A stretch of 64,000 nucleotides of DNA from a virus. The notes beneath the pieces are model-generated. The model was not told the origin of the DNA and did no database searches. It saw only the letters and a list, made by a program, of their open reading frames with translations. The translations under genes were made by a program, and so were the position numbers. This document shows, piece after piece, positions 1-64,000 of this stretch; the first letter of the stretch is position 1; every line of letters begins with the position of its first letter. The DNA is taken from IMG/VR virus record IMGVR_UViG_3300044796_000657, positions 248,001 to 312,000 of that record. One strand, given 5' to 3'.

Positions 1-862
1 ATTTGCCAGCCAAACACGATATGCCATGTTCACGAATATTCATCAATTTGATTCGCCCGCTTTGAGTACCAGTATCTATTGCCCTAAGAAGTATGATATT
101 CTTTTCAACATCAGGAGAACAATTCATTGTTACCTCTGAATCCAAGGCACCAACATATGCTTTCATAGGTTTATCGCCCACACAGTTTTCCAACGTGTAA
201 CGACCAATGCCCTTCGGATGATCAATATTAACAAATTCATGAAACGCTTCGCCGAATATCCAACTGTAATTTGCCGATATTTGAAACGAGAAAACCCTAC
301 CCGATGGCATAAATGTCACTGATACGGTTCTTGTGGGTGTGTATTCAGCTTTTTTGAATGAAAACGCACATACCGTATAATCAGTATCATCAAATACTCG
401 CTCTTCAAATACCTTACAATCCAAAATGTCGTATTGTTCAAAAAAGATGCTTCTAATTTCGGCGGATGTTTCTGCTGAAAGAAAGTTAACGGGAACGATC
501 AAAATGCCACCTTCACAACCCATCATGGATCTGATGGAACACTTGTAAAGATCGTCCAAATCATATTTGTCGTATATTGTTTTATCGGGATTTTTATTGC
601 GTGCCAAATATGGTGGATTGGTTATTATCCACTTCCCTTGATAATCAATGGGATTTAATAAAGAGTCATTTGTTATCCAAGGAAGAGTCGGATCAACATC
701 ATAACCGGTAACTGTTTGTGCGTTCCATGCCCAAGGCAAAAGATCGCCAGCACCAGCAAAAGGATCGACAACATCCTTCCCCATTAGAAAGTCTTCAAAT
801 CCCTTCAAAATGTAGTCTTTACGAGTTGTATTAAATTGACCGAGCTGTTTTTTAATTTCCAT
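1..862 (-). CDS. N6-adenine DNA methyltransferase (C-terminus cut by window edge)
   Basis: An open frame starts at ATG 862 (MEIKKQLGQFNTT) and runs off the left edge without a stop, so at least 287 residues are visible. It has the SAM-binding motif DPFAGAGD (about residues 33-40), an acidic YDVDP strand end (54-58) and the catalytic motif NPPY (82-85). This order is typical of gamma-class N6-adenine methyltransferases, which transfer a methyl group from SAM to adenine in DNA. The opening LGQFNTT resembles the LGQ(Y/F)(F/N)T start of type IIG and Eco57I-like enzymes. The target site cannot be inferred. It is one of five methyltransferase genes in the window. The missing C-terminus could hold a target-recognition domain. 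Confidence 0.8.
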   Translation of the reverse strand, partial: MEIKKQLGQFNTTRKDYILKGFEDFLMGKDVVDPFAGAGDLLPWAWNAQTVTGYDVDPTLPWITNDSLLNPIDYQGKWIITNPPYLARNKNPDKTIYDKYDLDDLYKCSIRSMMGCEGGILIVPVNFLSAETSAEIRSIFFEQYDILDCKVFEERVFDDTDYTVCAFSFKKAEYTPTRTVSVTFMPSGRVFSFQISANYSWIFGEAFHEFVNIDHPKGIGRYTLENCVGDKPMKAYVGALDSEVTMNCSPDVEKNIILLRAIDTGTQSGRIKLMNIREHGISCLAGK

Positions 863-875
863 ACCATTAAAAAGT

Positions 876-901
876 AACAGGATCGCAAAAGCGATCCTGT
901 T
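876..901 (-). terminator. Intrinsic terminator after the fibre gene
   Basis: A perfect 11-bp inverted repeat (AACAGGATCGC, 4-nt loop, GCGATCCTGTT) lies just downstream of the minus-strand fibre gene that ends at 930. On the minus strand the stem is followed by a short T-rich stretch. It also separates the fibre gene from the methyltransferase that starts at 862. Confidence 0.7.
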
Positions 902-929
902 CGTGATTATTAATTATTTTATCCTGTCT

Positions 930-2231
930 TTATCCACCACCACTAGAAACATTCACCACTCCACCATTATTCCAGAGTTGACCGGGATTCACAGGATCAG
1001 AAGTTGGCAAGCCTGAAAACATAACAATGCCGGATGTTGCTGCCACAGAAGCCGCAACCAAATTACCACTGTTATCAACAGTTAGATTAGACATACCAAC
1101 AATAAATGTTGATACCGCAACCTGTGCCCCACTATTTAGACTGCCATCAGTACCAATATTAAGGGCGCCGGATGCAAAACTTGCACTGCCATCGGCGCCT
1201 ATCGTAGCTGCGCCACCACCTACACCCAAACTTCCAGTTGTCGTAATTCCCCAAGTGTCCGTAATACCGGTTGTGTTGATATTGGTGTTAACGTTAATTG
1301 AATAAGGATTTATTGCACCGCTGCTATCAATCGTACAACTTCCATTAGCAAATGAAGCTGTACCGTCTACATTAAGTTGAATATTACCACTACCGATACT
1401 CGTGCCCGCACCGGGAGCAATAGTAAAGGAACCCTCGTCTAACCAAACACTCCCATCACTGTTCAATTGGTGGTAGCCGGATGCAAAACTAGCACTACCA
1501 TCAGCGACTATCGTAGCGGCGCCAGAGCCAAATGAGGCCGAACCATCGGACCCTTGTAGGTGGATATTAAGGTCACCCGATGCATCAAATAGTTGTATAT
1601 CACCATCTTGAGTATAATCAGATCCACCTGATTTTAAGATCGGAGTATAAATAGAAGCAGCGAAATTAATGTCCCCAGATGCACTAATAGATAGTCCACC
1701 ATTAGCAAAACTAGCGGAACCGTCCGGCACCAGCACTACACCATCATCACCAACATTGATGTTCCCAGAGAACGTATTGTCAACATTCTTCAATGGTACG
1801 TTGGCTGATAAAACGCCATCGGGCAAACCGTGACTGCCTGTTAATTGGGCTGCTGGAACACTTGTAAGTCCCGATGCTGCTCCTTGGAATGTTCCAGCTT
1901 GTACAATACCTGTTACGTTCAAAGCTCCCGTTAATGCATTACTTGAAGCATTCTTCAGCGGAACATTTGAACTCAACCTAGCATCAGCTACTGTACCACT
2001 GCTGATATTACTACCATTCAAAGAAGTAAGGCTTGCACCTGATCCTGAAAATAATGTAGCAGTAGCCGTTCCCGTGACGGTTAATGGGCCTGCCATTGTT
2101 TGTAATGCTGTTTCTACGATATTAACACAAGAAACCAAAAAGTCTCTAATGTCTTGTGGTGTAATGTCACCACTTGTGTTATCTACTAAAATTGCTTTTA
2201 ACGCAGCAATATTGCGTGCCGTATCTGCCAT
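930..2231 (-). CDS. Repetitive phage fibre / virion surface protein
   Basis: 433 residues, rich in Gly, Ser, Ala, Thr and Asn. After an N-terminal helical part (about 1-45) it is built from short degenerate beta repeats, including several copies of DGSASF(A/G)(S/N)G and two copies of (L)SxNVPLKN. The C-terminus GLPTSDPVNPGQLWNN is of a kind often found at the ends of phage fibre and baseplate-associated proteins. A structural role in receptor binding or tail decoration is inferred from the composition. The start has an AAGGAT ribosome-binding site 6 nt upstream. It stands alone between two terminators, so it is probably transcribed on its own as a late gene. No chaperone or peptidase domain is visible. 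Confidence 0.7.
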   Translation of the reverse strand: MADTARNIAALKAILVDNTSGDITPQDIRDFLVSCVNIVETALQTMAGPLTVTGTATATLFSGSGASLTSLNGSNISSGTVADARLSSNVPLKNASSNALTGALNVTGIVQAGTFQGAASGLTSVPAAQLTGSHGLPDGVLSANVPLKNVDNTFSGNINVGDDGVVLVPDGSASFANGGLSISASGDINFAASIYTPILKSGGSDYTQDGDIQLFDASGDLNIHLQGSDGSASFGSGAATIVADGSASFASGYHQLNSDGSVWLDEGSFTIAPGAGTSIGSGNIQLNVDGTASFANGSCTIDSSGAINPYSINVNTNINTTGITDTWGITTTGSLGVGGGAATIGADGSASFASGALNIGTDGSLNSGAQVAVSTFIVGMSNLTVDNSGNLVAASVAATSGIVMFSGLPTSDPVNPGQLWNNGGVVNVSSGGG

Positions 2232-2280
2232 ATTATTATCCTTAGATGAGTGTCCTCTATATATTATCTTTTAAATAAAA

Positions 2281-2307
2281 AAACAAGATCGTAAAACGAT
2301 CTTGTTT
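2281..2307 (-). terminator. Intrinsic terminator after EF-hand gene
   Basis: A 12-bp perfect inverted repeat (AAACAAGATCGT, 3-nt loop, ACGATCTTGTTT) lies between the minus-strand EF-hand gene, which ends at 2328, and the fibre gene. The A/T-rich stem ends make it usable in either direction. Confidence 0.7.
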
Positions 2308-2327
2308 GCTTATCTGCGATTAATATA

Positions 2328-2714
2328 TCACTGCATATCAATCATCTTTTCAAATTCATCCCAATTGATCAATCCATCACCATCAGTATCCATAACATTA
2401 ATAATTTGAATTGCTATAGCCCATCGTGACAACGACATCCCAACACCAGACTTAGCCAAAATTACACACAATTCATCTTGATTAACTTTGCCGTCATTAT
2501 CTGTATCTTCGGTGTCAAAAGCCTTCTTCCAATCACCATCATATTTATCTTTTACAAACGCTGTTACTTTATCAATGACTTCTTTTTTTGTACTCATAGA
2601 TTCTTGAATTATTCCAGTGCCATTACACTTTGGGCAATCAACATATTGTGATTCGCAATTTCCAGCATTTGGATTAGACACTCTTCCAGTACCTTTACAA
2701 TTTTTGCATTTCAC
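2328..2714 (-). CDS. EF-hand calcium-binding protein with DnaJ-type zinc motif
   Basis: 128 residues in two parts. Residues 3-34 hold two CxxCxGTG-like units (CKNCKGTG and CPKCNGTG), the zinc-binding repeat of DnaJ/Hsp40. Residues 70-81 (DTDNDGKVNQDE) and 109-120 (DTDGDGLINWDE) are two canonical 12-residue EF-hand loops with Asp at 1, 3 and 5, Gly at 6 and Glu at 12, so a calcium-binding pair is likely. The start is GTG at 2714 with GGAGG 10 nt upstream. An internal Met at residue 40 could give an EF-hand-only form. The gene is monocistronic, with a terminator behind it and a hairpin just before its RBS. The target is unknown; calcium sensing or structural calcium binding in the virion are both possible. 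Confidence 0.75.
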   Translation of the reverse strand: MKCKNCKGTGRVSNPNAGNCESQYVDCPKCNGTGIIQESMSTKKEVIDKVTAFVKDKYDGDWKKAFDTEDTDNDGKVNQDELCVILAKSGVGMSLSRWAIAIQIINVMDTDGDGLINWDEFEKMIDMQ

Positions 2715-2733
2715 GTGACATCAACCTCCAAAA

Positions 2734-2761
2734 AAAAGCATGGCCCATAGACCACGCTTTT
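2734..2761 (-). terminator. Terminator-like hairpin in the leader of the EF-hand gene
   Basis: On the minus strand a stem of about 10 bp (AAAAGCGTGG with CCATGCTTTT, one G-U pair) is followed by eight T residues and then directly by the GGAGG of the EF-hand gene. No coding sequence lies upstream on that strand back to the terminator near 3001, so this may be an attenuator rather than a gene-end terminator. Confidence 0.4.
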
Positions 2762-2887
2762 ATCGCCACTCGCATATCTAAAGTATAAGGCAAAGTAACG
2801 TGTTTTTGTTAACCCGTCGTTTGCTTCATCCGCTTGTCTTTACTAGGGAAGGCGGCTTATTAATTTTTCGTCTCAAGGAGGTCATAC

Positions 2888-2995
2888 ATGACCAATCCAA
2901 AGCCGAAGGTGCGCATAGCTAAATATATATGCCGTATCTTCAAATTTCTGAAGTGGCTTTCAGAACACATAATCATTCCTCTACTAATTCCTTAA
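2888..2995 (+). CDS. Small basic hydrophobic peptide, 35 aa
   Basis: A short plus-strand frame starts at ATG 2888, 5 nt after a very strong Shine-Dalgarno (AAGGAGGT, 2875-2882), and ends at TAA 2995, five bases before a strong terminator. The product begins MTNPKPKVRIAKYICR and ends in a hydrophobic stretch (HIIIPLLIP). It looks like a small cationic membrane-associating peptide. A possible promoter is TTGTCT, 18 nt, TATTAA in the 100 bases upstream. Function is unknown; the RBS and terminator placement are the main arguments that it is real. Confidence 0.55.
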   Translation: MTNPKPKVRIAKYICRIFKFLKWLSEHIIIPLLIP

Positions 2996-3000
2996 ACCGA

Positions 3001-3030
3001 AAAAAGCCGCCCATATGGGCGGCTTTTTTT
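3001..3030. terminator. Bidirectional terminator, copy 1
   Basis: A perfect palindromic stem AAAAAGCCGCCCAT / ATGGGCGGCTTTTT with runs of A and T on its two sides can end transcription from both strands. It serves the plus-strand small peptide (ends 2995) and the minus-strand Pro-rich gene (ends 3033). The same GCCGCCCATATGGGCGGC core recurs at 4707-4724. Confidence 0.85.
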
Positions 3031-3032
3031 TG

Positions 3033-4655
3033 TTACATACCAGAACTAGAACTAGAACTAGAACTAGAACTAGAACTACAAGTCGGCTTGACAAGTGCCT
3101 CTTTATAAGCAAGCCATGCTTTACCAACTTCTATTATCTTCGCTTCAATTGACGACAAATAAGCCAAAATCTTATTGAAATAGTCGTTCATTTTATCGCC
3201 ATTACAGGAAGCTGAACTACATGTTAAATTTCGCATATCTTGATAGACTTTCGAAATATCTTTCATATAAGATAATCGACTACTAATCAAAGATGTTACG
3301 TAGTCAAGGATTTTACCCCATGCCGCATAGCACGCATCGTCATTTTTAGCCTTAGCATCAGCCATTCCTGCTTTTGCTTCTTTTTTCAATTGATCCATCG
3401 CATATTCGGCTTTGGACACTTTAACTGTTCCATCATTCTGTCGTGTAAAGACAAAATTGCCGCCGGGGAAATAAGTTTTATCTCTCTGCCAAAGAAATGT
3501 AATTTTATCGTCAATTGATTTTTTGATTTTAACACACTCAGGATCAGCAGGTTGCTTTAAACACCAACAAGCCTGAGCCATAGTCGTTATCTTATCAACA
3601 ATTTGAACACACAGCGTTGTATATCCATCCAGATCAAGTTCTTCATCTGGATTAGCAAGTTTTTTATTTCCATCACATGCTTTTTGCGCAGCGGCTTTTA
3701 ATAAATTAGTTACATCGTTTTGTGCGTTATCTATATCGTTAGCAGTAGCAAGAGGCAATGTGGGAACCAATGCTTGTCGCCATCTATTATCAAAACCGTT
3801 AATGTTCAACATGTGTACTCTATCGTTCAATCTGATAAATTCTAACATTTGATCATTTGCTTCATCTTGACTATATCCACAGTCTGCGAATATTGACCTC
3901 ATACAATCTCTAAAAGGTCTTTCTGATCGATATTTTTGAACACGCCCGGCCAATTCATCAATAACACCATAAACGAATAATGCGGTACCGGCAACATTCA
4001 AAGCAGTACCTAAAAAATTTGTCGGCGGTGTTGGAACCGGATTTGTTGGTCGTAGTGCAGTACCTGGTATTGTTTGCGTTCTAAAAGGGTTAAAACTATT
4101 AGGATCGACAGGAACACTCGGCGGTGGCTCAAGAAGAGGATTAGGTACACCCGGATAAGGAATCGTTCTCGAAGGGTTAAACGCAGGATCGACAGTAACA
4201 GCCGGTGGCTCAGGTACACCCGGATTGAATGGCCCTCTAGGCGTTATAGAAGGATCTGGTGCCATAACAGGAGGTGTTGGAGTCGTTGGAGTAGTTGGTG
4301 GTGGAGTCGGAGGTGGAGTCATTGGCGACTGAGGTCTTATATTAAATCTTTCTGTTGGTGGGCCTTCCGGAGCAGCAGGTTGCCCCTCCAAATAATCAAA
4401 GATAGACCCTTCTAATGGTCTAATTTGACGACTATCTGGTCCATAAGTCGGCAATCTTGGCATTGTTCGTGGCTCTATATGAGGTCGCAAATCTGGTACA
4501 GTCCCCGCTGGAGGCCGTGGTGGCCCTGCTGATGCGGGGCCGGGTGGTCCAAGATTTGGCCTAGTTAAACCACCGCTGCGAGTTGGTCCAGGTTGTCCTT
4601 GTTGTCCGGGGATATATACCCAAGGTTGTGGTGGTGTGCCGGGTGGATTAGCCAT
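3033..4655 (-). CDS. Pro-rich N-terminus, Cys-containing C-terminal domain, poly-Ser tail; putative virion protein
   Basis: 540 residues. The first 200 or so are extremely rich in Pro, Gly and Thr with repeated PP, PTPP and PGVP(N/E)P units and are presumably extended or disordered. The C-terminal half is a globular, Cys-containing helical domain with several CxxxxxC pairs (e.g. SCNGDK and CWCLKQ). It ends with Cys, a run of about a dozen Ser, then GM. The protein has the same plan as the one at 55636-57135, which starts MAPPPGTPPIPG versus MANPPGTPPQPW here and also ends in a Ser run after a Cys. I infer two paralogues, probably late virion-associated proteins. No enzymatic motif is seen. 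Single gene between two identical terminators. Confidence 0.6.
   Translation of the reverse strand: MANPPGTPPQPWVYIPGQQGQPGPTRSGGLTRPNLGPPGPASAGPPRPPAGTVPDLRPHIEPRTMPRLPTYGPDSRQIRPLEGSIFDYLEGQPAAPEGPPTERFNIRPQSPMTPPPTPPPTTPTTPTPPVMAPDPSITPRGPFNPGVPEPPAVTVDPAFNPSRTIPYPGVPNPLLEPPPSVPVDPNSFNPFRTQTIPGTALRPTNPVPTPPTNFLGTALNVAGTALFVYGVIDELAGRVQKYRSERPFRDCMRSIFADCGYSQDEANDQMLEFIRLNDRVHMLNINGFDNRWRQALVPTLPLATANDIDNAQNDVTNLLKAAAQKACDGNKKLANPDEELDLDGYTTLCVQIVDKITTMAQACWCLKQPADPECVKIKKSIDDKITFLWQRDKTYFPGGNFVFTRQNDGTVKVSKAEYAMDQLKKEAKAGMADAKAKNDDACYAAWGKILDYVTSLISSRLSYMKDISKVYQDMRNLTCSSASCNGDKMNDYFNKILAYLSSIEAKIIEVGKAWLAYKEALVKPTCSSSSSSSSSSSSGM
3042..3077. repeat. Hexanucleotide tandem repeat (AGAACT)6
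   Basis: Six perfect copies of AGAACT. On the minus strand they read as alternating AGT and TCT codons and encode the poly-Ser tail of the Pro-rich protein. A perfect tandem repeat can change length by slippage in steps of two Ser residues without frameshifting. Confidence 0.9.
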
Positions 4656-4698
4656 ATTTTTTCTTTAAAAAGAGATTGATAACTTAATTAGTCATAAC

Positions 4699-4732
4699 AA
4701 AAAAAAAGCCGCCCATATGGGCGGCTTTTTTT
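4699..4732. terminator. Bidirectional terminator, copy 2
   Basis: Same stem as the terminator at 3001-3030, with longer A and T runs (AAAAAAAGCCGCCCAT / ATGGGCGGCTTTTTTT). It follows the minus-strand gene ending at 4744 and separates it from the Pro-rich gene starting at 4655. Confidence 0.85.
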
Positions 4733-4743
4733 ATCAATCTCTT

Positions 4744-5316
4744 TTACGTAACATCTACTTCTGGTTCTTTGTTCATCTTTTCGCACAATTTACCAATGCG
4801 ATCACGGAGACTTTCCAATTCTTTGAGAATACCACCACCGCCTTGAGCTTCCGAGTCGTGGTGTTTGCGTTCCATTGCCTCAACCTTACGCTTTAACTCG
4901 TCCAATTCCCGTAATTCAGGGCCATCGGAAAAGTTCTTCGTAACTCTGACATGACCATCAGGACCGACACCATCTGGGCCGGTACTTGATTGCTGAGTAG
5001 GGTTTGTTTTGGTAGGAGTAAACGCACCGAAATTGGCCTTTGGCTTAGTTTCACCATTGTCCCAATCGACAATCAAGTCGTGCATACTAACGGAACGAGC
5101 GTAAATGTCGGCCCATGACGGATCGACTTCCGGCTCTTTTTCAGAACCAGTGCTGTTGAAGGGCTTGTTAGGTGCGAAATAGCTAACCGCTCTTGGCTGT
5201 TCAGGCTGAATATTGGCAGTTAACTCAGACGTAGATTCTTTGGCGAACTGTTCAGCAGCGACATCCCATTTGGCAAGCCACTTGTTAAACTCTTCATTGG
5301 TCGTTGTATCTCTCAT
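4744..5316 (-). CDS. Unknown protein with C-terminal coiled coil
   Basis: 190 residues, not recognised. It begins MRDTTTNEEFNKWLAKWD, is acidic and low-complexity in the middle, and from about residue 130 has a heptad-like Leu/Glu/Lys pattern broken by a Gly stretch (SEAQGGGGILKE), which suggests two short coiled-coil segments. A TAAATA box sits 6 nt before the ATG, so it probably has its own late promoter separate from the operon that ends at 5355. A structural or scaffold-type role is only a guess from the coiled coil and late promoter. Confidence 0.6.
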   Translation of the reverse strand: MRDTTTNEEFNKWLAKWDVAAEQFAKESTSELTANIQPEQPRAVSYFAPNKPFNSTGSEKEPEVDPSWADIYARSVSMHDLIVDWDNGETKPKANFGAFTPTKTNPTQQSSTGPDGVGPDGHVRVTKNFSDGPELRELDELKRKVEAMERKHHDSEAQGGGGILKELESLRDRIGKLCEKMNKEPEVDVT

Positions 5317-5322
5317 AACCTT

Positions 5323-5328
5323 TATTTA
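5323..5328 (-). promoter_or_regulatory. Late-promoter-like box TAAATA before 5316
   Basis: Minus-strand CCTAAATAAAGGTT precedes the ATG at 5316 by 6 nt after the box. AAAGG between box and ATG could also act as a weak ribosome-binding site. Confidence 0.5.
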
Positions 5329-5354
5329 GGGCTATGATCGCAATTTCTTCAAAG

Positions 5355-5594
5355 TCACTCTTTTTTCATAGCATCTTTATATTGCTTTGTTCTCTTGCAA
5401 CTAGAACACGTAACGGCACTAGCCAAACAACTGTGCTGAATAAGATTGCCGTGCTTACGGAAATCGTTATAGCTTGACATGTCCGGAGCCGTATAGATCG
5501 TGTCACCGCAAATAAAAGTCCCACAAGCTGTAAAATCAGATAAAGCGTAATGGACTGTAATTTTTGGTTCGATTGCTGCCTTCTTAACCTTCAT
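5355..5594 (-). CDS. Small Cys-rich protein of unknown function
   Basis: 79 residues if started at ATG 5594 (MKVKKAAIEPK), which has GTGAG upstream; a GTG start at 5606 in the same frame is possible. It has five Cys, including a C-terminal CSSC followed by a basic tail (KRTKQYKDAMKKE), so metal binding is possible. It follows tyrS directly and is the last gene of that operon. Confidence 0.55.
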   Translation of the reverse strand: MKVKKAAIEPKITVHYALSDFTACGTFICGDTIYTAPDMSSYNDFRKHGNLIQHSCLASAVTCSSCKRTKQYKDAMKKE

Positions 5595-5602
5595 AATAAT
5601 TC

Positions 5603-6760
5603 TCACTGGAATACAATTGCGTACTTTCTGCCTACCCGTAAACGGCGACTAATGCCACCCGTCTCCATCTTAATTGCCAAGAATGGATCAATCACTTTTT
5701 CGCCGTCCAAATCCACGGCACCCTGAATAACCAAGCGACGGGCTTCATTGTTGCTAGTAGTCAAACCAGCAGCACAAATCAGCCTCATAAGCGTGGTGTC
5801 ATTCACCAAAACCTTAACTTCGGGAATGTCATCAGGCTCTTTGCGAAGACTGAATTGGTTAACCCATTGAACAGCCGCCGCCGCAGCCTTATCTGTACCA
5901 TGCATTGATTCTACAATACGAAGCGCAAGGGACTTTTTACTATCCAAAGGTGCGATCCAATCAATGCCATTCGTGAGCAAATCCACCCACTCTTGCATAA
6001 GTGTATCAGGAATGCTCATCACTTTACAGTACATTTCAAAAGGCTCTTCATCTACACCGATGTAGTTTCCGAGACTTTTGCCCATTTTCTTAACGCCGTC
6101 CATGCCCCGCAAGATCGGCAAAGTGATACAAACTTGCTGTTCCATACCAGCAAGTTTCTGCATATCACGGCCAAAATTCAAGTTAAACATCTGTTCTGTG
6201 CCGCCAAGTTCAACATCGGCAGCAACCATCACACTGTCGTACCCTTGTAGCATCGGGTACATCAACTCACTCACCTGAATAGGTTGTTCGGCTTTAAATC
6301 GATTGTTGAAATCCTCACGATCCAATATCTGACTGACTGTGAAGGTCTTAAGTTGCTCTAATGTCCATCGCAAATCGCATTTATTCAGCCAAGTACTGTT
6401 AAGATTGACTTCTGCCTTCTTGATGTCTACAACTTTACCAATTTGCTTCAAGTACTTCCGAGCATTATCCTTGGCTTCGTCAGGGGTGATTGAAGTGCTT
6501 CGAAGTTCATTTCTGCCTGTGGGATCGCCGATTGATGCCGTGAAGTCGCCCATAATGAGTACGGCAATATGTCCTTCATCTTGAAACGCCTTCATTAACC
6601 TCAATGGAACAGTATGTCCCAAGTGTACGTGCGGAGTGGTAGGATCAATGCCGTACTTGACACGCAAGGGACGACCCTTCTTCAGCTTCGCTTCCAAGGC
6701 GGGAACTTTTGAAGGGTCAAATTGCTTAACTTTTTCAAGTACCTTGCTCATATCATTCAT
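5603..6760 (-). CDS. tyrS: Tyrosyl-tRNA synthetase
   Basis: 385 residues, close to the usual bacterial length, so it looks complete. It is a class I synthetase charging tRNA-Tyr. Visible motifs are the HIGH equivalent HLGH (46-49), GDFTASIGDPTG (71-82), LGGTEQ (185-190) for amino acid recognition, and the KMSKS equivalent KMGKS (225-229). The last 70 residues fit an S4-type RNA-binding domain, including ARRLVIQGAVDLDGEKV. Start is ATG 6760; another Met three codons on is possible. It overlaps the stop of the upstream gene (6753). All expected catalytic signatures are intact. In a phage it would keep tyrosine decoding going during host shutdown; no tRNA-Tyr gene was found in the window. Confidence 0.93.
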   Translation of the reverse strand: MNDMSKVLEKVKQFDPSKVPALEAKLKKGRPLRVKYGIDPTTPHVHLGHTVPLRLMKAFQDEGHIAVLIMGDFTASIGDPTGRNELRSTSITPDEAKDNARKYLKQIGKVVDIKKAEVNLNSTWLNKCDLRWTLEQLKTFTVSQILDREDFNNRFKAEQPIQVSELMYPMLQGYDSVMVAADVELGGTEQMFNLNFGRDMQKLAGMEQQVCITLPILRGMDGVKKMGKSLGNYIGVDEEPFEMYCKVMSIPDTLMQEWVDLLTNGIDWIAPLDSKKSLALRIVESMHGTDKAAAAAVQWVNQFSLRKEPDDIPEVKVLVNDTTLMRLICAAGLTTSNNEARRLVIQGAVDLDGEKVIDPFLAIKMETGGISRRLRVGRKYAIVFQ

Positions 6761-7715
6761 CTTTCAATTCTTTGGCCTGTTCCTTGAAATAATCCCATGC
6801 TTCCACTAATGCGGCTTCGGCTTTTTTGTCCGTCTGGGAAATCGCCTGTACATTGGTGATACCGAAATTTTTCTTCATCGCTTCCTGAAAGTACGTCATC
6901 GTGTGAGGAGCATTCGGATAACTCCCGGCACTGCCTAAGTCCTTAAACTTATGGGGAAGAGTCTCTTTGTAAATCGACTCGTTGTACGGTCTGGTATATC
7001 CGAAGCCTTCTGCCCACGTGCCGCCAGAAGTCTTAATGGGCTTCTGCGCTGCCAACCTACGAGGATCAGCAGAATGGGTTCTTGATAAAAGAATATCCGC
7101 TTTCGGATTCCAGTTAGGTCTAGAGCCACCGTAAATGCTGTGGTGAGCAAAGCCACCGAGACGCATCAAGGAATAGAACACCGTTGGATCAGTATTCATG
7201 TTAGTTAATATGAAATAACTATCCTTGAAAATGATCGTCTTTTTGTTGCCGAATGCTGCTACCCACGGGGATTCCGCCGAAAAGATGAATTCGTAATACG
7301 GCAGCTTGAAAACATCCTTGGTACTCGGACGGCAGCATCCAATGTAAATGATGTCACCTTCGGGGAACGGCACATAAATATCCCTTGGAAAGTAGGGATT
7401 CATGAAGTGCTTCTCACCGTGCGAATCACGATACTTAACAAGACCACCCAAACACGGCATTGAGTGCCGCCAATAGGTGAAAAATTCGCCATCTTTGAAA
7501 GTCGTGACTGTGTACGTCAACCCTTTCGGCTGACCTAACAAAAACTCCGTCGCTGCAAGAGCCTCTTCCTTGGTTTTGCTGCGTACGAACTCATCGTCAC
7601 GATAAACATTCTTGTTCTGAACCGGCTCTGCCCATTTCCACTTAACGGTTTCTACAGTAAATTTGCCGCTGACTTTGGTTTTGACTTCTTTGGCTTTTGA
7701 CACGATCAATCTCAC
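6753..7715 (-). CDS. Unknown protein, 320 aa
   Basis: 320 residues from a GTG at 7715. A second in-frame GTG lies four codons downstream and no ribosome-binding site clearly favours either, so the exact start is uncertain. It is rich in aromatics, with segments such as FFTYWRHSMPCLGGLVKYRD and a conserved-looking YIGCCRPS. It is probably a globular enzyme or nucleic-acid-related protein, but I recognise no motif. It overlaps tyrS by 8 nt and is therefore co-transcribed and translationally coupled with it. Confidence 0.6.
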   Translation of the reverse strand: MRLIVSKAKEVKTKVSGKFTVETVKWKWAEPVQNKNVYRDDEFVRSKTKEEALAATEFLLGQPKGLTYTVTTFKDGEFFTYWRHSMPCLGGLVKYRDSHGEKHFMNPYFPRDIYVPFPEGDIIYIGCCRPSTKDVFKLPYYEFIFSAESPWVAAFGNKKTIIFKDSYFILTNMNTDPTVFYSLMRLGGFAHHSIYGGSRPNWNPKADILLSRTHSADPRRLAAQKPIKTSGGTWAEGFGYTRPYNESIYKETLPHKFKDLGSAGSYPNAPHTMTYFQEAMKKNFGITNVQAISQTDKKAEAALVEAWDYFKEQAKELKDE

Positions 7716-7779
7716 TTGAGTGGTCTAATAAAGGGTGCAGCCGTCATTGGTTACATATTACCCTATAAAACCCGTGATT

Positions 7780-8373
7780 TCAAACCGTATTGGAATAACC
7801 ATAACGGTTAAAATCTTCGTAAAAAACAGAGTAGACCTTATCAATCGTGACGGGGTTGGCATAATAAAGACGCCAATTCCCATACCCGTCACCGCCACTC
7901 TGTTTGCCGACTTGCTTCTCAGGCAGTTTACCTACTAAATTAAAAAATTTCAATCTTTCCCATTCACTGTTAAGATTTTCGTACGTAATAATTTTGATTG
8001 GCTTGTTAAAGTGCTTTTGTGCTTCATCAATCACCGACGATTGTACAGATAAATGAAACTTGTTATATCCACAACCACTCGCCCCCGCCCGCAACCCTTC
8101 AACGTACGCATCGAATGCTTGATGCCGAAAATCTACATCTCCGGTATCTATGTGTTTAAATACCTCAAACCACTTACTAACAGTTCGTGAAAAAGGGTTA
8201 CGAACAACAGCAAAGGCAAAATAGCCCCGCATATCACCCGTTGGCGGTTGGATACTATGATGCCCCATACCTTCGGTGCTGCCGCCGATTTTCTTTAATG
8301 TACTGGATACGGTACGGGATGCGTTTTTAGGGAGAGCCAGAAACGCTATTTTGTGTTTGCGAACAATATGCAT
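7780..8373 (-). CDS. Sulfotransferase-family protein (PAPS-dependent type)
   Basis: 197 residues. It has the 5'-phosphosulfate loop of sulfotransferases near the N-terminus (ALPKNASRTVSSTL, about 13-26), the 3'-phosphate motif VVRNPFSRTVSKW (about 56-68), and the typical C-terminal pattern of a Tyr-rich helix ending in YEDFNRYGY (about 185-193). Family members move a sulfonate group from PAPS to a carbohydrate or other hydroxyl or amino acceptor. The protein is short for the family but all three landmarks are there. The substrate is unknown; sugar biosynthesis and glycosyltransferase genes elsewhere in the window make a glycan on the phage or host surface a reasonable guess. ATG 8373 overlaps the stop of the CYTH gene. 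Confidence 0.75.
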   Translation of the reverse strand: MHIVRKHKIAFLALPKNASRTVSSTLKKIGGSTEGMGHHSIQPPTGDMRGYFAFAVVRNPFSRTVSKWFEVFKHIDTGDVDFRHQAFDAYVEGLRAGASGCGYNKFHLSVQSSVIDEAQKHFNKPIKIITYENLNSEWERLKFFNLVGKLPEKQVGKQSGGDGYGNWRLYYANPVTIDKVYSVFYEDFNRYGYSNTV

Positions 8374-8945
8374 CAGTGATATTTCTTCTTGATAATGCTG
8401 TGTTCTCTATTTATTGTCGGGCCTTTAACCTTCAAAGCATCAAGAAGTGAAACAGTATAACTGATATTGCCAAGTTTTTTGTTTGAAAATCTCTTATCGT
8501 CTATAGGTACGATAAAAATCAAATTTTCCAAGACGAGATGAGGAACCAAAATTGGGGCTTTTTGTCCCGGCGGAAGTTCAATTTCTGCTACGCCGAAATA
8601 ATTGTGTCTGCCGTGTTTGAAGAAATCAACTTCCCAACCTTCGTGGATATAGCGGGTTTTGGTAACTTGATTGGTACCCTTAGACCACAACTTGTTAAAG
8701 TCATCAACATCAATAGACGACTCTATTTCCACAACTTCGCCGGGCGTTCCACAATCCTGCTTAAATGTGAAGTAATAGCTTTTTTCACCATTAAGTTTGG
8801 ATGATCGAACACGGGCAGAGATACCACGCTCCGTTACGAGATACCTCTGTTCAATAAGAAGGATTTGCTCAGACGCTTCGGCAAACTTGCGTTCTACCTT
8901 GTCAGTTTCGTGAATGACATATTTACGTTCGTTTTCAATAGGAAT
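8373..8945 (-). CDS. CYTH-domain triphosphate tunnel protein, apparent ATT start
   Basis: The frame between the upstream stop and TGA 8373 encodes the diagnostic CYTH motif ExExK as ENERKYV. It is followed by IEQRYLVTERGISARVRSS, FTFKQ, VEIESSID and GWEVDFFKH...GVAEIELP, the alternating charged strands that line the tunnel. Family members bind or hydrolyse triphosphorylated compounds (inorganic triphosphate, thiamine triphosphate, RNA 5' ends, or ATP to cAMP). The first ATG/GTG/TTG in frame is a GTG at 8732, which would delete the ExExK strand and half the barrel. The only well-placed start is ATT at 8945, 6 nt after GGAGGG (8952-8957), giving MPIENERK and 190 residues. A sequencing error or frameshift is the alternative. 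Confidence 0.7.
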   Translation of the reverse strand: MPIENERKYVIHETDKVERKFAEASEQILLIEQRYLVTERGISARVRSSKLNGEKSYYFTFKQDCGTPGEVVEIESSIDVDDFNKLWSKGTNQVTKTRYIHEGWEVDFFKHGRHNYFGVAEIELPPGQKAPILVPHLVLENLIFIVPIDDKRFSNKKLGNISYTVSLLDALKVKGPTINREHSIIKKKYH

Positions 8946-8990
8946 GGCAAGCCCTCCAAATTTAGAAGTCTCAATCGTCTTATAGTTATG

Positions 8991-9644
8991 TTAGCGAGCA
9001 GAAATTCGTCTCTTAACTGCTAGACGTTTTTCGTCATATTCACTTTGTACGAGTTTGTGAATTCCTACTCCCATCTCCCCATTATGACCAGCGAATTCAT
9101 CCACCCATCCGCCAAAATCACGAATATCAATTTTCGTATTTCCATTCATGAACTTGCGAAATGCGTCCCATGTATTATACAAATAATCGTTTTTGCGAGC
9201 TGCTTTCCAGAAATATCCATTATCGTCAGTACGACCATTATATCTTCCCTTGCGATCAACACGATAAAGTCTACCTGCCCGCAATAGAATAGTTAACAAT
9301 GTAAGTCGATTGCCTGTGCCCCAAAATTTACCGGGAACCACAGCGAGGACATACCTGTTATTCGATTTGATAAAGCGGCAACGATACTTGTAGCCAACAT
9401 GAAGAATTCTTTCGGCGTGTCGTACAAAGCCGATAATCGCTCTACGACTGTGAATATGACCAAAAGGCTTTCCTTCAGCATCTTGGTGTGCCAAAGCGTG
9501 TACGAGCCTTTTAGGTCTTGGGCAATTGGTATGGAATTGCTCACGACAAGAATGCCAAATAAGCATTTTGACGCTATTAAAGTAACCAAAATCACCACCG
9601 TTAATGCCATAAAAGCACTTCGGAATTCTGACAATTGGCTTCAT
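8991..9644 (-). CDS. Unknown protein, paralogue of the next gene (copy 2)
   Basis: 217 basic residues, rich in Arg, Lys, His and aromatics. It shares with its upstream neighbour the pattern (V/I)xKS/CxY near the N-terminus, CREQFHT/CREIFHS, CxFI(K/R)xNxR(Y/N)VLA, GKFW, TILLRA, (Y/D)(Y/F)W, (Y/W)LxxTWDAFxxFMxGxTK and GWVxxF. They are clearly a diverged tandem duplication. The conserved His, Cys and Arg positions might suggest nucleic-acid or metal binding, but no known domain is evident. Its start overlaps the stop of the upstream copy by 4 nt. Confidence 0.65.
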   Translation of the reverse strand: MKPIVRIPKCFYGINGGDFGYFNSVKMLIWHSCREQFHTNCPRPKRLVHALAHQDAEGKPFGHIHSRRAIIGFVRHAERILHVGYKYRCRFIKSNNRYVLAVVPGKFWGTGNRLTLLTILLRAGRLYRVDRKGRYNGRTDDNGYFWKAARKNDYLYNTWDAFRKFMNGNTKIDIRDFGGWVDEFAGHNGEMGVGIHKLVQSEYDEKRLAVKRRISAR

Positions 9645-10300
9645 GACTTTGCTCGTTTTTTAGGAAAACAAAGATCGAAATTCGTAGAACACTTATCTCT
9701 GAATCGATGATTAACGAAATCACATACCCACCCTAAAAACTTATTAGCATAAAAACGATTTGTGACTTTTGTTTGGCCGCTCATGAATGCCTCAAAAGCA
9801 TCCCAAGTTTCTTTTAGGTAAGGCTCATGACGACAAACCGCCCAAAAATCATCACCACGATATTTGTGAAACCTCTGCGCAGCCCGCAAGAGAATAGTAA
9901 ATAAATTACTGCAGACTCTTTCGCACCAAAACTTACCCAACTCTATCGCCAAAACGTTGCGATGGTTTGTCCGTATAAAGGTACAACGCTCCGTAGACTT
10001 TAACTTCAAAATCTTTTCGGCGCAACGAATAAAAGCCTTAATGTGACGGTTTTGACGGTTTTGACATTCTTCCTCAAAATTATCACATGAAAGGGTTGCG
10101 AACAGAATTATTTGTTTGGGTTTATGACTGGCAACACATTTGCCTTTTTTATTGAATGTTAAATCAATGTACGAATGGAAGATTTCACGACACGTGTACC
10201 AATTGGTAACAGGACGAAGACCTCTCTCCGCAACAATCACCCCAAAGTTCCCCATTTGAAACTTATACGGGGATTTTGGGACTTTGATGATACGTGGCAT
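9641..10300 (-). CDS. Unknown protein, paralogue of the following gene (copy 1)
   Basis: 219 residues beginning MPRIIKVPKSPYKF. It shares TCREIFHSY, CTFIRTNHRNVLA, GKFW, LFTILLRAA, FWAVCRHEPYLKETWDAF and a C-terminal GWVCDFVNH with the protein at 8991-9644. It is Cys-richer than its partner and strongly basic at the C-terminus (PKKRAKS). Function is not recognised. A divergence this deep within one coupled pair suggests both copies have been kept for separate jobs. Confidence 0.65.
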   Translation of the reverse strand: MPRIIKVPKSPYKFQMGNFGVIVAERGLRPVTNWYTCREIFHSYIDLTFNKKGKCVASHKPKQIILFATLSCDNFEEECQNRQNRHIKAFIRCAEKILKLKSTERCTFIRTNHRNVLAIELGKFWCERVCSNLFTILLRAAQRFHKYRGDDFWAVCRHEPYLKETWDAFEAFMSGQTKVTNRFYANKFLGWVCDFVNHRFRDKCSTNFDLCFPKKRAKS

Positions 10301-10319
10301 GTCGCACCAATTGATTTAC

Positions 10320-10778
10320 TTAACTCGTCACTGCTTCACTGTAAGCGACTTTGATCTGCTTATCAAGCTCTGGCGACAATAACTCAATCTTGCTCCAATG
10401 TAAATCGTCTGGAATATTTTCTGCTTCTGTCCAAAAGAAGAACTCAATAATCATCTGGTATTCCGTGGCAGCAACTTCCTCAACAGTTTTGCCTTCCATG
10501 AAATCGTCCGTAATATTTAACGCTACTCTTAAAGCGTCTTCATAAATCGCACCACACAAATTCCTCAAAACCTTAATGGCCATCTCTGCGCCGGTATCCT
10601 TATTCTTAAGGAGCATATCCATAACATTCCGCTTCACCCAAGCATCGACAAAATGAGCCGTAGCACGATAGCGAGCTAAGACCTGTCCGGGTTGAGGTTT
10701 GTTTTTGCGAACATCAAAGAAGTTCTTACCGAACCAAACCTTGAATTCTTCATCAGTCATTTCATTCGGCGTCGACAT
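10320..10778 (-). CDS. Unknown protein, 152 aa
   Basis: Started at ATG 10778 (MSTPNEMTDEEFKVWF), which has GCGGAGG six bases upstream; an in-frame extension to 10793 lacks a ribosome-binding site. Largely helical and acidic. It overlaps the end of the upstream gene by 17 nt, which puts its RBS inside that gene and implies translational coupling. No recognised domain. Confidence 0.6.
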   Translation of the reverse strand: MSTPNEMTDEEFKVWFGKNFFDVRKNKPQPGQVLARYRATAHFVDAWVKRNVMDMLLKNKDTGAEMAIKVLRNLCGAIYEDALRVALNITDDFMEGKTVEEVAATEYQMIIEFFFWTEAENIPDDLHWSKIELLSPELDKQIKVAYSEAVTS

Positions 10779-11055
10779 GGAATTCCTCCGCAATCTTGGC
10801 TTGCTCTGCCTTTACTTTAGCAAAATGCTCATCCAACTTGTCTTTGTTCTGCTCCTTGAACTCCATATCCTTTACCAACTGCTCTGCCATTGCTTTCAAT
10901 TTCCGATTATTGATATACAAAGCCGTATTGTAAGGGTTCACAATCGGCTTTTGCTTTGGCGGTCTTTCTAACTTGTTAACTTTTTTGATATTCTGCAAAG
11001 CCTCTCTCTGCTTCTTCAACTTTTCCTTAACTCGTTCTGCCCTCTTCTTCGCCAT
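10762..11055 (-). CDS. Small highly charged helical protein
   Basis: 97 residues with about 40 percent charged residues. The N-terminus is a Lys/Arg-rich helix (MAKKRAERVKEKLKKQREAL), followed by a Pro-containing hinge (ERPPKQKPIVNPYNTALY) and a second charged helix. This could be a nucleic-acid or protein-bridging factor. Its start shares a base with the stop of the upstream gene (11055). Confidence 0.55.
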   Translation of the reverse strand: MAKKRAERVKEKLKKQREALQNIKKVNKLERPPKQKPIVNPYNTALYINNRKLKAMAEQLVKDMEFKEQNKDKLDEHFAKVKAEQAKIAEEFHVDAE

Positions 11056-11834
11056 TACATTCTCCTGTTTCTGATAAGTGCCGCATCTTGTGCAGCGATA
11101 ATTGAATCAATGCCACCACTTCCACCACCAATAGGCGCAGTATCAACATAACTCAACCGGCCTTCTGATACCGGCAACTGCGGATCATTCAAACCAATAC
11201 CAACCAATCCTCTTCGCATCGGCTCAAAGAACAACGAACTTACCTCAATCTTTGCACCTTGATCATCCGACACCTGATAAAAGATAGGTTCCATAGCACT
11301 GCGAACAACTTCCTTGAACACAGGATAAGGCTTATTCAAAGTCAACCTCACACCCTGTCGGCCAAGTACACCCAAATCTTCACGATTAGGACGGAACACC
11401 TCATGACGCAACGGGCCAGCCGCAATCGTCGGGCCATTAGACGTAGCAACACGACGATCCGAGAATTGTATCGGAACATTCGACGGCAATGATGGCATCA
11501 TACCATTAGAAACACTAACTGCCGGTTCTAAAACTTCCTGCGACGTAAATTCACCCTGAAGCTGGTCGTATTGGAACTTACGATTTTTGATAATACAGCC
11601 ACCTTTTGTTTCCTTGAAGGCGATTTCCCTTCTAGCAAACTCAAAAACCTCTACATTAACAATCAGGATGTCACGACGGGTCATTTCACCCATAATAGCA
11701 GCAGCAACCTTTTCCAAGGGTACTTCTTCGGTTTTACGCTTGCCAATCACTTTAGCAAAAGTTTCGGTTTCTTCAGTGTTATATTTACCATCCTCTTGTC
11801 TTGGATGATAGTGGAACAAAATTTCATATGCCAT
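11055..11834 (-). CDS. Unknown protein, 259 aa
   Basis: Begins MAYEILFHYHPRQEDGKYN with a good upstream GAGGAG. The first 90 residues look like a compact alpha/beta domain. The middle is Pro/Ser-rich and probably flexible (around 105-140), and the last part contains GVRLTLNKPYPVFKEVVRSA and a Gly-rich stretch before a basic end (LIRNRRM). No enzyme motif is visible. It lies in the coupled gene series downstream of the replication genes. Confidence 0.6.
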   Translation of the reverse strand: MAYEILFHYHPRQEDGKYNTEETETFAKVIGKRKTEEVPLEKVAAAIMGEMTRRDILIVNVEVFEFARREIAFKETKGGCIIKNRKFQYDQLQGEFTSQEVLEPAVSVSNGMMPSLPSNVPIQFSDRRVATSNGPTIAAGPLRHEVFRPNREDLGVLGRQGVRLTLNKPYPVFKEVVRSAMEPIFYQVSDDQGAKIEVSSLFFEPMRRGLVGIGLNDPQLPVSEGRLSYVDTAPIGGGSGGIDSIIAAQDAALIRNRRM

Positions 11835-11853
11835 TATTATTCTCCTCTTGCCT

Positions 11854-12033
11854 TTAAATAGCGAAGCCCCACCAAGTCTTTTTAGGTTCAGGGTGGATTA
11901 TCGCCTTAAGGCTTTCTTTCTTTTGTTTCGTCAATGGCATGTCTATAAATCTGACATCCAATTCCAATCTTTCACAAACCTTTTTCAGTTGTTCATATTG
12001 TTGTTTGACGATCTCTAAATCCGATGGGGTCAT
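11854..12033 (-). CDS. Small protein, 59 aa
   Basis: Starts at ATG 12033 (MTPSDLEIVKQQYEQL) after AAGGAT and ends at TAA 11854, filling the space between its neighbours. The first half is a predicted amphipathic helix (KQQYEQLKKVCERLELD). The end is aromatic and basic (PKKTWWGFAI). Position and coding-like composition support it; function unknown. Confidence 0.5.
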   Translation of the reverse strand: MTPSDLEIVKQQYEQLKKVCERLELDVRFIDMPLTKQKKESLKAIIHPEPKKTWWGFAI

Positions 12034-12041
12034 GCATTTAG

Positions 12042-12524
12042 TTATCCTTCGCCATAAATATCTTTCAGCTTACTTTCCATATCCGACTGAGTAGAAGGCG
12101 ACGACATGACATTCTTTCCATAAAGACTGTCCATTTCCTTACGCATGTTGTAACAAAGCTCTTTTGCCGTACTATGAGCATAATCCATAGACTTCAAAAA
12201 GCCGTAAAGTTCATCCTTAACATACTCGGCCATTCTCACCCGTTCCAACAAAGCACCAACTTCTTCATCCGATTTGGCTGATGCTTCTGCCATCTTATCA
12301 CTCAAATTATGCGTTACCTTGTATTCACGCAACTTGGAATTGAATAAGACCGTATGCTGGTCGTTCAATCTCTTAGCAATAAAAGAAGCATCATTGTGCT
12401 TGTTTTGATAATACCTATGTAACGAAGCGTACTTGGTAAGAAAGTCATTGATATTCTCTTGCGAAAACTCCAATGCCTTGTCATCAAGATTAACGTCTTC
12501 TTTGCCGACTTTGACCATTCCCAT
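12042..12524 (-). CDS. Possible UvsY-like recombination mediator
   Basis: 160 residues, almost wholly helical. The pattern ENINDFLTKYASLHRYYQNKH, then a long helix with KLREYKVTH, then an acidic segment and YVKDELYGFLKSMDYA resembles T4 UvsY in size and plan (YxxWLxxHxxxK core, then a helix with Tyr and Lys, then a WxxLLxF-like helix). UvsY loads the UvsX recombinase onto gp32-coated ssDNA. Homologues of both partners are in this window, which supports the idea. The sequence resemblance itself is weak, so a coiled-coil protein of other function remains possible. It is the first gene after the nuclease at 12524. Confidence 0.4.
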   Translation of the reverse strand: MGMVKVGKEDVNLDDKALEFSQENINDFLTKYASLHRYYQNKHNDASFIAKRLNDQHTVLFNSKLREYKVTHNLSDKMAEASAKSDEEVGALLERVRMAEYVKDELYGFLKSMDYAHSTAKELCYNMRKEMDSLYGKNVMSSPSTQSDMESKLKDIYGEG

Positions 12525-13528
12525 TATTGTGCCTTTATTTGAAGAAACTCTTTTATCAAATCATCAATATTGTTAATATCTGAGTAGTGGATAATCAACA
12601 ATGGAATCTTTTTATCTTTAGCCCATCTACTTTTTATATGATCTCGTTTTTTTATAGCCGCCAAATTATCAATAGCATCATCACAACTTATTGTGTTAGA
12701 CCAATATACAGGAACATAATGTTGTATGCCATTATATTCAATAAGAAATTGATTTTCCTTAATGTTAACTAAAAAATCAAATGGCAACCTGTTGACACTA
12801 ATGCAATCTTCAAATGTGGCTTGCCTAATAAAAGTTAAATTTTGTTGAGACAAAAATTCAACAATCTTTTTTTCACCTCTTGATTCACAGCAAAAAGGAC
12901 AACCTCTGCCGCCAGATCGATTACATATCATCGCTTCCCATTGGTGTTCTTTAACAAAAGAACATTGCCACCAAACCTTTTTATGACTTCCTGCTGTCAC
13001 TTCATACGGCGTTATTTGATTTATGGAATGCCACTCTTGTGACAGAATTGGATGCGTTGTCGCCAAACAATTTGATTGTACAATTTTATGCGTACGACCG
13101 ACACTGCGGCAACAAGGACATCCTCTACCAGCAAGTCTTTTTACTGGACTTGCAAACCATTCGTGATCTTCAGCAACGAAACATTTCCACCAAACTTTAA
13201 TACCGCTACCAATAGTCAAATCAAACGGTGAAAAACTATTTTTCAGATGCCACTGTTTTGCTAACTCTGGCTCTTTTGTCGCAATACAATTAGACAGAGA
13301 TACTTTTTGCCCAGCACAAAAAGGACATTTCGTTTTTTCAATAACTCGTTTATTAACGGTAGTTTGCCACTCATGATCTTCGGCAGTTGAACATTTCCAC
13401 CATATTTTTTTATGACTTCCAAAGCTAATTTCAAAAGGATTTATGCCCAAATTTTTAGTCGGATGCCATTCTTTAACTATTTCTGGGTACAATTTACCGA
13501 AGCAGTTTTTATTCGTGACTTTTTTCAT
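12524..13528 (-). CDS. Zinc-finger repeat protein with C-terminal endonuclease-like domain
   Basis: 334 residues. Three repeats of about 70 residues each contain W(H)xxxN...P(F/Y)(E/D)(I/L/V)T.GS..K(I/V)WWKC followed by (D/E)HxW and CP(F/C)C (CPFC, CPCC, CPFC). This is the treble-clef zinc repeat often found in phage nucleases. From about residue 235 a nuclease-fold domain follows, with KKIVEFLSQQNLTF, FDFLVN and FLIEYNGIQHY, matching the acidic/Glu positions of PD-(D/E)XK or Vsr-like enzymes. I infer a site-specific, possibly homing-type endonuclease. It is inserted between the helicase gene and a small replication gene, with a 4-nt overlap to the helicase, a typical position for a mobile nuclease. 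AT-richer than its neighbours. Confidence 0.7.
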   Translation of the reverse strand: MKKVTNKNCFGKLYPEIVKEWHPTKNLGINPFEISFGSHKKIWWKCSTAEDHEWQTTVNKRVIEKTKCPFCAGQKVSLSNCIATKEPELAKQWHLKNSFSPFDLTIGSGIKVWWKCFVAEDHEWFASPVKRLAGRGCPCCRSVGRTHKIVQSNCLATTHPILSQEWHSINQITPYEVTAGSHKKVWWQCSFVKEHQWEAMICNRSGGRGCPFCCESRGEKKIVEFLSQQNLTFIRQATFEDCISVNRLPFDFLVNIKENQFLIEYNGIQHYVPVYWSNTISCDDAIDNLAAIKKRDHIKSRWAKDKKIPLLIIHYSDINNIDDLIKEFLQIKAQ

Positions 13529-14964
13529 TGAATTTCAATTTTTTTAGGCTCTACATTACCCGCTTTAGCTTTTCTATAATTGGTTAAGTGCATTTGCATT
13601 TCCTCTTTGGGAATTTCCGACATTAACAAAGTACCCGTATTCATCTTATAGTGAATTTCTTGCCTACTAATGCCGTCTCTATGTTTGATAGCAAACAAAC
13701 TACCAACATTACAACCAGATTCAGGTTTATTCAAAGACCAAATAGCATCCATCGGTCGAGCTTGACCAAAACTGTCGGCCATTGCATCATCATCGATATG
13801 CCCTTCAAAGTCCTGCGCCTCACGACCCTTGCGGTTAGCCTGAATAGCCGTCAATGTACAATGTAGCTCTTCCTGTCCAAAGGCACGCATTTCACGAACC
13901 AGCAATTGACGACTCTCGTAAGTCTTCATGCCGTGGATGTCTTTCAATTCACCGACGTAATCCACGCAAATCAAATCAGGCTTGAAACCATACAATCCCA
14001 ACTGAGAAACATACGCCCGGAAAGTATTAATGTCGGCAGAACCACCCGGATAATGCTTGATAATCAACTGACGAGTATCTTCATCATGCTTAACGTGCTC
14101 AAGAATTGCCTGCTTGACAATATTTTGATCCTGCAAAAGCATCTTGAATTCAGTATTGGAAAGCAAGGAGTCAAATCGTTTGGCGATCTTGTCTTGGCTC
14201 ATTTCCAACGTGATATACAAAACTTTCTTACTCAAAAGAAGGTTAGATGCTGCGGCGTTAATAAGGGCAATGGACTTACCGGCACCCGACAAACCTACGA
14301 AACAGCCGATTTCACCACGGGATAAACCCTTGGACGTAAGCATTTGATCGATGCCCTTGAAGCCGGAAGTAAAGATTTCCTTACCTGCCAACTCTTCTTG
14401 CATCCGCTGGTAACGTTCATCGAGGGTATTGAAATAATCCAATCCCAAGTCTTGACTCTTTTCGGTAGTTAACGCACTTCGCCACAAATCCCAAATCTTT
14501 CCATAAGGATCTTTGTCAGCTTTAATGAGATCGATGGTTTGGTGAACTGCGATCTTGATGGCTTGCTTCTTGGCGAAGTCGCAAACCTTGTCCATCAAGT
14601 AGTCACGGGTTAACGACCCCGGAACATAAGACATCAAAATCGCTTCCAATTCACCTAAGTGCAGGAAGAGGTGTTCTTTGTTCTTGCAACGTTCTTTGAG
14701 TTCTTGTTGTACGTAGGCTTTGTTTGGAAGTTGTTTGTATTGTCCGAAGAAATCAAAGACGATCTTACAAATGAGTTCGTGGGATAAGTCGCCGAAATAA
14801 GTCGGCTTCAACAAACTGAGACATTGAACCAGAAAGTGTCTGTCAGTTAACAGAACCGCAACGATTTGTTTGTCTATCTCGTAAGAATGGTCAAAATGGG
14901 CTTCTTCTTTTTTTTCCTGTATCAAACTATGAACTAACGCCTTGTCTTTATCACTAATCTGCAT
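13525..14964 (-). CDS. DnaB/gp41-like replicative DNA helicase
   Basis: 479 residues. An N-terminal helical domain (about 1-160) is followed by a RecA-fold motor. Walker A is GLSGAGKS (224-231), the H1a-like segment LYITLEMS follows it, and a Walker B-type strand PDLICVDYVGEL is present. TAIQANRKGREAQ corresponds to the motif-3 QLxR region, and a C-terminal KHRDG follows. These fit hexameric 5'-3' replicative helicases of the DnaB/T4 gp41 family, which unwind the fork ahead of the polymerase and recruit primase. No separate primase gene was recognised in the window. The gene is coupled to the downstream nuclease (ATGA overlap) and lies close to the polymerase. Confidence 0.9.
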   Translation of the reverse strand: MQISDKDKALVHSLIQEKKEEAHFDHSYEIDKQIVAVLLTDRHFLVQCLSLLKPTYFGDLSHELICKIVFDFFGQYKQLPNKAYVQQELKERCKNKEHLFLHLGELEAILMSYVPGSLTRDYLMDKVCDFAKKQAIKIAVHQTIDLIKADKDPYGKIWDLWRSALTTEKSQDLGLDYFNTLDERYQRMQEELAGKEIFTSGFKGIDQMLTSKGLSRGEIGCFVGLSGAGKSIALINAAASNLLLSKKVLYITLEMSQDKIAKRFDSLLSNTEFKMLLQDQNIVKQAILEHVKHDEDTRQLIIKHYPGGSADINTFRAYVSQLGLYGFKPDLICVDYVGELKDIHGMKTYESRQLLVREMRAFGQEELHCTLTAIQANRKGREAQDFEGHIDDDAMADSFGQARPMDAIWSLNKPESGCNVGSLFAIKHRDGISRQEIHYKMNTGTLLMSEIPKEEMQMHLTNYRKAKAGNVEPKKIEIQ

Positions 14965-14967
14965 AAT

Positions 14968-15213
14968 TTATTTTTCTACTAGGGTAAGCTGAATTACTAA
15001 ACCGAATTTATCTAACTGTGGGACGATCATATATTTGTTCAATCCTGCTTGAACGAGTATATCGTTAAAATATATGGTGTCAATCAATTCTTCATACGAC
15101 CGTTTCCACTCGTAAGGAGTTGACAAAGTAAACAAGTATTCATCATTGAGCAGTTGCTGCACCAAGTTGACAGCTTCACGGACTCTGACTTGAGTAGACC
15201 AATAGTTGTACAT
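14968..15213 (-). CDS. Small protein, tandem paralogue (copy 2)
   Basis: 81 residues beginning MYNYWSTQVRVREAVNLVQ. It matches the preceding gene in the opening (N)(Y/N)W(S/L)xx(V/I)R(V/I)REVV/AV pattern, in length and in the two-helix/strand layout, so the two arose by tandem duplication. No ribosome-binding site is obvious; TATATA occurs 4 nt before the ATG. Function unknown; located between helicase and polymerase. Confidence 0.55.
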   Translation of the reverse strand: MYNYWSTQVRVREAVNLVQQLLNDEYLFTLSTPYEWKRSYEELIDTIYFNDILVQAGLNKYMIVPQLDKFGLVIQLTLVEK

Positions 15214-15228
15214 GTCATATATAGCAGC

Positions 15229-15477
15229 TCAAATCGTCCATGCATGCTGATTGAAACCAATCTCTACAATTTTTCCTTGATCGTACATCATATCCAAATG
15301 ATACTTATAAGCGATCACCTGTTGTACATATAATGGTTCAACTGCCAATGTCAAATTAACAAAATCAGCACACACCATCGGTTCTACTTCTGAACCAAGA
15401 AAATGCTCATTAATGCGAAGATTGATCGTTTTGACCACTTCACGGATACGAATTTCATAAAGCCAATTATTTTTCAT
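15229..15477 (-). CDS. Small protein, tandem paralogue (copy 1)
   Basis: 82 residues beginning MKNNWLYEIRIREVVKTIN, with a strong AAGGAG upstream. Similar to the following gene (14968-15213) in the N-terminal helix and overall length. Acidic, with two Cys/His but no motif. Function unknown. Confidence 0.6.
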   Translation of the reverse strand: MKNNWLYEIRIREVVKTINLRINEHFLGSEVEPMVCADFVNLTLAVEPLYVQQVIAYKYHLDMMYDQGKIVEIGFNQHAWTI

Positions 15478-15488
15478 TTTGGTGCTCC

Positions 15489-16070
15489 TTAGATTTTGTC
15501 GCCACTATTACCCATGAAATCAAATTCTGATAATGATACAGCGCCACTTCTAACGGCACGTTCCCGGCTGATCTTTCTACCTAAGCTCTTTTGCTCATTC
15601 CAAGTAATAGACTTACAATAAGTGATGAACTTCTTATCAAAAACCAACGGGCGTTGCGGATCGGGTTTGAACTCTGCGGGCACAACTCGTCCAACGATAT
15701 AGTTTAACAATTCTTCTTGATGCTTGCCGAATTTCTGCTTATTGGCTCCATGCTTGGTACGATTTTTCCACAAACCAACCAATTCGTCCACCACGTTTTT
15801 CATGAACTCGTCTTTGGCATACTCTTGGGCTTTTTCCAAACAGTCCTCAATATAAATCTGACGTTTGTAATAGCGACCTGCCCTGATGATTGCCATATGC
15901 AATCTCTGCATAATGTCTTCAATATCTTCCGTATGATTGTTTTTGACATTCTTTCTCATGAGTTGCCAAGATGCGAAATAGCAGAGATCGGTAAATTGCT
16001 TTTGCAACAGTTGATATTCCGATTCAGTCACAGCAAATACATCTATAGCTGACTTTTCTTTTACTTTCAT
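15489..16070 (-). CDS. Sigma-factor-like protein, candidate late transcription factor
   Basis: 193 residues, the size of T4 gp55. The segment EDIEDIMQRLHMAIIRAGRYYK (about 48-69) resembles sigma region 2.1/2.2 (DlxQxxxxxLxrAxxxF). The segment KKFITYCKSITWNEQKS near residue 155 resembles the region 2.4 FxtYxxxxIxxxI stretch, followed by basic residues and VSLSEFD. About 80 residues separate the two halves, more than usual. If correct, it would recognise the TAAATA late-promoter boxes seen before many genes here. The resemblance is by eye and modest. Upstream of the helicase and downstream of the polymerase in the same operon. Confidence 0.4.
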   Translation of the reverse strand: MKVKEKSAIDVFAVTESEYQLLQKQFTDLCYFASWQLMRKNVKNNHTEDIEDIMQRLHMAIIRAGRYYKRQIYIEDCLEKAQEYAKDEFMKNVVDELVGLWKNRTKHGANKQKFGKHQEELLNYIVGRVVPAEFKPDPQRPLVFDKKFITYCKSITWNEQKSLGRKISRERAVRSGAVSLSEFDFMGNSGDKI

Positions 16071-16078
16071 TGATTGCC

Positions 16079-17386
16079 TTAAATTAGATTTTGAACTTCA
16101 TGCCATTTTGGGCCAACCTTGGCAACTGCCTTCAAAAACAAGCCCGGTGCCAGTTTGGATTCCGTTTCCAATACCTCTCGGCAACAAACACCAATCTTGT
16201 CAATTAACTTCTCATCCGCAATGCCGACATAAGCATCATGGATACTCGCCACCAACTTCAAATCGCTCATTCTGGCTTCGTACAATTCCACCAGCTTCTC
16301 CAAACACACCAAAGCGCCTACACCTTGAATGATCGCATTGCGGGCCTTGTACGGCTCTCTATCGCTAAACGGATACTTCCTGCCAAGCTTATCTGTAATG
16401 AACCCTGATTTGGCTTCTTCTTGAATAGCGTCCATAAAAGCGAACGCCTGTGGATATGATTGCTTTAACTTGTCGATAATGGATTGTGCGGCCTTTGGCG
16501 ATAATCCCAATGACTCAGAAAGACTATTTGCCCCACAACCGTACGCAACCGGCAGAAGGATCTTCTTCATCCAGTCTCTATTGGACTGATTACACTTAGA
16601 AGCCCCGGAAATCAATTTGTACGTTGCGGCATAAGCATCCTCGCCTGAGTCTATAATACCCTTCAAGGTTTCGTCGCCACTCATCCACTGCCATACGCTA
16701 ATTTCCATATGAGCGTAATCCAAAATCAGAAAAGACTTGCCCTCACCCGGCAAGAATTCCGACTTGATTTCATCTGTCATGTTGTGAGGATTGAAAGCAC
16801 CATCAAAAGCCAATCGGCAACTCATCCGGCCATTCAAAGCACCATCAATCATATAAGATGAATAACGGCGTGTCGTACTTGACTCCGAACTAATCAAACC
16901 ACTCGTTTCAATCGTCGGCAATACTTCCAAAGACAGCGGTGAGAAAACTTTATTGTTAACTTTTGCGAGTTTTGGATTTTGTAATTGAACACTCAACCGA
17001 GTTAACGCTTCCTTGAAAGATTCCGGTCTATTAGTTTTCAATTCGCCGTTAAATGCCTCACATACCCTCAAATCGAAGACTTTGGCTTTAACGGTCATTG
17101 GCTGGAACGGATAGTGAAATTGGAACCACGAAAACAATTCTTTGATATTCCAAGAAACGATGGTGTGATTGCCATCGAATAAAGCAACGCTCAAAAAGCC
17201 TATTACTGTTCCGAGTCGTTCATCGTTGGAAATAGTGATTTCTACGGATTGGCTTCGACTGTAGATTTTGATCTTGGGCGATTTGTTGTTACGAAAGTCC
17301 GTCAAATCATTTTCTAAAGAAAGATAGAATATATCTTCCCCTTCCAATAACGGAATCAGCTCCGATGAGATTTCCTGCCTAGTCAT
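16079..17386 (-). CDS. Family A DNA polymerase (compact, Pol I core)
   Basis: 435 residues, short for a PolA protein because most of the N-terminal exonuclease half is reduced (only WNIKELFSWF and FDLRVCEAF recall the exonuclease fold). Palm and fingers motifs are intact. Motif A is LILDYAHMEIS (catalytic D223, steric-gate-type E228). Motif B is R270xxxK274xxxL278xxxY282G. Motif C is SIHDAYV (H383, D384). The residue equivalent to E. coli Phe762 is Leu (L278), and the usual HDE is HDA. It polymerises DNA from dNTPs; without proofreading residues it would need another source of 3' exonuclease. Adjacent to sigma-like and helicase genes. A replicative role alongside DnaB-, gp32- and UvsX-like proteins is inferred. 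Confidence 0.9.
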   Translation of the reverse strand: MTRQEISSELIPLLEGEDIFYLSLENDLTDFRNNKSPKIKIYSRSQSVEITISNDERLGTVIGFLSVALFDGNHTIVSWNIKELFSWFQFHYPFQPMTVKAKVFDLRVCEAFNGELKTNRPESFKEALTRLSVQLQNPKLAKVNNKVFSPLSLEVLPTIETSGLISSESSTTRRYSSYMIDGALNGRMSCRLAFDGAFNPHNMTDEIKSEFLPGEGKSFLILDYAHMEISVWQWMSGDETLKGIIDSGEDAYAATYKLISGASKCNQSNRDWMKKILLPVAYGCGANSLSESLGLSPKAAQSIIDKLKQSYPQAFAFMDAIQEEAKSGFITDKLGRKYPFSDREPYKARNAIIQGVGALVCLEKLVELYEARMSDLKLVASIHDAYVGIADEKLIDKIGVCCREVLETESKLAPGLFLKAVAKVGPKWHEVQNLI

Positions 17387-17417
17387 AGTTAAACATTAAC
17401 CTATAGTTATAATGGTG

Positions 17418-17693
17418 TCAAGAGATTATTCCAACAATCTTACCAATACCTACAATCCCACTTCCTTCACGAATTGTAAAGTGGCTTCCGACTTCTATTG
17501 CTGAATAATCAATGTGTTCATAGAGACATTCAAATGATACTTCATTAATTCCGAAATTCATAGGGTCACAAAATTTAATTCCCAGATAATCGGCTTGGTC
17601 GTAAAGAACAAGATGTGGGCGATAACCTGCAACTGTTGGCGTTCTTCTTCCGCCAATCTCTAGTAATTCTATTGCGGCTTTATACTTTGGCAT
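17418..17693 (-). CDS. Stand-alone EF-Tu domain-3-like protein
   Basis: 91 residues. GYRPHLVL (about 23-30), an extended strand region and VGSHFTIREGSGIVGIGKI near the end match EF-Tu domain 3, where the sequence is GYRPQF... and RFAIREGGRTVGAGVV. No GTPase domain is present, so this is a single beta-barrel, not a translation factor. In EF-Tu this domain contacts aminoacyl-tRNA and EF-Ts. A phage copy could mimic EF-Tu to bind tRNA or a host factor, but that is speculation. It has AAGGA 5 nt before ATG 17693 and is the first gene of the minus-strand block, next to the structured intergenic RNA. Confidence 0.6.
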   Translation of the reverse strand: MPKYKAAIELLEIGGRRTPTVAGYRPHLVLYDQADYLGIKFCDPMNFGINEVSFECLYEHIDYSAIEVGSHFTIREGSGIVGIGKIVGIIS

Positions 17694-17720
17694 ATTTTTC
17701 CTTCGTTCAGATTATTCGAA

Positions 17721-18010
17721 AAGACCCCCTGGGACCAAAGATTAAAGTACTATAGGTTAAGTACCTTTAACTGGCTTTAGAGTATTTGTGAGCACTTGTT
17801 GAATATCTTAGAACTAAAGCTCTGGTCCCGTGGGGTGTAAGCCGTAGATGACTCGATATAGCGAACTCGGAATGGGGTCAGGTTTCCGGGGAGGCCCGCA
17901 AAGTGAAGCGGTCGCCGTTTTTCTCAATCAATCACAGAGAGCGAATGCTGGCTTGTGGCTGAAAGGAATCTAGGTGATTCATACCTGTTGCTAAAGTGTC
18001 TTTAGAAAGT
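17721..18010. ncRNA. Candidate structured non-coding RNA of unknown family
   Basis: This 390-bp stretch between divergent genes (17694-18083) has no credible reading frame but contains nested inverted repeats. A long closing stem pairs 17724-17737 with 17823-17836 (ACCCC...GGGACC with GGTCCC...GGGGT). Inside it are TTAAAGTAC (17742-17750) with GTACCTTTAA (17761-17770), and GCTTTAG (17774-17780) with CTAAAGC (17814-17820) enclosing a further bulged stem. Downstream are a GC-rich hairpin around GGCCCGC-AAAGTGAA-GCGGTCGCC (17893-17916), AGGT...ACCT, and CTAAAG-TGT-CTTTAG (17991-18005). It is also more GC-rich in its middle than flanking DNA. The strand cannot be fixed by eye. I do not see signatures of tRNA, tmRNA, RNase P or group I introns. 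Confidence 0.5.
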
Positions 18011-18083
18011 TAGAATGTGCATCTGGTGAGGTGGTAGTTCATTAGTCAATAGTTCGTGGAAGTACGGAAAGTATATAAAACAA

Positions 18084-18776
18084 ATGATAGACAAACAACT
18101 GCAATTGATTTTGGAATGGAAAGATCCTGTCTGGACACAAGACATGGTGTTGGCATTCCGATTGGGACAAATATACATGGAACTAGAGAAGAAATATTTC
18201 CCAACAGAAAGTAGGGCAAAATACCCGAAAAAAGGTGATCCACGTACAAGCGAATTATTCCGTCTTTGTTACAAGATGGTGAATGATAACAAAGATAAGC
18301 TAAAACCGCAAGAATATCGTTTGTTCATGCAGGCGCAATTGTCAATCCTGAAAAACATCAAAGCTGGCCCCGCAAGCCAATTGTTTTACGGCCCACGTTG
18401 CTTGATCGGTGATCCTGCTTGGGGACGTTGGGTGGTATGGAGCAAATATGCCAAAGCCCAAAAGGTTGTTGAATCGTCGTCTCCTGAACCTGTTGAAAAC
18501 TACACTGAAGACCTACTCAAGACAAAAACTCTTTTAGAAAACAAACTCAAACCCTTGAACAAAGATACGATGAATGCTGCGCTGGTCTCTGGTCAAATAT
18601 TCCGATTAGCAATGTTGAAAGTCATTTCTCCAATATTTTTGCGGGCGTGCCCATTGGTGCAGAAATATATCTCATCCCATCCCGAAGTAAGTCGATTGTA
18701 TGATGTTAAAATAACAGAACCACTTCCGAAAGAAGTGGTTCTAAAATATGACGAATTATTCGCTTGTTTGAATTAA
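18084..18776 (+). CDS. Unknown protein, 230 aa
   Basis: Begins MIDKQLQLILEWKDPVWTQD. Mostly helical with a basic, aromatic middle (YGPRCLIGDPAWGRWVVWSKYAK), a Pro/Glu linker around 135-150 and a C-terminal helical part. There is no clear Shine-Dalgarno. TATATAAA stands 4 nt before the ATG, similar to the late-promoter boxes elsewhere. The last codons contain the terminator of the convergent operon. No recognised domain. Confidence 0.6.
   Translation: MIDKQLQLILEWKDPVWTQDMVLAFRLGQIYMELEKKYFPTESRAKYPKKGDPRTSELFRLCYKMVNDNKDKLKPQEYRLFMQAQLSILKNIKAGPASQLFYGPRCLIGDPAWGRWVVWSKYAKAQKVVESSSPEPVENYTEDLLKTKTLLENKLKPLNKDTMNAALVSGQIFRLAMLKVISPIFLRACPLVQKYISSHPEVSRLYDVKITEPLPKEVVLKYDELFACLN
18716..18742 (-). 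terminator. Terminator of the convergent operon, inside the 3' end of a CDS
   Basis: An 11-bp perfect stem (AGAACCACTTC, loop CGAAA, GAAGTGGTTCT) is followed on the minus strand by GTTATTTT. It sits 30 bp downstream of the minus-strand gene that ends at 18773 and lies fully within the last codons of the plus-strand gene 18084-18776, encoding part of TEPLPKEVV. Confidence 0.65.
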
Positions 18777-19360
18777 AATGTATCAAAAAACTGAACATCA
18801 ATCATTCTTTTGGCAATATATTTGACAACTTGTTTCTCGGCTTTTTTGGCGCTGGTAAACTTCATCAAAGTCGCCCATAAGTCTTCAATAGAGCTATACG
18901 TAATATGGGTTGCGTATTTGCTGCAATACAAATAAACACCCTTGAACTTAAACACATATCTCGCATTGTTGTAACTGCGATATTTCTTAACGGCTTTATT
19001 CAATCGTTTGATAAACCGTTCTTTGGGGAACGGTTGCATCTCTGGGAACAATTTAGTCAAACATTCATTGAAATTCGCTGGAATGATATTGGGTTCAAGT
19101 TTGCCACCTTCCATGAACTTTGCTTTTTCTTCTTCGGAATAAGCGTCATGTTTGTGCTTTTCCCATAATATCATTCCACGAAGCTGGTCTTCTGTTACTT
19201 CTCTCTTTTCGTAGTATGCCAACAATTTATCGGCATTCCAATCTTTTCGAAAATCAGAATTGAGCGTGTGAGCCAACGAGTAATCAACTATTAACTGTTC
19301 TTGATATTCTTCTAGGCATTTTTTCAAAGTTTCAATTGCCTCTAATTCATTGTTTTCCAT
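18773..19360 (-). CDS. Unknown protein, 195 aa
   Basis: Started at ATG 19360 (MENNELEAIETLKKCLEEYQ), which has AAGGAA upstream and overlaps the end of the preceding gene by 14 nt; the frame is open to 19411 but lacks a second RBS. Acidic N-terminal helices are followed by a basic region (RFIKRLNKAVKKYRSYNN) and an aromatic strand YVFKFKGVYLYCSKYATH. Last gene of a three-gene operon ending at the in-gene terminator. Not recognised. Confidence 0.55.
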   Translation of the reverse strand: MENNELEAIETLKKCLEEYQEQLIVDYSLAHTLNSDFRKDWNADKLLAYYEKREVTEDQLRGMILWEKHKHDAYSEEEKAKFMEGGKLEPNIIPANFNECLTKLFPEMQPFPKERFIKRLNKAVKKYRSYNNARYVFKFKGVYLYCSKYATHITYSSIEDLWATLMKFTSAKKAEKQVVKYIAKRMIDVQFFDTF

Positions 19361-19799
19361 CGGTTCCTTCAAAAAGTGAATAGAAAGCGTGATGGAAGGT
19401 GAAAATTGCATTCACGCCATCAGCCGCTTCTTGTAAATCTGTCACCCTCAATCCGTGCATCACCCACGATTCGGTTTGTTCACCGTGTTTATCGTACGTA
19501 CGCAAAATACCGGCAAAATTACCATCGATTTCCAACAAGCGAATTTGAGACTTGCTTTCTAAAAATTTGGGGTCGGTGTAAGTCATGTTAACTTTTTCCC
19601 ACACGACACAAACCGGTTTCCAAACTTTCTTGCCGTTTTCAACAACTTCCAATTGTTCAACAATCTTGACGGAGGGTCTTTCGTCAAGGTGTACGACTGT
19701 TTCTGGTAAAATACTCAAGTGATTCTTGTCGTAGATTTCGAACGTCTGAAATTCTACACCTTTAGCGAGAATCTTGTCTACTAGCCATTTATTTTTCAT
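19347..19799 (-). CDS. Unknown protein, 150 aa
   Basis: Begins MKNKWLVDKILAKGVEFQTF after a strong AAGGAG. Beta-rich with alternating hydrophobic strands (VWKPVCVVWEKVNMTY). Could be a structural or tail-related protein, given its late-promoter-like operon context. No motif recognised. Confidence 0.55.
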   Translation of the reverse strand: MKNKWLVDKILAKGVEFQTFEIYDKNHLSILPETVVHLDERPSVKIVEQLEVVENGKKVWKPVCVVWEKVNMTYTDPKFLESKSQIRLLEIDGNFAGILRTYDKHGEQTESWVMHGLRVTDLQEAADGVNAIFTFHHAFYSLFEGTDGKQ

Positions 19800-19808
19800 A
19801 ATTGCTCC

Positions 19809-20612
19809 TTAGAAGTATTTTAGTGATGTAATCACAGTATCGATAATTTCATCTTTGTCTTGCGTTGGTGTGAAGAACGCATCCAAATACGGAATATCAA
19901 TTTCCCAATCGCCACCATCTTGTCCAATTGATACGGTGGACACAATCACGTGAATTAATCCACGTTTTTTATCGAAGTTAACATCTATTGTCGCTTCGGG
20001 TGTTTGTGTAACATTTCTAGTTCTACTTGCCAATTTTCCTACGCCCATGCCTCTAAGATTGAAATAAATGACGAAATAGTCTTTTCGTACTTCTTTGATG
20101 TCTTGAAAAATGTATAAATCGGGTGCGTGTGCCCTTACTCTTGCGCTCATCCTCTTAGCCAGATTGATGACTTCGCATTTCTCGGTTGCTACTTCTAATT
20201 GATCAAAATAAATTTTTTCTACTTGCTTGAAAACGTCGTCCGCTACAAACTCTTCTTTCCCTGCGTAATCTTTCAATTTTGGTTTGAATACGTTTTTGAG
20301 AATCCAAGTCGACGTACCTTCTAGGTCGGTAATGCGTCTTTCAACGAAAATGGTGATATTTGGCGTTAATTTAACTCTTACGGCTCCGGCATCTTTGCCG
20401 CCCCATACGACTTGATCTAAAAATGCATGACTTGAACGTATGCGATTGCCGATTTTCTTGTGTGCGAGAGTCCCCATCAGCCATTCGACGCTAAAGGGCT
20501 TGACCGGCATTTCGTCTTCTGCCGTATCATCCTCTGCGGCTAATACTTTCTTAGCTTCAAGATCATCGAAGCCAAATATGTCGCTTTCAAAATAACTCTT
20601 AAATACACCCAT
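19809..20612 (-). CDS. Unknown protein, 267 aa
   Basis: Begins MGVFKSYFESDIFGFDDLEA. An acidic linker lies around 28-36, and the rest is a mixed alpha/beta region with basic strands (SRTRNVTQTPEATIDVNFDK). A TAAATA box lies 6 nt upstream of the ATG, making this the first gene of a late-type operon. The N-terminal aromatic/acidic opening (VFKSYFESD) loosely resembles the head-targeting-type openings found elsewhere, but does not match well. Function unknown. Confidence 0.55.
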   Translation of the reverse strand: MGVFKSYFESDIFGFDDLEAKKVLAAEDDTAEDEMPVKPFSVEWLMGTLAHKKIGNRIRSSHAFLDQVVWGGKDAGAVRVKLTPNITIFVERRITDLEGTSTWILKNVFKPKLKDYAGKEEFVADDVFKQVEKIYFDQLEVATEKCEVINLAKRMSARVRAHAPDLYIFQDIKEVRKDYFVIYFNLRGMGVGKLASRTRNVTQTPEATIDVNFDKKRGLIHVIVSTVSIGQDGGDWEIDIPYLDAFFTPTQDKDEIIDTVITSLKYF

Positions 20613-20618
20613 CCTATA

Positions 20619-20624
20619 TATTTA
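20619..20624 (-). promoter_or_regulatory. Late-promoter-like box TAAATA before 20612
   Basis: Minus-strand GTAAATATATAGG followed directly by ATG at 20612; the box ends 6 nt before the start codon. No other leader sequence is possible if initiation follows T4 late-promoter spacing. Confidence 0.5.
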
Positions 20625-20667
20625 CTCCTAATGGTTCATTTCTATGTACACATCGTAAAGGCTAAAA

Positions 20668-20952
20668 ATGAAATTCCGTGATTTTGTAAGGTTAAAAGAA
20701 GGCGTTGATTTATCAGACATCCGTGATATGATTTTGAGAGCGATAGGCGGCAACCCCGAAAGTCACGAGGCGTTTAATGCTCCGCTCACTCAGTTTGTAG
20801 AACCGGGGGATTTGGTCAACCGACTTAATTCACTAAAGGGACTCGCTGACCTAATCAAAGATAATGCTTCGGCAATTGATGCGATACAGAACGCACAGAC
20901 CAACAATTTAACTGTTGGACAATTGGCCGTGATTTTGACACGACAAGGATAA
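20668..20952 (+). CDS. Small protein with head-targeting-like N-terminus
   Basis: 94 residues beginning MKFRDFVRLKEGVDLSD. The opening fits the short M-x-F-x-x-[FW]-[LIV]...E pattern shared by several proteins here, and LKE/G also fits the (L/I)xE/(A,G) cleavage rule of T4 prohead protease. The rest is helical (SHEAFNAPLTQFVEPGD, then RLNSLKGLADLIKDNA). AAAGG upstream serves as RBS. It is followed after 3 nt by the first gene of the six-member array. A head-internal role is inferred only from the N-terminus. Confidence 0.55.
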   Translation: MKFRDFVRLKEGVDLSDIRDMILRAIGGNPESHEAFNAPLTQFVEPGDLVNRLNSLKGLADLIKDNASAIDAIQNAQTNNLTVGQLAVILTRQG

Positions 20953-20955
20953 CAA

Positions 20956-21189
20956 ATGCTCAATTCCGAACTTTCATTGTACGAAGGTATGCACGTGAAA
21001 ATTCAAGCGACTAATTATGGAATCGGACCTGAAACCATTGTTAAGGGAAAGTTGCGGTTTTCGGGTTCTACAAAACGTTGGTTCGTTGAAAGAACGGGCG
21101 TCTACGCCAATTTTACGTCGATGGAAATCAGCAAAATTGATCTTTGGACTCCCCAATACGAAGTTGAGATATTAAAGGAGACTCACTAA
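20956..21189 (+). CDS. Array member A (VEIL family)
   Basis: 77 residues (MLNSELSLYEGMHVKIQAT...) ending YEVEILKETH. The predicted fold is a small beta barrel with strands at HVKIQ, KLRFSG, WFVER and YEVEIL. Its end provides AAGGAG (codons for KE) and a TAATG junction for member B. Most divergent end of the array: VEILK rather than VEILD. Confidence 0.75.
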   Translation: MLNSELSLYEGMHVKIQATNYGIGPETIVKGKLRFSGSTKRWFVERTGVYANFTSMEISKIDLWTPQYEVEILKETH

Positions 21190-21407
21190 TGACCAATGCA
21201 GAATTGAAAATACTTCGCAATAAACGGGTCGAAGTTAAGTTTAGCGACCGAAGTAGTGCTGCCGGTACTACTCGCAAGGGTCTTTTGACGTACAATTATG
21301 ATCGTGAGCGATGGATGGTCGGTTCAAAATCGTTCTATCTCGACGACATTGAAACCGTTGTCAAAATACAGCCGTACGTAGTGGAGATTCTTGATGAAGC
21401 CAATTAG
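21189..21407 (+). CDS. Array member B (VEIL family)
   Basis: 72 residues (MTNAELKILRNKRVEVKFS...) ending VVEILDEAN. The ATG overlaps the stop of A by one base. GTGGAGATTCTTGATG near its end encodes VEILD and contains the GGAG (21383-21386) and ATG (21394) used by member C. Confidence 0.75.
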   Translation: MTNAELKILRNKRVEVKFSDRSSAAGTTRKGLLTYNYDRERWMVGSKSFYLDDIETVVKIQPYVVEILDEAN

Positions 21408-21618
21408 CCTCAAACCATTTCTCAATAAGCGAGTTGAAATTACGAGAATTCCATTAACGGTGGATGATCCTCGCACTGTTAGAGGCCGATTAAGCTACAA
21501 GAAGTCCGATCCTTATGGGTATTTTCGCATAGACAACACAGCATATTGCTCGTTCCGAGTCACTTCTATCAAACTAGCACCGGCAATTAGCGTGGAGATT
21601 CTCGATGCTCAAGAGTGA
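21394..21618 (+). CDS. Array member C (VEIL family)
   Basis: 74 residues from ATG 21394 (MKPISLKPFLNKRVEITRI...), ending SVEILDAQE. Contains YGYFRID, echoed in member E as YGYCHID, which shows their relationship. GGAG at 21594-21597 and ATG at 21605 start member D. Confidence 0.75.
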   Translation: MKPISLKPFLNKRVEITRIPLTVDDPRTVRGRLSYKKSDPYGYFRIDNTAYCSFRVTSIKLAPAISVEILDAQE

Positions 21619-21832
21619 GTTCAAGCCATATGTTGGCAAAAAAGTTATTCTCCATAGAGGCGTGTTCAATGGTGTCCAATTGCCGCCTTCTACTGGTGTA
21701 ATAACTACCACAAAGATTCAACTTATCAATTATTATTACATCAATGGAATGGCCTTTAATGTTTCCAATGTAACAAGTGTTGAAGTTGTCAAACCAAAGC
21801 TAACTGTGGAGATCCTTGATGTATACCAGTGA
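21605..21832 (+). CDS. Array member D (VEIL family)
   Basis: 75 residues (MLKSEFKPYVGKKVILHRG...) ending TVEILDVYQ. The middle is rich in Tyr and Asn (INYYYINGMAFNV). GGAG at 21808-21811 and ATG at 21819 start member E. Confidence 0.75.
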   Translation: MLKSEFKPYVGKKVILHRGVFNGVQLPPSTGVITTTKIQLINYYYINGMAFNVSNVTSVEVVKPKLTVEILDVYQ

Positions 21833-22031
21833 AATAATACCCTACTTGAATAAAAAGGTAGCTATCGTTTGCTATAAATTTGGCATACCTATGAATTACA
21901 CGGGCGTATTGACAATGAGCGACGACTCTTATGGCTATTGTCACATTGATAAGTCTCCCCACTGCATCAAATACATCACTCAAATTAAGTTAAAATCATC
22001 CATCAAAGTAGAGATTCTCGATGTTGATTAA
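21819..22031 (+). CDS. Array member E (VEIL family)
   Basis: 70 residues from ATG 21819 (MYTSEIIPYLNKKVAIVCY...), ending KVEILDVD. Here the embedded ribosome-binding site is weaker (GTAGAG instead of GTGGAG) but spacing to the next ATG (22021) is kept. Confidence 0.75.
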   Translation: MYTSEIIPYLNKKVAIVCYKFGIPMNYTGVLTMSDDSYGYCHIDKSPHCIKYITQIKLKSSIKVEILDVD

Positions 22032-22269
22032 CGAAATTATTCCTTTTAGCGGCCAAAAAGTCATAGTGACATGTATTAAGTATAAAGTTTCAGGTATCAT
22101 GCAGCAACCTTACAAGCTTTATGGTACCGAATACGTTGTAGTACAAAAAGACAATTTGTTCCACTATAACTTGCGTTTAGGAAATATAGTTTCCATTGAA
22201 CCACAACCATCAAAATACAAAGTGGAGATTTTAGATGAATCTCAATACGCTGCCAATCAGCATAGTTAA
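22021..22269 (+). CDS. Array member F (VEIL family)
   Basis: 82 residues (MLINEIIPFSGQKVIVTCI...), ending KVEILDESQ plus an eight-residue tail. GGAG at 22224-22227 and ATG at 22235, inside its VEILD codons, start pheS, so the synthetase is coupled to the array by the same device. Confidence 0.75.
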   Translation: MLINEIIPFSGQKVIVTCIKYKVSGIMQQPYKLYGTEYVVVQKDNLFHYNLRLGNIVSIEPQPSKYKVEILDESQYAANQHS

Positions 22270-23260
22270 CAAGATGGGAAAGAACCTTCATCAAAAAAAG
22301 GATCACCCATTACAAAAACTCCAAAAACGTATCACAAGTCTCTTCACAGACTTCAAAATCTTTGATCAAGTTTATCCAGTAGTATCGGTTGAGGATAACT
22401 TCGACCGCCTTTTGGTACCACACAATCACCCGTCACGCAGCCCTAGCGACACTTACTATCTGGACAATAAAGAAGTCCTTCGTACTCATACTTCAGCACA
22501 CCAACACCAGTTGCTTCGCCGTGGAAACAAAAAGTTCCTAGTGGTGGGTGATGTTTACCGCAAGGATGAAATCGATAGGAACCATTATCCCGTCTTTCAC
22601 CAGATTGAAGGCGTTTGCATCTATCCGGATGATGAGCGGGAAGTTGAAGAAAAACTCCATCATCATATTTACGATGTTATGAGTGATTTGTTCCCCAACA
22701 TGCCAACACGTCGATTAAAAAGCAGTTTCCCCTTCACTCATCCGTCGTGGGAATACGAGGTTTTCTTTAAGCAGAACTGGTTAGAGATTTTGGGTTGTGG
22801 TATCATCCAGCCAGAAATTTTGAAATCTGCCGAAGTTAAAGGTAAAGGTTGGGCATTCGGCATGGGATTGGAACGCCTAGCGATGGCATTGTATGACATT
22901 CCCGATATTCGTTACTTCTGGTCAGATGATCCGAGAACCACAGACCAGTTCAAGGATATGGGCGACGACTTCAAATTCAAACCGTACAGCCTCCATCCAT
23001 CATGCTATAAGGATATTGCGTTTTGGCTTAAGGGGGAATTTAATACGGGCGAATTCTTTCAAATGATACGTGATGAAGGCCAAGACCTTATCGAAAGAGT
23101 TGTCAAAACGGACACCTACACCAGAGAAGACGGCAAAACAAGTATATGTTACCGTATCTTCTACTGCTCAATGGATAGGACGCTGACAAACGAAGAGATT
23201 GATACTATCCAATTCAGAATACGCAAAAGAATGAGCGATTTTAACGTGGAGCTAAGATGA
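22235..23260 (+). CDS. pheS: Single-chain phenylalanyl-tRNA synthetase, mitochondrial type
   Basis: 341 residues with two fused parts. The class II catalytic domain carries HPLQKLQKRI (about 24-33), the motif-2 region VLRTHTSAHQ (81-90), FHQIEG (121-126) and motif 3 GMGLERLAMALY (209-220). The C-terminus (about 247-341; YSLHPSCYKDIAFWL, GKTSICYRIFYCSMDRTLTNEEI) is the ferredoxin-fold anticodon-binding domain. In bacteria that domain sits at the end of the separate beta subunit. Catalytic and anticodon-binding domains in one short chain is the architecture of mitochondrial PheRS, a monomer with no editing domain. It should charge tRNA-Phe without PheT; no pheT is seen. Start ATG 22235 has GGAG-7 nt spacing; a Met at 22274 lacks an RBS. 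Confidence 0.92.
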   Translation: MNLNTLPISIVNKMGKNLHQKKDHPLQKLQKRITSLFTDFKIFDQVYPVVSVEDNFDRLLVPHNHPSRSPSDTYYLDNKEVLRTHTSAHQHQLLRRGNKKFLVVGDVYRKDEIDRNHYPVFHQIEGVCIYPDDEREVEEKLHHHIYDVMSDLFPNMPTRRLKSSFPFTHPSWEYEVFFKQNWLEILGCGIIQPEILKSAEVKGKGWAFGMGLERLAMALYDIPDIRYFWSDDPRTTDQFKDMGDDFKFKPYSLHPSCYKDIAFWLKGEFNTGEFFQMIRDEGQDLIERVVKTDTYTREDGKTSICYRIFYCSMDRTLTNEEIDTIQFRIRKRMSDFNVELR

Positions 23261-23439
23261 ACTGCAAACTCTGCGATGGACTTGGCATGGTCGCCCGCCC
23301 CTATGACGAAACATTGGGGTTTTGGGAGGACTGCCCATTATGCATCAAACCAGTTAAGGTTCAAAGGCCGCCTTATGGCTTGTTAATATTTTTCTTTGTC
23401 GTTATTGTTACGATTTTCTTGTACAGCATGGGGAAATGA
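23257..23439 (+). CDS. Small zinc-ribbon membrane protein
   Basis: 60 residues. CxxC pairs at the N-terminus (CKLCDGLG and CPLC) suggest one bound zinc. A single hydrophobic helix (LLIFFFVVIVTIFLY) follows near the C-terminus and the last residues are basic. Overlaps the pheS stop by 4 nt (ATGA). Likely a membrane-anchored small protein; role unknown. Confidence 0.65.
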   Translation: MNCKLCDGLGMVARPYDETLGFWEDCPLCIKPVKVQRPPYGLLIFFFVVIVTIFLYSMGK

Positions 23440-23672
23440 TCATGATCGATGCATTCGGCCAACCAATCGGCCTTATAACACTTTGCTGCCGAGGCACCAA
23501 AGGAAGCGGCGGCACGGTTTACAATGGAGGGGTGGTAATTAAAGTGTTTGAGCAGACACACACAAGCCCAGACAGAGTTACTGTTGAAGTCAAACAAACA
23601 AGTGCTCGTCATGGAATAACGCCTTCAAACCCAATCCTTTACGCAAGTAATGTTGTTGTTTTACCGCAATAA
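23436..23672 (+). CDS. Small beta-rich protein, 78 aa
   Basis: Begins MIMIDAFGQPIGLITLCCRG, Gly-rich and strand-rich (GTVYNGGVVIKVF, RVTVEVKQT). The ATG overlaps the previous stop (ATGATC). Not recognised. Codon use and coupling support it being expressed. Confidence 0.5.
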   Translation: MIMIDAFGQPIGLITLCCRGTKGSGGTVYNGGVVIKVFEQTHTSPDRVTVEVKQTSARHGITPSNPILYASNVVVLPQ

Positions 23673-23693
23673 TAAACATTAAGGTGTTTTACA

Positions 23694-25043
23694 ATGGAAC
23701 TGCAAAACCTCCTTGGAAGCAACCAGTTTTTCTCTGGTGGCTTAGTGTTAATGGTGTTAGGTGGGCTACTCGCCTACTTCAGACACCTTCCAGCCAAGCT
23801 CTACGCCTTCTTTGAACGATTCTTCATCTTGAAGATTGACATTCAAGACGAAGACGAAGCCTATCAATGGATGCAGGTTTGGCTTGCTGACAGGCTCAAA
23901 CACGCACTTTCTATCTCCGTTATTACCAAACGAAAAAACGAACTTCGAGACTTTTCCGAAGACGAGTACATCACCAAACCCAAGTCGCAAATCTACTTCG
24001 TTCCGGCAGTAGGTACCTACTTCTTCTGGTATAAGAATAGGTTCGTTACACTTAACAGATCCCGTCAAGAGAATACCACCGGCGGAAACATGTTAAGTTC
24101 CACTGGTACTGGACTCACTAGCGCCAGAGCAAAAGAGTCCTTCACATTCAGAGTTTTTTCCCGCAACAAAGAGATTGCTACGTCGCTCATTACCGAAGCC
24201 CGTGACATGGCCGTACCAGAAGACGGCAAACTGGAAATCCGTGTCGCTTCATGGGCACAATGGCGTACCGGTACCAGAATCAAACCGAGAGACTTGGAGT
24301 CTGTCATTTTGGCGGGCGATAAGGTCGTGGAAATCGCTGCGGTCATCAAGGAATTCTTGGATAGTCGTGACTGGTACGAAAAAGTCGGTGTTCCTTACCG
24401 TCTATCCTTCTTGTTCAAAGGCCCGCCCGGTAATGGCAAGACAACTGCCGCCAAAGCCTTGGGTGGCTACTTCGGCATGAACATCCACGTTCTCGTTTTA
24501 TCTGATCCAGATTTGAACGACAACAAAATCACCGAGCTTCTCTCTAACGTACCCGAAGGCAGTATCGTATTGTTGGAGGATATTGATTGTGCTTTCAATC
24601 AACGTAATAGGGTTGGGAAAGATGGCGGCTTAACATTCAGCGGATTGTTAAATGCTATTGATGGTGTGGCGAGTAGTGAAGGTCGTATTCTCATTATGAC
24701 GACTAATCACGTTGAGAATCTTGATTCTGCCCTCATCCGTCCCGGCAGAGCTGACAAACACTATACGTTCGGCAATGCTACGGGGGAACAGGCTACCAAG
24801 CTCTACAATCGTTTCTTCCCCGGCAACGTCAAGATGGGGGAAGAGTTTGGAAAATTGGTACCAAATGAAGTCTATAGTATGGCCGTACTTCAATGTTACT
24901 TGATGTCATATCGCCATCAACCGTATGAAGCGGTTGTTAACATTGCTAAAATTGCGGATATACAAGCGAACATGATTCCATTACCACCCGAATCACCGCC
25001 TGAACCTGACTCGGTGTCATTGTCGGAAAAATCGGAAGACTAA
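23694..25043 (+). CDS. BCS1-like membrane-anchored AAA ATPase
   Basis: 449 residues. An N-terminal hydrophobic helix (about 13-30) is followed by a BCS1-N-type region with the characteristic IQDEDEAYQWMQVWL near 50-64. The AAA module has Walker A GPPGNGKTT (243-251), Walker B IVLLEDIDCAF (291-301), sensor 1 in RILIMTTNH and the arginine-finger region SALIRPGRADKHY. LLNAIDGVASSEG is the typical BCS1 linker between Walker B and sensor 1. Mitochondrial Bcs1 translocates folded Rieske protein; bacterial and phage homologues are poorly characterised and may act on membrane or folded proteins. The last 33 residues are antisense to the end of the aminotransferase gene (98-bp overlap). Confidence 0.85.
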   Translation: MELQNLLGSNQFFSGGLVLMVLGGLLAYFRHLPAKLYAFFERFFILKIDIQDEDEAYQWMQVWLADRLKHALSISVITKRKNELRDFSEDEYITKPKSQIYFVPAVGTYFFWYKNRFVTLNRSRQENTTGGNMLSSTGTGLTSARAKESFTFRVFSRNKEIATSLITEARDMAVPEDGKLEIRVASWAQWRTGTRIKPRDLESVILAGDKVVEIAAVIKEFLDSRDWYEKVGVPYRLSFLFKGPPGNGKTTAAKALGGYFGMNIHVLVLSDPDLNDNKITELLSNVPEGSIVLLEDIDCAFNQRNRVGKDGGLTFSGLLNAIDGVASSEGRILIMTTNHVENLDSALIRPGRADKHYTFGNATGEQATKLYNRFFPGNVKMGEEFGKLVPNEVYSMAVLQCYLMSYRHQPYEAVVNIAKIADIQANMIPLPPESPPEPDSVSLSEKSED

Positions 25044-26064
25044 TGAGTTTGTCTTTTAAGTCGAAAGCAACCGGGGTATGAGTACCCATATACATTGTCG
25101 TGCTTCCGATGAGGTTTGGATAATGGTATCCGTAAGCGATACTGTTTTTGTTAAGATCACTCGCTAACTGATTTCTTTCTTCGAGGGATTCACATTTGAA
25201 TTCGTAGAGGTGATAAATGTGTCGGCTATTGGGTTGTTGGACAGGACAACGCCCAATGCCGAATATTTCATTGTACAAGTTGGCAATCGCACGTCTTCTA
25301 TCATTCCAATTATCCAATCTGTCCAGCGCATGAAAGAGTTGCGCAGCCACGATACTGTCTAATCGATAATTCCCGCCAAGACAAATATGCTCGTATTTTT
25401 CAATGCTGCCCTGATTGGCAATAATGCGAATTCTTTTTGCTAATGCTGAATCGTTGGTGATAACAGCACCACCTTGACCGCAACCGCCAAGGTTTTTCGC
25501 TGGATAGAACGAAGTTGATGCTGCGTGAGAGTAATATCCTACCGACTTCTTTTGGTACGTTGCGCCAATGGATTGCGCCGCATCCTCCAACAGATAAACC
25601 TTATGTTTCTGGCAAAGTTCGTACAGTGCTTCCATGTTCGGCATTTGGCCATACAAGTTAACTGCTAAGACTGCTTTGATATGATGTCGTTTGTTATTCT
25701 TGAGTTTTTCTTCTACGGCATCGTAATCAATGAGATAGGTGTAAGGATTGACATCAACTAGGACTGGTTTGGCTCCGGCTCTTGATACACCGAATGCCGA
25801 AGCGATAAACGAATTATTAGGGACTATGACAGAATCACCCTTACCTATGTCCAAACCCTCGCAAATCAATTGTATCGCATCTGTACCGTTACTGACGCCG
25901 ACTACGTGATCGATGTCTAAATAGTTTGCTAAGGATCTTTCAAATCTATCTAGGAAATGTCCACCAACGTAACTTCCGTGTCTCAAAACGTGTAAAACAT
26001 CACGCTCTACACCATCGGCAATTTCAGCGTGTTGTCCGGATAGGTCTACAAAAGGTACGCTCAT
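24946..26064 (-). CDS. DegT/DnrJ/EryC1-type PLP sugar aminotransferase
   Basis: 372 residues, full length for the family. Visible landmarks are VPFVDLSGQ at the start, GVSNGTDAIQL (cofactor loop), VNLYGQMPNMEAL, LLEDAAQSIGA (Asp contacting the pyridine nitrogen), the PLP lysine in SFYPAKNLGGCGQGG and GGNYRLDSIVAAQL. It transfers an amino group from glutamate to a keto-sugar nucleotide. Its partner is the oxidoreductase gene directly upstream (ATGA overlap); together they resemble the WlbA/WlbC (WbpB/WbpE) steps that put a 3-amino group on a UDP-GlcNAc uronate. The acceptor cannot be confirmed. Its 3' end overlaps the BCS1 gene head-on. Confidence 0.9.
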   Translation of the reverse strand: MSVPFVDLSGQHAEIADGVERDVLHVLRHGSYVGGHFLDRFERSLANYLDIDHVVGVSNGTDAIQLICEGLDIGKGDSVIVPNNSFIASAFGVSRAGAKPVLVDVNPYTYLIDYDAVEEKLKNNKRHHIKAVLAVNLYGQMPNMEALYELCQKHKVYLLEDAAQSIGATYQKKSVGYYSHAASTSFYPAKNLGGCGQGGAVITNDSALAKRIRIIANQGSIEKYEHICLGGNYRLDSIVAAQLFHALDRLDNWNDRRRAIANLYNEIFGIGRCPVQQPNSRHIYHLYEFKCESLEERNQLASDLNKNSIAYGYHYPNLIGSTTMYMGTHTPVAFDLKDKLISLPIFPTMTPSQVQAVIRVVMESCSLVYPQF

Positions 26065-26999
26065 GTTTTTGCTTCTTTACTGTAAGTATCCTCTATTATT
26101 TTGACGACTTCCGCACCGACTTGTCCGTTGGATATGAAGGGTGTGTTATTGTTTAACGAGTCACGGAATTCTTCAAAGAGAACTTGGAGTGGTTCACGGC
26201 ACTCGCCTTGGTATTCTGACACCCAATTGAACGAATGCAGCCAAGCTTTTTCGCTTTTGGATGCTTTCTTGTCGTAAATTTTGATTGGTTTATCGGCCAA
26301 CATATCGTACTCGATCATACCTTCCGTTCCGATAACGGTTGTAGTTCTCACTTTTTTCGGGTATAACCAACTCATGCTGATAGCGTAAGTGGAATCCTTA
26401 TACTTGAGTTCTACTGCCGCCGTATCTATCACGTTCTTATCTAAGTGTCGCAAAAATTTAACTGATTCGACAGTTGGTATATCGTTCATTAGATAATTAG
26501 CCATTGCGATGTCGTGGGGCATCAAATCCCAGACTACCCCGCTATCCTGAAACTTGCCCAAGTTCTGACGGAAGCTATCAATGCGGAGTACTTTTCCGAT
26601 CTTGCCTTGTTCAATCAATGCTCTAATGGTTCTAATATGATCAGAAAATAAAAATGTATGGTCGACGCCGATTTTTATGTTATAATCCTTAGATGCTTGA
26701 TTGAGTAATACAGCTTCTTCGGAATTAACCGTCATCGGCTTTTCAATAAGAACGTGTTTATGGGCTTTGATAGCCTCCATTGCCAGATCGTAATGGGTAC
26801 TCGGCGGCGTTGCGATCACAACGACATCGCAATACGTCCAAGCATCTGATAATTTGTTGAAGGTTGGAATTGGTACATCTGAACGCTCGGCGTCGATATC
26901 GACACGTGCTGTCAGTTTGATGCCATCAACTTTGGAAATGGCACGAACGAGATTTTGTGCCCAATAACCTTTGAACCCAACCAAGCATATATTGATCAT
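26061..26999 (-). CDS. Gfo/Idh/MocA-family sugar dehydrogenase
   Basis: 312 residues. The Rossmann opening is MINICLVGFKGYWAQNLVRA (degenerate GxGxxG). It then has VVVIATPPSTHYDLAMEAI, the family signature HVLIEKPMTV (the EKP lysine), and a C-terminal beta-sheet domain containing WDLMPHDIAMANYL (the active-site His region). It oxidises or reduces a sugar nucleotide with NAD(P). Pairing with the aminotransferase suggests 3-keto sugar formation before amination. An overlapping ATGA couples the two. The gene starts opposite the gp32-like gene with about 125 bp between the divergent starts. Confidence 0.88.
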   Translation of the reverse strand: MINICLVGFKGYWAQNLVRAISKVDGIKLTARVDIDAERSDVPIPTFNKLSDAWTYCDVVVIATPPSTHYDLAMEAIKAHKHVLIEKPMTVNSEEAVLLNQASKDYNIKIGVDHTFLFSDHIRTIRALIEQGKIGKVLRIDSFRQNLGKFQDSGVVWDLMPHDIAMANYLMNDIPTVESVKFLRHLDKNVIDTAAVELKYKDSTYAISMSWLYPKKVRTTTVIGTEGMIEYDMLADKPIKIYDKKASKSEKAWLHSFNWVSEYQGECREPLQVLFEEFRDSLNNNTPFISNGQVGAEVVKIIEDTYSKEAKT

Positions 27000-27124
27000 T
27001 TAATAATCTAATGAAATTACGAAAATTATTTTATCAAGTTTCAACTTTTGAGTCGTTCGTTCCGTAATACTATTGTGAACAAATCGTTCGCATAACATTA
27101 CAAACTTTATAGGAAACCATACAA

Positions 27125-28060
27125 ATGGCTATTGACTTAGGTACTTTACAACAAGAATTCACGAGAATTGGCACACAAGGCGGCGGTTCATCTAACTTTT
27201 TAGATAACTTCGTTCCGATGCCAGAAGGCGAAGGCAGTATCGTTCTGCGATTACTTCCCCCCACAGAAGGTCTTAACGGCTTACCCTGTGCTAGAACTCG
27301 CACTCACAAATTGAATAATAAGACATTTCACTCACCTCTCCAACTTGTAAATGGTAAATGGCTCGGCAACTGCCCCATTAACAATTACTATCGTTCGCTG
27401 TGGAAGCAATCAGAAACTGCATCTGCCGAAGAAGCTAAGGCACTCCAAGCGGAAGCCCGAAGCATCAAGCCCGTAGAACGCTATTACTTCAATGCGATTA
27501 TTCGTTCAGCGACGAGCAAGAGCGGCGAAACCCTTCACAATGTCGGCCCGAAGATTTACTCTTGTGGCAAGCAAGTTTGGGAAAAGATTCTCCGTGCGAT
27601 TATCGGTGCTCCTGAAGTAGATGAACCGGGATTGGGCGATATTACCGATCTGCATACTGGTCGGGACTTCAAGATCATCAAGAGATTAGTTAAGAGTGGT
27701 TCGGAAGCATATCCAAACTACACCGAATCTAAGTTCTTGGCTCCTTCGGCTGCTGGTACGGAAGCCGACATTGCTGCTTGGATGGCAAATCGCCACAACC
27801 TCGCATCCTTGATTACGGTCAAGACCTTCGATGAATTGGCCAAAGAAGTCAGAGTTCACCGTGGATTGGAAAAAGATCCTGATCTGGCTTTTGATGGTGG
27901 TACGCCAACGCCTGTCGTTGAAACCCGTGCCCAACCACAAGCTCCACGGAACGTAGCTCCTCAGCGTCCAGTAGTCGCCCCTCAACCGGTTGCTGCTGTT
28001 AACGATGATGAAGACTTCGGTGTCGGTGATGAATTCTTCCAGAAGCTAAGGAACCTGTAA
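27125..28060 (+). CDS. gp32-like single-stranded DNA-binding protein
   Basis: 311 residues with T4 gp32 organisation. A short N-terminal region (MAIDLGTLQQEF) may be the cooperativity arm. The OB-fold core contains VLRLLPP, LPCARTRTHKL, NCPINNYYRSLWK and ERYYFNAII. A Pro/Gln/Ala-rich linker follows, then the acidic C-terminal tip DDEDFGVGDEFFQKL, which in gp32 recruits replication partners. The His/Cys set that binds zinc in T4 gp32 is only partly present (Cys and His near 54-60, one Cys before PINNYY), so zinc binding is doubtful. It coats ssDNA for the polymerase and UvsX. RBS is AGGAAAC. Start of a long plus-strand operon. Confidence 0.85.
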   Translation: MAIDLGTLQQEFTRIGTQGGGSSNFLDNFVPMPEGEGSIVLRLLPPTEGLNGLPCARTRTHKLNNKTFHSPLQLVNGKWLGNCPINNYYRSLWKQSETASAEEAKALQAEARSIKPVERYYFNAIIRSATSKSGETLHNVGPKIYSCGKQVWEKILRAIIGAPEVDEPGLGDITDLHTGRDFKIIKRLVKSGSEAYPNYTESKFLAPSAAGTEADIAAWMANRHNLASLITVKTFDELAKEVRVHRGLEKDPDLAFDGGTPTPVVETRAQPQAPRNVAPQRPVVAPQPVAAVNDDEDFGVGDEFFQKLRNL

Positions 28061-28061
28061 G

Positions 28062-28460
28062 ATGAAGTTGAGCTACACAATATTGGTAGACTCATCAATC
28101 ATCAAGGACGAAACCAACAAAAATACCGCTGTTGAAGTTACTGCTCAATTAAGTGCAACTCCCGATAGAACATGGACTAGCTTGTTTGCGGGAGAAGCTT
28201 CACGACTTTTGAGTTATGACAAACATACACATGGTTTTGTGGGTAATGATGGTCTAATCATTTTGACATTGCCTCTTACGGATCGTTGGCTTGATAATGT
28301 GAATGATTATCTTTCAAAGGTGATCAACACTACCAACAGTGCTTATGCGGCTTGGCAAACGGAAGCTAATAGAATAATTGCTGCCGTCAAACAAATTACG
28401 AATGAAAATCGCAAAATGTTTGAAGTAGGCAAATCTTCCCGAAAAAATATTAATGATTAA
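28062..28460 (+). CDS. Unknown protein, 132 aa
   Basis: Begins MKLSYTILVDSSIIKDETNK right after the gp32-like gene; its RBS (AAGGA) lies in the end of that gene. A strand-rich N-terminal half is followed by a long C-terminal helix (SKVINTTNSAYAAWQTEANR). No known motif. Its position suggests a replication-linked accessory protein. Confidence 0.6.
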   Translation: MKLSYTILVDSSIIKDETNKNTAVEVTAQLSATPDRTWTSLFAGEASRLLSYDKHTHGFVGNDGLIILTLPLTDRWLDNVNDYLSKVINTTNSAYAAWQTEANRIIAAVKQITNENRKMFEVGKSSRKNIND

Positions 28461-29298
28461 ACACTGCGATGTATTGGAAGGATTACGGGAATTGCCGCAT
28501 CGTAGCGCAGACATTGTATTGGTAGATCCGCCATACAATATCGGAAAAGATTTCGGTACAACTAAAGACAAGCTGGACATTGACGAGTATGTCAATTGGT
28601 GTTCCCTATGGCTCTCTGAATGCGATAGGATACTTAAGCCGTCTGGCACGCTTTACGTTTACGGATTTCCTGAAATACTTGCTCACTTATCAGTTAAGTT
28701 CCCGATGCAACATCGGTGGCTGATATGGCATTATAAAAACAAAACCACACCGACATTCAAGTTTTGGCAACGAAGTTTTGAAGCAATCTTATGCGGGTGG
28801 AAAGACGACAAAGAACGCATCTTCAATCTGGACGACGTAAGGGAACCATATACGGAAACCTTTTTGAAGAATGCAGCCGGTAAAACCCGAAAAGGCACAG
28901 CAGGCAGGTTCGGAAGCGATAAGGAAACCGTGTACACCGCTCACAGTGGCGGTGCTTTACCGAGAGATATGATTGAGTGTCCCGCACTGGCCGGTGGTGC
29001 GGGATTGGCAGAAAGATGGTTTTATTGTAAGACTTGCGACGACGCTTTTCCAAATCCAGCTAAGGCTGATCATGAAAGCCACGAAACGATTCAGCATCCT
29101 ACACAAAAACCATCTTGTATCACCAGAAAATTATTAACAGCCGCCAAACCACCGAAAGATGGTTTGGTGGTTATTCCGTTTATCGGCTCCGGAGCGGAAT
29201 GTGTAATAGCCAAGCAATTAGGCATGAGTTATTACGGATTTGACATCAACGAAGATTACATCAAGTTGGCAACTAAATTTTTACAACACGCAGTTTAA
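28453..29298 (+). CDS. DNA methyltransferase (beta-class, DPPY type)
   Basis: 281 residues. Catalytic motif IV comes first, as VDPPYNIGKDF (about 24-34), and the SAM motif near the C-terminus is VVIPFIGSGAECVIAKQLG with YYGFDIN after it. This permuted order is the beta class (N6-adenine or N4-cytosine; DPPY favours adenine). HPTQKP precedes motif I as usual in this class. A zinc-like insert (CKTCDD) lies in between. Overlaps the previous gene by 8 nt. Likely protects phage DNA or modifies host DNA. Confidence 0.9.
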   Translation: MIKHCDVLEGLRELPHRSADIVLVDPPYNIGKDFGTTKDKLDIDEYVNWCSLWLSECDRILKPSGTLYVYGFPEILAHLSVKFPMQHRWLIWHYKNKTTPTFKFWQRSFEAILCGWKDDKERIFNLDDVREPYTETFLKNAAGKTRKGTAGRFGSDKETVYTAHSGGALPRDMIECPALAGGAGLAERWFYCKTCDDAFPNPAKADHESHETIQHPTQKPSCITRKLLTAAKPPKDGLVVIPFIGSGAECVIAKQLGMSYYGFDINEDYIKLATKFLQHAV

Positions 29299-29300
29299 CT

Positions 29301-29879
29301 ATGAGCAATTTATTCGCAAAATACGATCATTTGAATTTCAAAGAACGACTAGATCGTGGCAAGAAATTTGAAGAGATTATTGACTCGGTTCTCTTACCAA
29401 TGAACCGCAAAATCAAGCAGTCTACTCTCAACGAAGACATGCACGAGAAGATCGACCGCATCGAAGAACTTCCTGACGGTACAACAAGAAAACTCGCCTA
29501 CAAAGCCAGAACATCGGGTGACGACATCCTCTTGGATTTGTATGAACCATTCTATGGCATCGACAATACAGCAACTCGTCCCGGTCGTGACCTCATATCC
29601 CCTTATGATAGATATTTTTGCTTAGAGCGTGGTGGTGGCAACCTGCGAGAAATCGATGGCGCTGTCCAGAAAATGCGTATCAAGGAAGTCTTAACTGAAT
29701 GGGCTGATTGTAGCTACTTTTTGAGCCGTGGATGGTTCAACAGTGTCAGAGTCCCAGGTATCAGCTTAAAGTATCACGTCGATAAGAGCAACGATAGGCC
29801 GAAGATCATAATGTTCATCAAGCCAAGCGTCTACAAAGAAAACGAAGAAATCTGGTATTATAAGGTTAATAATGAGTGA
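29301..29879 (+). CDS. Unknown protein, possible PD-(D/E)XK-type fold
   Basis: 192 residues beginning MSNLFAKYDHLNFKERLDRG. RGKKFEEIIDSVL, then EDMHEKIDRIEELPDGT, then LAYKARTSGDDILLDLYEPF give an E...D...xK order that loosely recalls PD-(D/E)XK nucleases, but the acidic residue expected before the Lys is missing (YKAR). It lies between two methyltransferases and overlaps the second by 8 nt. Nuclease function is only a possibility. Confidence 0.5.
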   Translation: MSNLFAKYDHLNFKERLDRGKKFEEIIDSVLLPMNRKIKQSTLNEDMHEKIDRIEELPDGTTRKLAYKARTSGDDILLDLYEPFYGIDNTATRPGRDLISPYDRYFCLERGGGNLREIDGAVQKMRIKEVLTEWADCSYFLSRGWFNSVRVPGISLKYHVDKSNDRPKIIMFIKPSVYKENEEIWYYKVNNE

Positions 29880-31032
29880 ATTGCGACAGAAGACTTTGAA
29901 CATCATGGGACAATTGAAGATCGAAGATAGAAAAAGACTCGGCCAGTATTTCACACCAGAACATATCCGCCATGTTGCTTTCAATACACTCCCACAATAT
30001 GACTTCAAAAAGATATTAGAGCCTTCGTTTGGTACTGGCGAATTCCTAGAGGATTTAGCCTTACGATACCCGGACTCGGCCATAGATGGTTATGAAATCG
30101 ATCCCGCACTATTCAACGAGATGGCATGGGATAAGGGTACGTTAACTCTCGGTGATTTCTTGAAGAACGATATTCCCGACGACACCTACGATTTGGTCAT
30201 CGGGAATCCTCCGTACTTCCAAGTACAAGAATACGATCAAAAGTTTAATACCGTAGTCAACGGTCGGCCCAACATATTCTCATTCTTCTTTCAAGAAGGC
30301 ATCAGAGTATTGAGGGACGGCGGTTGGCTTGTTTACGTTATCCCTACCAGTATGTGCACAGGGAAATACTTTCTTAATTTAAGAAAGCACATCGAGGAGT
30401 ATTGTGGTGTCAAAGCCATCGTTAACTTTGATGACAGTGAGTTTGAAAATGCTCTACAGTCTGTAATTGTTCTAACACTTCAAAAAGGGTTTGAAAGTCA
30501 GAAGAATTTGGTGTATGGTGATGACTTCAAATTCAATTACAACGGTGACGACATCATAGAGAAATCCCAGAGTGGCAAAACCTTAAACCAATTAGGGTTT
30601 CATGTCAAAACGGGTAATCTCGTCTGGAACCAGCATAAAGAAGAATTGACCGATGTAGCCGAAGACAACATTAAGTTGCTTTGGTCACACAATGTCAGCA
30701 AGGAAAATATCCTTACCGATCAAACCAAAAAACCGCAGTACGTGCTAAACAGGATGCGTGACAAGATTACGCCTTACCAAGCACCGGCAATTGTTGCCAA
30801 GCGGACATTGGGAGCAGTCGGTAAGGGTACTCTCAACGCTTGTTTGATTGAAAGCGGCGAGTTTTATGCTGAAAATCATTTGAATGTTATAACTCACAAA
30901 GACCATACACAACTGCCAGTGCTATTGAACGAATTAACTAAGCCATCAACTTCCGAACTAGCTAGAAGGATCACGGGAAACACCCAATTATCGAAAACGG
31001 AATTGATGTACTTACTTCCATTGGCATTATGA
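29872..31032 (+). CDS. N6-adenine methyltransferase of a restriction-modification pair
   Basis: 386 residues. RLGQYFTPEHIR opens the catalytic domain, SAM motif I is EPSFGTGEF (about 50-58), and motif IV is NPPYFQV (112-118). A C-terminal part of about 170 residues with no catalytic motif probably recognises the DNA site, as in stand-alone type II enzymes of the gamma class (TaqI-like). The stop overlaps the start of a probable restriction endonuclease by 4 nt, so the two are made together. It would protect DNA at the site cut by that enzyme. Confidence 0.88.
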   Translation: MSELRQKTLNIMGQLKIEDRKRLGQYFTPEHIRHVAFNTLPQYDFKKILEPSFGTGEFLEDLALRYPDSAIDGYEIDPALFNEMAWDKGTLTLGDFLKNDIPDDTYDLVIGNPPYFQVQEYDQKFNTVVNGRPNIFSFFFQEGIRVLRDGGWLVYVIPTSMCTGKYFLNLRKHIEEYCGVKAIVNFDDSEFENALQSVIVLTLQKGFESQKNLVYGDDFKFNYNGDDIIEKSQSGKTLNQLGFHVKTGNLVWNQHKEELTDVAEDNIKLLWSHNVSKENILTDQTKKPQYVLNRMRDKITPYQAPAIVAKRTLGAVGKGTLNACLIESGEFYAENHLNVITHKDHTQLPVLLNELTKPSTSELARRITGNTQLSKTELMYLLPLAL

Positions 31033-31613
31033 TCGAAAAAATACTGAACGTTTTTGAGACTTATGTTTCAAGGAACGACAAATTGAGCGGTACCTACCAA
31101 ACCAAAGATACCGATCAGGAAAAAGAAATTTGCGACCTGCTATTGAGATCCGGCGTTCCTTATCTGGGCCACGGAAGTCAAGAGTACAAGAAAAGCAATC
31201 CGATGACGGACGGTTTTTATACGCAACCACATGGCACCCAAAACAATCCCGATATTGTCATACATCATCAGGGTAAAAGTTTAGGTATTAGTTGTAAATC
31301 GGCGAAAGATACGATCTGCTTCAATAGCACTCGACCGAATCCCGATGTGGTTTATGTGATTGACAATGGCAATCATCGATGTGTTCAAACTGGCAGTGAA
31401 ATCGTTTCGGAAGCAGAAGATTTAATATTTAAAGAGTACGAGAATGAATTGAAAGAACTTTGCGGCAAAATCAAAGATCGTCTCAAAGAGGTGAAATCCA
31501 AAATAGTTGTATATGAGCGCAAAGCATATTACGCTAATACGAAATTGAAAACCACCAATTTGAACACCATACAAAACCACTTAAAGAATAAACTTAAAGG
31601 AAATAATGACTAA
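31029..31613 (+). CDS. Probable type II restriction endonuclease
   Basis: 194 residues. NNPDIVIHHQGKSLGISCKSAKD (residues 72-94) has the PD...xxK spacing of the PD-(D/E)XK fold; the usual Glu/Asp before CK is replaced by Ser (SCK), as in some divergent enzymes. VPYLGHGSQEY precedes it and a basic C-terminus follows. ATGA overlap with the adenine methyltransferase gene makes a restriction enzyme the simplest reading. The target site is not predictable. It could degrade host or competing phage DNA while the phage genome is methylated. Confidence 0.6.
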   Translation: MIEKILNVFETYVSRNDKLSGTYQTKDTDQEKEICDLLLRSGVPYLGHGSQEYKKSNPMTDGFYTQPHGTQNNPDIVIHHQGKSLGISCKSAKDTICFNSTRPNPDVVYVIDNGNHRCVQTGSEIVSEAEDLIFKEYENELKELCGKIKDRLKEVKSKIVVYERKAYYANTKLKTTNLNTIQNHLKNKLKGNND

Positions 31614-32802
31614 AAAGAAAAAGAATGAAGACAACGCAGAACTCCACGCCAATTTGTTTGCGGAAATCAGTAAGGGTATCGGGGGCGAACTCCTAGAAGA
31701 TCGTGATAAGAACGCTTGGGGATTCATCGATACCGGCATCTTGGGACTTAACTACATCTTATCCGGTAAATTCATCGGCGGCGGCGTTCAAGCCGGTGCC
31801 TGTGTTGAAATCCTCGGAAACAGCTCGTCCTGTAAATCCCTCTTGGGAACCAATATTCTCCGTGGCGTACAGACCGCTAATGGCATTCCTGTGATGTTGG
31901 ATGCCGAACGGACAATCAGTAAGGACTTCGCCAAAAAGGCCAGCAGAATCGATCCTAATCGCTTTATCGTGGTGGAAGCCGATACGCTGGAAATGTGCTT
32001 TAACAAGATCCATACAACCATCCGCAATGTCCGTGATACGATGAAGGTACCGATGCGGTCGCCTTTGGCTATTGTCTATGACAGTATTGCCGTATCGCCG
32101 TCTGAAAGAGAATTTGCCGAAACGGACTTGGATCTAGAGCATGCAACCGAAGCCGAAAAGAAAGCAGCGGGAGCCGGTGCTGATAAGCCGGGTGAACGTG
32201 CCAAGATTTGTTCCAAGGAACTTCGCAAGATTCCGCCAATTCTCAGTGCTAACAACTGTTTGCTGGTTATTATCAATCAGTTGCGTACTAAGATCGGCGT
32301 AATGTATGGCGATCCCGATACGGCTGCTGGTGGTGGTCGTGCCTTGGAATACTACACGAGCGCAAGATTGAAGACGTTTAGCAGCAAACAGATCAAAGAT
32401 GGTTTGGGCAAGGTTATTGGGATCAATTTAAACGTTAAGTGTATCAAGAATAAGTGTCACATGCCATTCGGTCAAGTTAACGCTTTGAGAGTGTTCTTTA
32501 ACAAGGGCATCGATCCATTCGGTGGATTGTTGGAATTGTTGCAACAGAATGGTCGTATTGTTGCTTGTAAGCCTGCTGGAACTTATCAAATTGCCGAACC
32601 GTTTGCTGGCGGTAAGGAGATTAAGTTCAAGAGTTCCAAGGAACGTAATGATGTACCGGCTTCGGTATTGTTGGAATGCCCTGCTGTTGTGGACGCAGAT
32701 TCCCCAGAACAAGTGCAGTACTATATCGATATGTTTGGCGAAGCACTCAGCGCTGTTGAGAATGACATGGGTTCGGAAGTGGATATGCCAGTTGAGGAAT
32801 AA
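31606..32802 (+). CDS. uvsX: RecA/UvsX-like recombinase
   Basis: 398 residues. Walker A is GNSSSCKS (71-78), where Cys replaces the Gly that normally precedes the Lys (GxxxxGK[ST]). Walker B-like LAIVYDSIAV, LLVIINQLRTKIG (the RecA motif with QLR) and DTAAGGGRALEYYTSARL (the DNA-binding loop 2 and following strand) are all in place. It forms filaments on ssDNA for strand exchange and recombination-dependent replication. The Lys-rich N-terminus (MTKKKKNED) and acidic C-terminus are typical. Directly downstream of the restriction gene (8-nt overlap) in the operon headed by the SSB gene. Confidence 0.92.
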   Translation: MTKKKKNEDNAELHANLFAEISKGIGGELLEDRDKNAWGFIDTGILGLNYILSGKFIGGGVQAGACVEILGNSSSCKSLLGTNILRGVQTANGIPVMLDAERTISKDFAKKASRIDPNRFIVVEADTLEMCFNKIHTTIRNVRDTMKVPMRSPLAIVYDSIAVSPSEREFAETDLDLEHATEAEKKAAGAGADKPGERAKICSKELRKIPPILSANNCLLVIINQLRTKIGVMYGDPDTAAGGGRALEYYTSARLKTFSSKQIKDGLGKVIGINLNVKCIKNKCHMPFGQVNALRVFFNKGIDPFGGLLELLQQNGRIVACKPAGTYQIAEPFAGGKEIKFKSSKERNDVPASVLLECPAVVDADSPEQVQYYIDMFGEALSAVENDMGSEVDMPVEE

Positions 32803-32805
32803 TAA

Positions 32806-33123
32806 ATGACAAAAAATGATATGATTGAAGTGGCTGGAATTCTTGAAACTATCAAAGACGGTCGAAAATATCAGCCGGGGATGAGACAAGCAGGAATTCA
32901 AGTTGACGATGGGCATGGAACAGGATTAGTTAAATGGAATACTAGAAATTCTGCCTTTTGTGTTCTTGATTTGTATTGGGACTCGATGTCAGAAAGACCA
33001 AAAAACATCAAGGATTTGATTGGCAAAACTGCTGTCATTAAAGATGATTTGCCGATTTCACAAGGTATTATAGAATTGAGTCATCATGCCAAAAATGGAT
33101 TGTGGTTGAGATTCAAAAAGTGA
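32806..33123 (+). CDS. Unknown protein, 105 aa
   Basis: Begins MTKNDMIEVAGILETIKDGR. Compact mixed alpha/beta composition, with WNTRNSAFCVLDLYWD in the middle and WLRFKK at the end. It is the last gene before the terminator at 33131, so it closes the SSB-recombinase operon. Not recognised. Confidence 0.6.
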   Translation: MTKNDMIEVAGILETIKDGRKYQPGMRQAGIQVDDGHGTGLVKWNTRNSAFCVLDLYWDSMSERPKNIKDLIGKTAVIKDDLPISQGIIELSHHAKNGLWLRFKK

Positions 33124-33130
33124 ATAATAA

Positions 33131-33158
33131 AAACGCCGGTCAATGACCGGCGTTTTTT
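33131..33158 (+). terminator. Intrinsic terminator of the SSB-recombinase operon
   Basis: Stem AAACGCCGGT / ACCGGCGTTT with a CAATG loop and T-run, starting 8 bp after the stop at 33123. The next gene begins 30 bp further with its own late-promoter box. Confidence 0.85.
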
Positions 33159-33176
33159 GTTTTAAATCATTAAGTC

Positions 33177-33182
33177 TAAATA
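33177..33182 (+). promoter_or_regulatory. Late-promoter-like box TAAATA before 33188
   Basis: TCTAAATATCTTC directly precedes ATG 33188; the box ends 5 nt before the start codon and no Shine-Dalgarno is present. Confidence 0.55.
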
Positions 33183-33187
33183 TCTTC

Positions 33188-34663
33188 ATGAATGTGCTGA
33201 ATGAAGCTGTTAAGGGTATTCAAGACCTCCTAAAAACTCACAATATTATACATATTGGTGTTATGGGTATGTGGGATACGTATTATGCCTCATCACCTAA
33301 ACCCGGTGAACAACCAACCGGAAAAGTTGTACAAGGCAAGCCTAATCCGTTAATATTACAGAAGCTCAATTCAATTACGACGGAAGCGGCACAACGATTG
33401 GGCAGTGTTGGTTTCCGTAGTCAGCGGGCGATATTGTGTATTGTTGATCAGAAGGAAATGCGAACCAATCATATCACTGGATCTACTGGTTGGGGTGGCT
33501 ATGCCAGTAGATCAAACCACTTTATGGTTTTGGATTTACAGAGAATTGATACCGAAGGTTTGGTACATGAACATGCTCACATGTATTGGTTCATGATGTC
33601 CAAACCTGCCAAGGAAATCTTTGAAAACTGGTACAGAAAAACAGTTAATGCCAACAAAGAAGATTTTGCCAAAACTCAAAACAAGTTAACACCCGAAGAT
33701 CAGAACAAGGCAAAAGAAGATTTCATGAAGAGGGCGGGAAGCTTTGCCCGATCTGTCATTGAAACTTTGGCAATGGATACGCACAATTCCAGTCCTGATC
33801 ATTATTTCAACTTGGCGGCGGCTCATGAATCGGGTGACGAACAAGCAATGTTGCGACGGGCATTGATGACAAGACATAGTGCCAATGTTTATGGAACACT
33901 GCTTAAGCCTCTGGCAGTTGGTGATACGTCTTACGGATATGCAACACAGCGACTTGAACCCGGCGAAAAAGTTAAGATTGGGTATTATGGCGGCAAGTAT
34001 ATTATCATGTGGTATCCGCCAAACGACAAATATAGAAGTTTAGAACACCCAAAATCGTTTACTGACGATCAAATGAGCGAATTAGTGAAGATTGATCCCA
34101 AGTCATTAACACCTGAACAAAAAGAAGCATATAAAAAGAATGTTGCTTTGGCCAAGAAGCCGCCCGTATCGTTCTTTGCGTCACCTGCGATGAAGAAAAA
34201 GGTAGAGGAAGTATTCACAAAGGAATTCAATAATTTTCTCAATAACTATGGCCACAACCAAATGAAATATTCTGCTCGTTTGAGTGTTTCTGGAATTTTT
34301 AGTTCGTTCATGTCAAAGTTGAGGATGCGAAAAGCTAAACTCAAAACTTTAACCGATGTTGAAGATGTTTTGATTGAAGTGATGAAGGCCAAGTTCTACG
34401 CTGGTACAATCGATTTCGCCGATGAAACATCAAAGGAAAGATACGGCCAAGAAAAGAGCAAGGTGGCTATTCAAGGTGTAAGTAAACCAGAAGGGGCCGG
34501 GTTCAGAGATTATATGCATCGTAACAGCAATTTGCCGTCTTCTTACGCAGCGGCTAACGTTGATGAATTGTGGGCTGAGACGGTGGATTTTGCGACTAGA
34601 AACATTCGTGGGATAAATCCGGAATTACGTTCTATGTTGATGAAAGTTCTTTCGATGAGATAA
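33188..34663 (+). CDS. Putative zinc metalloprotease, possibly head-packaged
   Basis: 491 residues from ATG 33188 (MNVLNEAVKGIQ); an upstream ATG in the frame lies inside the terminator and is rejected. LVHEHAHMYW contains an HExxH zinc site (HEHAH, 127-131). The helix downstream (SFARSVIETLAMDTHN, with a Glu about 70 residues on) could supply the third ligand. The C-terminal half is Lys-rich and helical with no motif. The short opening MNVLNE/A fits the (L/I)xE/A cleavage rule of T4-type head proteases. It has a TAAATA box 5 nt before the ATG and no RBS, pointing to late, leaderless expression. A protease delivered with the DNA would be one interpretation. Confidence 0.65.
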   Translation: MNVLNEAVKGIQDLLKTHNIIHIGVMGMWDTYYASSPKPGEQPTGKVVQGKPNPLILQKLNSITTEAAQRLGSVGFRSQRAILCIVDQKEMRTNHITGSTGWGGYASRSNHFMVLDLQRIDTEGLVHEHAHMYWFMMSKPAKEIFENWYRKTVNANKEDFAKTQNKLTPEDQNKAKEDFMKRAGSFARSVIETLAMDTHNSSPDHYFNLAAAHESGDEQAMLRRALMTRHSANVYGTLLKPLAVGDTSYGYATQRLEPGEKVKIGYYGGKYIIMWYPPNDKYRSLEHPKSFTDDQMSELVKIDPKSLTPEQKEAYKKNVALAKKPPVSFFASPAMKKKVEEVFTKEFNNFLNNYGHNQMKYSARLSVSGIFSSFMSKLRMRKAKLKTLTDVEDVLIEVMKAKFYAGTIDFADETSKERYGQEKSKVAIQGVSKPEGAGFRDYMHRNSNLPSSYAAANVDELWAETVDFATRNIRGINPELRSMLMKVLSMR

Positions 34664-34675
34664 CTCAATTATTTC

Positions 34676-35485
34676 ATGCAAAGAACCATCTTCGATTATA
34701 TCGACGTTAAGCGTCTCCCTAAGTGCCTTTGTGTCATTCCCTTTTACGGCGGCAGTTCCGACGCCGTCCATGCCAGTCGTGTCACCAACCCGATCTACTA
34801 CCTGAAAACCTTATTCAGTATGAAGAGGTATTTTGACCGCATTGTATCCTTCGTTAACAATGAACGTGATAAGAAGTTCCTAGAAAATCTGCCGGGTAGC
34901 TCAGAAGTCATTCAAATTGAATGTAACCCAATCCACTTGCCAGTTTCGGCAATGGGACACATTCAAACCCACGGTGATGATTTCCCCTTCGAGAGCATCT
35001 TCTACACCGAAGCCGACCAAATCCTCTATTGTACAGACCTTCCCGGTGTACTGGACAAGTGCGATGATACAACCTACGTGGTGCCTCACCGGTTCGTTAA
35101 GCTCCCTATTGCCGATAGACCGATGTTTACAACCAAGAAGTACGATTTAGAGTCGCCGATTGTAATGTTTGATGGACGACCTTTTGAAATTCGCCATTAC
35201 GTCGGAAGGGACAATCCAGAAAAAGAGCGGTTCTATCAGGTTAAGAATAAATGGAGGGCATTTGGTGGTACATGGATTGCCAAACGCAATTTGTTCATGA
35301 AAACCAAGTTCAAGTTCGTGGATTACCAGCCGATTGAGGAAGCTTGTTTTTCAATGTTTACAGATGATAGAAAGATGTATCGGACTTACGATCCTTATGA
35401 TTTGTTCGTAGATCATTTGAGTGGATTTGAGCAGATAGCTAGGGATTGTGGGATGGACATTTTGACATTGCCGGGAGGTTGGTAA
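34676..35485 (+). CDS. Putative glycosyltransferase (GT-A-like)
   Basis: 269 residues. LCVIPFYGGSSDA at the start resembles a nucleotide-sugar-binding strand. FESIFYTEADQILYC (about 104-118) has an acidic cluster like the DxD/ExD metal site of GT-A enzymes, and a C-terminal part with KWRAFGGTWIAKRN could be the acceptor side. It would add a sugar from an NDP-sugar to an unknown acceptor. The identification is by pattern only. It starts 12 nt after the metalloprotease gene, and its stop overlaps the start of the next gene (TAATG). Confidence 0.5.
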   Translation: MQRTIFDYIDVKRLPKCLCVIPFYGGSSDAVHASRVTNPIYYLKTLFSMKRYFDRIVSFVNNERDKKFLENLPGSSEVIQIECNPIHLPVSAMGHIQTHGDDFPFESIFYTEADQILYCTDLPGVLDKCDDTTYVVPHRFVKLPIADRPMFTTKKYDLESPIVMFDGRPFEIRHYVGRDNPEKERFYQVKNKWRAFGGTWIAKRNLFMKTKFKFVDYQPIEEACFSMFTDDRKMYRTYDPYDLFVDHLSGFEQIARDCGMDILTLPGGW

Positions 35486-36189
35486 TGTACTCTGATTACG
35501 TCAAAAAATTAACTGCTGCTTGTGAAAAACGAAACTGGAAATTAGACGGACAATATGAATTTCTGTCTATTAGGATCAATGAAGGGGCTAAAAAATCCGT
35601 TTGTTTTGCTGCTGGCATTCATGGGGACGAACCTGCCGGGCCTGAAGCTATACTGAAATTTGTCAAAGAGGGTTCGGTACCTGATGATGTGTTTGTGATG
35701 TTGATGCCCGTGATCAACTCTTGGGGATATGCCAAAGGTACTCGCAGGAACGCTGCTAGGAAAGACATCAATAGACGATTTTGTGATAAGGTGTTAACTG
35801 GCGAAGCGGCTATTGTCAGTGATCTACTTAAAGAACATCCTGTATCAATGTTGTGTTCTATGCATGAGTGGCCCGGACAGAATGGGTTTTACATGTACGC
35901 TTCTGACAAAGAGAAGAAAGAAGCGATATTGGGCATTCCGAAGATAGCCAGCGAATGGTTCAGGATTATCAATAATCGTAAAATTAACGATGAGTTTGTT
36001 GAGAATGGTATTATTTGGCATCCTGAAAAGAAGTACCGAAACAATAAGAGCAAATCGACATTAGAAAACAGGGTATTTCTTGATAAAACGCATTATGTTT
36101 GTTTGGAAACGCCGAGTGAGACGGATTTAGGCAAACGTTGCACTTGCCAATTCACCATCATGGAATATATAATCAAAGGAATTCTCTGA
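35485..36189 (+). CDS. M14-type zinc carboxypeptidase / aspartoacylase-like protein
   Basis: 234 residues from ATG 35485 with GGAGG upstream in the glycosyltransferase gene. AAGIHGDEPAG (about 42-52) carries the HxxE zinc site. ARKDINRRF is the substrate-carboxylate Arg/Asn region, MLCSMHEWPG the third zinc His, and VCLETPSE the catalytic Glu. These match the M14 peptidase and succinylglutamate desuccinylase/aspartoacylase superfamily, which removes terminal residues or acyl groups from peptides and amides. The substrate may be a cell-wall peptide or a small amide. All key residues are present. In an operon with thioredoxin and MT-A70 genes. Confidence 0.78.
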   Translation: MYSDYVKKLTAACEKRNWKLDGQYEFLSIRINEGAKKSVCFAAGIHGDEPAGPEAILKFVKEGSVPDDVFVMLMPVINSWGYAKGTRRNAARKDINRRFCDKVLTGEAAIVSDLLKEHPVSMLCSMHEWPGQNGFYMYASDKEKKEAILGIPKIASEWFRIINNRKINDEFVENGIIWHPEKKYRNNKSKSTLENRVFLDKTHYVCLETPSETDLGKRCTCQFTIMEYIIKGIL

Positions 36190-36200
36190 AGGAAAAAATT

Positions 36201-36509
36201 ATGTTAGAACTTACCGAAGATACGTTTAAGGCCGAAATAGAAAACCATGCAGGTTTAGCAATTGTAGATTTTTACACGCCTGCTTGTGCTCCGTGTCGTG
36301 TACTCGCACCGGTGTTCAAGGCATCGGCAGATAAGCATGTCGCAATCAAGCACGCCAAAATTGAACCTAGCAATGCACAGACTACCTTTGTGAATTTCGG
36401 CGTTAACTATGTGCCGACCTTGATTTTGTTCAAGGACGGTAAAGAACTTGCCCGCAAGGGATTTATGAACGCTGCTGAATTGGATGCTTGGTTGGAGCAA
36501 GCTCATTAA
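36201..36509 (+). CDS. Thioredoxin
   Basis: 102 residues from ATG 36201 (GAAGGA upstream). The fold is complete: IVDFYTPACAPCRVLAP with active-site CAPC (29-32), the cis-Pro loop in NYVPTLILFKDGKEL, and a C-terminal helix. CAPC differs from the common CGPC, which should shift the redox potential somewhat. It reduces protein disulfides; in phages it may serve ribonucleotide reduction or act as a partner of other enzymes (T7 polymerase uses host thioredoxin, also a family A enzyme). Confidence 0.92.
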   Translation: MLELTEDTFKAEIENHAGLAIVDFYTPACAPCRVLAPVFKASADKHVAIKHAKIEPSNAQTTFVNFGVNYVPTLILFKDGKELARKGFMNAAELDAWLEQAH

Positions 36510-37074
36510 GTTCAAGTGTATTGTTGCTGATCCACCGTGGCCTTATAAATCAAGCGATTTGAAATCTTCCCCCGAACATAGACCCAATAGTTGGAATACA
36601 CCATTGGGTAGTGTTAGCTCGATATATCGTTATGGTTCCATGTCTTTGAAGGAATTGGGTGAATTGGCGGTCAAGAGCAAGGCGGAAGATAATGCCCATT
36701 TGTATTTGTGGGTTACGAACAGTTTTATGGTTGAAGCACATCAATTGGCCCGTCAGTGGGGCTTTGAGCCGAAGACGATTATTACTTGGGTTAAGAAGAA
36801 AGCGGATGGTACCCCGTCTATGAAGATGGGGTATTATTATCGTGGGGCTACTGAACACGCTTTGTTTTGCGTACGAGGCAGTTTGAGGTTAAAAGGCCCG
36901 CCACATCCTACAGCGTTTGAGACGCCTAGATTGCCGCACAGCATGAAACCTGATTACTTTTATGAAATGGTAGAGAAACAATCCGAGGGACCGTACCTCG
37001 AATTGTTCTCACGCAAGAAGAGAGAGAGATGGGCAATTTGGGGAAATGAATTGCCCAATGATGTTCAAGTTTAA
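36505..37074 (+). CDS. MT-A70-family adenine methyltransferase, apparent ATT start
   Basis: About 189 residues. CIVADPPWPYK contains the catalytic DPPW of the MT-A70 family (N6-adenine methylation of DNA or RNA). Other family landmarks are LYLWVTNSFMVEAHQLARQWGF, TIITWVKKK and the C-terminal GPYLELFSRKKRERWAIWGNE. Homologues commonly open with M-K-F-x-x-I-x-A-D-P-P-W. Here that register begins at ATT 36505, 7 nt after GGAG (36494-36497) and overlapping the thioredoxin stop. The alternative is ATG 36484, which gives seven extra residues and has no clear RBS. No specificity domain is visible. Confidence 0.8.
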   Translation: MKFKCIVADPPWPYKSSDLKSSPEHRPNSWNTPLGSVSSIYRYGSMSLKELGELAVKSKAEDNAHLYLWVTNSFMVEAHQLARQWGFEPKTIITWVKKKADGTPSMKMGYYYRGATEHALFCVRGSLRLKGPPHPTAFETPRLPHSMKPDYFYEMVEKQSEGPYLELFSRKKRERWAIWGNELPNDVQV

Positions 37075-37688
37075 GTAATTGGTTTTCCGTCTGGCGTTTG
37101 ACGACCAAAGTAGATTTCCCAAGACTTAATCTTGTGGTTGTTGCCCAACACTTCCATTCCCGGCTTCCTTGGAATCTTTATCAAATGCATGCCAGATTGC
37201 TGCAAGGTCTTATCGGCCTTTTTCTGGTTGCATTTGTAGCAAGCCGTTACACAGTTTTCCCAAGTCGATCCACCACCTTTAGAGCGGGGGATAACGTGGT
37301 CGATGGACAGGTCGCCACGTGGAGGGTGACAACCGCAGTATTGGCATTCATCGCAATCCCGTCTGAACACGTTTTTCCTGTTAAAGTTTAACTGGTTCTT
37401 TGGGATACGACCGTAGCGGCTCACGATGATGATTTCGGGAGCACGGTACACCTTTTCGCCGCACCCGTGGATGATGCCTTCATCCGGTCGGGTAGGCAAT
37501 TCGATCCATTCATCGAAGTCGTATGTACGGCTTTCGTAAACGTCCAAAATTTGGGCTTTGGTGTGTTTTTTATTGCGTTCATCGAACCAATCGTTAGAAA
37601 CCATCGTCAAGGCCCGGCGAACCGAAACCGTGTTAATTGGTATCCAGTAACGATTGAGAACGAGAGTAGGTTGGGTCAAGATGCTCAT
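37071..37688 (-). CDS. HNH endonuclease
   Basis: 205 residues. An N-terminal VLNRYWIPINTVSVRRAL region is followed by the HNH core: CQYCGCHPP, LSIDHVIPRSKGGGSTWENCVTACYKCNQKK, that is DH, N and the two CxxC zinc pairs. This layout is common in bacterial and phage HNH proteins that nick or cut DNA, either as homing enzymes or packaging/restriction helpers. It converges on the MT-A70 gene (4-bp overlap of 3' ends). Second gene of a short minus-strand pair. Confidence 0.88.
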   Translation of the reverse strand: MSILTQPTLVLNRYWIPINTVSVRRALTMVSNDWFDERNKKHTKAQILDVYESRTYDFDEWIELPTRPDEGIIHGCGEKVYRAPEIIIVSRYGRIPKNQLNFNRKNVFRRDCDECQYCGCHPPRGDLSIDHVIPRSKGGGSTWENCVTACYKCNQKKADKTLQQSGMHLIKIPRKPGMEVLGNNHKIKSWEIYFGRQTPDGKPIT

Positions 37689-37693
37689 GGTAA

Positions 37694-38206
37694 TTAATTA
37701 GTTTGGACTTCAAAACCTTTGAGTGAGTAAACGCCACGTTTGAGTTTAACAATGACTTTGCCTTCGCTAATCAGTTGTTTTTTGACACGTGCAAGGTGAT
37801 TGCAAAGTGCCGGTTTGGATAATGAGAAGTCTTTGAATTTATTTTCTAAATCCAAAAGCGATACTTCTCGTCCTGCTAGGAACTCTTGTCGTACGTGTGA
37901 CGAAAGGATGTCTGCTTGCGCAAGAATCTTCCGTCTCGTTCTTGAAGAAGAGTTGATTTCTCCTACGGGAGAGAGTTTAATTTCCACAACCTCATAGGAA
38001 CCCTTGTTGGGATTGCCATGATGATCGCAAATGGATCGAGCCAATTCTTGAAGACTTTGAATCTTGACGTTATTGGCTTTGACCACAGAGATTTCAGCCG
38101 AACAAGTACGAGCGAATTCAACCAATTGGGCGAAATGTGCTGCTTGTGTGAAGAATTCCCTGCTGTCGGCGGTTTTGAGCATTAGACAATTAATTGTTTC
38201 TGACAT
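37694..38206 (-). CDS. Possible DNA-binding regulator
   Basis: 170 residues. The C-terminal 60 (FSLSKPALCNHLARVKKQLISEGKVIVKLKRGVYSL) look like a winged helix: helix, recognition helix with Lys/Arg, then a beta hairpin wing. The N-terminal half has no motif. It stands upstream of the HNH gene and is divergent from the amidoligase gene with 120 bp between them, a typical place for an autoregulated factor. Function is inferred from these features only. Confidence 0.45.
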   Translation of the reverse strand: MSETINCLMLKTADSREFFTQAAHFAQLVEFARTCSAEISVVKANNVKIQSLQELARSICDHHGNPNKGSYEVVEIKLSPVGEINSSSRTRRKILAQADILSSHVRQEFLAGREVSLLDLENKFKDFSLSKPALCNHLARVKKQLISEGKVIVKLKRGVYSLKGFEVQTN

Positions 38207-38332
38207 TGGTTACTCTAAATTATTGATGTGCCCTTATTATAAGGTGACAACCGCCAGATAAAAAGTGCTCTTCGTAATTTGTTTTGATTTGGTAATATCA
38301 GTAAGTGAATTCACGATACATCGGAGATGGTT

Positions 38333-39373
38333 ATGGGAGCGCCTGTGAACAAATTGCCTTACCTGTCGTTTTGCTCGGATCGCCGTTTCGGCATCGAGCT
38401 GGAGATTAACGCCTACGACGGGAAAAATCGTCCCGACCAAGGCCAAAAGGTCGCCGGGATTGACGACGTAGCTATGGTGGTTGCTGCCAGTAGCACGGAG
38501 GCGGTCGAAATTCGTGAGTGGGAACACACCCACAACAATGAAGTCTGGGTACTGAAACCCGACTCGTCTTGCGGCATGGAAGTTTGTACGCCCATCTACA
38601 AAGGGTGGCCGGGACTTCGCAAGGTCGTTCAAGTCGTGGAAGCCTTCAACAAATACCCCAAAGTTAAGGTCGATAATCGCTGTTCGGTACACGTCCACGT
38701 TGAAGTGGCCGATCTTACCACCGAACAAATCGGCAGCATTATCGCCCACTGGTTTAAAGTGGAACCCGTGTTTATGGACTCTGTGCCGCCTCACCGCAAG
38801 CGGAACCGGTATTGCCAATACATGGGCTTCAACAACCTCGTACAGACGGAAACCAAGCTCAACGCTGCCGATCTGATGAAGAAAGTGGGGAATGTTAAGT
38901 ATTATTCCCTCAACACCAACCAGATGATGAAAAACGGTCGCAAAACCGTTGAATTCCGCATCGTGGAAGGTGACGGCTGCAAAGACCCGTTCCTCATCAA
39001 GAATTGGACTCGCCTCCTGCTCCAATTCATTGAAATGGCAGCACGCCGTCCGCTACCTCCTGAATATGAAGAAGGTAATCCGTGGTCGTCGCTCTGCTGG
39101 TTGGAACCTTCGGACACATTCAAATTGCTCGGCTTTGATCCGAGTGAGTACGAATTGTCTCCCGGTCTCCAACAGACCCGCAACTGGTTCTTGGCTCGCC
39201 TTCAAAAGAACATGTCTCCGGACATTGGCGAAGGTTTCCGTCAATACGCCTACGAAAACCTACAGAAGATGCTGGCCGATTACAAAGAAATGGGTGTTGT
39301 TATTTGTCCCGAAAAGCACTTGTCGCCTACGGACTTGAAAGAAGCATTATACAAAGAAGAGTTAAGGGTATAA
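38333..39373 (+). CDS. Amidoligase-family enzyme (COOH-NH2 ligase)
   Basis: 346 residues from ATG 38333 (GGAG six bases upstream; ATG 38327 is in frame but sits too close to it). RFGIELEINAYDG, VLKPDSSCGMEVCTPIYKG, VDNRCSVHVHVEVADLT and KTVEFRIVEGDG match the glutamine-synthetase-fold amidoligases, which use ATP to join amines to carboxyl groups in peptides, cell-wall or cofactor modification. The Glu and His metal/ATP positions (ELE, HVHV, EFR) are all there. A GATase-like gene lies 6 kb downstream and a second member of the family at 50741. Codon use is GC-richer than neighbours. Confidence 0.8.
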   Translation: MGAPVNKLPYLSFCSDRRFGIELEINAYDGKNRPDQGQKVAGIDDVAMVVAASSTEAVEIREWEHTHNNEVWVLKPDSSCGMEVCTPIYKGWPGLRKVVQVVEAFNKYPKVKVDNRCSVHVHVEVADLTTEQIGSIIAHWFKVEPVFMDSVPPHRKRNRYCQYMGFNNLVQTETKLNAADLMKKVGNVKYYSLNTNQMMKNGRKTVEFRIVEGDGCKDPFLIKNWTRLLLQFIEMAARRPLPPEYEEGNPWSSLCWLEPSDTFKLLGFDPSEYELSPGLQQTRNWFLARLQKNMSPDIGEGFRQYAYENLQKMLADYKEMGVVICPEKHLSPTDLKEALYKEELRV

Positions 39374-39376
39374 GGT

Positions 39377-39625
39377 ATGCAGAGAAATGTTTATGGCGAA
39401 GCATTTGTTATAATAATGGCAATTGCTATCATCGTTGATCTTTTGTTGGTAGGGTTGGGTCTTTCCAGTATTTCATGGCGAACATGGATGGCTACTCAGC
39501 ATCACCCCACATTAATTGCTGCTGGTACGCTGGCAACTGTGGGTATTTGCTACTTGATCAGATACTCATGGAAGTATGTGATGTTCATGGGGATTATGGG
39601 TGGTCATTTGTTTGTCCACTGGTAA
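39377..39625 (+). CDS. Small membrane protein
   Basis: 82 residues with three hydrophobic segments (VIIMAIAIIVDLLLVGLGL, LIAAGTLATVGICYLI, YVMFMGIMGGHLFV) and few charges. Likely an integral membrane protein with three short helices. It could act as a holin-like or accessory membrane factor, but nothing specific identifies it. Starts 3 nt after the amidoligase gene. Confidence 0.6.
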   Translation: MQRNVYGEAFVIIMAIAIIVDLLLVGLGLSSISWRTWMATQHHPTLIAAGTLATVGICYLIRYSWKYVMFMGIMGGHLFVHW

Positions 39626-39646
39626 TTAACTTCTTGTGAGATGATT

Positions 39647-40231
39647 ATGTACGCTCTTCGTGATACACGCTCCGGAAGATTTCTAAAGAATTTTTCCGGA
39701 AGCTTCAGCAGATTTGAATGGTACGCCGGATACACTCTTGAGAAGGATTTGGGTCGAAAGCCCACCGTTGAAGAGTTGCATTCTACCTTGTGGTGCCAAG
39801 ATACGCCCAATGATGCAAAACTCTACAAAACGATTGGGGGAGTTAAGACAGCTCACCATAGCGTACGCAAAAACCCAATTGAAGGCAAGTCACCACGATA
39901 TGTGACGGTTCCACTCAATGAATCCTGTCCTTGGATGGAAATTGTGAAAGTGGAAGTTGCTGTTAAGCCCACTTCAAAAGATGCGTTTCTTTTGAAGGTT
40001 TTGGATGAAGCATGGAGCACCGTTACCAGTAACATAGTCCAAGATGGCTTGGCAGGGGCACATGACCGCATTGGGGGCATGACTTCCGAAGAAGTTAAGG
40101 TTCATTATCCCAAATACAATGAATCCTTTGATCCCAATCTCGTTGGCGATGATTTTAACGATGATGTCGCCGACCAAGTGATGAAAGATGTTGGCGATTT
40201 GTTGGAACGATTAAGGAAAGAAGCAGAATGA
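39647..40231 (+). CDS. Unknown protein, 194 aa
   Basis: Begins MYALRDTRSGRFLKNFSGSF at ATG 39647 (GTGAG upstream; ATG 39641 also in frame). The N-terminal strand pair with FSRFEWYAGYTLE resembles small phage proteins that display host-facing domains, but nothing is diagnostic. The C-terminus is acidic (DDFNDDVADQVMKDVGDLL). Overlaps the next gene by 4 nt. Confidence 0.55.
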   Translation: MYALRDTRSGRFLKNFSGSFSRFEWYAGYTLEKDLGRKPTVEELHSTLWCQDTPNDAKLYKTIGGVKTAHHSVRKNPIEGKSPRYVTVPLNESCPWMEIVKVEVAVKPTSKDAFLLKVLDEAWSTVTSNIVQDGLAGAHDRIGGMTSEEVKVHYPKYNESFDPNLVGDDFNDDVADQVMKDVGDLLERLRKEAE

Positions 40232-40689
40232 TTGATCTAAAAGAAACTGTGAGAGAGATGAAAGAGGTTGCGAAAAACCTCGTCTCTCGCAGTTTTCCTC
40301 TTGTTACGAGGGAAGAAGAAGTTGCTATTGCTGAGCTCAAAAAGAGAAAAGTGGTAGTTAATGGTTATCATATCGGATTGTATTACAACGAATGCCAGTA
40401 TGGAAAGTATTTGTTGAATTCGCTACAAGTTTTCGGTAGATCCCATCCTTATTTGCCGTTTGATCTAGTAACTGACGTAGCGGTTAGGTTTTTAGGCAAG
40501 CACAAACTTTCGCTCATAGAAGTTCCATACGAAGGTAAAAGTTCGACTAGAAAAATTTATGTTTGGACGGTATATTATGGTACCGAGTCAGTGGCGGTTG
40601 ATAATCCTTTTCATACAACATCCACCCCCGGTTCGTATGGCGACATCAAGTTTAATAAAATAAACTCACATGATGTTAAGTTTTTCTAA
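40228..40689 (+). CDS. Unknown protein, 153 aa
   Basis: Begins MIDLKETVREMKEVAKNLVS. An N-terminal helix is followed by a strand-rich body with many Tyr (GYHIGLYYNECQYGKYLLNS, KIYVWTVYYG). The first 20 codons form a strong hairpin in the mRNA (40244-40293). Its 3' end overlaps the convergent gene at 40686 by 4 bp. Not recognised. Confidence 0.6.
   Translation: MIDLKETVREMKEVAKNLVSRSFPLVTREEEVAIAELKKRKVVVNGYHIGLYYNECQYGKYLLNSLQVFGRSHPYLPFDLVTDVAVRFLGKHKLSLIEVPYEGKSSTRKIYVWTVYYGTESVAVDNPFHTTSTPGSYGDIKFNKINSHDVKFF
40244..40293 (+). other. Strong hairpin in the first codons of 40228
   Basis: AACTGTGAGAGA (40244-40255) pairs with TCTCTCGCAGTT (40282-40293, one G-U), and inside it GAGGTT (40263-40268) pairs with AACCTC (40275-40280). 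It is followed by TTTTCCTC. It could slow translation, protect the message or attenuate transcription; it may also be coincidence of Glu/Lys and Leu/Val codons. Confidence 0.4.
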
Positions 40690-41030
40690 TACAGGTCAGT
40701 GTATTTTTTGGATTTGACGACTACACCGGCAAAATCATTAACAATAGTTTTTCCGTCAAGCGTCAAAATTAATTCCAAGGTACCGGCAATATAAGAGTCT
40801 GTTTGAGGGACTGTGAAATTTACTAAAATTTCTAAACCTGAAGGATGCAAATTGGCTGTACCGACCTTGATACTCACTGCTCTCCTATGGTAAGATATGT
40901 CATCGATTTCCGTTTCGGAAAAGTTCTTATTTTTTACAAATTCTTTCACGAAATTGGTGAGAAGATGCACATCAATGAAGTCGGTCCAATTTTTGACTAA
41001 GAGTTTCCCCAAGTTATCACGTAGAAGCAT
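40686..41030 (-). CDS. Unknown beta-rich protein, 114 aa
   Basis: From ATG 41030 (MLLRDNLGKLLVKNWTDFID); an extension to 41054 overlaps the divergent gene start and has no RBS. N-terminal helical part, then about five beta strands (AVSIKVGTANL, LEILVNFTV, YIAGTLELILTLDGKTIV). Isolated minus-strand gene within a plus-strand region, head-to-head with 41042 and tail-to-tail with 40228. Not recognised. Confidence 0.5.
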   Translation of the reverse strand: MLLRDNLGKLLVKNWTDFIDVHLLTNFVKEFVKNKNFSETEIDDISYHRRAVSIKVGTANLHPSGLEILVNFTVPQTDSYIAGTLELILTLDGKTIVNDFAGVVVKSKKYTDLY

Positions 41031-41041
41031 AGGCGGTTTCC

Positions 41042-41329
41042 ATGAAGGGCACAAAATTTACAGAAGTAGTTAAAGAGTACGGTCGCAAATTATCTGATGC
41101 GGATCTTCGTTATTTACTACAGAGATTTCATCAAAGAATCGGTGAAGACGTAGCCGAAGCAGTTGAATTTCTCCAAAAGAGCAGCGATATTGATAGTTGG
41201 TTGAGTACGGCAAAATCTGCTAATGATTTTTTCGACATGACTGATACAATTGATAATATCCTACAAGGCGAGTCACGCAAGAGGTTTAATTCTTATGACT
41301 CAAAGGACAAATACCGCTTGGGTACCTGA
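41042..41329 (+). CDS. Unknown helical protein, 95 aa
   Basis: Begins MKGTKFTEVVKEYGRKLSDA. All-helical prediction, acidic, with two Asp/Ser-rich turns. Its last 35 nt overlap the start of the zinc-finger protein gene (ATG 41295) in another frame, with GAGG of its codons serving as that gene's RBS. Confidence 0.55.
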   Translation: MKGTKFTEVVKEYGRKLSDADLRYLLQRFHQRIGEDVAEAVEFLQKSSDIDSWLSTAKSANDFFDMTDTIDNILQGESRKRFNSYDSKDKYRLGT

Positions 41330-42182
41330 GTTTATTGCTTGTACCTGTGGTATTGCGTATAAAATGAATACAGGTGCACACAAGTGTATGTGTGGTGTAC
41401 GAGTCTATACCGGGGACAAACCAGTGTTCAAGTGCTGCCCAGAATGCTCCAACCCTAAATACATTGCAGAGCGCAAATTTCATTGGTGCGGTGATGAAAC
41501 CAAGCAATGTACGACTTGTGGTTACGATTTAACCAAACGTCCAAAAATCATCAGTGAAGACGCCAGAATCAGCGGTAAGATTTCGTTGCCATTTAGCTTC
41601 AAAGGCTCGGATGGCAAGGCATACGAATTTCTAGGATGGGAAAAGAACGATCCGGAAACCAAACGGCTCGTTATCGTAGCAGCCGATGAAACTAAAACGG
41701 TTCTTAATCAAAAAAGTTCATCGGAATTGTTAAGTAGACTCAAGATCAATCCTTACACTGTTCCGATCAAACACAAACCACAACAACGCAAAATGTCCCC
41801 CAAAGAATGGGGCGAATATGAAAGATTCAAAGACACTCGCAGTCGTCTGGAAGACATGACGGGCGAGTTGTTGTTGTGTTGGCGCAACCACTTGGAATAC
41901 ATCAGGGATGAACTTGGTCATTACGATGAAGATGAAACCATCGATGAAATGACGGAAATGTGTCGTACTCTGCCACGACTAATGATGTTTATTAGAACAT
42001 CGCATTTTCCAGCGATGGAAATGGATGACGACGAATTTACGGATCGCCAACGAATGTACGACGAGGATGACATCGAAAGTCGTACACAATACTATCACGC
42101 TTATAAACCAACCGAATACATAGAACAAAAACCCAAGAAGGTTCATGTGACTATACAGGATATTTCGGACGGGCAACTTTAA
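41295..42182 (+). CDS. Zinc-ribbon protein, 295 aa
   Basis: From ATG 41295 (MTQRTNTAWVPEFIACTCGI). The first 80 residues carry nine Cys and two His in CxCG, CMCG, CCPEC, WCGD and CxxCG arrangements, enough for two or three zinc ribbons. A basic middle (PIKHKPQQRKMSPKEWGEYERFKDTRSR) and a strongly acidic C-terminus follow. Likely nucleic-acid binding or a transcription/replication accessory. No catalytic motif seen. Last gene before a terminator. Confidence 0.6.
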   Translation: MTQRTNTAWVPEFIACTCGIAYKMNTGAHKCMCGVRVYTGDKPVFKCCPECSNPKYIAERKFHWCGDETKQCTTCGYDLTKRPKIISEDARISGKISLPFSFKGSDGKAYEFLGWEKNDPETKRLVIVAADETKTVLNQKSSSELLSRLKINPYTVPIKHKPQQRKMSPKEWGEYERFKDTRSRLEDMTGELLLCWRNHLEYIRDELGHYDEDETIDEMTEMCRTLPRLMMFIRTSHFPAMEMDDDEFTDRQRMYDEDDIESRTQYYHAYKPTEYIEQKPKKVHVTIQDISDGQL

Positions 42183-42197
42183 CAACCTGAAAGTAAA

Positions 42198-42224
42198 GAG
42201 CGGATTTTATCCGCTCATTTTTTT
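42198..42224 (+). terminator. Intrinsic terminator before the Hel308-like gene
   Basis: GAGCGGAT / ATCCGCTC stem with a 3-nt loop, followed by ATTTTTTTAC. The helicase ATG at 42227 follows at once, so that gene must use a promoter inside or upstream of the hairpin, or readthrough. Confidence 0.75.
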
Positions 42225-42226
42225 AC

Positions 42227-44251
42227 ATGACAATCAAAAAATCTCTTGAATATATCTACGAATCGTCCGATCTCAAGCTGACAGCAGATTATCCTTACGC
42301 TAAATTTCCTTTTGAGAAGTTTAATCCTGTTCAAACCGGATTGCTGAAAACTTACGAACAAGATACCAACTGTATCGTAGCTGCTTCAACATCTGCCGGT
42401 AAAACCGTTTGCTTTGAAATCTACGCCAGTCACACCATCCGAAAACACGGTAAGAAGGCCATCTACCTATCACCGTTAAAGTCCCTCTCACAAGAGAAGT
42501 ACGACGATTGGACAGATCCAAGCCACCATTTCTCGGACTTGAAAGTTGCTATCTGTACAGGTGATTACCGAATGACACCGGCACGGAAGCAAGAGTTGGA
42601 TGAAGCAAATATCATCATCATGACGAGCGAAATGCTTAATTCAATGTCCCGTAACTTCTTCTCAGAAAAGAACAAGTTTTTGTCGGATGTCGGATTGGTA
42701 GGAATTGACGAATCCCACTTGTTGGGCGTTGTCGGTCGGGGCGGTCACTTGGAATCGGGAATTATTAAGTTCACGGAATCCAACCCCGAAGCCAGACTCC
42801 TTCTCCTTAGCGCCACCATGCCCAATGTTGATGAAATAGGTAAGTGGATCAATAGCCTTAACGATAAAACAACGTTATTGTTGGAATCAGATTATCGTCC
42901 CTGTAAGTTGAATATCCACTACGAACGATACTACAACTTAAATTATGGATATGATGCAGGCGAAGAACAGAAGGTTGCTTTAACGATTAAACTTCTCAAA
43001 AAGTATCCCAACGACAAATTCATTTGCTTTGTTCACACAAAGAGAACAGGCGAACTTTTACAGGGCAAACTCAATGCGGCCAAGATCAGCAACCATTTTC
43101 ACAATGCCAATTTAGAAAAAAATGAGCGAGTGAAAATTGAGCGGCAGTTTAGAGAAAATCCCGATTTGCGGGTGATTGTAGCTACGAGTGGTTTGGCTCA
43201 AGGTTTGAACATGCCAGCCCGTAGAATTGTGATCGTTGGCATCCACAGAGGTATGACCGAAGTGGATACCCATGAGATTGTACAGGAATGCGGTCGTGCT
43301 GGTCGTCCGCAATACGATCCCGAAGGCGATGCTTATGTACTCGTACCATCTTCGCATTTCGCCGAACACGTAGCCCGTTTGACTGAGCCTCAATTGATCA
43401 AGAGTCAAATGCAGGATTTCAAGACTTTGGCCTTCCACCTTGTCAGCGAAATCCACCACAAGAGCATTACGAACATGGATGATGTTCACAAGTGGTACAG
43501 TCGTACATTGGCCCACTTCCAACAAAAAGACCTTGATGAAGAAGATGTTCGTGGTATAATTAAAAACTTAGTGATGTGCGGTTGCGTGAGGGAAGAAGAT
43601 GGACAATACGTTACTACGACTGCCGGTACAGTTGCCAGCATGTTCTACTATTCGCCTTATGACGTTGCCGATCTAAGTCGCAATTTCACAAGACTCTTCC
43701 AAAACAATCTAGCCGATAACGATGTCGCTGTTTGTATGGCATTGGCTAATTTGGACGGATACAGAAATGGAATTGTTAATAAGGCCGAACAGTATGAAAT
43801 GGAAACGTTCGGGAGATTGATAACCGGCTCAATTACTAGAGCACTTTCTCCGAAGGTTGATTTTACCCCGGCAACAATCAAAACGGCTTATTGTTACCAT
43901 CTCCTCATGAAAGGGGAGCATTCGGTAGCAATGAACAATACGATGCGAACCCTTCAAATGGACTTCGGTCGTGCTTCGGAAGTTTTGTCGGCGCTGGATA
44001 GCATGGGCAGCAAGTGGGATGAAGCGGAATTCTTTAAGCTCATGAAATTGCGTGTGTCTTACGGTGTGCCTATTGAGATGGTGGAATTGTGTCAGATCAA
44101 GGGAATTGGAAAAGCCAAGGCGAAGAAGTTGTACGCTATGGGAATGCGGACACCGAATGAAGTCAACGATGTGGTTAAGGTTATTAAGGCTTTGAATTGT
44201 TCAAAGAAGGTTGCGGAAGATACCATAGCAAACGCTAAAACAATCAAATAA
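42227..44251 (+). CDS. Hel308/Ski2-like superfamily 2 DNA helicase
   Basis: 674 residues. Q-motif-like FNPVQTGLL, Walker A ASTSAGKT (53-60), YLSPLKSLSQEK (Ia), TSEMLNS (Ib), Walker B VGIDESH (DExH variant DESH), LLLLSATMPN (III), FVHTKRTGELL (IV), VIVATSGLAQGLNMPAR (V) and VQECGRAGRPQYD (VI) are all intact. The C-terminus has a winged-helix/ratchet region and a helix-hairpin-helix (CQIKGIGKAKAKKLYAMGM), as in Hel308/HelQ. These 3'-5' helicases act at stalled forks in archaea and eukaryotes. Here it would support recombination-dependent replication with the UvsX-like protein. It could replace UvsW. No RBS is evident. Confidence 0.88.
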   Translation: MTIKKSLEYIYESSDLKLTADYPYAKFPFEKFNPVQTGLLKTYEQDTNCIVAASTSAGKTVCFEIYASHTIRKHGKKAIYLSPLKSLSQEKYDDWTDPSHHFSDLKVAICTGDYRMTPARKQELDEANIIIMTSEMLNSMSRNFFSEKNKFLSDVGLVGIDESHLLGVVGRGGHLESGIIKFTESNPEARLLLLSATMPNVDEIGKWINSLNDKTTLLLESDYRPCKLNIHYERYYNLNYGYDAGEEQKVALTIKLLKKYPNDKFICFVHTKRTGELLQGKLNAAKISNHFHNANLEKNERVKIERQFRENPDLRVIVATSGLAQGLNMPARRIVIVGIHRGMTEVDTHEIVQECGRAGRPQYDPEGDAYVLVPSSHFAEHVARLTEPQLIKSQMQDFKTLAFHLVSEIHHKSITNMDDVHKWYSRTLAHFQQKDLDEEDVRGIIKNLVMCGCVREEDGQYVTTTAGTVASMFYYSPYDVADLSRNFTRLFQNNLADNDVAVCMALANLDGYRNGIVNKAEQYEMETFGRLITGSITRALSPKVDFTPATIKTAYCYHLLMKGEHSVAMNNTMRTLQMDFGRASEVLSALDSMGSKWDEAEFFKLMKLRVSYGVPIEMVELCQIKGIGKAKAKKLYAMGMRTPNEVNDVVKVIKALNCSKKVAEDTIANAKTIK

Positions 44252-44262
44252 GGATTATACCA

Positions 44263-44487
44263 ATGAATTCGATCAAACCGTGCAAGTGTGAAACGAACGC
44301 CATCATTTTCCAATTGGATCGTGAAATTAACACGATGGTGTGTTTGCGGTGTAAGACGCCGTACAAAATCAAACAAACAGAACCCTTTAGTATGCAAATG
44401 CCGATAAGGGTACAGATGAATTTCAGACACGAAGCTGAAATCGTCCCGAAGTATTCAGTAAATCAATTGACAAAGGAACCTCATTAA
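44263..44487 (+). CDS. Small zinc-ribbon protein
   Basis: 74 residues. CKCETN...MVCLRCKTPYK gives a four-Cys ribbon in the first 35 residues, followed by a Met/Gln-rich tail. Starts 11 nt after the helicase gene. May bind nucleic acid. Confidence 0.55.
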   Translation: MNSIKPCKCETNAIIFQLDREINTMVCLRCKTPYKIKQTEPFSMQMPIRVQMNFRHEAEIVPKYSVNQLTKEPH

Positions 44488-44499
44488 AGGTATACTGCT

Positions 44500-44763
44500 A
44501 TGAGTAAGCACATAGGACGCAAGGAACGATGGGTTAATGGGGGCAACTGCCACACGACCTTTAATGGATACATCCAAAGGAATTATCGTGGTTGGTGGAA
44601 TGGATACGCAGTTTATCAAAAGAGGATGAAAAAGAATTCCACCCTTGTTAAACAATATGACATGGTCGGTGAGTTCAAGCGACCGGAACAAGCCAAGATG
44701 GTTGTTGAAGATCGTTTGAAGTTGCTGAGAGCCACTATCAAGCCAACCATGATTCTTTTCTAG
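44500..44763 (+). CDS. Small basic protein, 87 aa
   Basis: Begins MSKHIGRKERWVNGGNCHTT. Strongly basic and aromatic (YIQRNYRGWWNGYAVYQKRMKK), with a C-terminal helix EQAKMVVEDRLKLL. The pattern resembles a short nucleic-acid-binding fold, but no family is recognised. Confidence 0.55.
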   Translation: MSKHIGRKERWVNGGNCHTTFNGYIQRNYRGWWNGYAVYQKRMKKNSTLVKQYDMVGEFKRPEQAKMVVEDRLKLLRATIKPTMILF

Positions 44764-44764
44764 G

Positions 44765-45001
44765 ATGAATGTAATGAAGGAACTACCTCTCAAAGATGTT
44801 GCTTCTTTTGTTCTATCAGACCTAGAAGTAGTACAAAGAGAATTGGATAAGCTGCGTAGTTTTATCAAAGAAGCAGGAGCTTATGAATTTCCAAAAGATT
44901 CCCCGGAAATAATGTCCTACAGGGCAAATTTGTCCGGGCTTTTGGAGACTTCGCACGCAATTAAAGGTCTTCATCAAATTCTTTTCAAAGGGAACAGATG
45001 A
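44765..45001 (+). CDS. Small helical protein, 78 aa
   Basis: Begins MNVMKELPLKDVASFVLSDL; Met at codon 4 is an alternative start. All-helical, charged, probably a coiled-coil pair (VVQRELDKLRSFIKEAG and LSGLLETSHAIKGLHQIL). Overlaps the next gene by 4 nt. Confidence 0.5.
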   Translation: MNVMKELPLKDVASFVLSDLEVVQRELDKLRSFIKEAGAYEFPKDSPEIMSYRANLSGLLETSHAIKGLHQILFKGNR

Positions 45002-45558
45002 TCAAGATTGACAAGCATTTGATGGTGTCACAGGAGTGGCTTCGCAATACCAGTCAAATAGTCAATATGGTTAACTTCGTTAAAGACGGCGGATTTTGGA
45101 CGAAAGAGGCTTTGAAGGAATGGGCGGCTGTTAATAAACTCTCCCGTGTCAGTCCTCTCATCCAAATCACCCAATTTCCTGACGAGCAAAGAATGATACA
45201 AGACGGCCACCACCGTCTTGTATCCACCGTCATCGCCGGTCGTGACTACATCAAAGACGAAGAATTTGAAATCCAGTACTGGACTTATGATGAGTATCTG
45301 GAAATCAACATTGCCAATGGTTGGTACACTCCTTACGATCCCTGTAAGGAAGTCAGACTTAACGACATAGGTGCCTTTAAGGCCGAGGTTCGTCGTTTAC
45401 TGCAGATCGCACGGGACAAAAAAGAATCGGCTTATCTGCTGAAAGCCCTAAATTACATCGATCAAAACCGATCCATGTACGCTATTCCTAGACGCATTAC
45501 AACCGTCCAAGAATTGTGTGCGGAAATTCTGAAATCATCCAAGGAGTTGTTAAAGTGA
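44998..45558 (+). CDS. ParB/sulfiredoxin-fold-like protein
   Basis: 186 residues. SPLIQITQFPDEQRMIQDGHHRLVSTVIAG (about 51-80) resembles the ParB N-terminal motif, where I-x-x-x-DGxHR-xxA binds nucleotide. The body is helical with a basic C-terminal third. ParB-like phage proteins range from CTP-dependent clamps to nucleases and phosphotransferases; which applies is not visible. Stop overlaps the GTG start of the GATase gene. Confidence 0.5.
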   Translation: MIKIDKHLMVSQEWLRNTSQIVNMVNFVKDGGFWTKEALKEWAAVNKLSRVSPLIQITQFPDEQRMIQDGHHRLVSTVIAGRDYIKDEEFEIQYWTYDEYLEINIANGWYTPYDPCKEVRLNDIGAFKAEVRRLLQIARDKKESAYLLKALNYIDQNRSMYAIPRRITTVQELCAEILKSSKELLK

Positions 45559-46226
45559 AAAAGCTTCCCGAAAAATACGTGCTTGAAGTTACCCCGCAAG
45601 GTTGCGGTCAACTGTTCGACGAACATGGTATTCCTACCATTCAGGAAGGCCGATTGAAGGAATTTCCTGAAACCATCGCCCTCGTTGTGTTCACAGGCGG
45701 GCATGATGTTTCGCCATCGCTTTACGGTGAACCCACAGGCCGGTACACTCACGCAAGTATGGCTCGTGACATCCACGAAGGCAAGATGTTCGATCTCGCC
45801 CTGAAACATAAGATTCCGATGGTTGGGATTTGTCGGGGCAGTCAATTTCTCTGTGTGAAAGCAGGCGGAAAGCTCGCCCAAGACATTAACAACCACAGCG
45901 GTGTTCATACCTTCCGAACCAACGATGGGCGACTTCTCAAGTGTAACAGTTCCCACCACCAAATGCAATTGCCGCCAAAAGATGCGATCCCGCTCGGTTG
46001 GGCAGAACCCCGCATCAGCTATGATCGGATTACCGAAAAGCTGCACTATCTCAACGGCCACAATCAGCAAATCGAAGTTCCGGAAGAATACGAAGTCGTA
46101 TACTACCCGAACATTAACGCCGTTGGGGTGCAATTCCACCCTGAGTGGAGCTCCTGTCCGGCAACTGGTATCGAATTTGCGAAAGAAGTGGTGAACAAGT
46201 ACCTCTTCAACATGGATAAAAAATGA
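45555..46226 (+). CDS. Class I glutamine amidotransferase-like protein (peptidase C26 type)
   Basis: 223 residues from GTG 45555, 8 nt after AAGGAG; upstream in-frame ATG 45516 lies inside the previous gene without an RBS. VFTGGHDVSPSLYG resembles the PuuD/C26 family, MVGICRGSQFLCVKAGG has the catalytic Cys (C93), and VGVQFHPEWS the catalytic His (with a Glu two residues on). Such enzymes hydrolyse gamma-glutamyl amides or supply ammonia from glutamine. Together with the amidoligase genes it could handle gamma-glutamyl conjugates; this link is inference. Confidence 0.8.
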   Translation: MKKLPEKYVLEVTPQGCGQLFDEHGIPTIQEGRLKEFPETIALVVFTGGHDVSPSLYGEPTGRYTHASMARDIHEGKMFDLALKHKIPMVGICRGSQFLCVKAGGKLAQDINNHSGVHTFRTNDGRLLKCNSSHHQMQLPPKDAIPLGWAEPRISYDRITEKLHYLNGHNQQIEVPEEYEVVYYPNINAVGVQFHPEWSSCPATGIEFAKEVVNKYLFNMDKK

Positions 46227-46261
46227 GAGACGTTTACTTCAACCGTTTATAGGGGCTAGTC

Positions 46262-46582
46262 ATGCGACGTTTAACGGCACTACTATTCGTTGGTTTTTGT
46301 TTGTTTCTCATGGGTACGATGTACCGGGCGAGTCTTCACGATGCGACTCCATCTGCAAACCAACTAATAATGCCTACAATCAAATCCGAACATCAAGCTT
46401 ATGCGGAACGGACGGAAGAAAAGTTGAAGGCATTGCCGCCGAATGCTGAGTTGTTGAAAAGCGGTGATTTCGATTGGTGGGAAATTGAAATTGAAGGAAA
46501 TCGGTATTTGGCCCGTTGGAGAACTGTGTATGGCACTCGCTTTGGCGATTGGGAATTGACGCCATTTCCGAAGAAGGACTGA
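46262..46582 (+). CDS. Small secreted or membrane-anchored protein
   Basis: 106 residues. The N-terminus MRRLTALLFVGFCLFLMGTMY is a signal or anchor helix after two Arg. The rest is soluble with WWEIEIEGNRYLARWR. It could function in the periplasm or at the membrane during lysis or superinfection control; nothing diagnostic. RBS AGGGG. Followed by a 119-bp gap in which I see only AT-rich sequence and no clear hairpin. Confidence 0.55.
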   Translation: MRRLTALLFVGFCLFLMGTMYRASLHDATPSANQLIMPTIKSEHQAYAERTEEKLKALPPNAELLKSGDFDWWEIEIEGNRYLARWRTVYGTRFGDWELTPFPKKD

Positions 46583-46701
46583 GGTCGCTTTGCCTATATA
46601 TGGGTATCGTACAGCGGACTTGCCGACTATTGCTATCTAAACAAGCAAAATATATCATAAGTCCTCAGTCAAGAAATTTAAAAAAATGATTATCTTAGCA
46701 G

Positions 46702-48234
46702 ATGAAGCAATTTGATGAGATGTTGGCAAGTTTTGAAAACAGCAATTCCGAACAATTTAAGAAGCAAACGGGGGTTGTTTATACACCCCCTTTTGTCGTT
46801 AAATACATTCTTGATAAAACCCTCACTTCGCTTTCCGTAGATACCAAGATTATCGACCCCGCTTGTGGGGGCGGTATATTCATTCTGTACGCAATAGAAT
46901 ACCTACGACACGTCACAGGCAAAGCGATAGATGAAATCATCGCAAACAACGTGTACGGCATCGACAACGACCCTAATGCCGTCGCTCTTGCCCATGAGGT
47001 TTTGACTCAATATAGCCAAGTCGCTTGCGGCAAAAAGCCATCTAAGATCAACATATATCATGGCGATTCTACCGACATTGAATTCCTGTCATCGTTGGGC
47101 AAATTCGACTACGTTGTCGGCAATCCTCCTTATGTCCGTATCCAGAACATTCCCGAAGATAAGCGGCAGTATTTGAAATCTTGGAGTATGGTTAATGGTG
47201 ATAGTGATCTGTATATTGCCTTTATTGAACTAGCCTTTTTTCTCTTGAAGTCAGACGGAAGATTGGGCTTCATCACGCCGAATTCTTATCTGAAAAACAA
47301 GTCAACGATCAATCTTTTGAATTGGCTGATCGATAACAGAAAGATCGTTGAGCTTATAGACTTTGAAGGTTATCAGATATTCGGTAAGAAGGCCACAACT
47401 TATACTAGCATTCTTATTGCTTCCAATGAAGAACAAAAATCCATGACCATGCGAAAATTAACTGGTATGGATGAAAATCTGGATAAGGTTTTATCAACGG
47501 ATGTCAAGTCTTATGAAGTTGTCAAATCCAAGAGTATTCTAATTCCTAGCAATAAGATCAATCGCTTGAACAAGTTTGAGAATGTTGGAACAAAGCTCAA
47601 AAACCTAGTTAAGATCAAGGTAGGATTGGCAACACTCGCTGATTCAATCTTTTATACGGATACTGACTTGGAATTGGTCAAACCGTGCGTCAAAGTCAGT
47701 AAGATCAAAAACCAATCTGACATTGTCAAACATACCAAGTCCGTCATTTATCCCTACCAAATCGTCAATGGTAAGGCTGTTCCTTATAGCGAACAAGAGT
47801 TGTCGCAATTCCCAAAGACGTATGAGTATTTGTTGAGTCGCAAGGAGGAATTGATGAAAAGGGATCGTGGCAAGATTGCTTTGTGGTACACTTATGGTAG
47901 AACGCAAGGGTTGACGAGCTTGTTTGGGCGGAAGATGTTAATGCCACCGATGATACAGGATGCTAAGTTTGTTATCTCAGAAGATCCAGATTTGTTGTAT
48001 TTGTCTGGTTATGCGATATTTGGTGATAGGCTTGAGATGTTAAAGATTGTCTTGGAGTCAGATATTTTCAATGAATACATTGCTTTGACGGCGAAGGATT
48101 TTCGTGGTGGATGGAAGGCATGTACCAAGCACGGTATAGAAAACTTTTCTATTCCAGATATTGACGATAATGAGATGGATGAGTTGAAAAATGATACAAA
48201 TGCTTTTTTGAACAGAAAGTATGGTCTGACATAA
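46702..48234 (+). CDS. Eco57I-like N6-adenine methyltransferase
   Basis: 510 residues. GVVYTPPFVVKYIL is the start of the MTase domain, SAM motif I is DPACGGGIF (52-60), VYGIDNDPNAV the acidic strand, and NPPYVRIQ (141-148) the catalytic motif. LGFITPNSYLKNKS and FEGYQIFGKKATTYTSILI are typical of the Eco57I/TaqI-like group. The last 200 residues carry no catalytic motif and probably recognise DNA. No N-terminal nuclease domain is present, so it is modification-only, or a partner lies elsewhere. Its stop is followed at once by the late box of the ART-like gene. Confidence 0.9.
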   Translation: MKQFDEMLASFENSNSEQFKKQTGVVYTPPFVVKYILDKTLTSLSVDTKIIDPACGGGIFILYAIEYLRHVTGKAIDEIIANNVYGIDNDPNAVALAHEVLTQYSQVACGKKPSKINIYHGDSTDIEFLSSLGKFDYVVGNPPYVRIQNIPEDKRQYLKSWSMVNGDSDLYIAFIELAFFLLKSDGRLGFITPNSYLKNKSTINLLNWLIDNRKIVELIDFEGYQIFGKKATTYTSILIASNEEQKSMTMRKLTGMDENLDKVLSTDVKSYEVVKSKSILIPSNKINRLNKFENVGTKLKNLVKIKVGLATLADSIFYTDTDLELVKPCVKVSKIKNQSDIVKHTKSVIYPYQIVNGKAVPYSEQELSQFPKTYEYLLSRKEELMKRDRGKIALWYTYGRTQGLTSLFGRKMLMPPMIQDAKFVISEDPDLLYLSGYAIFGDRLEMLKIVLESDIFNEYIALTAKDFRGGWKACTKHGIENFSIPDIDDNEMDELKNDTNAFLNRKYGLT

Positions 48235-48237
48235 ATA
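48232..48237 (+). promoter_or_regulatory. Late-promoter-like box TAAATA before 48242
   Basis: CATAAATAAGAT then ATG at 48242, 4 nt after the box. The box overlaps the stop codon of the methyltransferase gene; there is no Shine-Dalgarno. Confidence 0.55.
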
Positions 48238-48241
48238 AGAT

Positions 48242-49051
48242 ATGGATTCTTTTAGTCGTTTTATTATTAGCGAAGGTGTCAATATCACGGCATCACCTGA
48301 GTTAGCAGATCAAATTCCTCAAGCGAAAAAAGCGTTGATGCTATATTTGCAGCGATATGGCGATAAGCAAGAACTCAAAGCGAGTATGGCACGCTTCAAG
48401 TATACTTTAACAAAAGTTCGTCAAGACGACTGGAACAATGAAGTAACATATCATTTCACAAATGATACGATTGACAAAGGCAAAGGTCGGGATGAGATTA
48501 TTAGCGACAAATCAGATGATCGGTATGAGTATTATCCAAATTGGGATGGTCGCACGGGGAAAAGGGTTTATAAGAGTCCCAAGGATGCTATTGATTCCAT
48601 TCCGAATGATGAGAATTTAGCTTATCGTGGTATGAGTTGGGAAGAGTGGCGAAGTATTCAGAAAACGGGCATTATCCAGAGTAAAGGTCAACATAATTTC
48701 AGCAATCAAGGATCGTTAACATTTTTCGGCCCCAAGTCTTCAACGGGTGAAAGTTATGCGGGCGGTTTTGCGCCGAATGCTTATTCACCTACGCCTGTTC
48801 GTCCGGGTGTTGTGATTGCGGTTCCCAAGAATCTTCTCAAAACACCAAAAGACAATCCTAATATTCCTCAAGGCGAGTTGGCTTTTGAGGGAACGATGGA
48901 TGCCAAGAATATTGTGAATGCTTGGATGTTGGTTGCCACGAAGACGAAACCGGGGAAATTTGATGTTGTTTTTAACTTAAAAACCAACCAAGTGCGTGAA
49001 GGTTCGAGAATGTCTATCAGTGTGTCGTATTCAATTCGTCAAATCAAGTAA
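48242..49051 (+). CDS. ADP-ribosyltransferase-like protein with head-targeting-like N-terminus
   Basis: 269 residues. The opening MDSFSRFIISEGV matches the short N-terminal pattern shared by head-associated candidates, and ISE/G fits the T4 head-protease rule. From about residue 120, NLAYRGMSWEEWRSIQKTG, GSLTFFGP, ESYAGGF and PGVVIAVPKNLL follow the order of ADP-ribosyltransferase folds (Arg in RG, strand with Ser/Thr and aromatic, then YAxGF). T4 Alt, an injected ADP-ribosyltransferase, is also a head-internal protein. Catalytic Glu could be in GELAFEG. The family call is moderate; substrate unknown. Late box 4 nt before ATG. Confidence 0.55.
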   Translation: MDSFSRFIISEGVNITASPELADQIPQAKKALMLYLQRYGDKQELKASMARFKYTLTKVRQDDWNNEVTYHFTNDTIDKGKGRDEIISDKSDDRYEYYPNWDGRTGKRVYKSPKDAIDSIPNDENLAYRGMSWEEWRSIQKTGIIQSKGQHNFSNQGSLTFFGPKSSTGESYAGGFAPNAYSPTPVRPGVVIAVPKNLLKTPKDNPNIPQGELAFEGTMDAKNIVNAWMLVATKTKPGKFDVVFNLKTNQVREGSRMSISVSYSIRQIK

Positions 49052-49059
49052 GTCTATCA

Positions 49060-49065
49060 TAAATA
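49060..49065 (+). promoter_or_regulatory. Late-promoter-like box TAAATA before 49070
   Basis: TCATAAATACAAT then ATG 49070, 4 nt after the box. It lies in the 18-bp gap after the ART-like gene. Confidence 0.5.
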
Positions 49066-49069
49066 CAAT

Positions 49070-49282
49070 ATGACAGAATACGAGTTAACGTGGGTTCGTC
49101 CCAATTTGACAAAATCTTATGATAGATTGGCAGAATTGGAACGCAAGTTGGCTTTTTTCGAAGCAATGGAATCGATAGCTGCTCTTACACCCAGAACTTA
49201 TACCTTATCAAAAAATTCTTCATTGTCGGATTTGTATGCCGAAGTTGATAGGTTAACTGAAATCAAACAAAGGTTGCTATGA
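49070..49282 (+). CDS. Small helical protein, 70 aa
   Basis: Begins MTEYELTWVRPNLTKSYDRL. Two charged helices (RLAELERKLAFFEAMESIAAL and SDLYAEVDRLTEIKQRLL) likely form a hairpin. No RBS; preceded by a late box. Overlaps the next gene by 4 nt. Confidence 0.55.
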   Translation: MTEYELTWVRPNLTKSYDRLAELERKLAFFEAMESIAALTPRTYTLSKNSSLSDLYAEVDRLTEIKQRLL

Positions 49283-49605
49283 ATTTTACATATGTTGCAA
49301 CTGGCGTAGTTAAGACTCACGGTTGTTTTGACATGGAGTTTGATTTTTTCTTTGTCGCCCTCTATCCAGTGGGATCGGTAGCGTACGATAAAATATCTGC
49401 CAAACGTGGCAGGATGGAAGCCGTTTCAATTAAGAGGGTGGAATTTGTAGGTTGCGACCACCACCCACTTTATACCGATAATCTGAATACCGTTTATACA
49501 GAAAGTGATTTGGTTTCTCATGACGAGGCCAAAAATTTAGCGATTGCTTATTACAATCGCTTGATCAATCAAGCCAATAATGCTATTGAGTTGCGGAATT
49601 GTTAA
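49279..49605 (+). CDS. Unknown protein, 108 aa
   Basis: Begins MNFTYVATGVVKTHGCFDME. Strand-rich, with FVGCDHHPLYTDN in the middle and a C-terminal helix (DEAKNLAIAYYNRLIN). Coupled to the previous gene and overlapping the convergent gene by 23 bp. Not recognised. Confidence 0.55.
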   Translation: MNFTYVATGVVKTHGCFDMEFDFFFVALYPVGSVAYDKISAKRGRMEAVSIKRVEFVGCDHHPLYTDNLNTVYTESDLVSHDEAKNLAIAYYNRLINQANNAIELRNC

Positions 49606-49813
49606 CAGCGTTTGGGCTTTGAGTGACGTTGGGGTTTTGAAATTCAACGCTGATAATGCAGTTGGAGGTGGCCGGAAAGGCGTGCTTTGTAAGGCCGTCT
49701 TGTAGATATTTGATGATTTCCAGCACGCTGCCGGAAACTTCAACCCCCCACGATGCTTGGTTAGCTTGGACTGTTTCTTGTTGGTTTTTCCATTCATCAA
49801 ATTTAATAAGCAT
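49583..49813 (-). CDS. Unknown protein, 76 aa
   Basis: From ATG 49813 (MLIKFDEWKNQQETVQANQA), overlapping the stop region of the preceding minus gene; the frame is open further upstream but without an RBS. Contains a central helix SVLEIIKYLQDGL and an Asn/Ser-rich tail. Last gene of a four-gene minus-strand late operon that starts at 50708. Confidence 0.5.
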   Translation of the reverse strand: MLIKFDEWKNQQETVQANQASWGVEVSGSVLEIIKYLQDGLTKHAFPATSNCIISVEFQNPNVTQSPNAVNNSATQ

Positions 49814-49820
49814 TATATTC

Positions 49821-50087
49821 TCAATTAAAAGGGTTAGCTTCTTGTGGGGTTTCAATTCGCATTTTCTTACCATCGAGATCGTATTTGATACTGACTTGCT
49901 GTACTGGCAAAGTAGTTTCTTCACCGTCCAACATGCTCAATTCGTGTTCGATCTTCAACCAGTGGCAGCGGTCGTTGGGTTTAACTTTTAATTCCAAGTA
50001 TTCCCCTGCATGAACCACGGTTACGTTACAAACGCCTTCTTCGGCATTATACATCGCACAATTCTTACAGATTTTCTTTTTTAACAT
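49821..50087 (-). CDS. Small Cys-containing protein, 88 aa
   Basis: From ATG 50087 (MLKKKICKNCAMYNAEEGVC). CKNC, one further Cys and CHW in the first 50 residues could bind a metal or an iron-sulfur cluster. It overlaps the 56-residue gene upstream by 23 nt. Function unknown. Confidence 0.5.
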   Translation of the reverse strand: MLKKKICKNCAMYNAEEGVCNVTVVHAGEYLELKVKPNDRCHWLKIEHELSMLDGEETTLPVQQVSIKYDLDGKKMRIETPQEANPFN

Positions 50088-50235
50088 TTTTCTTCTTCTT
50101 TTTATCATCGGACAAAATTACGGGCTTTGGATACATTCTGCCTACTGATCCGCCGATAGGTCTGGCGAAGTTGGCAATATCCCCTGTACTTGTCATAGTT
50201 TCTTCGATGTTTTTTAACCATTCTCTAAAAGTCAT
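50065..50235 (-). CDS. Small protein (56 aa) with head-targeting-like N-terminus
   Basis: ATG 50235 overlaps the stop of the previous gene (TAATG), with GGAGG 7 nt upstream. The product begins MTFREWLKNIEETMTS, fitting the M-x-F-x-x-W-L...E pattern of the head-associated candidates. It ends in a strongly basic tail (DDKKKKKNVKKENL), which could bind DNA, as expected of an internal head protein. Confidence 0.55.
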   Translation of the reverse strand: MTFREWLKNIEETMTSTGDIANFARPIGGSVGRMYPKPVILSDDKKKKKNVKKENL

Positions 50236-50708
50236 TACATTCCTCCCATTGGTGGACCGCCGCCTCCGGTCGGACCAGCCAAAGTGTTACCCTGTGATTT
50301 CCATTGTACTCCACCGGAAGCCCCGGCGAAATCTGCTCCTTGATAATTAGGCGGTTCCATCAATTTCAGGAACGTATCACGTGTCATTGTGATTGATTTT
50401 TTGCCCAAATTATCAGCCGTGTCCAAATCTAATTCATCATCAATATCGTCGCCATTACCATCTTTATCCAAAGCCGCATAGGGAATTGGTTTGATGGTAA
50501 CCGTATGACTATCAAAGTCAGTGACGTAGAAAGCCGCCGGTTGGCGAATTAAGTGTCCGCCCAACTTAACATTGCTCAATGTGATCGGCATACCGAACCA
50601 CAACTTTTTTGGAACTTTGAGTTGTTTTTTGATCGTAGAAACGTAGCTGTCAGGAGCTTCCGCTTTTTTCTCTACAAACAATTTAAACCCAACTAGCAAA
50701 TTTGACAT
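50235..50708 (-). CDS. Unknown late protein with Gly-rich C-terminus
   Basis: 157 residues. The opening MSNLLVGFKLFVEKKAEAP contains GFKLFVE/K, similar to the FKLWLE openings of other head-associated candidates. The middle is strand-rich; DKDGNGDDIDDE (about 83-94) resembles an EF-hand loop but with the hydrophobic position shifted by one. The end is Gly-rich (GGGGPPMGGM). A late box (TAAATA, 50713-50718) stands 4 nt before its ATG, back to back with that of the next gene. Confidence 0.55.
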   Translation of the reverse strand: MSNLLVGFKLFVEKKAEAPDSYVSTIKKQLKVPKKLWFGMPITLSNVKLGGHLIRQPAAFYVTDFDSHTVTIKPIPYAALDKDGNGDDIDDELDLDTADNLGKKSITMTRDTFLKLMEPPNYQGADFAGASGGVQWKSQGNTLAGPTGGGGPPMGGM

Positions 50709-50712
50709 ACTC

Positions 50713-50736
50713 TATTTACACCTTGGGTTATAAATA
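50713..50736. promoter_or_regulatory. Divergent pair of late-promoter-like boxes
   Basis: Within the 32 bp between two divergent ATGs lie TAAATA on the minus strand (50713-50718, 4 nt before ATG 50708) and TATAAATA on the plus strand (50729-50736, 4 nt before ATG 50741). The second is an exact match to the T4 late-promoter consensus. There is no room for ribosome-binding sites or separate leaders. Confidence 0.65.
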
Positions 50737-50740
50737 GACT

Positions 50741-52105
50741 ATGAAATTTAAGTCTTGGATTGCGGAAACTCTGAATTTTGATTCTCCTCAAAGGGCAGGC
50801 ATGCAAACGCACCCTTTGGTTACAGGTGCTACAGTTGGTTTAGAGATAGAATTAATGACCCTCTCAATTCCTTACAAGGAATTTACACCTTTAATGTTAG
50901 CAAGGGCGTTATGGGATGCTGATGATTATAAATTTGATGTTCAACAACGAATGAGATTGAATGCTGAATCTGAATATGATGATGATGAAGATTTGGATAT
51001 GCGAGATTTGATTAACTGGGTTACGATGAATAAAAAAGAGGCTTACGATTATTTCAAACAACATCTTGAAAGTGGCCAGTTGAACTTAGGTAAAACCAGT
51101 ACGGATTGGAAAGACGAAGTTGTTAAGTATTGGTCTAAACACTTTATGAAAGCTATTGAGGCGGGAGGGTTTAAGGCTTTTTATGGTGCGCAATCTACGA
51201 AAGACTCTTGGGCTGTTGGCGATGATGGTCACGATACTATGTACCATATCCCCATCTTGGAAATGAGGAGTTCCGTTATTCCTTATGCGGCGTTGCCAAA
51301 TCTTCAAAAAGCGTTAACTGCGATTGCCGAAGTAATCAAAAACAATCCAGAAGATTTAATGGTTCAAAACAATACTGGTATCCACATTCACGTTGGTAAT
51401 GCACGGACTGGCGATTTGAATGCCAAGGGCTGGCGTGGCGATCATATGGACATGTTTAGCCGGTTAGCCGCTGCCACTCATACGGACGAAGACAGCATTT
51501 GGGATACGATGTCAAAACACGATAGGGATTTTTCTCAATTCGCTATGCTTAACAGACAGCAGGATTTTGAACAGACCCGGAGCGGGTACGGAAGTGCTCA
51601 CAATGATATTATCAACCAACTGAACAACTTAAGGTACAAGAAAGAACCGACGATAACGGTCAGCAACAAAGACTTGTGGAACCGGGTCAAGCCCGACCGT
51701 AAGAGTGGAACAAGTGTCGTTTCAGAGCATCCGACAGTAGAATACCGACACTTTACATCGCAGGTGTTGATGGAGGCTGATGGCGTAGAAAAGATTATGG
51801 CGTGGATCAAGTATTTCGTTGATAATGCCGCTTCGCAAGTCAATAAAAATAGGATCAAGTTTGAGAATGACGAAGAGCGTATTATTCTGACGAAGTTGCC
51901 AAAGGATATGGTAAGAATTGACTTCCAAGACAAAGGATCAAAAGCTAGAATTCCGCAACCCGGTATGCCAAGGGATGCGTTGATGGCGACTCCCAAGAGT
52001 GGGGTACGGGATACCGATCAAGGGTTCAAGCATTGGTGGGATAGATTAACGTGGCAGCAAAAGGCTCAGTACAGAAAAGACAAGGGCAGACCGCCTCTTG
52101 TTTAA
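50741..52105 (+). CDS. Amidoligase-like protein with head-targeting-like N-terminus
   Basis: 454 residues. The opening MKFKSWIAETLNF is very close to the T4 internal-protein peptide (MKTYQEFIAEA). After it, TGATVGLEIELM, NNTGIHIHVGNAR and VEYRHFTSQVLMEADGVEKI follow the order of amidoligases (ELE, HxHxG, EYR), like the protein at 38333 but much diverged. The C-terminus is Arg/Lys-rich. If it is packaged, it may act on host peptides or proteins after injection; this is inference. An exact TATAAATA lies 4 nt before the ATG. Confidence 0.55.
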   Translation: MKFKSWIAETLNFDSPQRAGMQTHPLVTGATVGLEIELMTLSIPYKEFTPLMLARALWDADDYKFDVQQRMRLNAESEYDDDEDLDMRDLINWVTMNKKEAYDYFKQHLESGQLNLGKTSTDWKDEVVKYWSKHFMKAIEAGGFKAFYGAQSTKDSWAVGDDGHDTMYHIPILEMRSSVIPYAALPNLQKALTAIAEVIKNNPEDLMVQNNTGIHIHVGNARTGDLNAKGWRGDHMDMFSRLAAATHTDEDSIWDTMSKHDRDFSQFAMLNRQQDFEQTRSGYGSAHNDIINQLNNLRYKKEPTITVSNKDLWNRVKPDRKSGTSVVSEHPTVEYRHFTSQVLMEADGVEKIMAWIKYFVDNAASQVNKNRIKFENDEERIILTKLPKDMVRIDFQDKGSKARIPQPGMPRDALMATPKSGVRDTDQGFKHWWDRLTWQQKAQYRKDKGRPPLV

Positions 52106-52332
52106 AAGTCGCCACAACAAGGCTCAGATTCCATTTTCTTAATGGTTTCCAAGAGTATGCCGCCGTACGGATCAATATTACACGTAAACGAATCATTAAC
52201 GTCAATGTTGTAGGCTTCTAGGAACAAATGATGTACAAGTATCTGCGCCAATGGCTCAGTAGACCACGGGCAGCATACCATCAAATCGTCCAATTGCTCA
52301 GTTACGGTAAAGGTATCTTCTTGTATTGTCAT
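52102..52332 (-). CDS. Small acidic protein, 76 aa
   Basis: Begins MTIQEDTFTVTEQLDDLMVC. Acidic, five Cys including a C-terminal CC. Overlaps the convergent amidoligase-like gene by 4 bp. No RBS is clear. Not recognised. Confidence 0.5.
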   Translation of the reverse strand: MTIQEDTFTVTEQLDDLMVCCPWSTEPLAQILVHHLFLEAYNIDVNDSFTCNIDPYGGILLETIKKMESEPCCGDF

Positions 52333-52341
52333 TCAAGTAGT

Positions 52342-53199
52342 TTAACCAATAAAATCAGAAATTCTACTCAAGACTTCTTTCCAATTACCCAATTCTTTTT
52401 GTCGCCATATTTTCATGGTGGGATACCAAATACTGTCACCGGAACCCCATCGCCAATCATGCTGATAAGCCAAAGCCAAATGTACTGTTTTTCCCATCGC
52501 TGCTGCCAAATGAGCAACAGCCGTATCAACACTGACTACAGTATGACATTCCGCTATCAGTTTGGCTGTATCATTCAAGTCTGCCAACATTAGAGAATAA
52601 TCTTCGAATCTTAAGTCGGATTGTGTGACCATTAAACTTGTTAATTTTCTTCCATCCTTAACTAATAAACTAAAATCTTCTGCTGAGGATGACCTGATGC
52701 TGTCATCGGCGTGACCTGCAAATCCTGTCCATGCCACACCAATTCTCCCTTGGTCGTTATTGGGAATGTTAATGTACTGTTCGTTGATGATTGTTTTGAA
52801 GTGAGCGGGTAAACTGGAAACTGGAATTACAAAGTTGCAATTCGGCAAAGCATCACCACGAACTATTACGTCATAACCTTGGTTTTTCATCAAGTGAAAC
52901 AGTTCAGGTGCAACTTCCAATACGACATTTGACATTAAGTCTGTATATCGTACCCACATGATAAAATCGCCGAAACCTTGATCTTGGTAAACGAGAACTT
53001 TTCCTTGTTCACCTTTCCATGTTGGCATCGGGTAATGACTTCGTCTGTTAATTGTTGAGCGATGACCTTTGAGTCGCCATTCCAATTCAGGCCACGCTTC
53101 TTGCCATCTTCCCAAATAACCCAATACACATCCATATCGCCAATGAAGTTCGGCATCATTAGGGTTTTTGAAAATTTGATCTTCGAGATCTTTGAGCAT
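52342..53199 (-). CDS. TPR-containing GT9-like glycosyltransferase
   Basis: 285 residues. The N-terminus (PNDAELHWRYGCVLGYLGRW) is one tetratricopeptide-type helix pair. VLVYQDQGFGDFIMWVRY then marks the first Rossmann domain of the ADP-heptose/GT9-like fold (GxGD). VVSVDTAVAHLAAAMGKTVHLAL and the C-terminal DWRWG...WYPTMKIWRQ are the donor-binding signatures. It likely transfers a sugar from a nucleotide donor to a protein or glycan. Its start shares a base with the stop of the GNAT gene. Confidence 0.75.
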   Translation of the reverse strand: MLKDLEDQIFKNPNDAELHWRYGCVLGYLGRWQEAWPELEWRLKGHRSTINRRSHYPMPTWKGEQGKVLVYQDQGFGDFIMWVRYTDLMSNVVLEVAPELFHLMKNQGYDVIVRGDALPNCNFVIPVSSLPAHFKTIINEQYINIPNNDQGRIGVAWTGFAGHADDSIRSSSAEDFSLLVKDGRKLTSLMVTQSDLRFEDYSLMLADLNDTAKLIAECHTVVSVDTAVAHLAAAMGKTVHLALAYQHDWRWGSGDSIWYPTMKIWRQKELGNWKEVLSRISDFIG

Positions 53200-53741
53200 T
53201 AACTATTTTTTTTACGAGTGGGCTTGTAATGAATAATAGCGTCCGAATCTGGGTATTTATTTTGCCATCCCATGCTGGCGTACCAAGCCTTCAATTTTTG
53301 TGTACTTAGTCCTTTGGGCGGCTTTTGGCCTTTAACTTTAGCGGGCGTTATTTCTTGGGGTTCGGCAACTAAAGTTATTCCCAATTTATTTGCGACACTT
53401 TGCAACCATTTCAGAGATGATGTTGCCAATCCTTTGCCACGTGCTTCTGGCTTAACAATAATTGCGGCAACTGTTAATTGTTTTGATTGCTTTGGGTCAT
53501 ATCCGGCAACCATTACCCTATTCTGATAAAGGTATAGGTCGTATTCTGATAATGCAATCTTCACATTTCCGTCTGGACTAACGATTGTAGGGTAATTTGT
53601 GCCACCCAATGAGACGACTTCGGGATTAGTACCCGGAATTAATCGATTAGATGGTGCTTCCCACCGCCAACCTTGTTTTTCAATTTCAGAACGCAAACTG
53701 ACAAATGGGTGTGCGGCTTCAATGAATAATCTAAAACTCAT
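53199..53741 (-). CDS. GNAT acetyltransferase with head-targeting-like N-terminus
   Basis: 180 residues. Opening MSFRLFIEAAHPF fits the shared N-terminal pattern. The GNAT core is LTVAAIIVKPEARGKGLATSSLKWLQSVA (about 88-116), with the acetyl-CoA loop as R-G-K-G-L-A, followed by WYASMGW near residue 155. It would acetylate an amine of an unknown target. With the N-terminal peptide it might be carried in the head. TATATA stands 4 nt before the ATG, a weaker version of the late box. Confidence 0.7.
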   Translation of the reverse strand: MSFRLFIEAAHPFVSLRSEIEKQGWRWEAPSNRLIPGTNPEVVSLGGTNYPTIVSPDGNVKIALSEYDLYLYQNRVMVAGYDPKQSKQLTVAAIIVKPEARGKGLATSSLKWLQSVANKLGITLVAEPQEITPAKVKGQKPPKGLSTQKLKAWYASMGWQNKYPDSDAIIHYKPTRKKNS

Positions 53742-53856
53742 CTTCTATATATTGCTCGTAAAAATTAACTTTTACTTCAAGTTCCATCAAAAAGACGGAT
53801 AAAAATTTTTTGGTCGAGACTAACTATTACGTTATCTATAAAGTGAGGGTAGTACC

Positions 53857-54399
53857 ATTCCGATTTTATCCACTGATCTTTTGTTCAAATACTCAACAAC
53901 GACTGGGTCTGCCGGAAATACGACGGCTCAAGGCAATCCTAATAATGCGCTCGGAAAATATATTTCTACAACGCAATGGACGGGTGGTACCTTAAATGAC
54001 TTGTTTGACGACATTACGGGTGATGAAAACGCCAACTCGATTGTTGATTACCGCTGTATTTTCCTTCATAACAACCACGGATCGTTAACTTTGTTGAGTC
54101 CTAAGTTATGGATTGCTTCCGAAGTTTCTGGTGGTGCCAATATCGCTCTTGGTGTTGATACGACCGCCGCTTCTGTTATCGGTGCTTCGTCCGCTCAAGG
54201 TTTGACGATTGCCGATGAAACTACGGCTCCTTCCGGTGTTTCATTCAGTAGCCCAACTACCAAATCTGCTGGCCTTTCACTCGGTGACATTCCAGCCGGT
54301 CAATGTAAGGCATTCTGGTTCCGTCGCACGGCAACCAATAGTGCTGCTTTGAATAACGATGGCGTAACGGTACAAATTGAAGGCGATACGAGTGCGTAA
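53857..54399 (+). CDS. Virion-type structural protein, apparent ATT start
   Basis: 180 residues if started at ATT 53857, which lies 7 nt after GAGGG (53845-53849) and gives MPILSTDLLFKYSTTTGSA. The first conventional codon is TTG 53881 with no RBS, which would remove eight residues. Composition is rich in Ser, Thr, Gly, Ala and Asn, with strand-forming repeats (CIFLHNNHGSLTLLSPKLWIAS, GANIALGVDT, AGQCKAFWFRRTAT), as in phage tail and decoration proteins. A TATAAAG sequence occurs further upstream. A terminator follows 21 bp after the stop. Confidence 0.65.
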   Translation: MPILSTDLLFKYSTTTGSAGNTTAQGNPNNALGKYISTTQWTGGTLNDLFDDITGDENANSIVDYRCIFLHNNHGSLTLLSPKLWIASEVSGGANIALGVDTTAASVIGASSAQGLTIADETTAPSGVSFSSPTTKSAGLSLGDIPAGQCKAFWFRRTATNSAALNNDGVTVQIEGDTSA

Positions 54400-54420
54400 T
54401 GAATGATTGAAACTATGAAC

Positions 54421-54447
54421 AAAGCCCGCTATAATAGGCGGGCTTTG
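54421..54447 (+). terminator. Intrinsic terminator after the virion-type gene
   Basis: AAAGCCCGC / GCGGGCTTT stem with an 8-nt loop, then TTATTTAA. Ends the monocistronic 53857 transcript. Confidence 0.75.
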
Positions 54448-54467
54448 TTATTTAACGTGGAGATATT

Positions 54468-54674
54468 ATGTACTTTTACTTAAGACAGCGATCAAGTGGC
54501 ATGGTGTTGGAAAGTGATATTAATCAATCTCGTCCCATGTTAGAACCGGGTTTTATTAGATGGACGCCCGAAATTCAACACTCAATTGATATTACTCCTC
54601 AATTAATTGAACAACTACAAGTAGAGTGTGGTAATTGGGCTGCAAGACCAATTCCTACATGGTGGGAAAACTAA
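54468..54674 (+). CDS. Small protein, 68 aa
   Basis: Begins MYFYLRQRSSGMVLESDINQ with GGAG 5 nt upstream. Short aromatic strand pair, then a helix (ITPQLIEQLQVECGN) and a Trp-rich end (WAARPIPTWWEN). Not recognised. Confidence 0.5.
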   Translation: MYFYLRQRSSGMVLESDINQSRPMLEPGFIRWTPEIQHSIDITPQLIEQLQVECGNWAARPIPTWWEN

Positions 54675-54683
54675 TCACTGATC

Positions 54684-54689
54684 TAAATA
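54684..54689 (+). promoter_or_regulatory. Late-promoter-like box TAAATA before 54698
   Basis: TCTAAATACTCTCACT then ATG 54698; the box ends 8 nt before the ATG. No Shine-Dalgarno in between. Confidence 0.5.
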
Positions 54690-54697
54690 CTCTCACT

Positions 54698-55594
54698 ATG
54701 GACTTTAAACTTTGGTTAGAATATAGCGGGGCTAAATCGGTTCTCGTTTATCACGGTACAGATCCCAAAAACATTCCTTCTATTATGTCGCAGGGTTTGA
54801 TTCCAAATCCCAAAGCAAGAAAATGGGCTGATGATCCACATGCCAATTTCAATTCAGCAAGCCGCAAATCAATTGGTGGTATTTATTTAACCACCAATCT
54901 ACAAACGGCCTTTTCTGCTGCCCCACCGAGAACTGCTTGTATTGTTGTGGCCGAAGTACAGCCGAGAAGTATGTTGGCGGATGAAGATGATTTGATGTCA
55001 ATGGGACAAGCAAGCGATCACGAATATACTTTATTGGAATTGTTTTTTGCGATCAAAACGAATACCAATCACGAATTCGTAGAGCAAATGAAAGCCAAAT
55101 ACGAACAAAGTGTATTCGCAAGAATTACATGGAAGATTCCAAATATATCACCACAATTGAAAATTAGAGTTAAGCAAATTCTCGATGACGCATTTCCTTA
55201 CGTTGTAGACCGTCAAACAGCACACGTTCATACAGATGAATTTCGCAATAGAAAGTATTACCACAAAGAAGCCAAGGATGTTCAACAACCCAATAAGCAA
55301 GCTGCGGAAGCCGCTTATCAGAAACACCTAGATTTGGCAACCAGAGCCTTGAAGTCAATCGGCAATCCTTATAGTCGTAAAGAAAACAGTTTGTTCATGT
55401 TCGTCGGACGGCTAATGGAACCAATTAGATTCAGTGGTGCGAATAAAATTGTATGCGTTATTGAAACTTGGCTTAATGAAAAAAATAAGACAAGAGTGAA
55501 ATTGCTTTACGGAAGCGTACCAGATAAGCTCATTAAGGATTGGAACTCAGCCATTGGCCCGTGGGAAAAGGCCATTAGCGAAGAGGGCAATTAA
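54698..55594 (+). CDS. ART-fold protein with head-targeting-like N-terminus
   Basis: 298 residues from ATG 54698 (MDFKLWLEYSGAKS); the frame upstream overlaps the previous gene. VLVYHGTDPKNIPSIMSQGLIPNP (starting at residue 15) carries the H of the H-Y-E type ADP-ribosyltransferase fold, and KSIGGIYLTTNLQTAFSAA the Y and following helix. This resembles PARP, Tpt1 and other 'YHGT...GIYLT' enzymes, which transfer ADP-ribose or a related group from NAD. The catalytic Glu may be ELFFAIK. The C-terminal half is unknown. Its N-terminus is nearly the same as that of the kinase-like protein (MNFKLWLEAV). Confidence 0.6.
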   Translation: MDFKLWLEYSGAKSVLVYHGTDPKNIPSIMSQGLIPNPKARKWADDPHANFNSASRKSIGGIYLTTNLQTAFSAAPPRTACIVVAEVQPRSMLADEDDLMSMGQASDHEYTLLELFFAIKTNTNHEFVEQMKAKYEQSVFARITWKIPNISPQLKIRVKQILDDAFPYVVDRQTAHVHTDEFRNRKYYHKEAKDVQQPNKQAAEAAYQKHLDLATRALKSIGNPYSRKENSLFMFVGRLMEPIRFSGANKIVCVIETWLNEKNKTRVKLLYGSVPDKLIKDWNSAIGPWEKAISEEGN

Positions 55595-55596
55595 CG

Positions 55597-55629
55597 AATA
55601 AAACCCACTTATTATAAGTGGGTTTTATT
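55597..55629. terminator. Bidirectional terminator
   Basis: A long stem AATAAAACCCACTT / AAGTGGGTTTTATT lies between the convergent ART-like gene (ends 55594) and the Pro-rich gene (ends 55636); A and T runs flank it on both strands. Confidence 0.8.
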
Positions 55630-55635
55630 GCGATT

Positions 55636-57135
55636 TCAATAAGACGAACTACTAGATCCGGTTTCACATGTTGAAACACGCATTCTCGGAAGATCGTACT
55701 TTAACCAATCACGATAAATCTTGGTAAAATCTCTTATCATTTTTTCAATTGATGAACATAGGTCATTCATCCCGTCAATGGTAGCCTTCCAATCACACTT
55801 ACAAGTAAACGCAAGAATAAAATCATTCAAATTTTTCAATGCATTTTGAATTGGTGTAAAATAATCTTTAACAGTAGCAAAAGAATTCAGTATTGCTGTT
55901 CCAATTTTACAACAAGCTTCACTCTTACTGCAATAAAGATTCTTAAGAGCAATCATTTCGTCATTCGTTTTATTGACTTCTTGGATGATAGCATTAGCAC
56001 TGTAAGTAATAGTATTCAAACGATTGAATACAGCTAAATTGGCAGCATCACACTGAGCTTGTCTTTCAGGAGGAGCAGCAACAGCATTTACTCTATCGCA
56101 TAAGCAACCTACAATTTGCTGTCTCAAATAAGTGCAAATGCTCTTACAGTTATCGTCTCCTCCTGCACACTGAGGAACTACGTTTTCGGGTGTATTGGTG
56201 TCAGTGAGGAGTTGTCCAAACTTGTTACAGCCTATTTCTACAACTTTGTTAAGTGCAAATTTCATCAATGCATCAATTTGCCTTCTTTCGGCTTCATCGG
56301 GGCTTATTCTTCTTGCACCTGAATCAACAGCGTATTCGTAATATAATCTTTGTGCTTCGGTAAATGTGCTTCTCGTAACACCAAACGGTGAAACTTGAAT
56401 CGTATATTTTAAAACATCCGAAGTTAAGGTGCGGGAAATACCAAACGCATCGGTATAATTAGTGGCGTCAGCACCCATTGTTTCGAATAACTTAATTACG
56501 CAAGCATCCTCTGCGGGAGTAGGAGTTGGGAAAAACAAAGCTAATGGTCCACCGCCGCCTTTTGGTCCACCTTTTGGACCACCTTTTGGGCCAAGTCCTC
56601 TTGGCCCGGTGCCCGGCGATACTGTTGCAGATGGTGCTGCAGGAACAGGAACGACTTGCGGTCTAATAATAGCCGTCGGCTTTGGAAGTTTAACTCCGGG
56701 TTGCTCGACGGAAGAGAAAGGCTCTCCTAGAGGGCCGGATATAATTGGTTGGCCATTTGACGGCACAATTGGGCTTCCTTGTGGCGGCACCGTAGTTAAC
56801 GAATATGGTCCTCTTGCACCACCAGTACTCATGCCTTTATCATAACCCATACCTTGATCGCCAACAATAAGTTGTCCGTTGCCGAGGCGTCCATTAGCAT
56901 ATGGTTGCGCTGGCATAGGTATACCAGGACCAGTAGATGGTGCTGGAGCAGGTTGCGGTCTGACCGTACCCGGAATTAATTGGCCAGTATTCCTATCAAA
57001 TTGTGCACCATCGAGTCTTTGTCCTGCTCCATATGGCATTGCACTATTTCCTTGTCCTGCCTGTGGCATTGGTGGGAATGGACCGAGAGGTCCGGGGGTG
57101 CCGGGGATTGGAGGTGTACCGGGTGGTGGTGCCAT
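55636..57135 (-). CDS. Pro/Gly-rich protein with Cys-rich C-terminal domain; paralogue of 3033-4655
   Basis: 499 residues. The first 210 are Pro/Gly-rich (MAPPPGTPPIPGTPGPLG, later LGPKGGPKGGPKGGGGP). The C-terminal domain has about sixteen Cys in pairs (CAGGDDNCKSICTYL, CLCDRV, CSKSEACCKIG, CKCDW) and long helices. It ends CETGSSSSSY. The shared plan with the protein at 3033 (Pro-rich arm, Cys-containing helical domain, CxxSSSS tail) indicates a gene family. An extended virion protein stabilised by disulfides or metal is my inference. Upstream TATAATAA is only a weak late-box match. Confidence 0.6.
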   Translation of the reverse strand: MAPPPGTPPIPGTPGPLGPFPPMPQAGQGNSAMPYGAGQRLDGAQFDRNTGQLIPGTVRPQPAPAPSTGPGIPMPAQPYANGRLGNGQLIVGDQGMGYDKGMSTGGARGPYSLTTVPPQGSPIVPSNGQPIISGPLGEPFSSVEQPGVKLPKPTAIIRPQVVPVPAAPSATVSPGTGPRGLGPKGGPKGGPKGGGGPLALFFPTPTPAEDACVIKLFETMGADATNYTDAFGISRTLTSDVLKYTIQVSPFGVTRSTFTEAQRLYYEYAVDSGARRISPDEAERRQIDALMKFALNKVVEIGCNKFGQLLTDTNTPENVVPQCAGGDDNCKSICTYLRQQIVGCLCDRVNAVAAPPERQAQCDAANLAVFNRLNTITYSANAIIQEVNKTNDEMIALKNLYCSKSEACCKIGTAILNSFATVKDYFTPIQNALKNLNDFILAFTCKCDWKATIDGMNDLCSSIEKMIRDFTKIYRDWLKYDLPRMRVSTCETGSSSSSY

Positions 57136-57186
57136 AATTTCTTTCTTTCTTTTGGGCGACTGAGTGCCATTATTATATTGATGTGC

Positions 57187-58158
57187 TTATTTTTTTTTAG
57201 GCAAAACAATTGGCTTAACATTTAATTCTTGTCTCGCCTGTTCGAGTTGTTCTTCAAACTCTTTGATTTGTTCTGGAAATTCTTTGACTATAGCATTTTT
57301 TAAGTGATTCAATAATCTGAAGTGATTTCTTCTTTCATTGTCGTCGCCATGAACCATTAATGGTACTAAATTTATAGCATCTTCCCATTCCCTATCAATC
57401 ATACTAACGCCGCTTTTATCGACCAAAGTATTAAATCTACTCATATCATCTTTGAACGACCAGTCGTCTCCCTTTTGCATTTTCCCTAAATCGTAATGAT
57501 ATATTTTACCACGATAAACACCTACTTGAATTTGGTCGTTGATTGAGTATCCTGCTTTGTGAAAAGCGTTTATAGTATCCTTAACTTCGTTCAATTGTTC
57601 TTTGGTTAACTTACCCGGAATATCCACTTTCGGCCTTACCGCAAATGCTTTGTCGCCTATAATTCTAACATATGTCGGCAGAATACCGGGAACGCCTTGC
57701 TTTCTCAATTTCTCTGTTAGTCTTACATTTTCCAGCATACTTCTTGCAGCGCCAGCCGGTGTTCTATGAAAGACACTTGCATTTGTGGGTTGAAACGGTA
57801 CAGTTGTAGAAACTTTAACGATCATATCTCCAACCTCAAACGCCATACCGTCATCGCCTTTTCCTAAATACTTGGCTTGACCGTTAATGACTTTTGAAAT
57901 ATAGGGATCATCGGTTTTTTTGGATACTTCAACTTTTTTGGTTAGATCGTTGGCGAAATGTTGTACGGCAGCACGTGTCATTTTGAACGCACCGATAAGG
58001 TCATCATGTTGGAGATGTTGAGTTAGCCAAACCGAATCGCCTCTGATGTGTACGATCTTGACTTTGATGGGTGAACGGTTATCTTCCTCGGAAGCAGGAA
58101 TGTCAATGATCTGTCCAATTTTCAAGTCTACGGCTTCTAACCACAGTTTGAAATTCAC
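57187..58158 (-). CDS. Protein-kinase-like protein with head-targeting-like N-terminus
   Basis: 323 residues. Opening MNFKLWLEAVDLK. A glycine-loop-like LGKGDDGMAFEV (98-109) is followed by IVKVS with Lys115, a helix with Glu (SMLENVRLTEKL), the hinge FAVRPKVDI, then AFHKAGYSINDQIQVG (198-213) and YHYDLGKM (220-227). The last two match the catalytic-loop (HxxGY...D) and DFG-like positions of small aminoglycoside/protein kinase folds. The Asn after the catalytic Asp is not evident, so activity is uncertain. Coupled to the small gene upstream (58155-58158 overlap). It may be packaged and injected to modify host proteins. Confidence 0.5.
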   Translation of the reverse strand: MNFKLWLEAVDLKIGQIIDIPASEEDNRSPIKVKIVHIRGDSVWLTQHLQHDDLIGAFKMTRAAVQHFANDLTKKVEVSKKTDDPYISKVINGQAKYLGKGDDGMAFEVGDMIVKVSTTVPFQPTNASVFHRTPAGAARSMLENVRLTEKLRKQGVPGILPTYVRIIGDKAFAVRPKVDIPGKLTKEQLNEVKDTINAFHKAGYSINDQIQVGVYRGKIYHYDLGKMQKGDDWSFKDDMSRFNTLVDKSGVSMIDREWEDAINLVPLMVHGDDNERRNHFRLLNHLKNAIVKEFPEQIKEFEEQLEQARQELNVKPIVLPKKK

Positions 58159-58337
58159 TTCTTGGCATTCCTTACAACTGTAGGCTCGCCGCTATCATCA
58201 AAAGTAAATTTGACTTTCTTCTTTGGCTTGTCACCGCCAACTACAATCGGCTCACCTTCTAAATTTGAGGCTAAACGAATTTTATCGTGATGCTTTTTGG
58301 CTTCAACGAACTCTCTGAATGTTTTGAATGTTTTCAT
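58155..58337 (-). CDS. Small basic protein with head-targeting-like N-terminus
   Basis: 60 residues beginning MKTFKTFREFVEAKKHHD, the closest match in the window to the T4 internal protein III opening (MKTYQEFIAEA). The rest is short, Lys-rich and unstructured (KPKKKVKFTFDD), as is usual for DNA-associated head-internal proteins. CTATATAA lies 6 nt before the ATG. Confidence 0.6.
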   Translation of the reverse strand: MKTFKTFREFVEAKKHHDKIRLASNLEGEPIVVGGDKPKKKVKFTFDDSGEPTVVRNAKK

Positions 58338-58370
58338 AACGTTATATAGGATTTCTTTTTCGTTCCATTC

Positions 58371-58376
58371 TAAATA
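58371..58376 (+). promoter_or_regulatory. Late-promoter-like box TAAATA before 58382
   Basis: TTCTAAATAACTTC then ATG 58382, 5 nt after the box, within the 44-bp divergent gap from 58337. Confidence 0.55.
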
Positions 58377-58381
58377 ACTTC

Positions 58382-58765
58382 ATGTTAACTTGGCAAGATT
58401 TCCTGAAAATTCGTGAACATCAACTACACGAACCCAAAAACCACAAAGATGCTGTCAAGGAAGCCAAGAAGGTTAAGTTGGAATTTTTCGAAAAACGAAA
58501 ACAAGGAGCGGCTAAGATTGCTGCCGAAGCACGATCAAAAGGTGGCCCGTCAATGTTAACAGCTTGGCATTTCGCTGCCAAAGCCCAACCTTACAATGAT
58601 GTATTGTCTGCCATTCGTACTGATAAAGATGAAAACTTCTTTATGCAAAAGTGTTTGTTGTTAGCCACCAAGTTGAAATTCGCCAAATTGGATGAAGAGC
58701 AATTTCAAAAACTGATGGGTCAAATTGAGGTTTGGGGCGAAGCGTTTGCCAAACTATGGCATTAA
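58382..58765 (+). CDS. Small basic helical protein, possible head-internal protein
   Basis: 127 residues beginning MLTWQDFLKIREHQLHEP; WQDFLKIRE is a looser match to the shared N-terminal pattern. Lys/Ala-rich helices follow (DAVKEAKKVKLEFFEKRKQGAAKIAAEARSKG, longer segment 23-54). Basic helical proteins of this size are common in phage heads. Late box 5 nt upstream, no RBS, and a terminator directly behind. Confidence 0.55.
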   Translation: MLTWQDFLKIREHQLHEPKNHKDAVKEAKKVKLEFFEKRKQGAAKIAAEARSKGGPSMLTAWHFAAKAQPYNDVLSAIRTDKDENFFMQKCLLLATKLKFAKLDEEQFQKLMGQIEVWGEAFAKLWH

Positions 58766-58768
58766 AGT

Positions 58769-58796
58769 AAAACGGATTGGTTTTCCAATCCGTTTT
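58769..58796. terminator. Bidirectional terminator
   Basis: AAAACGGATTGG / CCAATCCGTTTT stem with a TTTT loop and a T-run, between the convergent genes ending at 58765 and 58807. Confidence 0.85.
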
Positions 58797-58806
58797 TTAT
58801 TTAACA

Positions 58807-61800
58807 TTAGCCCGGTGATGAGACGTTCGTAATAATACCACCAACAACTTCAACAAGCATTCCATCGCCTGATTGGAATGATCCTGTATATCCTTGAACC
58901 CCACCAATTGAAAAGTAATTTGTAGCATTGAACCACGCAGCGTTAATAATTCCAGAGGCATTAACCGCAGGGGCAATGAGATCAATAGCAGGATCTTCGC
59001 CAGTAGTTCTACATAAAACTTGGGCATCAACAGTACCCACAACTACCGAATTATCGATATTAGATGTGATGCCGAATCCGAAAGCATATTGATTTTCAGA
59101 TATGTCAGCACCTTCAATGAATGTCGGAGCAAATACATTGTTCGCCAAGGTTCCACTCAAACTTCTATTACCAGCAGCACCATAAACAGCTTGTGCCAAA
59201 GTACCAGAAGGGCCGACATTTGATTCAAGGAAAACAATAAAATGGGAACTGTAATTGGTGGTAATTTCATTATAGAAATTTTGAGAAGTAAACATAGCAC
59301 TATAACCACCATCATTAAAGATGGTGATGGGGATATTTCCACCAGACACACTTGAATTATCATCAAATTCAAAGGTGTAGACATTGCCATTGGTGTCAGT
59401 TAGCACAATAGTATCACCATCTACTACTGTTTGTGAACCAAAATTGAAAGATGCTGCTCCTTGAGCTGGTTCGTGTCCAACTGTATTATCGTTGCCAATA
59501 GTCAAATTATTATTAGTGTCTGGTCCAACAAGGAAATCACCGTCACTTAATAAAGTATGATCCACAACAGTGCCCATTGCGTCAACCGTAGTGACCATTG
59601 GGGCAAAGCCGCTTTCATCATCCCTCAGCCAAAAGAACATCTTGTGAACATCCCCTTCAACAATAGAAGGGGGAGCAGCTGCGTGTGTACCTAATGGACC
59701 AGATATTTCAAGTTGTCCATCAACGCCAAGATTCAATAAGGTTTGATGATTATCCCAAGTAGTTGCTTCTTCACCAGCATCGACACCTTGAATTTGAAGC
59801 CCATTGTATCCGGCAGTACCTTGGAATCCTAATTTGAATGCGGCATTACTCTTATTGTCAATTTCATCATTATCTGGATTGACATTATAGCCCCAAACCA
59901 ACTCGCTGTTTTCTTTTTGAATTAACCAACCGCTTTCTAGTGGTGTACTTTCGTGAAGGGTATTGTTAATTGTAATGCCTGGCGAAACATTGATGTGGGT
60001 TGCGTGTAAGTTCAGAGTATTAGTATCGCCCAAAGCTTCAATGTAGTTTGCGTCAACCCCAAATCTGGAAGAGTTATCAACACTGACAGTTAAGCCTTTA
60101 CCAAACGCAGTCATATAAGTTCCAATATCCGATCCGTCATGGAACTGAGTTTCAAATATTGTTCCAGCTAAAGTGCCAACAACTTCCGTGTTTCCACTTT
60201 CCCCTTGATAGACTTGCGTTAGAAGATTGCCACCAATATCCACATTGAATACAGCATCTTGACTTTGGTAATTGTGGGCGTTTAAGAAAGCGAATTTTGT
60301 ATTTGCGGCACTATAAGTTCCGGCAATGGCAACCTGAATACCATCGGTATGCGTTCCTACATTGGTGAAGTAGAAATTATAAACGTTTCCAGAAGTTGCC
60401 GTGAAGCCAATGGTGTCACCTTCTGTGATGGTGCCACCGATACCGAAGTCGCAAGATGCCGTCGCCCCGTTATCAACATCACCATTGGTGAATGCTGACG
60501 GGAAGAAGCCACCGTTCAAATTTCCAGTAAAAGCCGTGTTGCCTGCCGTGCCGTTGGCTTGGGTAAACAATATGGTCGTTGGTCCAGTCTGAGTAGCAGT
60601 GATTTCAAAACCGGGACCGGCTTGAAACATTTCAAAAAAGTTTGTAGTAGTGTTGTTCGCATCGTAACCGGTCGTTCCAATACGAACAATAATAGAGCCG
60701 TCAATAGAACGAACACCATTTGTGAATTCATAATTGTTAGATAGCTCAACCGCCCCGGCTTGGAAAGTGACATAATCACCATTGGAAATTGATCCAGCAG
60801 TGAAATCAAAGTTAAGAATCGCACTTGCCGCACTTCTGTTGGTGCTGTTGTTAAACCCTATAGCAACTAGATTATTTGGACCGTTAAGATTGTTGCCGCC
60901 ACCCATTTGAATGCTGGCTGATTGGACGATGAAATTGTTTGTGGTTGACATGTAAAGATCAACTCCGCCCTCACCAGACGCAATGAAGGTTGTATTGTCT
61001 TCATTGTTCAATCCAATATATGCACTGTCAAAGTGTAAAGTTCCACCAACTTCAATGAGGGAATTGTTACCATTGAATGTTAAGTTGACATCATCAATAC
61101 CTATTTTTAGGGTATTTTCTACTTGGTTATCTTGACCAGTTCCAATAGAATAAATGTTAACTAGTGGATTGAGACCGCCTGAAAAAGATGATGATCCAAA
61201 GTAATCACTACTGATTGAAGTATTGCCATCTGTGCCTGTAAAATTTTGCGTTAATTGAACAATGCTACCATCAACACCATAGCCTAATGGAACATTACCT
61301 TCGCTGAGAGCATCAAGAAAATTATTTGCTTGTGCTGAAGAACTTCCAGCAATCGTTACTGGAATATTGCCTTCTGTTACCGACATATCGTCATCAAACT
61401 CAAGAGTATAAGTGGTAGTAGCACCTGCCGCCTTGAGAACTTCGATAGTTACCGTTTGTCCATTCGTAGGAATACTCGTAAATGTTAGTGTTGCTTGTGC
61501 TGGAGTGCCGTCGCTGCCGGTTGTATTATTATCACCGAAAACAAATGTGTTCCGTCCATTAACGGTATTATCGCCAATGTCAACACGACTTGCTTTCAAT
61601 TGCATGGTATTGAAAGACGCCTCCGTTGTATCAAAATACAATAGACCATAAGTGTTGCCTTGGTCGTCTTCTTCCGAACTTAATTCAACTTCACAATAAC
61701 TATTTATGATTTCGGCATCACCGCCAATAGCTTGAACTGAAATCGTGCTACCGTTGCCATAAACTTGTGCGTAATTATTTGGATCATCATCTTGACCCAA

Positions 61801-63270
61801 GAAAAGACGACCTTCAGTAACATACAAATTGCCGTTATCCATAGTGAATTTTTCGGCATTGTTATCAATTTTTAGACATGTATCATGAGCACCAATTGTA
61901 ATTGTTTTGTTATTGACATTTAATCCGAAACCAAAACCGAATGCATTATTCGGATCATCCGTACCACCCTGAAATACCGTTCCAAAAATACAGTCAGTGC
62001 ATGAAAAATTACCTTCAATATTCGTATTTCCAAAAGCACCTTCAACATTTTGAGCAACAGAGCCAGTTGTGCCATCTTCATTAATGTTTACTGTAAACGG
62101 ACTATTGGCTTCAACGGCGATCTTAAAGTTCGTAACGGTTTCGGCAAGAGTCCCACCGATTGTTACACCATATGTTCCTCCTGTAATGCTTTCATTATTA
62201 TCAAATTCAAAGACATATTGTTCACCATTGGTATCTTGAAAACTGACGCCATAACCATCTACTACGCTTTGACGACTAAAATCAAACTCTGCCGAAGCAG
62301 GCGCAAGTGCATCACTGAAATGATTGTTGTTTCCAATCAACATAATATTGGTATAAGTGTCACCGATGACATTAACATCCTCGCCTCCGTTGAGATTGTT
62401 AATGTTGATAGCATCGAGAATATCGCCGCCGTTCATATTTAGAACACCAGCAGGGTCTTCGTCTGCCCCTTTCATGATCAAGGCACTAATATTGTGAAGA
62501 TAACTAACTCCGGCCCCGCCACACGATTCTACACCACCAACAAATGCTATGCCCGGCGTATAAATTCCCGATCCAAATTGGAATGTTTCTTGATCGGAAT
62601 TAAAACTGACTATGGACTCTTCACCCGCACCAAAAACAAGTGTGGGTGTTTGAACTAGATCAAAAGCCACTTGATCGGTCGTATTCAAACTTTGATCAAA
62701 TGAGTCCCCACCACCGCCTCCACCTGTTGCTGCCCATGAAGTTGTCGTGCCGTTAGTAGTCAAGAACTGTCCACTGTGTCCGGTTTGTGTTGGAAAAATA
62801 CCGGCAGCATCACCCGTAATATTCAAATGATGAACATCTAGTGTTCCTGTATAAGTCCCATTGTTGCCACTTAAAGTATCAGCCATCAATTGGCCATCCA
62901 CACCGGCATTATTGCTGACAACGAGATTGTTAAACGTGACGTCATCGGTTGTATTCAAATCCTGATCAAACGAACTGCCACCACCACTAATGGTTTTGAA
63001 TATGATTGTTTCACTTTCAGAATCATATGCCAAAACTCTATTGTTTGCTTTATTGGACGTATCAACGTTAATACCGTCAATGGTATTATCATCTACGGTT
63101 TTGAATTCTATCGCTTGCGTATCAGCGTTATAGAATAAGACTTTTCCGTCACCCTTGTTTGTAACATCAATCTTTATCCCTTTGATAAAATTTGCATCCG
63201 TTCTATTGGTGGATGCAAACTTAAGAGTTATAAATGGAACATAGGCGCCGTTGAGAAAATACATTGTCAT
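58807..63270 (-). CDS. Giant repetitive tail-fibre-like protein, 1487 aa
   Basis: The largest gene here. Residues 1-210 hold two short linker motifs SFDQ(D/S)LNTTD(D/Q)V(T/A)F and a Gly-rich hinge, as in fibre shafts. Further on, about five copies of a 110-120-residue beta module can be traced. Each has the order A-x-x-x-F-x-F...(G)D-x-(I/V)-x-(F/L)...Y-x-F-(E/Y)-F-(D/T)...G...(V/I)-x-I-(A/G)-G...Q-x-x-x-G...G-N-T-x-(I/V/F)-x-G-x-(L/F). Between them are Asn- and Gly-rich beta stretches. Such proteins form long trimeric fibres that bind the host surface. There is no visible cleavage or chaperone domain. A TAAATA box lies 7 nt before the ATG; MTM gives two possible Met starts. Confidence 0.8.
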   Translation of the reverse strand: MTMYFLNGAYVPFITLKFASTNRTDANFIKGIKIDVTNKGDGKVLFYNADTQAIEFKTVDDNTIDGINVDTSNKANNRVLAYDSESETIIFKTISGGGSSFDQDLNTTDDVTFNNLVVSNNAGVDGQLMADTLSGNNGTYTGTLDVHHLNITGDAAGIFPTQTGHSGQFLTTNGTTTSWAATGGGGGGDSFDQSLNTTDQVAFDLVQTPTLVFGAGEESIVSFNSDQETFQFGSGIYTPGIAFVGGVESCGGAGVSYLHNISALIMKGADEDPAGVLNMNGGDILDAININNLNGGEDVNVIGDTYTNIMLIGNNNHFSDALAPASAEFDFSRQSVVDGYGVSFQDTNGEQYVFEFDNNESITGGTYGVTIGGTLAETVTNFKIAVEANSPFTVNINEDGTTGSVAQNVEGAFGNTNIEGNFSCTDCIFGTVFQGGTDDPNNAFGFGFGLNVNNKTITIGAHDTCLKIDNNAEKFTMDNGNLYVTEGRLFLGQDDDPNNYAQVYGNGSTISVQAIGGDAEIINSYCEVELSSEEDDQGNTYGLLYFDTTEASFNTMQLKASRVDIGDNTVNGRNTFVFGDNNTTGSDGTPAQATLTFTSIPTNGQTVTIEVLKAAGATTTYTLEFDDDMSVTEGNIPVTIAGSSSAQANNFLDALSEGNVPLGYGVDGSIVQLTQNFTGTDGNTSISSDYFGSSSFSGGLNPLVNIYSIGTGQDNQVENTLKIGIDDVNLTFNGNNSLIEVGGTLHFDSAYIGLNNEDNTTFIASGEGGVDLYMSTTNNFIVQSASIQMGGGNNLNGPNNLVAIGFNNSTNRSAASAILNFDFTAGSISNGDYVTFQAGAVELSNNYEFTNGVRSIDGSIIVRIGTTGYDANNTTTNFFEMFQAGPGFEITATQTGPTTILFTQANGTAGNTAFTGNLNGGFFPSAFTNGDVDNGATASCDFGIGGTITEGDTIGFTATSGNVYNFYFTNVGTHTDGIQVAIAGTYSAANTKFAFLNAHNYQSQDAVFNVDIGGNLLTQVYQGESGNTEVVGTLAGTIFETQFHDGSDIGTYMTAFGKGLTVSVDNSSRFGVDANYIEALGDTNTLNLHATHINVSPGITINNTLHESTPLESGWLIQKENSELVWGYNVNPDNDEIDNKSNAAFKLGFQGTAGYNGLQIQGVDAGEEATTWDNHQTLLNLGVDGQLEISGPLGTHAAAPPSIVEGDVHKMFFWLRDDESGFAPMVTTVDAMGTVVDHTLLSDGDFLVGPDTNNNLTIGNDNTVGHEPAQGAASFNFGSQTVVDGDTIVLTDTNGNVYTFEFDDNSSVSGGNIPITIFNDGGYSAMFTSQNFYNEITTNYSSHFIVFLESNVGPSGTLAQAVYGAAGNRSLSGTLANNVFAPTFIEGADISENQYAFGFGITSNIDNSVVVGTVDAQVLCRTTGEDPAIDLIAPAVNASGIINAAWFNATNYFSIGGVQGYTGSFQSGDGMLVEVVGGIITNVSSPG

Positions 63271-63277
63271 AGTAAGA

Positions 63278-63283
63278 TATTTA
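63278..63283 (-). promoter_or_regulatory. Late-promoter-like box TAAATA before 63270
   Basis: Minus-strand GTAAATATCTTACT then ATG 63270; the box ends 7 nt before the start codon, no Shine-Dalgarno. Confidence 0.5.
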
Positions 63284-63331
63284 CTTTTTTTTACTCAATA
63301 TCCTAGAAAAAGTTTTTTAGAGGTGTTGCCA

Positions 63332-63835
63332 ATGGATTATCTGAAAATGGGATTAGTGATGATTCCCGACTTTATCACCGAGGATGAAGAAAAAGCCATT
63401 ATGTCTCATATCATTAAGGCAAAAGCAACTAAAAGTAAAAGTCGAAATACCATTAAACGTTTCGGTTCTAGTTTGCCTTACAAAAGTAATATGGCATCTA
63501 AAGTCATCCCGCCTTTTTTAGACGCAATTGCCAGCAAGCTTTACGATCAAAACTTATTAACTGCAAAGCCCGATTCCGTAACGATCAACGAGTACTTTCC
63601 CGGCCAAGGGATTGCACCGCATATCGATAGCAAGAGCAGCGGCGACATTATTACTATTTTAAGTTTGTTGGGATCTGCTAAAATGGATTTCGTGAAAGGT
63701 GATAAAAAGTTCAGTATCGATTATCCCGCACGCTGCTTGTTGCAGATGAAAGATGAAATTCGATATTCTTGGATGCACTCAATCTTAAAAGTTAATGAAA
63801 TACGATATTCCCTTGTTTTTCGCAAGGGAACTTAA
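63332..63835 (+). CDS. alkB: AlkB-like 2-oxoglutarate/Fe(II) dioxygenase
   Basis: 167 residues from ATG 63332, 6 nt after AGAGGTG; the frame extends to 63251 without another RBS. The double-stranded beta-helix core has VTINEYFPGQGIAPHIDSKS with iron ligands H97 and D99, the third ligand H150 in YSWMHSI, and the 2-oxoglutarate-binding Arg residues in EIRYSLVFRKGT. AlkB enzymes remove methyl groups from N1-methyladenine and N3-methylcytosine in DNA or RNA. In a phage it may repair damaged genomes or undo alkylation. The neighbour on the other strand starts 60 bp away. Confidence 0.88.
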   Translation: MDYLKMGLVMIPDFITEDEEKAIMSHIIKAKATKSKSRNTIKRFGSSLPYKSNMASKVIPPFLDAIASKLYDQNLLTAKPDSVTINEYFPGQGIAPHIDSKSSGDIITILSLLGSAKMDFVKGDKKFSIDYPARCLLQMKDEIRYSWMHSILKVNEIRYSLVFRKGT

Positions 63836-63836
63836 T

Positions 63837-64000
63837 TCATATTAACCATTGATGCGGTTTGGCAGCAAGTTTGGGCTTTGTTAATGTTGGCGACACTTCG
63901 GTTTGAAGGGTTGGCGTATGCTCAATGTTTGGTGTAATAATTGGCGAAGGTGTGGGTTGTTTGAATGGATCGCCGTAAATTGCACAATGCAGTACACCGA
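63837..64000 (-). CDS. C-terminus of a Pro/Thr-rich protein (cut by window edge)
   Basis: A minus-strand frame enters from the right edge and ends at TGA 63837, one base from the stop of the AlkB gene. The 54 visible residues include HCAIYGDPFKQPTPSPIITP and end KLAAKPHQWLI. Too little is present to classify. Confidence 0.5.
   Translation of the reverse strand, partial: GVLHCAIYGDPFKQPTPSPIITPNIEHTPTLQTEVSPTLTKPKLAAKPHQWLI

What the first reader, a model, noticed from the sequence alone, without database searches (positions are those of the whole stretch)
48242..58765. Shared N-terminal peptide marks a candidate set of head-packaged, injected effector proteins
Seen: ten or so otherwise unrelated proteins open with one short pattern, M-x(1-5)-F-x-x-[WF]-[LIV]-x(0-3)-E. 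They are MKFRDFVRLKEG (20668), MDSFSRFIISEG (48242), GFKLFVEKK (50708-), MTFREWLKNIEE (50235-), MKFKSWIAETL (50741), MSFRLFIEAAH (53741-), MDFKLWLEYSG (54698), MNFKLWLEAVD (58158-) and MKTFKTFREFVEAKK (58337-), with looser MNVLNEA (33188) and MLTWQDFLKIRE (58382). Known: T4 internal proteins carry a capsid-targeting N-terminus (IPIII, MKTYQEFIAEA) that the prohead protease removes after (L/I)xE. Inferred: these are head-internal proteins delivered with DNA, and the cargo includes two ART-like proteins, a GNAT, a kinase-like protein, an amidoligase-like protein and a metalloprotease.
Basis: partly seen in the sequence, partly recalled or inferred. Interest (0 to 1): 0.9.

Follow-up and report, generated by a model that had tools for sequence, protein, structure and literature searches.

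The report
Capsid-targeting tags on huge-phage enzymes
A lineage of uncultured giant bacterial viruses puts one short 'pack me into the virus head' peptide, together with its own gene switch, in front of dozens of unrelated proteins, some of them enzymes, so it probably injects a whole toolkit into the bacterium along with its DNA, as phage T4 does with three small proteins.

Summary
The window lies in a 430-kb T4-related (gp23-type) phage. M-x(1-5)-F-x-x-[WFY]-[LIVM]-x(0-3)-E opens 16 of 684 proteins (0.9 expected) and 24 of 1,025 (1.5 expected) in the nearest relative, LR756511; a gp23-type phage of similar size has no excess (1 vs 1.2). The 68 tagged proteins fall into 63 families. In T4 the aromatic pair finds ipI, ipII and ipIII, whose N-termini are known capsid-targeting sequences. 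(1) A TA[ACT]ATA box 10-11 bases before the ATG (p about 1e-12 and 1e-16); box plus tag occur 106 times in 13 lineage records against 8 for a control pattern. (2) A T4-protease-like [LI]xE site follows the tag in 26 of 40 independent genes (11 by shuffling). Cargo includes ADP-ribosyltransferases, Nudix, GNAT, C39 peptidases, RNA-repair enzymes and a SAM-lyase-like protein. Best reading: a T4-type capsid-targeting system expanded into a modular injected-effector regulon. Packaging, cleavage and injection are inferred. No gp21 protease was found in this probably incomplete record; LR756511 has it.

The parts
48242..49051 (+). Tagged gene MDSFSRFIISE|G; box TAAATA at 48232-48237; 269 aa, middle part resembles a phage large polyvalent protein
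   Evidence: tblastn 4e-8; no Pfam match
50065..50235 (-). Tagged small gene MTFREWLKNIEE, overlaps the gene before it by one base; no box of its own
50235..50708 (-). Tagged gene MSNLLVGFKLFVEKK; box TAAATA on the minus strand at 50713-50718
50741..52105 (+). Tagged gene MKFKSWIAE|T, the tag with exactly the T4 IPIII spacing; box in TATAAATA, 50731-50736; amidoligase-like 454 aa, domain match from residue 31
   Evidence: Pfam Amidoligase_2 8e-4
53199..53741 (-). Tagged gene MSFRLFIEAAH; box TATATA at 53746-53751; GNAT acetyltransferase; orthologue in L216 has neither tag nor box
   Evidence: Pfam 9e-4, PHROG 1249 5e-4
54698..55594 (+). Tagged gene MDFKLWLEYSG; box TAAATA at 54684-54689; weakly ART/KptA-like (VYHGT directly after the tag)
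   Evidence: Pfam 0.015-0.027, PDB KptA 0.21
57187..58158 (-).
58155..58337 (-). Tagged 60-aa gene MKTFKTFREFVEAKK; box TATATA at 58343-58348
58382..58765 (+). Gene with variant tag MLTWQDFLKIRE|H (W first); box TAAATA at 58371-58376
33188..34663 (+). Gene MNVLNE|A with box TAAATA at 33177-33182 and an Alt-like LNE site at residue 6 but no aromatic pair; 491 aa with HEHAH zinc-protease-like motif (by eye)
   Evidence: no Pfam match
20668..20952 (+). Tagged gene MKFRDFVRLKE|G, divergent from 19809-20612; no box seen
19809..20612 (-).

Best explanation
This is a T4-type capsid-targeting-sequence (CTS) system expanded into a regulon. A 5' module, made of a late-promoter-like TA[ACT]ATA box at -11/-10 and a 10-20-residue N-terminal peptide M-x(1-3)-F-[KR]-[EQ]-[WF]-[LIV]-x(n)-[LI]-x-E, stands in front of about 24 genes here and 44-51 in LR756511 that code for unrelated proteins. 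The peptide would bind the prohead core late in infection and carry the protein into the head; a gp21-type protease would cut after [LI]xE in many of them; the mature protein would be ejected with the DNA and modify host proteins or disarm first-line defences before phage genes are expressed. Shown: the tag, its enrichment, the box, their co-occurrence, the site statistics, gp20/gp21/gp23 in the relative, and the cargo families. Inferred: late (possibly leaderless) transcription from the box, packaging, cleavage, injection and function.
For: Enrichment over chance in two genomes. T4 positive control: ipI, ipII, ipIII recovered; same residue spacing as the proven IPIII CTS (PMC9026906). Negative control phage LR756508. 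Box at -11/-10: 13/19 vs 35/684 and 21/35 vs 58/1017, confirmed on other records, 106 vs 8 and 7 vs 0.41. [LI]xE after the tag: 26/40 vs 11.0 shuffled in an independent set; boundary LNE/IEE/LDE/LQE kept in four orthologues, ITE/LIE, LKE/LKE. Same protein with and without the module. gp21 and portal in LR756511. Cargo fits injected effectors: ART-PolyVal, NUDIX, C39, RNA repair, SAM-lyase-like.
Against: No gp21 or portal was found in the 430-kb record, although it also lacks other core genes and is probably incomplete. About half of the tags in the two genomes have E directly after [WF][LIV], not [LI]xE. Not all tagged genes have the box (18 of 24 here, 32 of 44 in LR756511). gp23 itself and terminase do not carry the module at the same place. 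Most cargo has no known domain. No virion data exist.
Confidence: 0.8

Rival explanations
1. The peptide is a localisation or assembly signal other than head packaging (import into a replication compartment, docking on the tail or a membrane), and the proteins act in the same infected cell late in infection.
For: A short amphipathic N-terminal peptide could serve many purposes, and no virion data exist. Tagged genes are scattered over the genome, not only beside head genes.
Against: Same spacing as the proven T4 CTS, recovery of T4 ipI-III by the pattern, and a gp21-type [LI]xE site at the tag/mature boundary.
Confidence: 0.12
2. The shared 5' end is a transcription/translation cassette (promoter and start region of leaderless mRNAs) spread by recombination; the peptide is a by-product of the DNA or RNA sequence.
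For: Box and tag co-occur tightly; tagged genes with the box rarely have a Shine-Dalgarno sequence (4 of 50, against 920 of 1,705 other genes; partly mechanical, since the box occupies that place).
Against: Synonymous codons vary freely at the kept residues; tags without the box exist, among them the C39 peptidase 428779 whose orthologues keep F, W and E; many box genes have no tag; orthologues with diverged tags keep F, W and [LI]xE.
Confidence: 0.06
3. Chance: a loose pattern picked out of many proteins by eye.
For: The pattern is loose, and one replication-type family matches through its own fold.
Against: Poisson 2e-15 and 7e-21; no excess in LR756508, XaC1, S-BM3 or immuto; reversed-pattern and shifted-box controls near zero.
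Confidence: 0.01

Closest known systems
Phage T4 internal proteins IPI, IPII, IPIII and their capsid targeting sequence, cut by gp21
   Same: Aromatic-x-x-aromatic-aliphatic N-terminal peptide of 10-19 residues ending in [LI]xE, on unrelated proteins; gp23-type head; gp21 protease in the nearest relative.
   Different: 24-51 genes instead of three; W favoured over F at the second aromatic; E often directly after the hydrophobic residue; recognisable enzymes instead of small basic proteins; coupled to a box at -10/-11.
T4 Alt (injected ADP-ribosyltransferase)
   Same: ART cargo; the LNE-6 start of 33188 resembles the ITE-6 propeptide of Alt (PMC5694885).
   Different: Alt does not have the aromatic-pair tag; the tagged ARTs here belong to ART-PolyVal and other groups.
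Polyvalent proteins and virion-packaged NAD/ADPr enzymes (PMC9503650)
   Same: Same kinds of effector domain (ART-PolyVal, Nudix, weak LPD3) argued to be delivered with the DNA.
   Different: There they are fused into large proteins or to head proteins; here they are mostly short separate proteins, each with its own tag.
Ejection proteins of phiKZ/SPN3US-type giant phages
   Same: Giant phages with many protease-processed head proteins that are ejected into the host (PMC5694885).
   Different: Most of their propeptides are long (over 100 residues in several, one of 20) and phiKZ cleavage is at S/A-x-E (PMC9026906); this lineage is gp23-type with a short tag.

Membership tests
T4-type CTS / internal-protein system | Short N-terminal peptide with two aromatics three residues apart, shared by otherwise unrelated proteins | tested here: met
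   16/684 and 24/1025 proteins, 63 families among 68; T4 ipI-III recovered by the pattern
T4-type CTS / internal-protein system | gp21-type cleavage site [LI]xE at the end of the peptide | tested here: inconclusive
   Strong excess (26/40 vs 11) and kept in orthologues, but about half of the tags in the two genomes lack it directly after the aromatic pair
T4-type CTS / internal-protein system | gp21-family prohead protease in the same phage | tested here: inconclusive
   Found in LR756511 (4.6e-48) but not in the 430-kb record, which is probably incomplete
T4-type CTS / internal-protein system | gp23-type major capsid protein with cleaved propeptide | tested here: met
   gp23 homologue with a T4-type N-terminus ending in VLNE|S; the cut itself is inferred
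T4-type CTS / internal-protein system | Protein packaged in the head and injected | not testable with these tools
   Needs virion proteomics or a packaging assay
T4-type late promoter | TATAAATA-like element giving late transcription | tested here: inconclusive
   TA[ACT]ATA enriched, but at -10/-11 from the ATG, while T4's lies at -21 to -42; timing not testable; only weak gp55-like hits in the relative
Polyvalent proteins | Several effector domains fused in one large polypeptide | tested here: not met
   Tagged proteins have a median length of 152 aa; single enzymatic domains found in the ART-PolyVal, NUDIX and C39 proteins

The most novel reading that the evidence does not exclude
A whole lineage of huge phages uses a portable 5' module (leaderless late promoter plus capsid-targeting, cleavable peptide) as a plug-in cassette. 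A gene that acquires it turns from an ordinary gene into one for a head-packaged, injected effector, giving a pre-emptive kit of ARTs, Nudix, RNA-repair enzymes, proteases and a SAM-lyase-like protein that differs from phage to phage.
Probability: 0.55. Interest if true: 0.85.

Novelty: new variant of a known kind. Interest (0 to 1): 0.74.

Why it matters
Injected phage proteins are hard to recognise because they are short, fast-evolving and unrelated to one another. If the tag and box mark them, each genome of this lineage yields a ready list of dozens of candidate virion-delivered proteins, most of unknown function, and the anti-defence or host-takeover role of each can be tested. It would also show that the T4 internal-protein strategy, known from three small proteins in T4 and at least ten across T-even phages, has been scaled up into a general protein-delivery system that can be traced from sequence alone.

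Tried and rejected
AlphaFold2 single-sequence models of 57190-58158 and 54698-55591 had pLDDT 40 and 32, so no fold search was run. Pfam PF03420 and home-made gp20/gp21 HMMs found nothing in the 430-kb record. The C39 pair used as bait found no IMG/VR relatives; MCP and single-TerL baits found none or only distant ones; the ParM-like protein worked. A DNA pattern for the tag with VTN missed the common TTA leucine codons, and one with the wrong spacing gave zero everywhere. Box genes without the aromatic tag show no convincing excess of [LI]xE, so the box alone does not define the set. The exact T4 late consensus TATAAATA was too narrow. PDB sequence searches of 54698 and 57187 gave nothing significant. 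Chance was rejected by the LR756508 and XaC1 controls. Import into a phage nucleus was considered; I found no evidence for it and did not search for a chimallin, so it stays within the rivals.
Full report
Setting. The window is bases 248001-312000 of a 430,229-bp 'linear' IMG/VR virus record. It is a T4-related phage: a gp23 homologue lies just past the window (record 312147-313097; Pfam Gp23 5e-27; PHROG 138 4.5e-29) and a large terminase at 332501-334165. Its gp23 begins ...ALWEKTGLLKGLSDDKKLAVSILMENQRVLNE|SHDD, the T4-type propeptide ending in LxE (T4-likes for comparison). The nearest relative in the phage collection is LR756511 (595 kb; terminase 42% identical). I fetched both genomes in pieces and called genes with a script of my own (704 and 1,052 genes). 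Start codons are therefore computed, not curated.

Observation. M-x(1-5)-F-x-x-[WFY]-[LIVM]-x(0-3)-E opens 16 of 684 proteins here and 24 of 1,025 in LR756511, against 0.87 and 1.5 expected from the rate at internal positions (Poisson 2e-15 and 7e-21). The stricter F..W[LIVMF]E gives 6 vs 0.1 and 13 vs 0.15. Adding genes that have the aromatic pair and the upstream box gives 68 tagged proteins in 63 sequence families, and alternative start codons supported by the box add about eight more. The consensus is M-x(1-3)-F-[KR]-[EQ]-[WF]-[LVFI]-E. Codons for the kept residues vary, so the peptide is conserved, not the DNA.

Controls. Run on T4, the aromatic pair finds ipII, ipIII and ipI (MKTFKEFTSTTTPVSTITE|A) plus gp61.1. 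The first ten residues of IPIII suffice for packaging, with targeting at residues 4 and 7 and processing at 8 and 10 (PMC9026906), which is the same spacing. XaC1, S-BM3, Mel-JY01 and immuto show no strict excess. LR756508, a 484-kb phage with gp20, gp21 and gp23, shows none either (1 vs 1.22). The expanded tag set is therefore a property of a lineage, not of large or AT-rich genomes.

A second feature. Upstream sequences of tagged genes carry TA[ACT]ATA, mostly TAAATA or TATATA, usually starting at -11 or -10 from the ATG: 13/19 tagged against 35/684 untagged here (Fisher 3e-12) and 21/35 against 58/1017 in LR756511 (2e-16). A control stretch further upstream shows almost none. None of the 61 genes here with an upstream TGACCATAC motif, nor of the 36 in LR756511 with GCTGTACTAA or GGGTTCGA, is tagged. 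The box resembles the T4 late-promoter consensus TATAAATA (known from the literature). In T4 that consensus lies mostly at -21 to -42 from the ATG; at -10/-11 the transcript would start near the ATG, so leaderless mRNA is a reasonable inference, not shown. The box was found on the two genomes, then tested elsewhere. In 1.31 Mb of loci around a ParM-like gene of the lineage, box and tag coincide 7 times against 0.41 expected. As a DNA pattern over whole records, box+ATG+tag gives 106 matches in 13 lineage records against 8 for the reversed control, and 1 against 6 in T4, XaC1 and LR756508 (sums are mine). I fetched 40 stretches around such matches in five relatives: they hold 44 tagged open reading frames, 40 after removing near-duplicates.

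Cleavage site. In those 40 genes, selected without any demand for E, [LI]-x-E falls just after the tag in 26 against 11.0+-2.6 when the residues are shuffled (maximum 20 in 2,000 shuffles) and 5.4 in untagged proteins; [LI]xE followed by A, S, G, N or Q is 18 against 3.7. In four orthologues the residues before the conserved start SSLNDLY/SNLQDLY read LNE, IEE, LDE and LQE; another pair reads ITE|Q and LIE|Q, and a third LKE|A twice. This is what gp21-type processing would leave. A gp21 protease is present in LR756511 (4.6e-48) with the portal and gp23, and a second gp21-like gene is there too. Neither gp20 nor gp21 was found in the 430-kb record, which also lacks many other core genes of LR756511 and is probably incomplete. 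About half of the tags in the two genomes read F-x-x-[WF]-[LIV]-E, which is not L/I-x-E; those may be cut elsewhere, cut by a relaxed protease, or targeted without cutting.

Modularity. The same protein occurs with and without the module. The GNAT at 53199-53741 has box and tag; its orthologue in L216 (40% identical) has neither and carries AAAGGAGG instead. The tRNA nucleotidyltransferase is tagged in LR756511 (580680), while the homologue here (71531) starts at its domain and has a GTGACCATACA motif upstream. The C39 peptidase is tagged here, in LR756511 and in a 533-kb relative, while a paralogue here (409212) is untagged.

Cargo. Pfam matches among tagged proteins. Here: ART-PolyVal (388420, 2e-13; a short copy at 10421, 1e-4), NUDIX (343759, 2.5e-7), Peptidase_C39_2 (428779, 2e-18), Amidoligase_2 (8e-4) and GNAT (9e-4). 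LR756511: PolyA_pol/CCA-adding (1e-25), HAD_SAK_1 RNA repair (2e-15), tRNA-ligase phosphodiesterase domain (8e-9), DUF5661 with a weak LPD3 match. Relatives: GNAT, C39, weak Arr ART, AAA_33 (7e-17), DUF3293/S-AdoMet lyase (2.5e-17, 4e-6). The mix of ARTs, Nudix, RNA repair and SAM cleavage would fit early defence breaking and host modification; ARTs and Nudix are argued to be virion-delivered in myoviruses (PMC9503650), and T4 Ip1-3 block type IV restriction (PMC12373910). Most tagged proteins have no known domain.

Verdict. Known already: the CTS principle, and that T-even internal proteins can be found by their signal (PMC12373910). Apparently new: the scale, the enzymatic cargo, the coupling to a box at -10/-11, and the spread over a lineage of uncultured huge phages. 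I found no paper describing this in the library searched, which omits most subscription journals.

Noticed in passing
G000 record, 61 genes, e.g. 32401, 33585, 35384 (outside the window): A repeated upstream motif GTGACCATACA(CCC) stands before 61 genes, many small, always without the tag; probably another promoter or regulatory class.
   Followed up: partly
LR756511, 36 genes, e.g. 3689, 5158, 13487: Repeated upstream motifs GCTGTACTAAA and GGGTTCGA before untagged genes; possibly the counterpart of the motif above.
   Followed up: partly
T4 NC_000866 18966-19130 (gp61.1): gp61.1, a 54-aa hypothetical protein, begins MKTFKEFIKED, like the internal proteins; it may be a further head-packaged T4 protein.
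   Followed up: no
G000 record as a whole: gp20, gp21 and many other core genes present in LR756511 are not found although terminase and gp23 are there; the record is probably incomplete. The gp23 is only 316 aa.
   Followed up: partly
LR756511 242240 and 525953: Two gp21-like prohead proteases in one genome.
   Followed up: no
LR756511 531014-533587: The portal gene is 857 aa and seems to contain an intein-like insertion (CVAGDTLIS...), judged by eye.
   Followed up: no
window 58807-63270 (-): A 1,487-aa protein without Pfam or PHROG match whose upstream also carries TAAATA; possibly a virion structural protein.
   Followed up: no
L245:30-419 (relative G002, 533 kb): A tagged protein matches DUF3293 and the S-adenosylmethionine lyase family, a known anti-restriction activity in other phages.
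   Followed up: no
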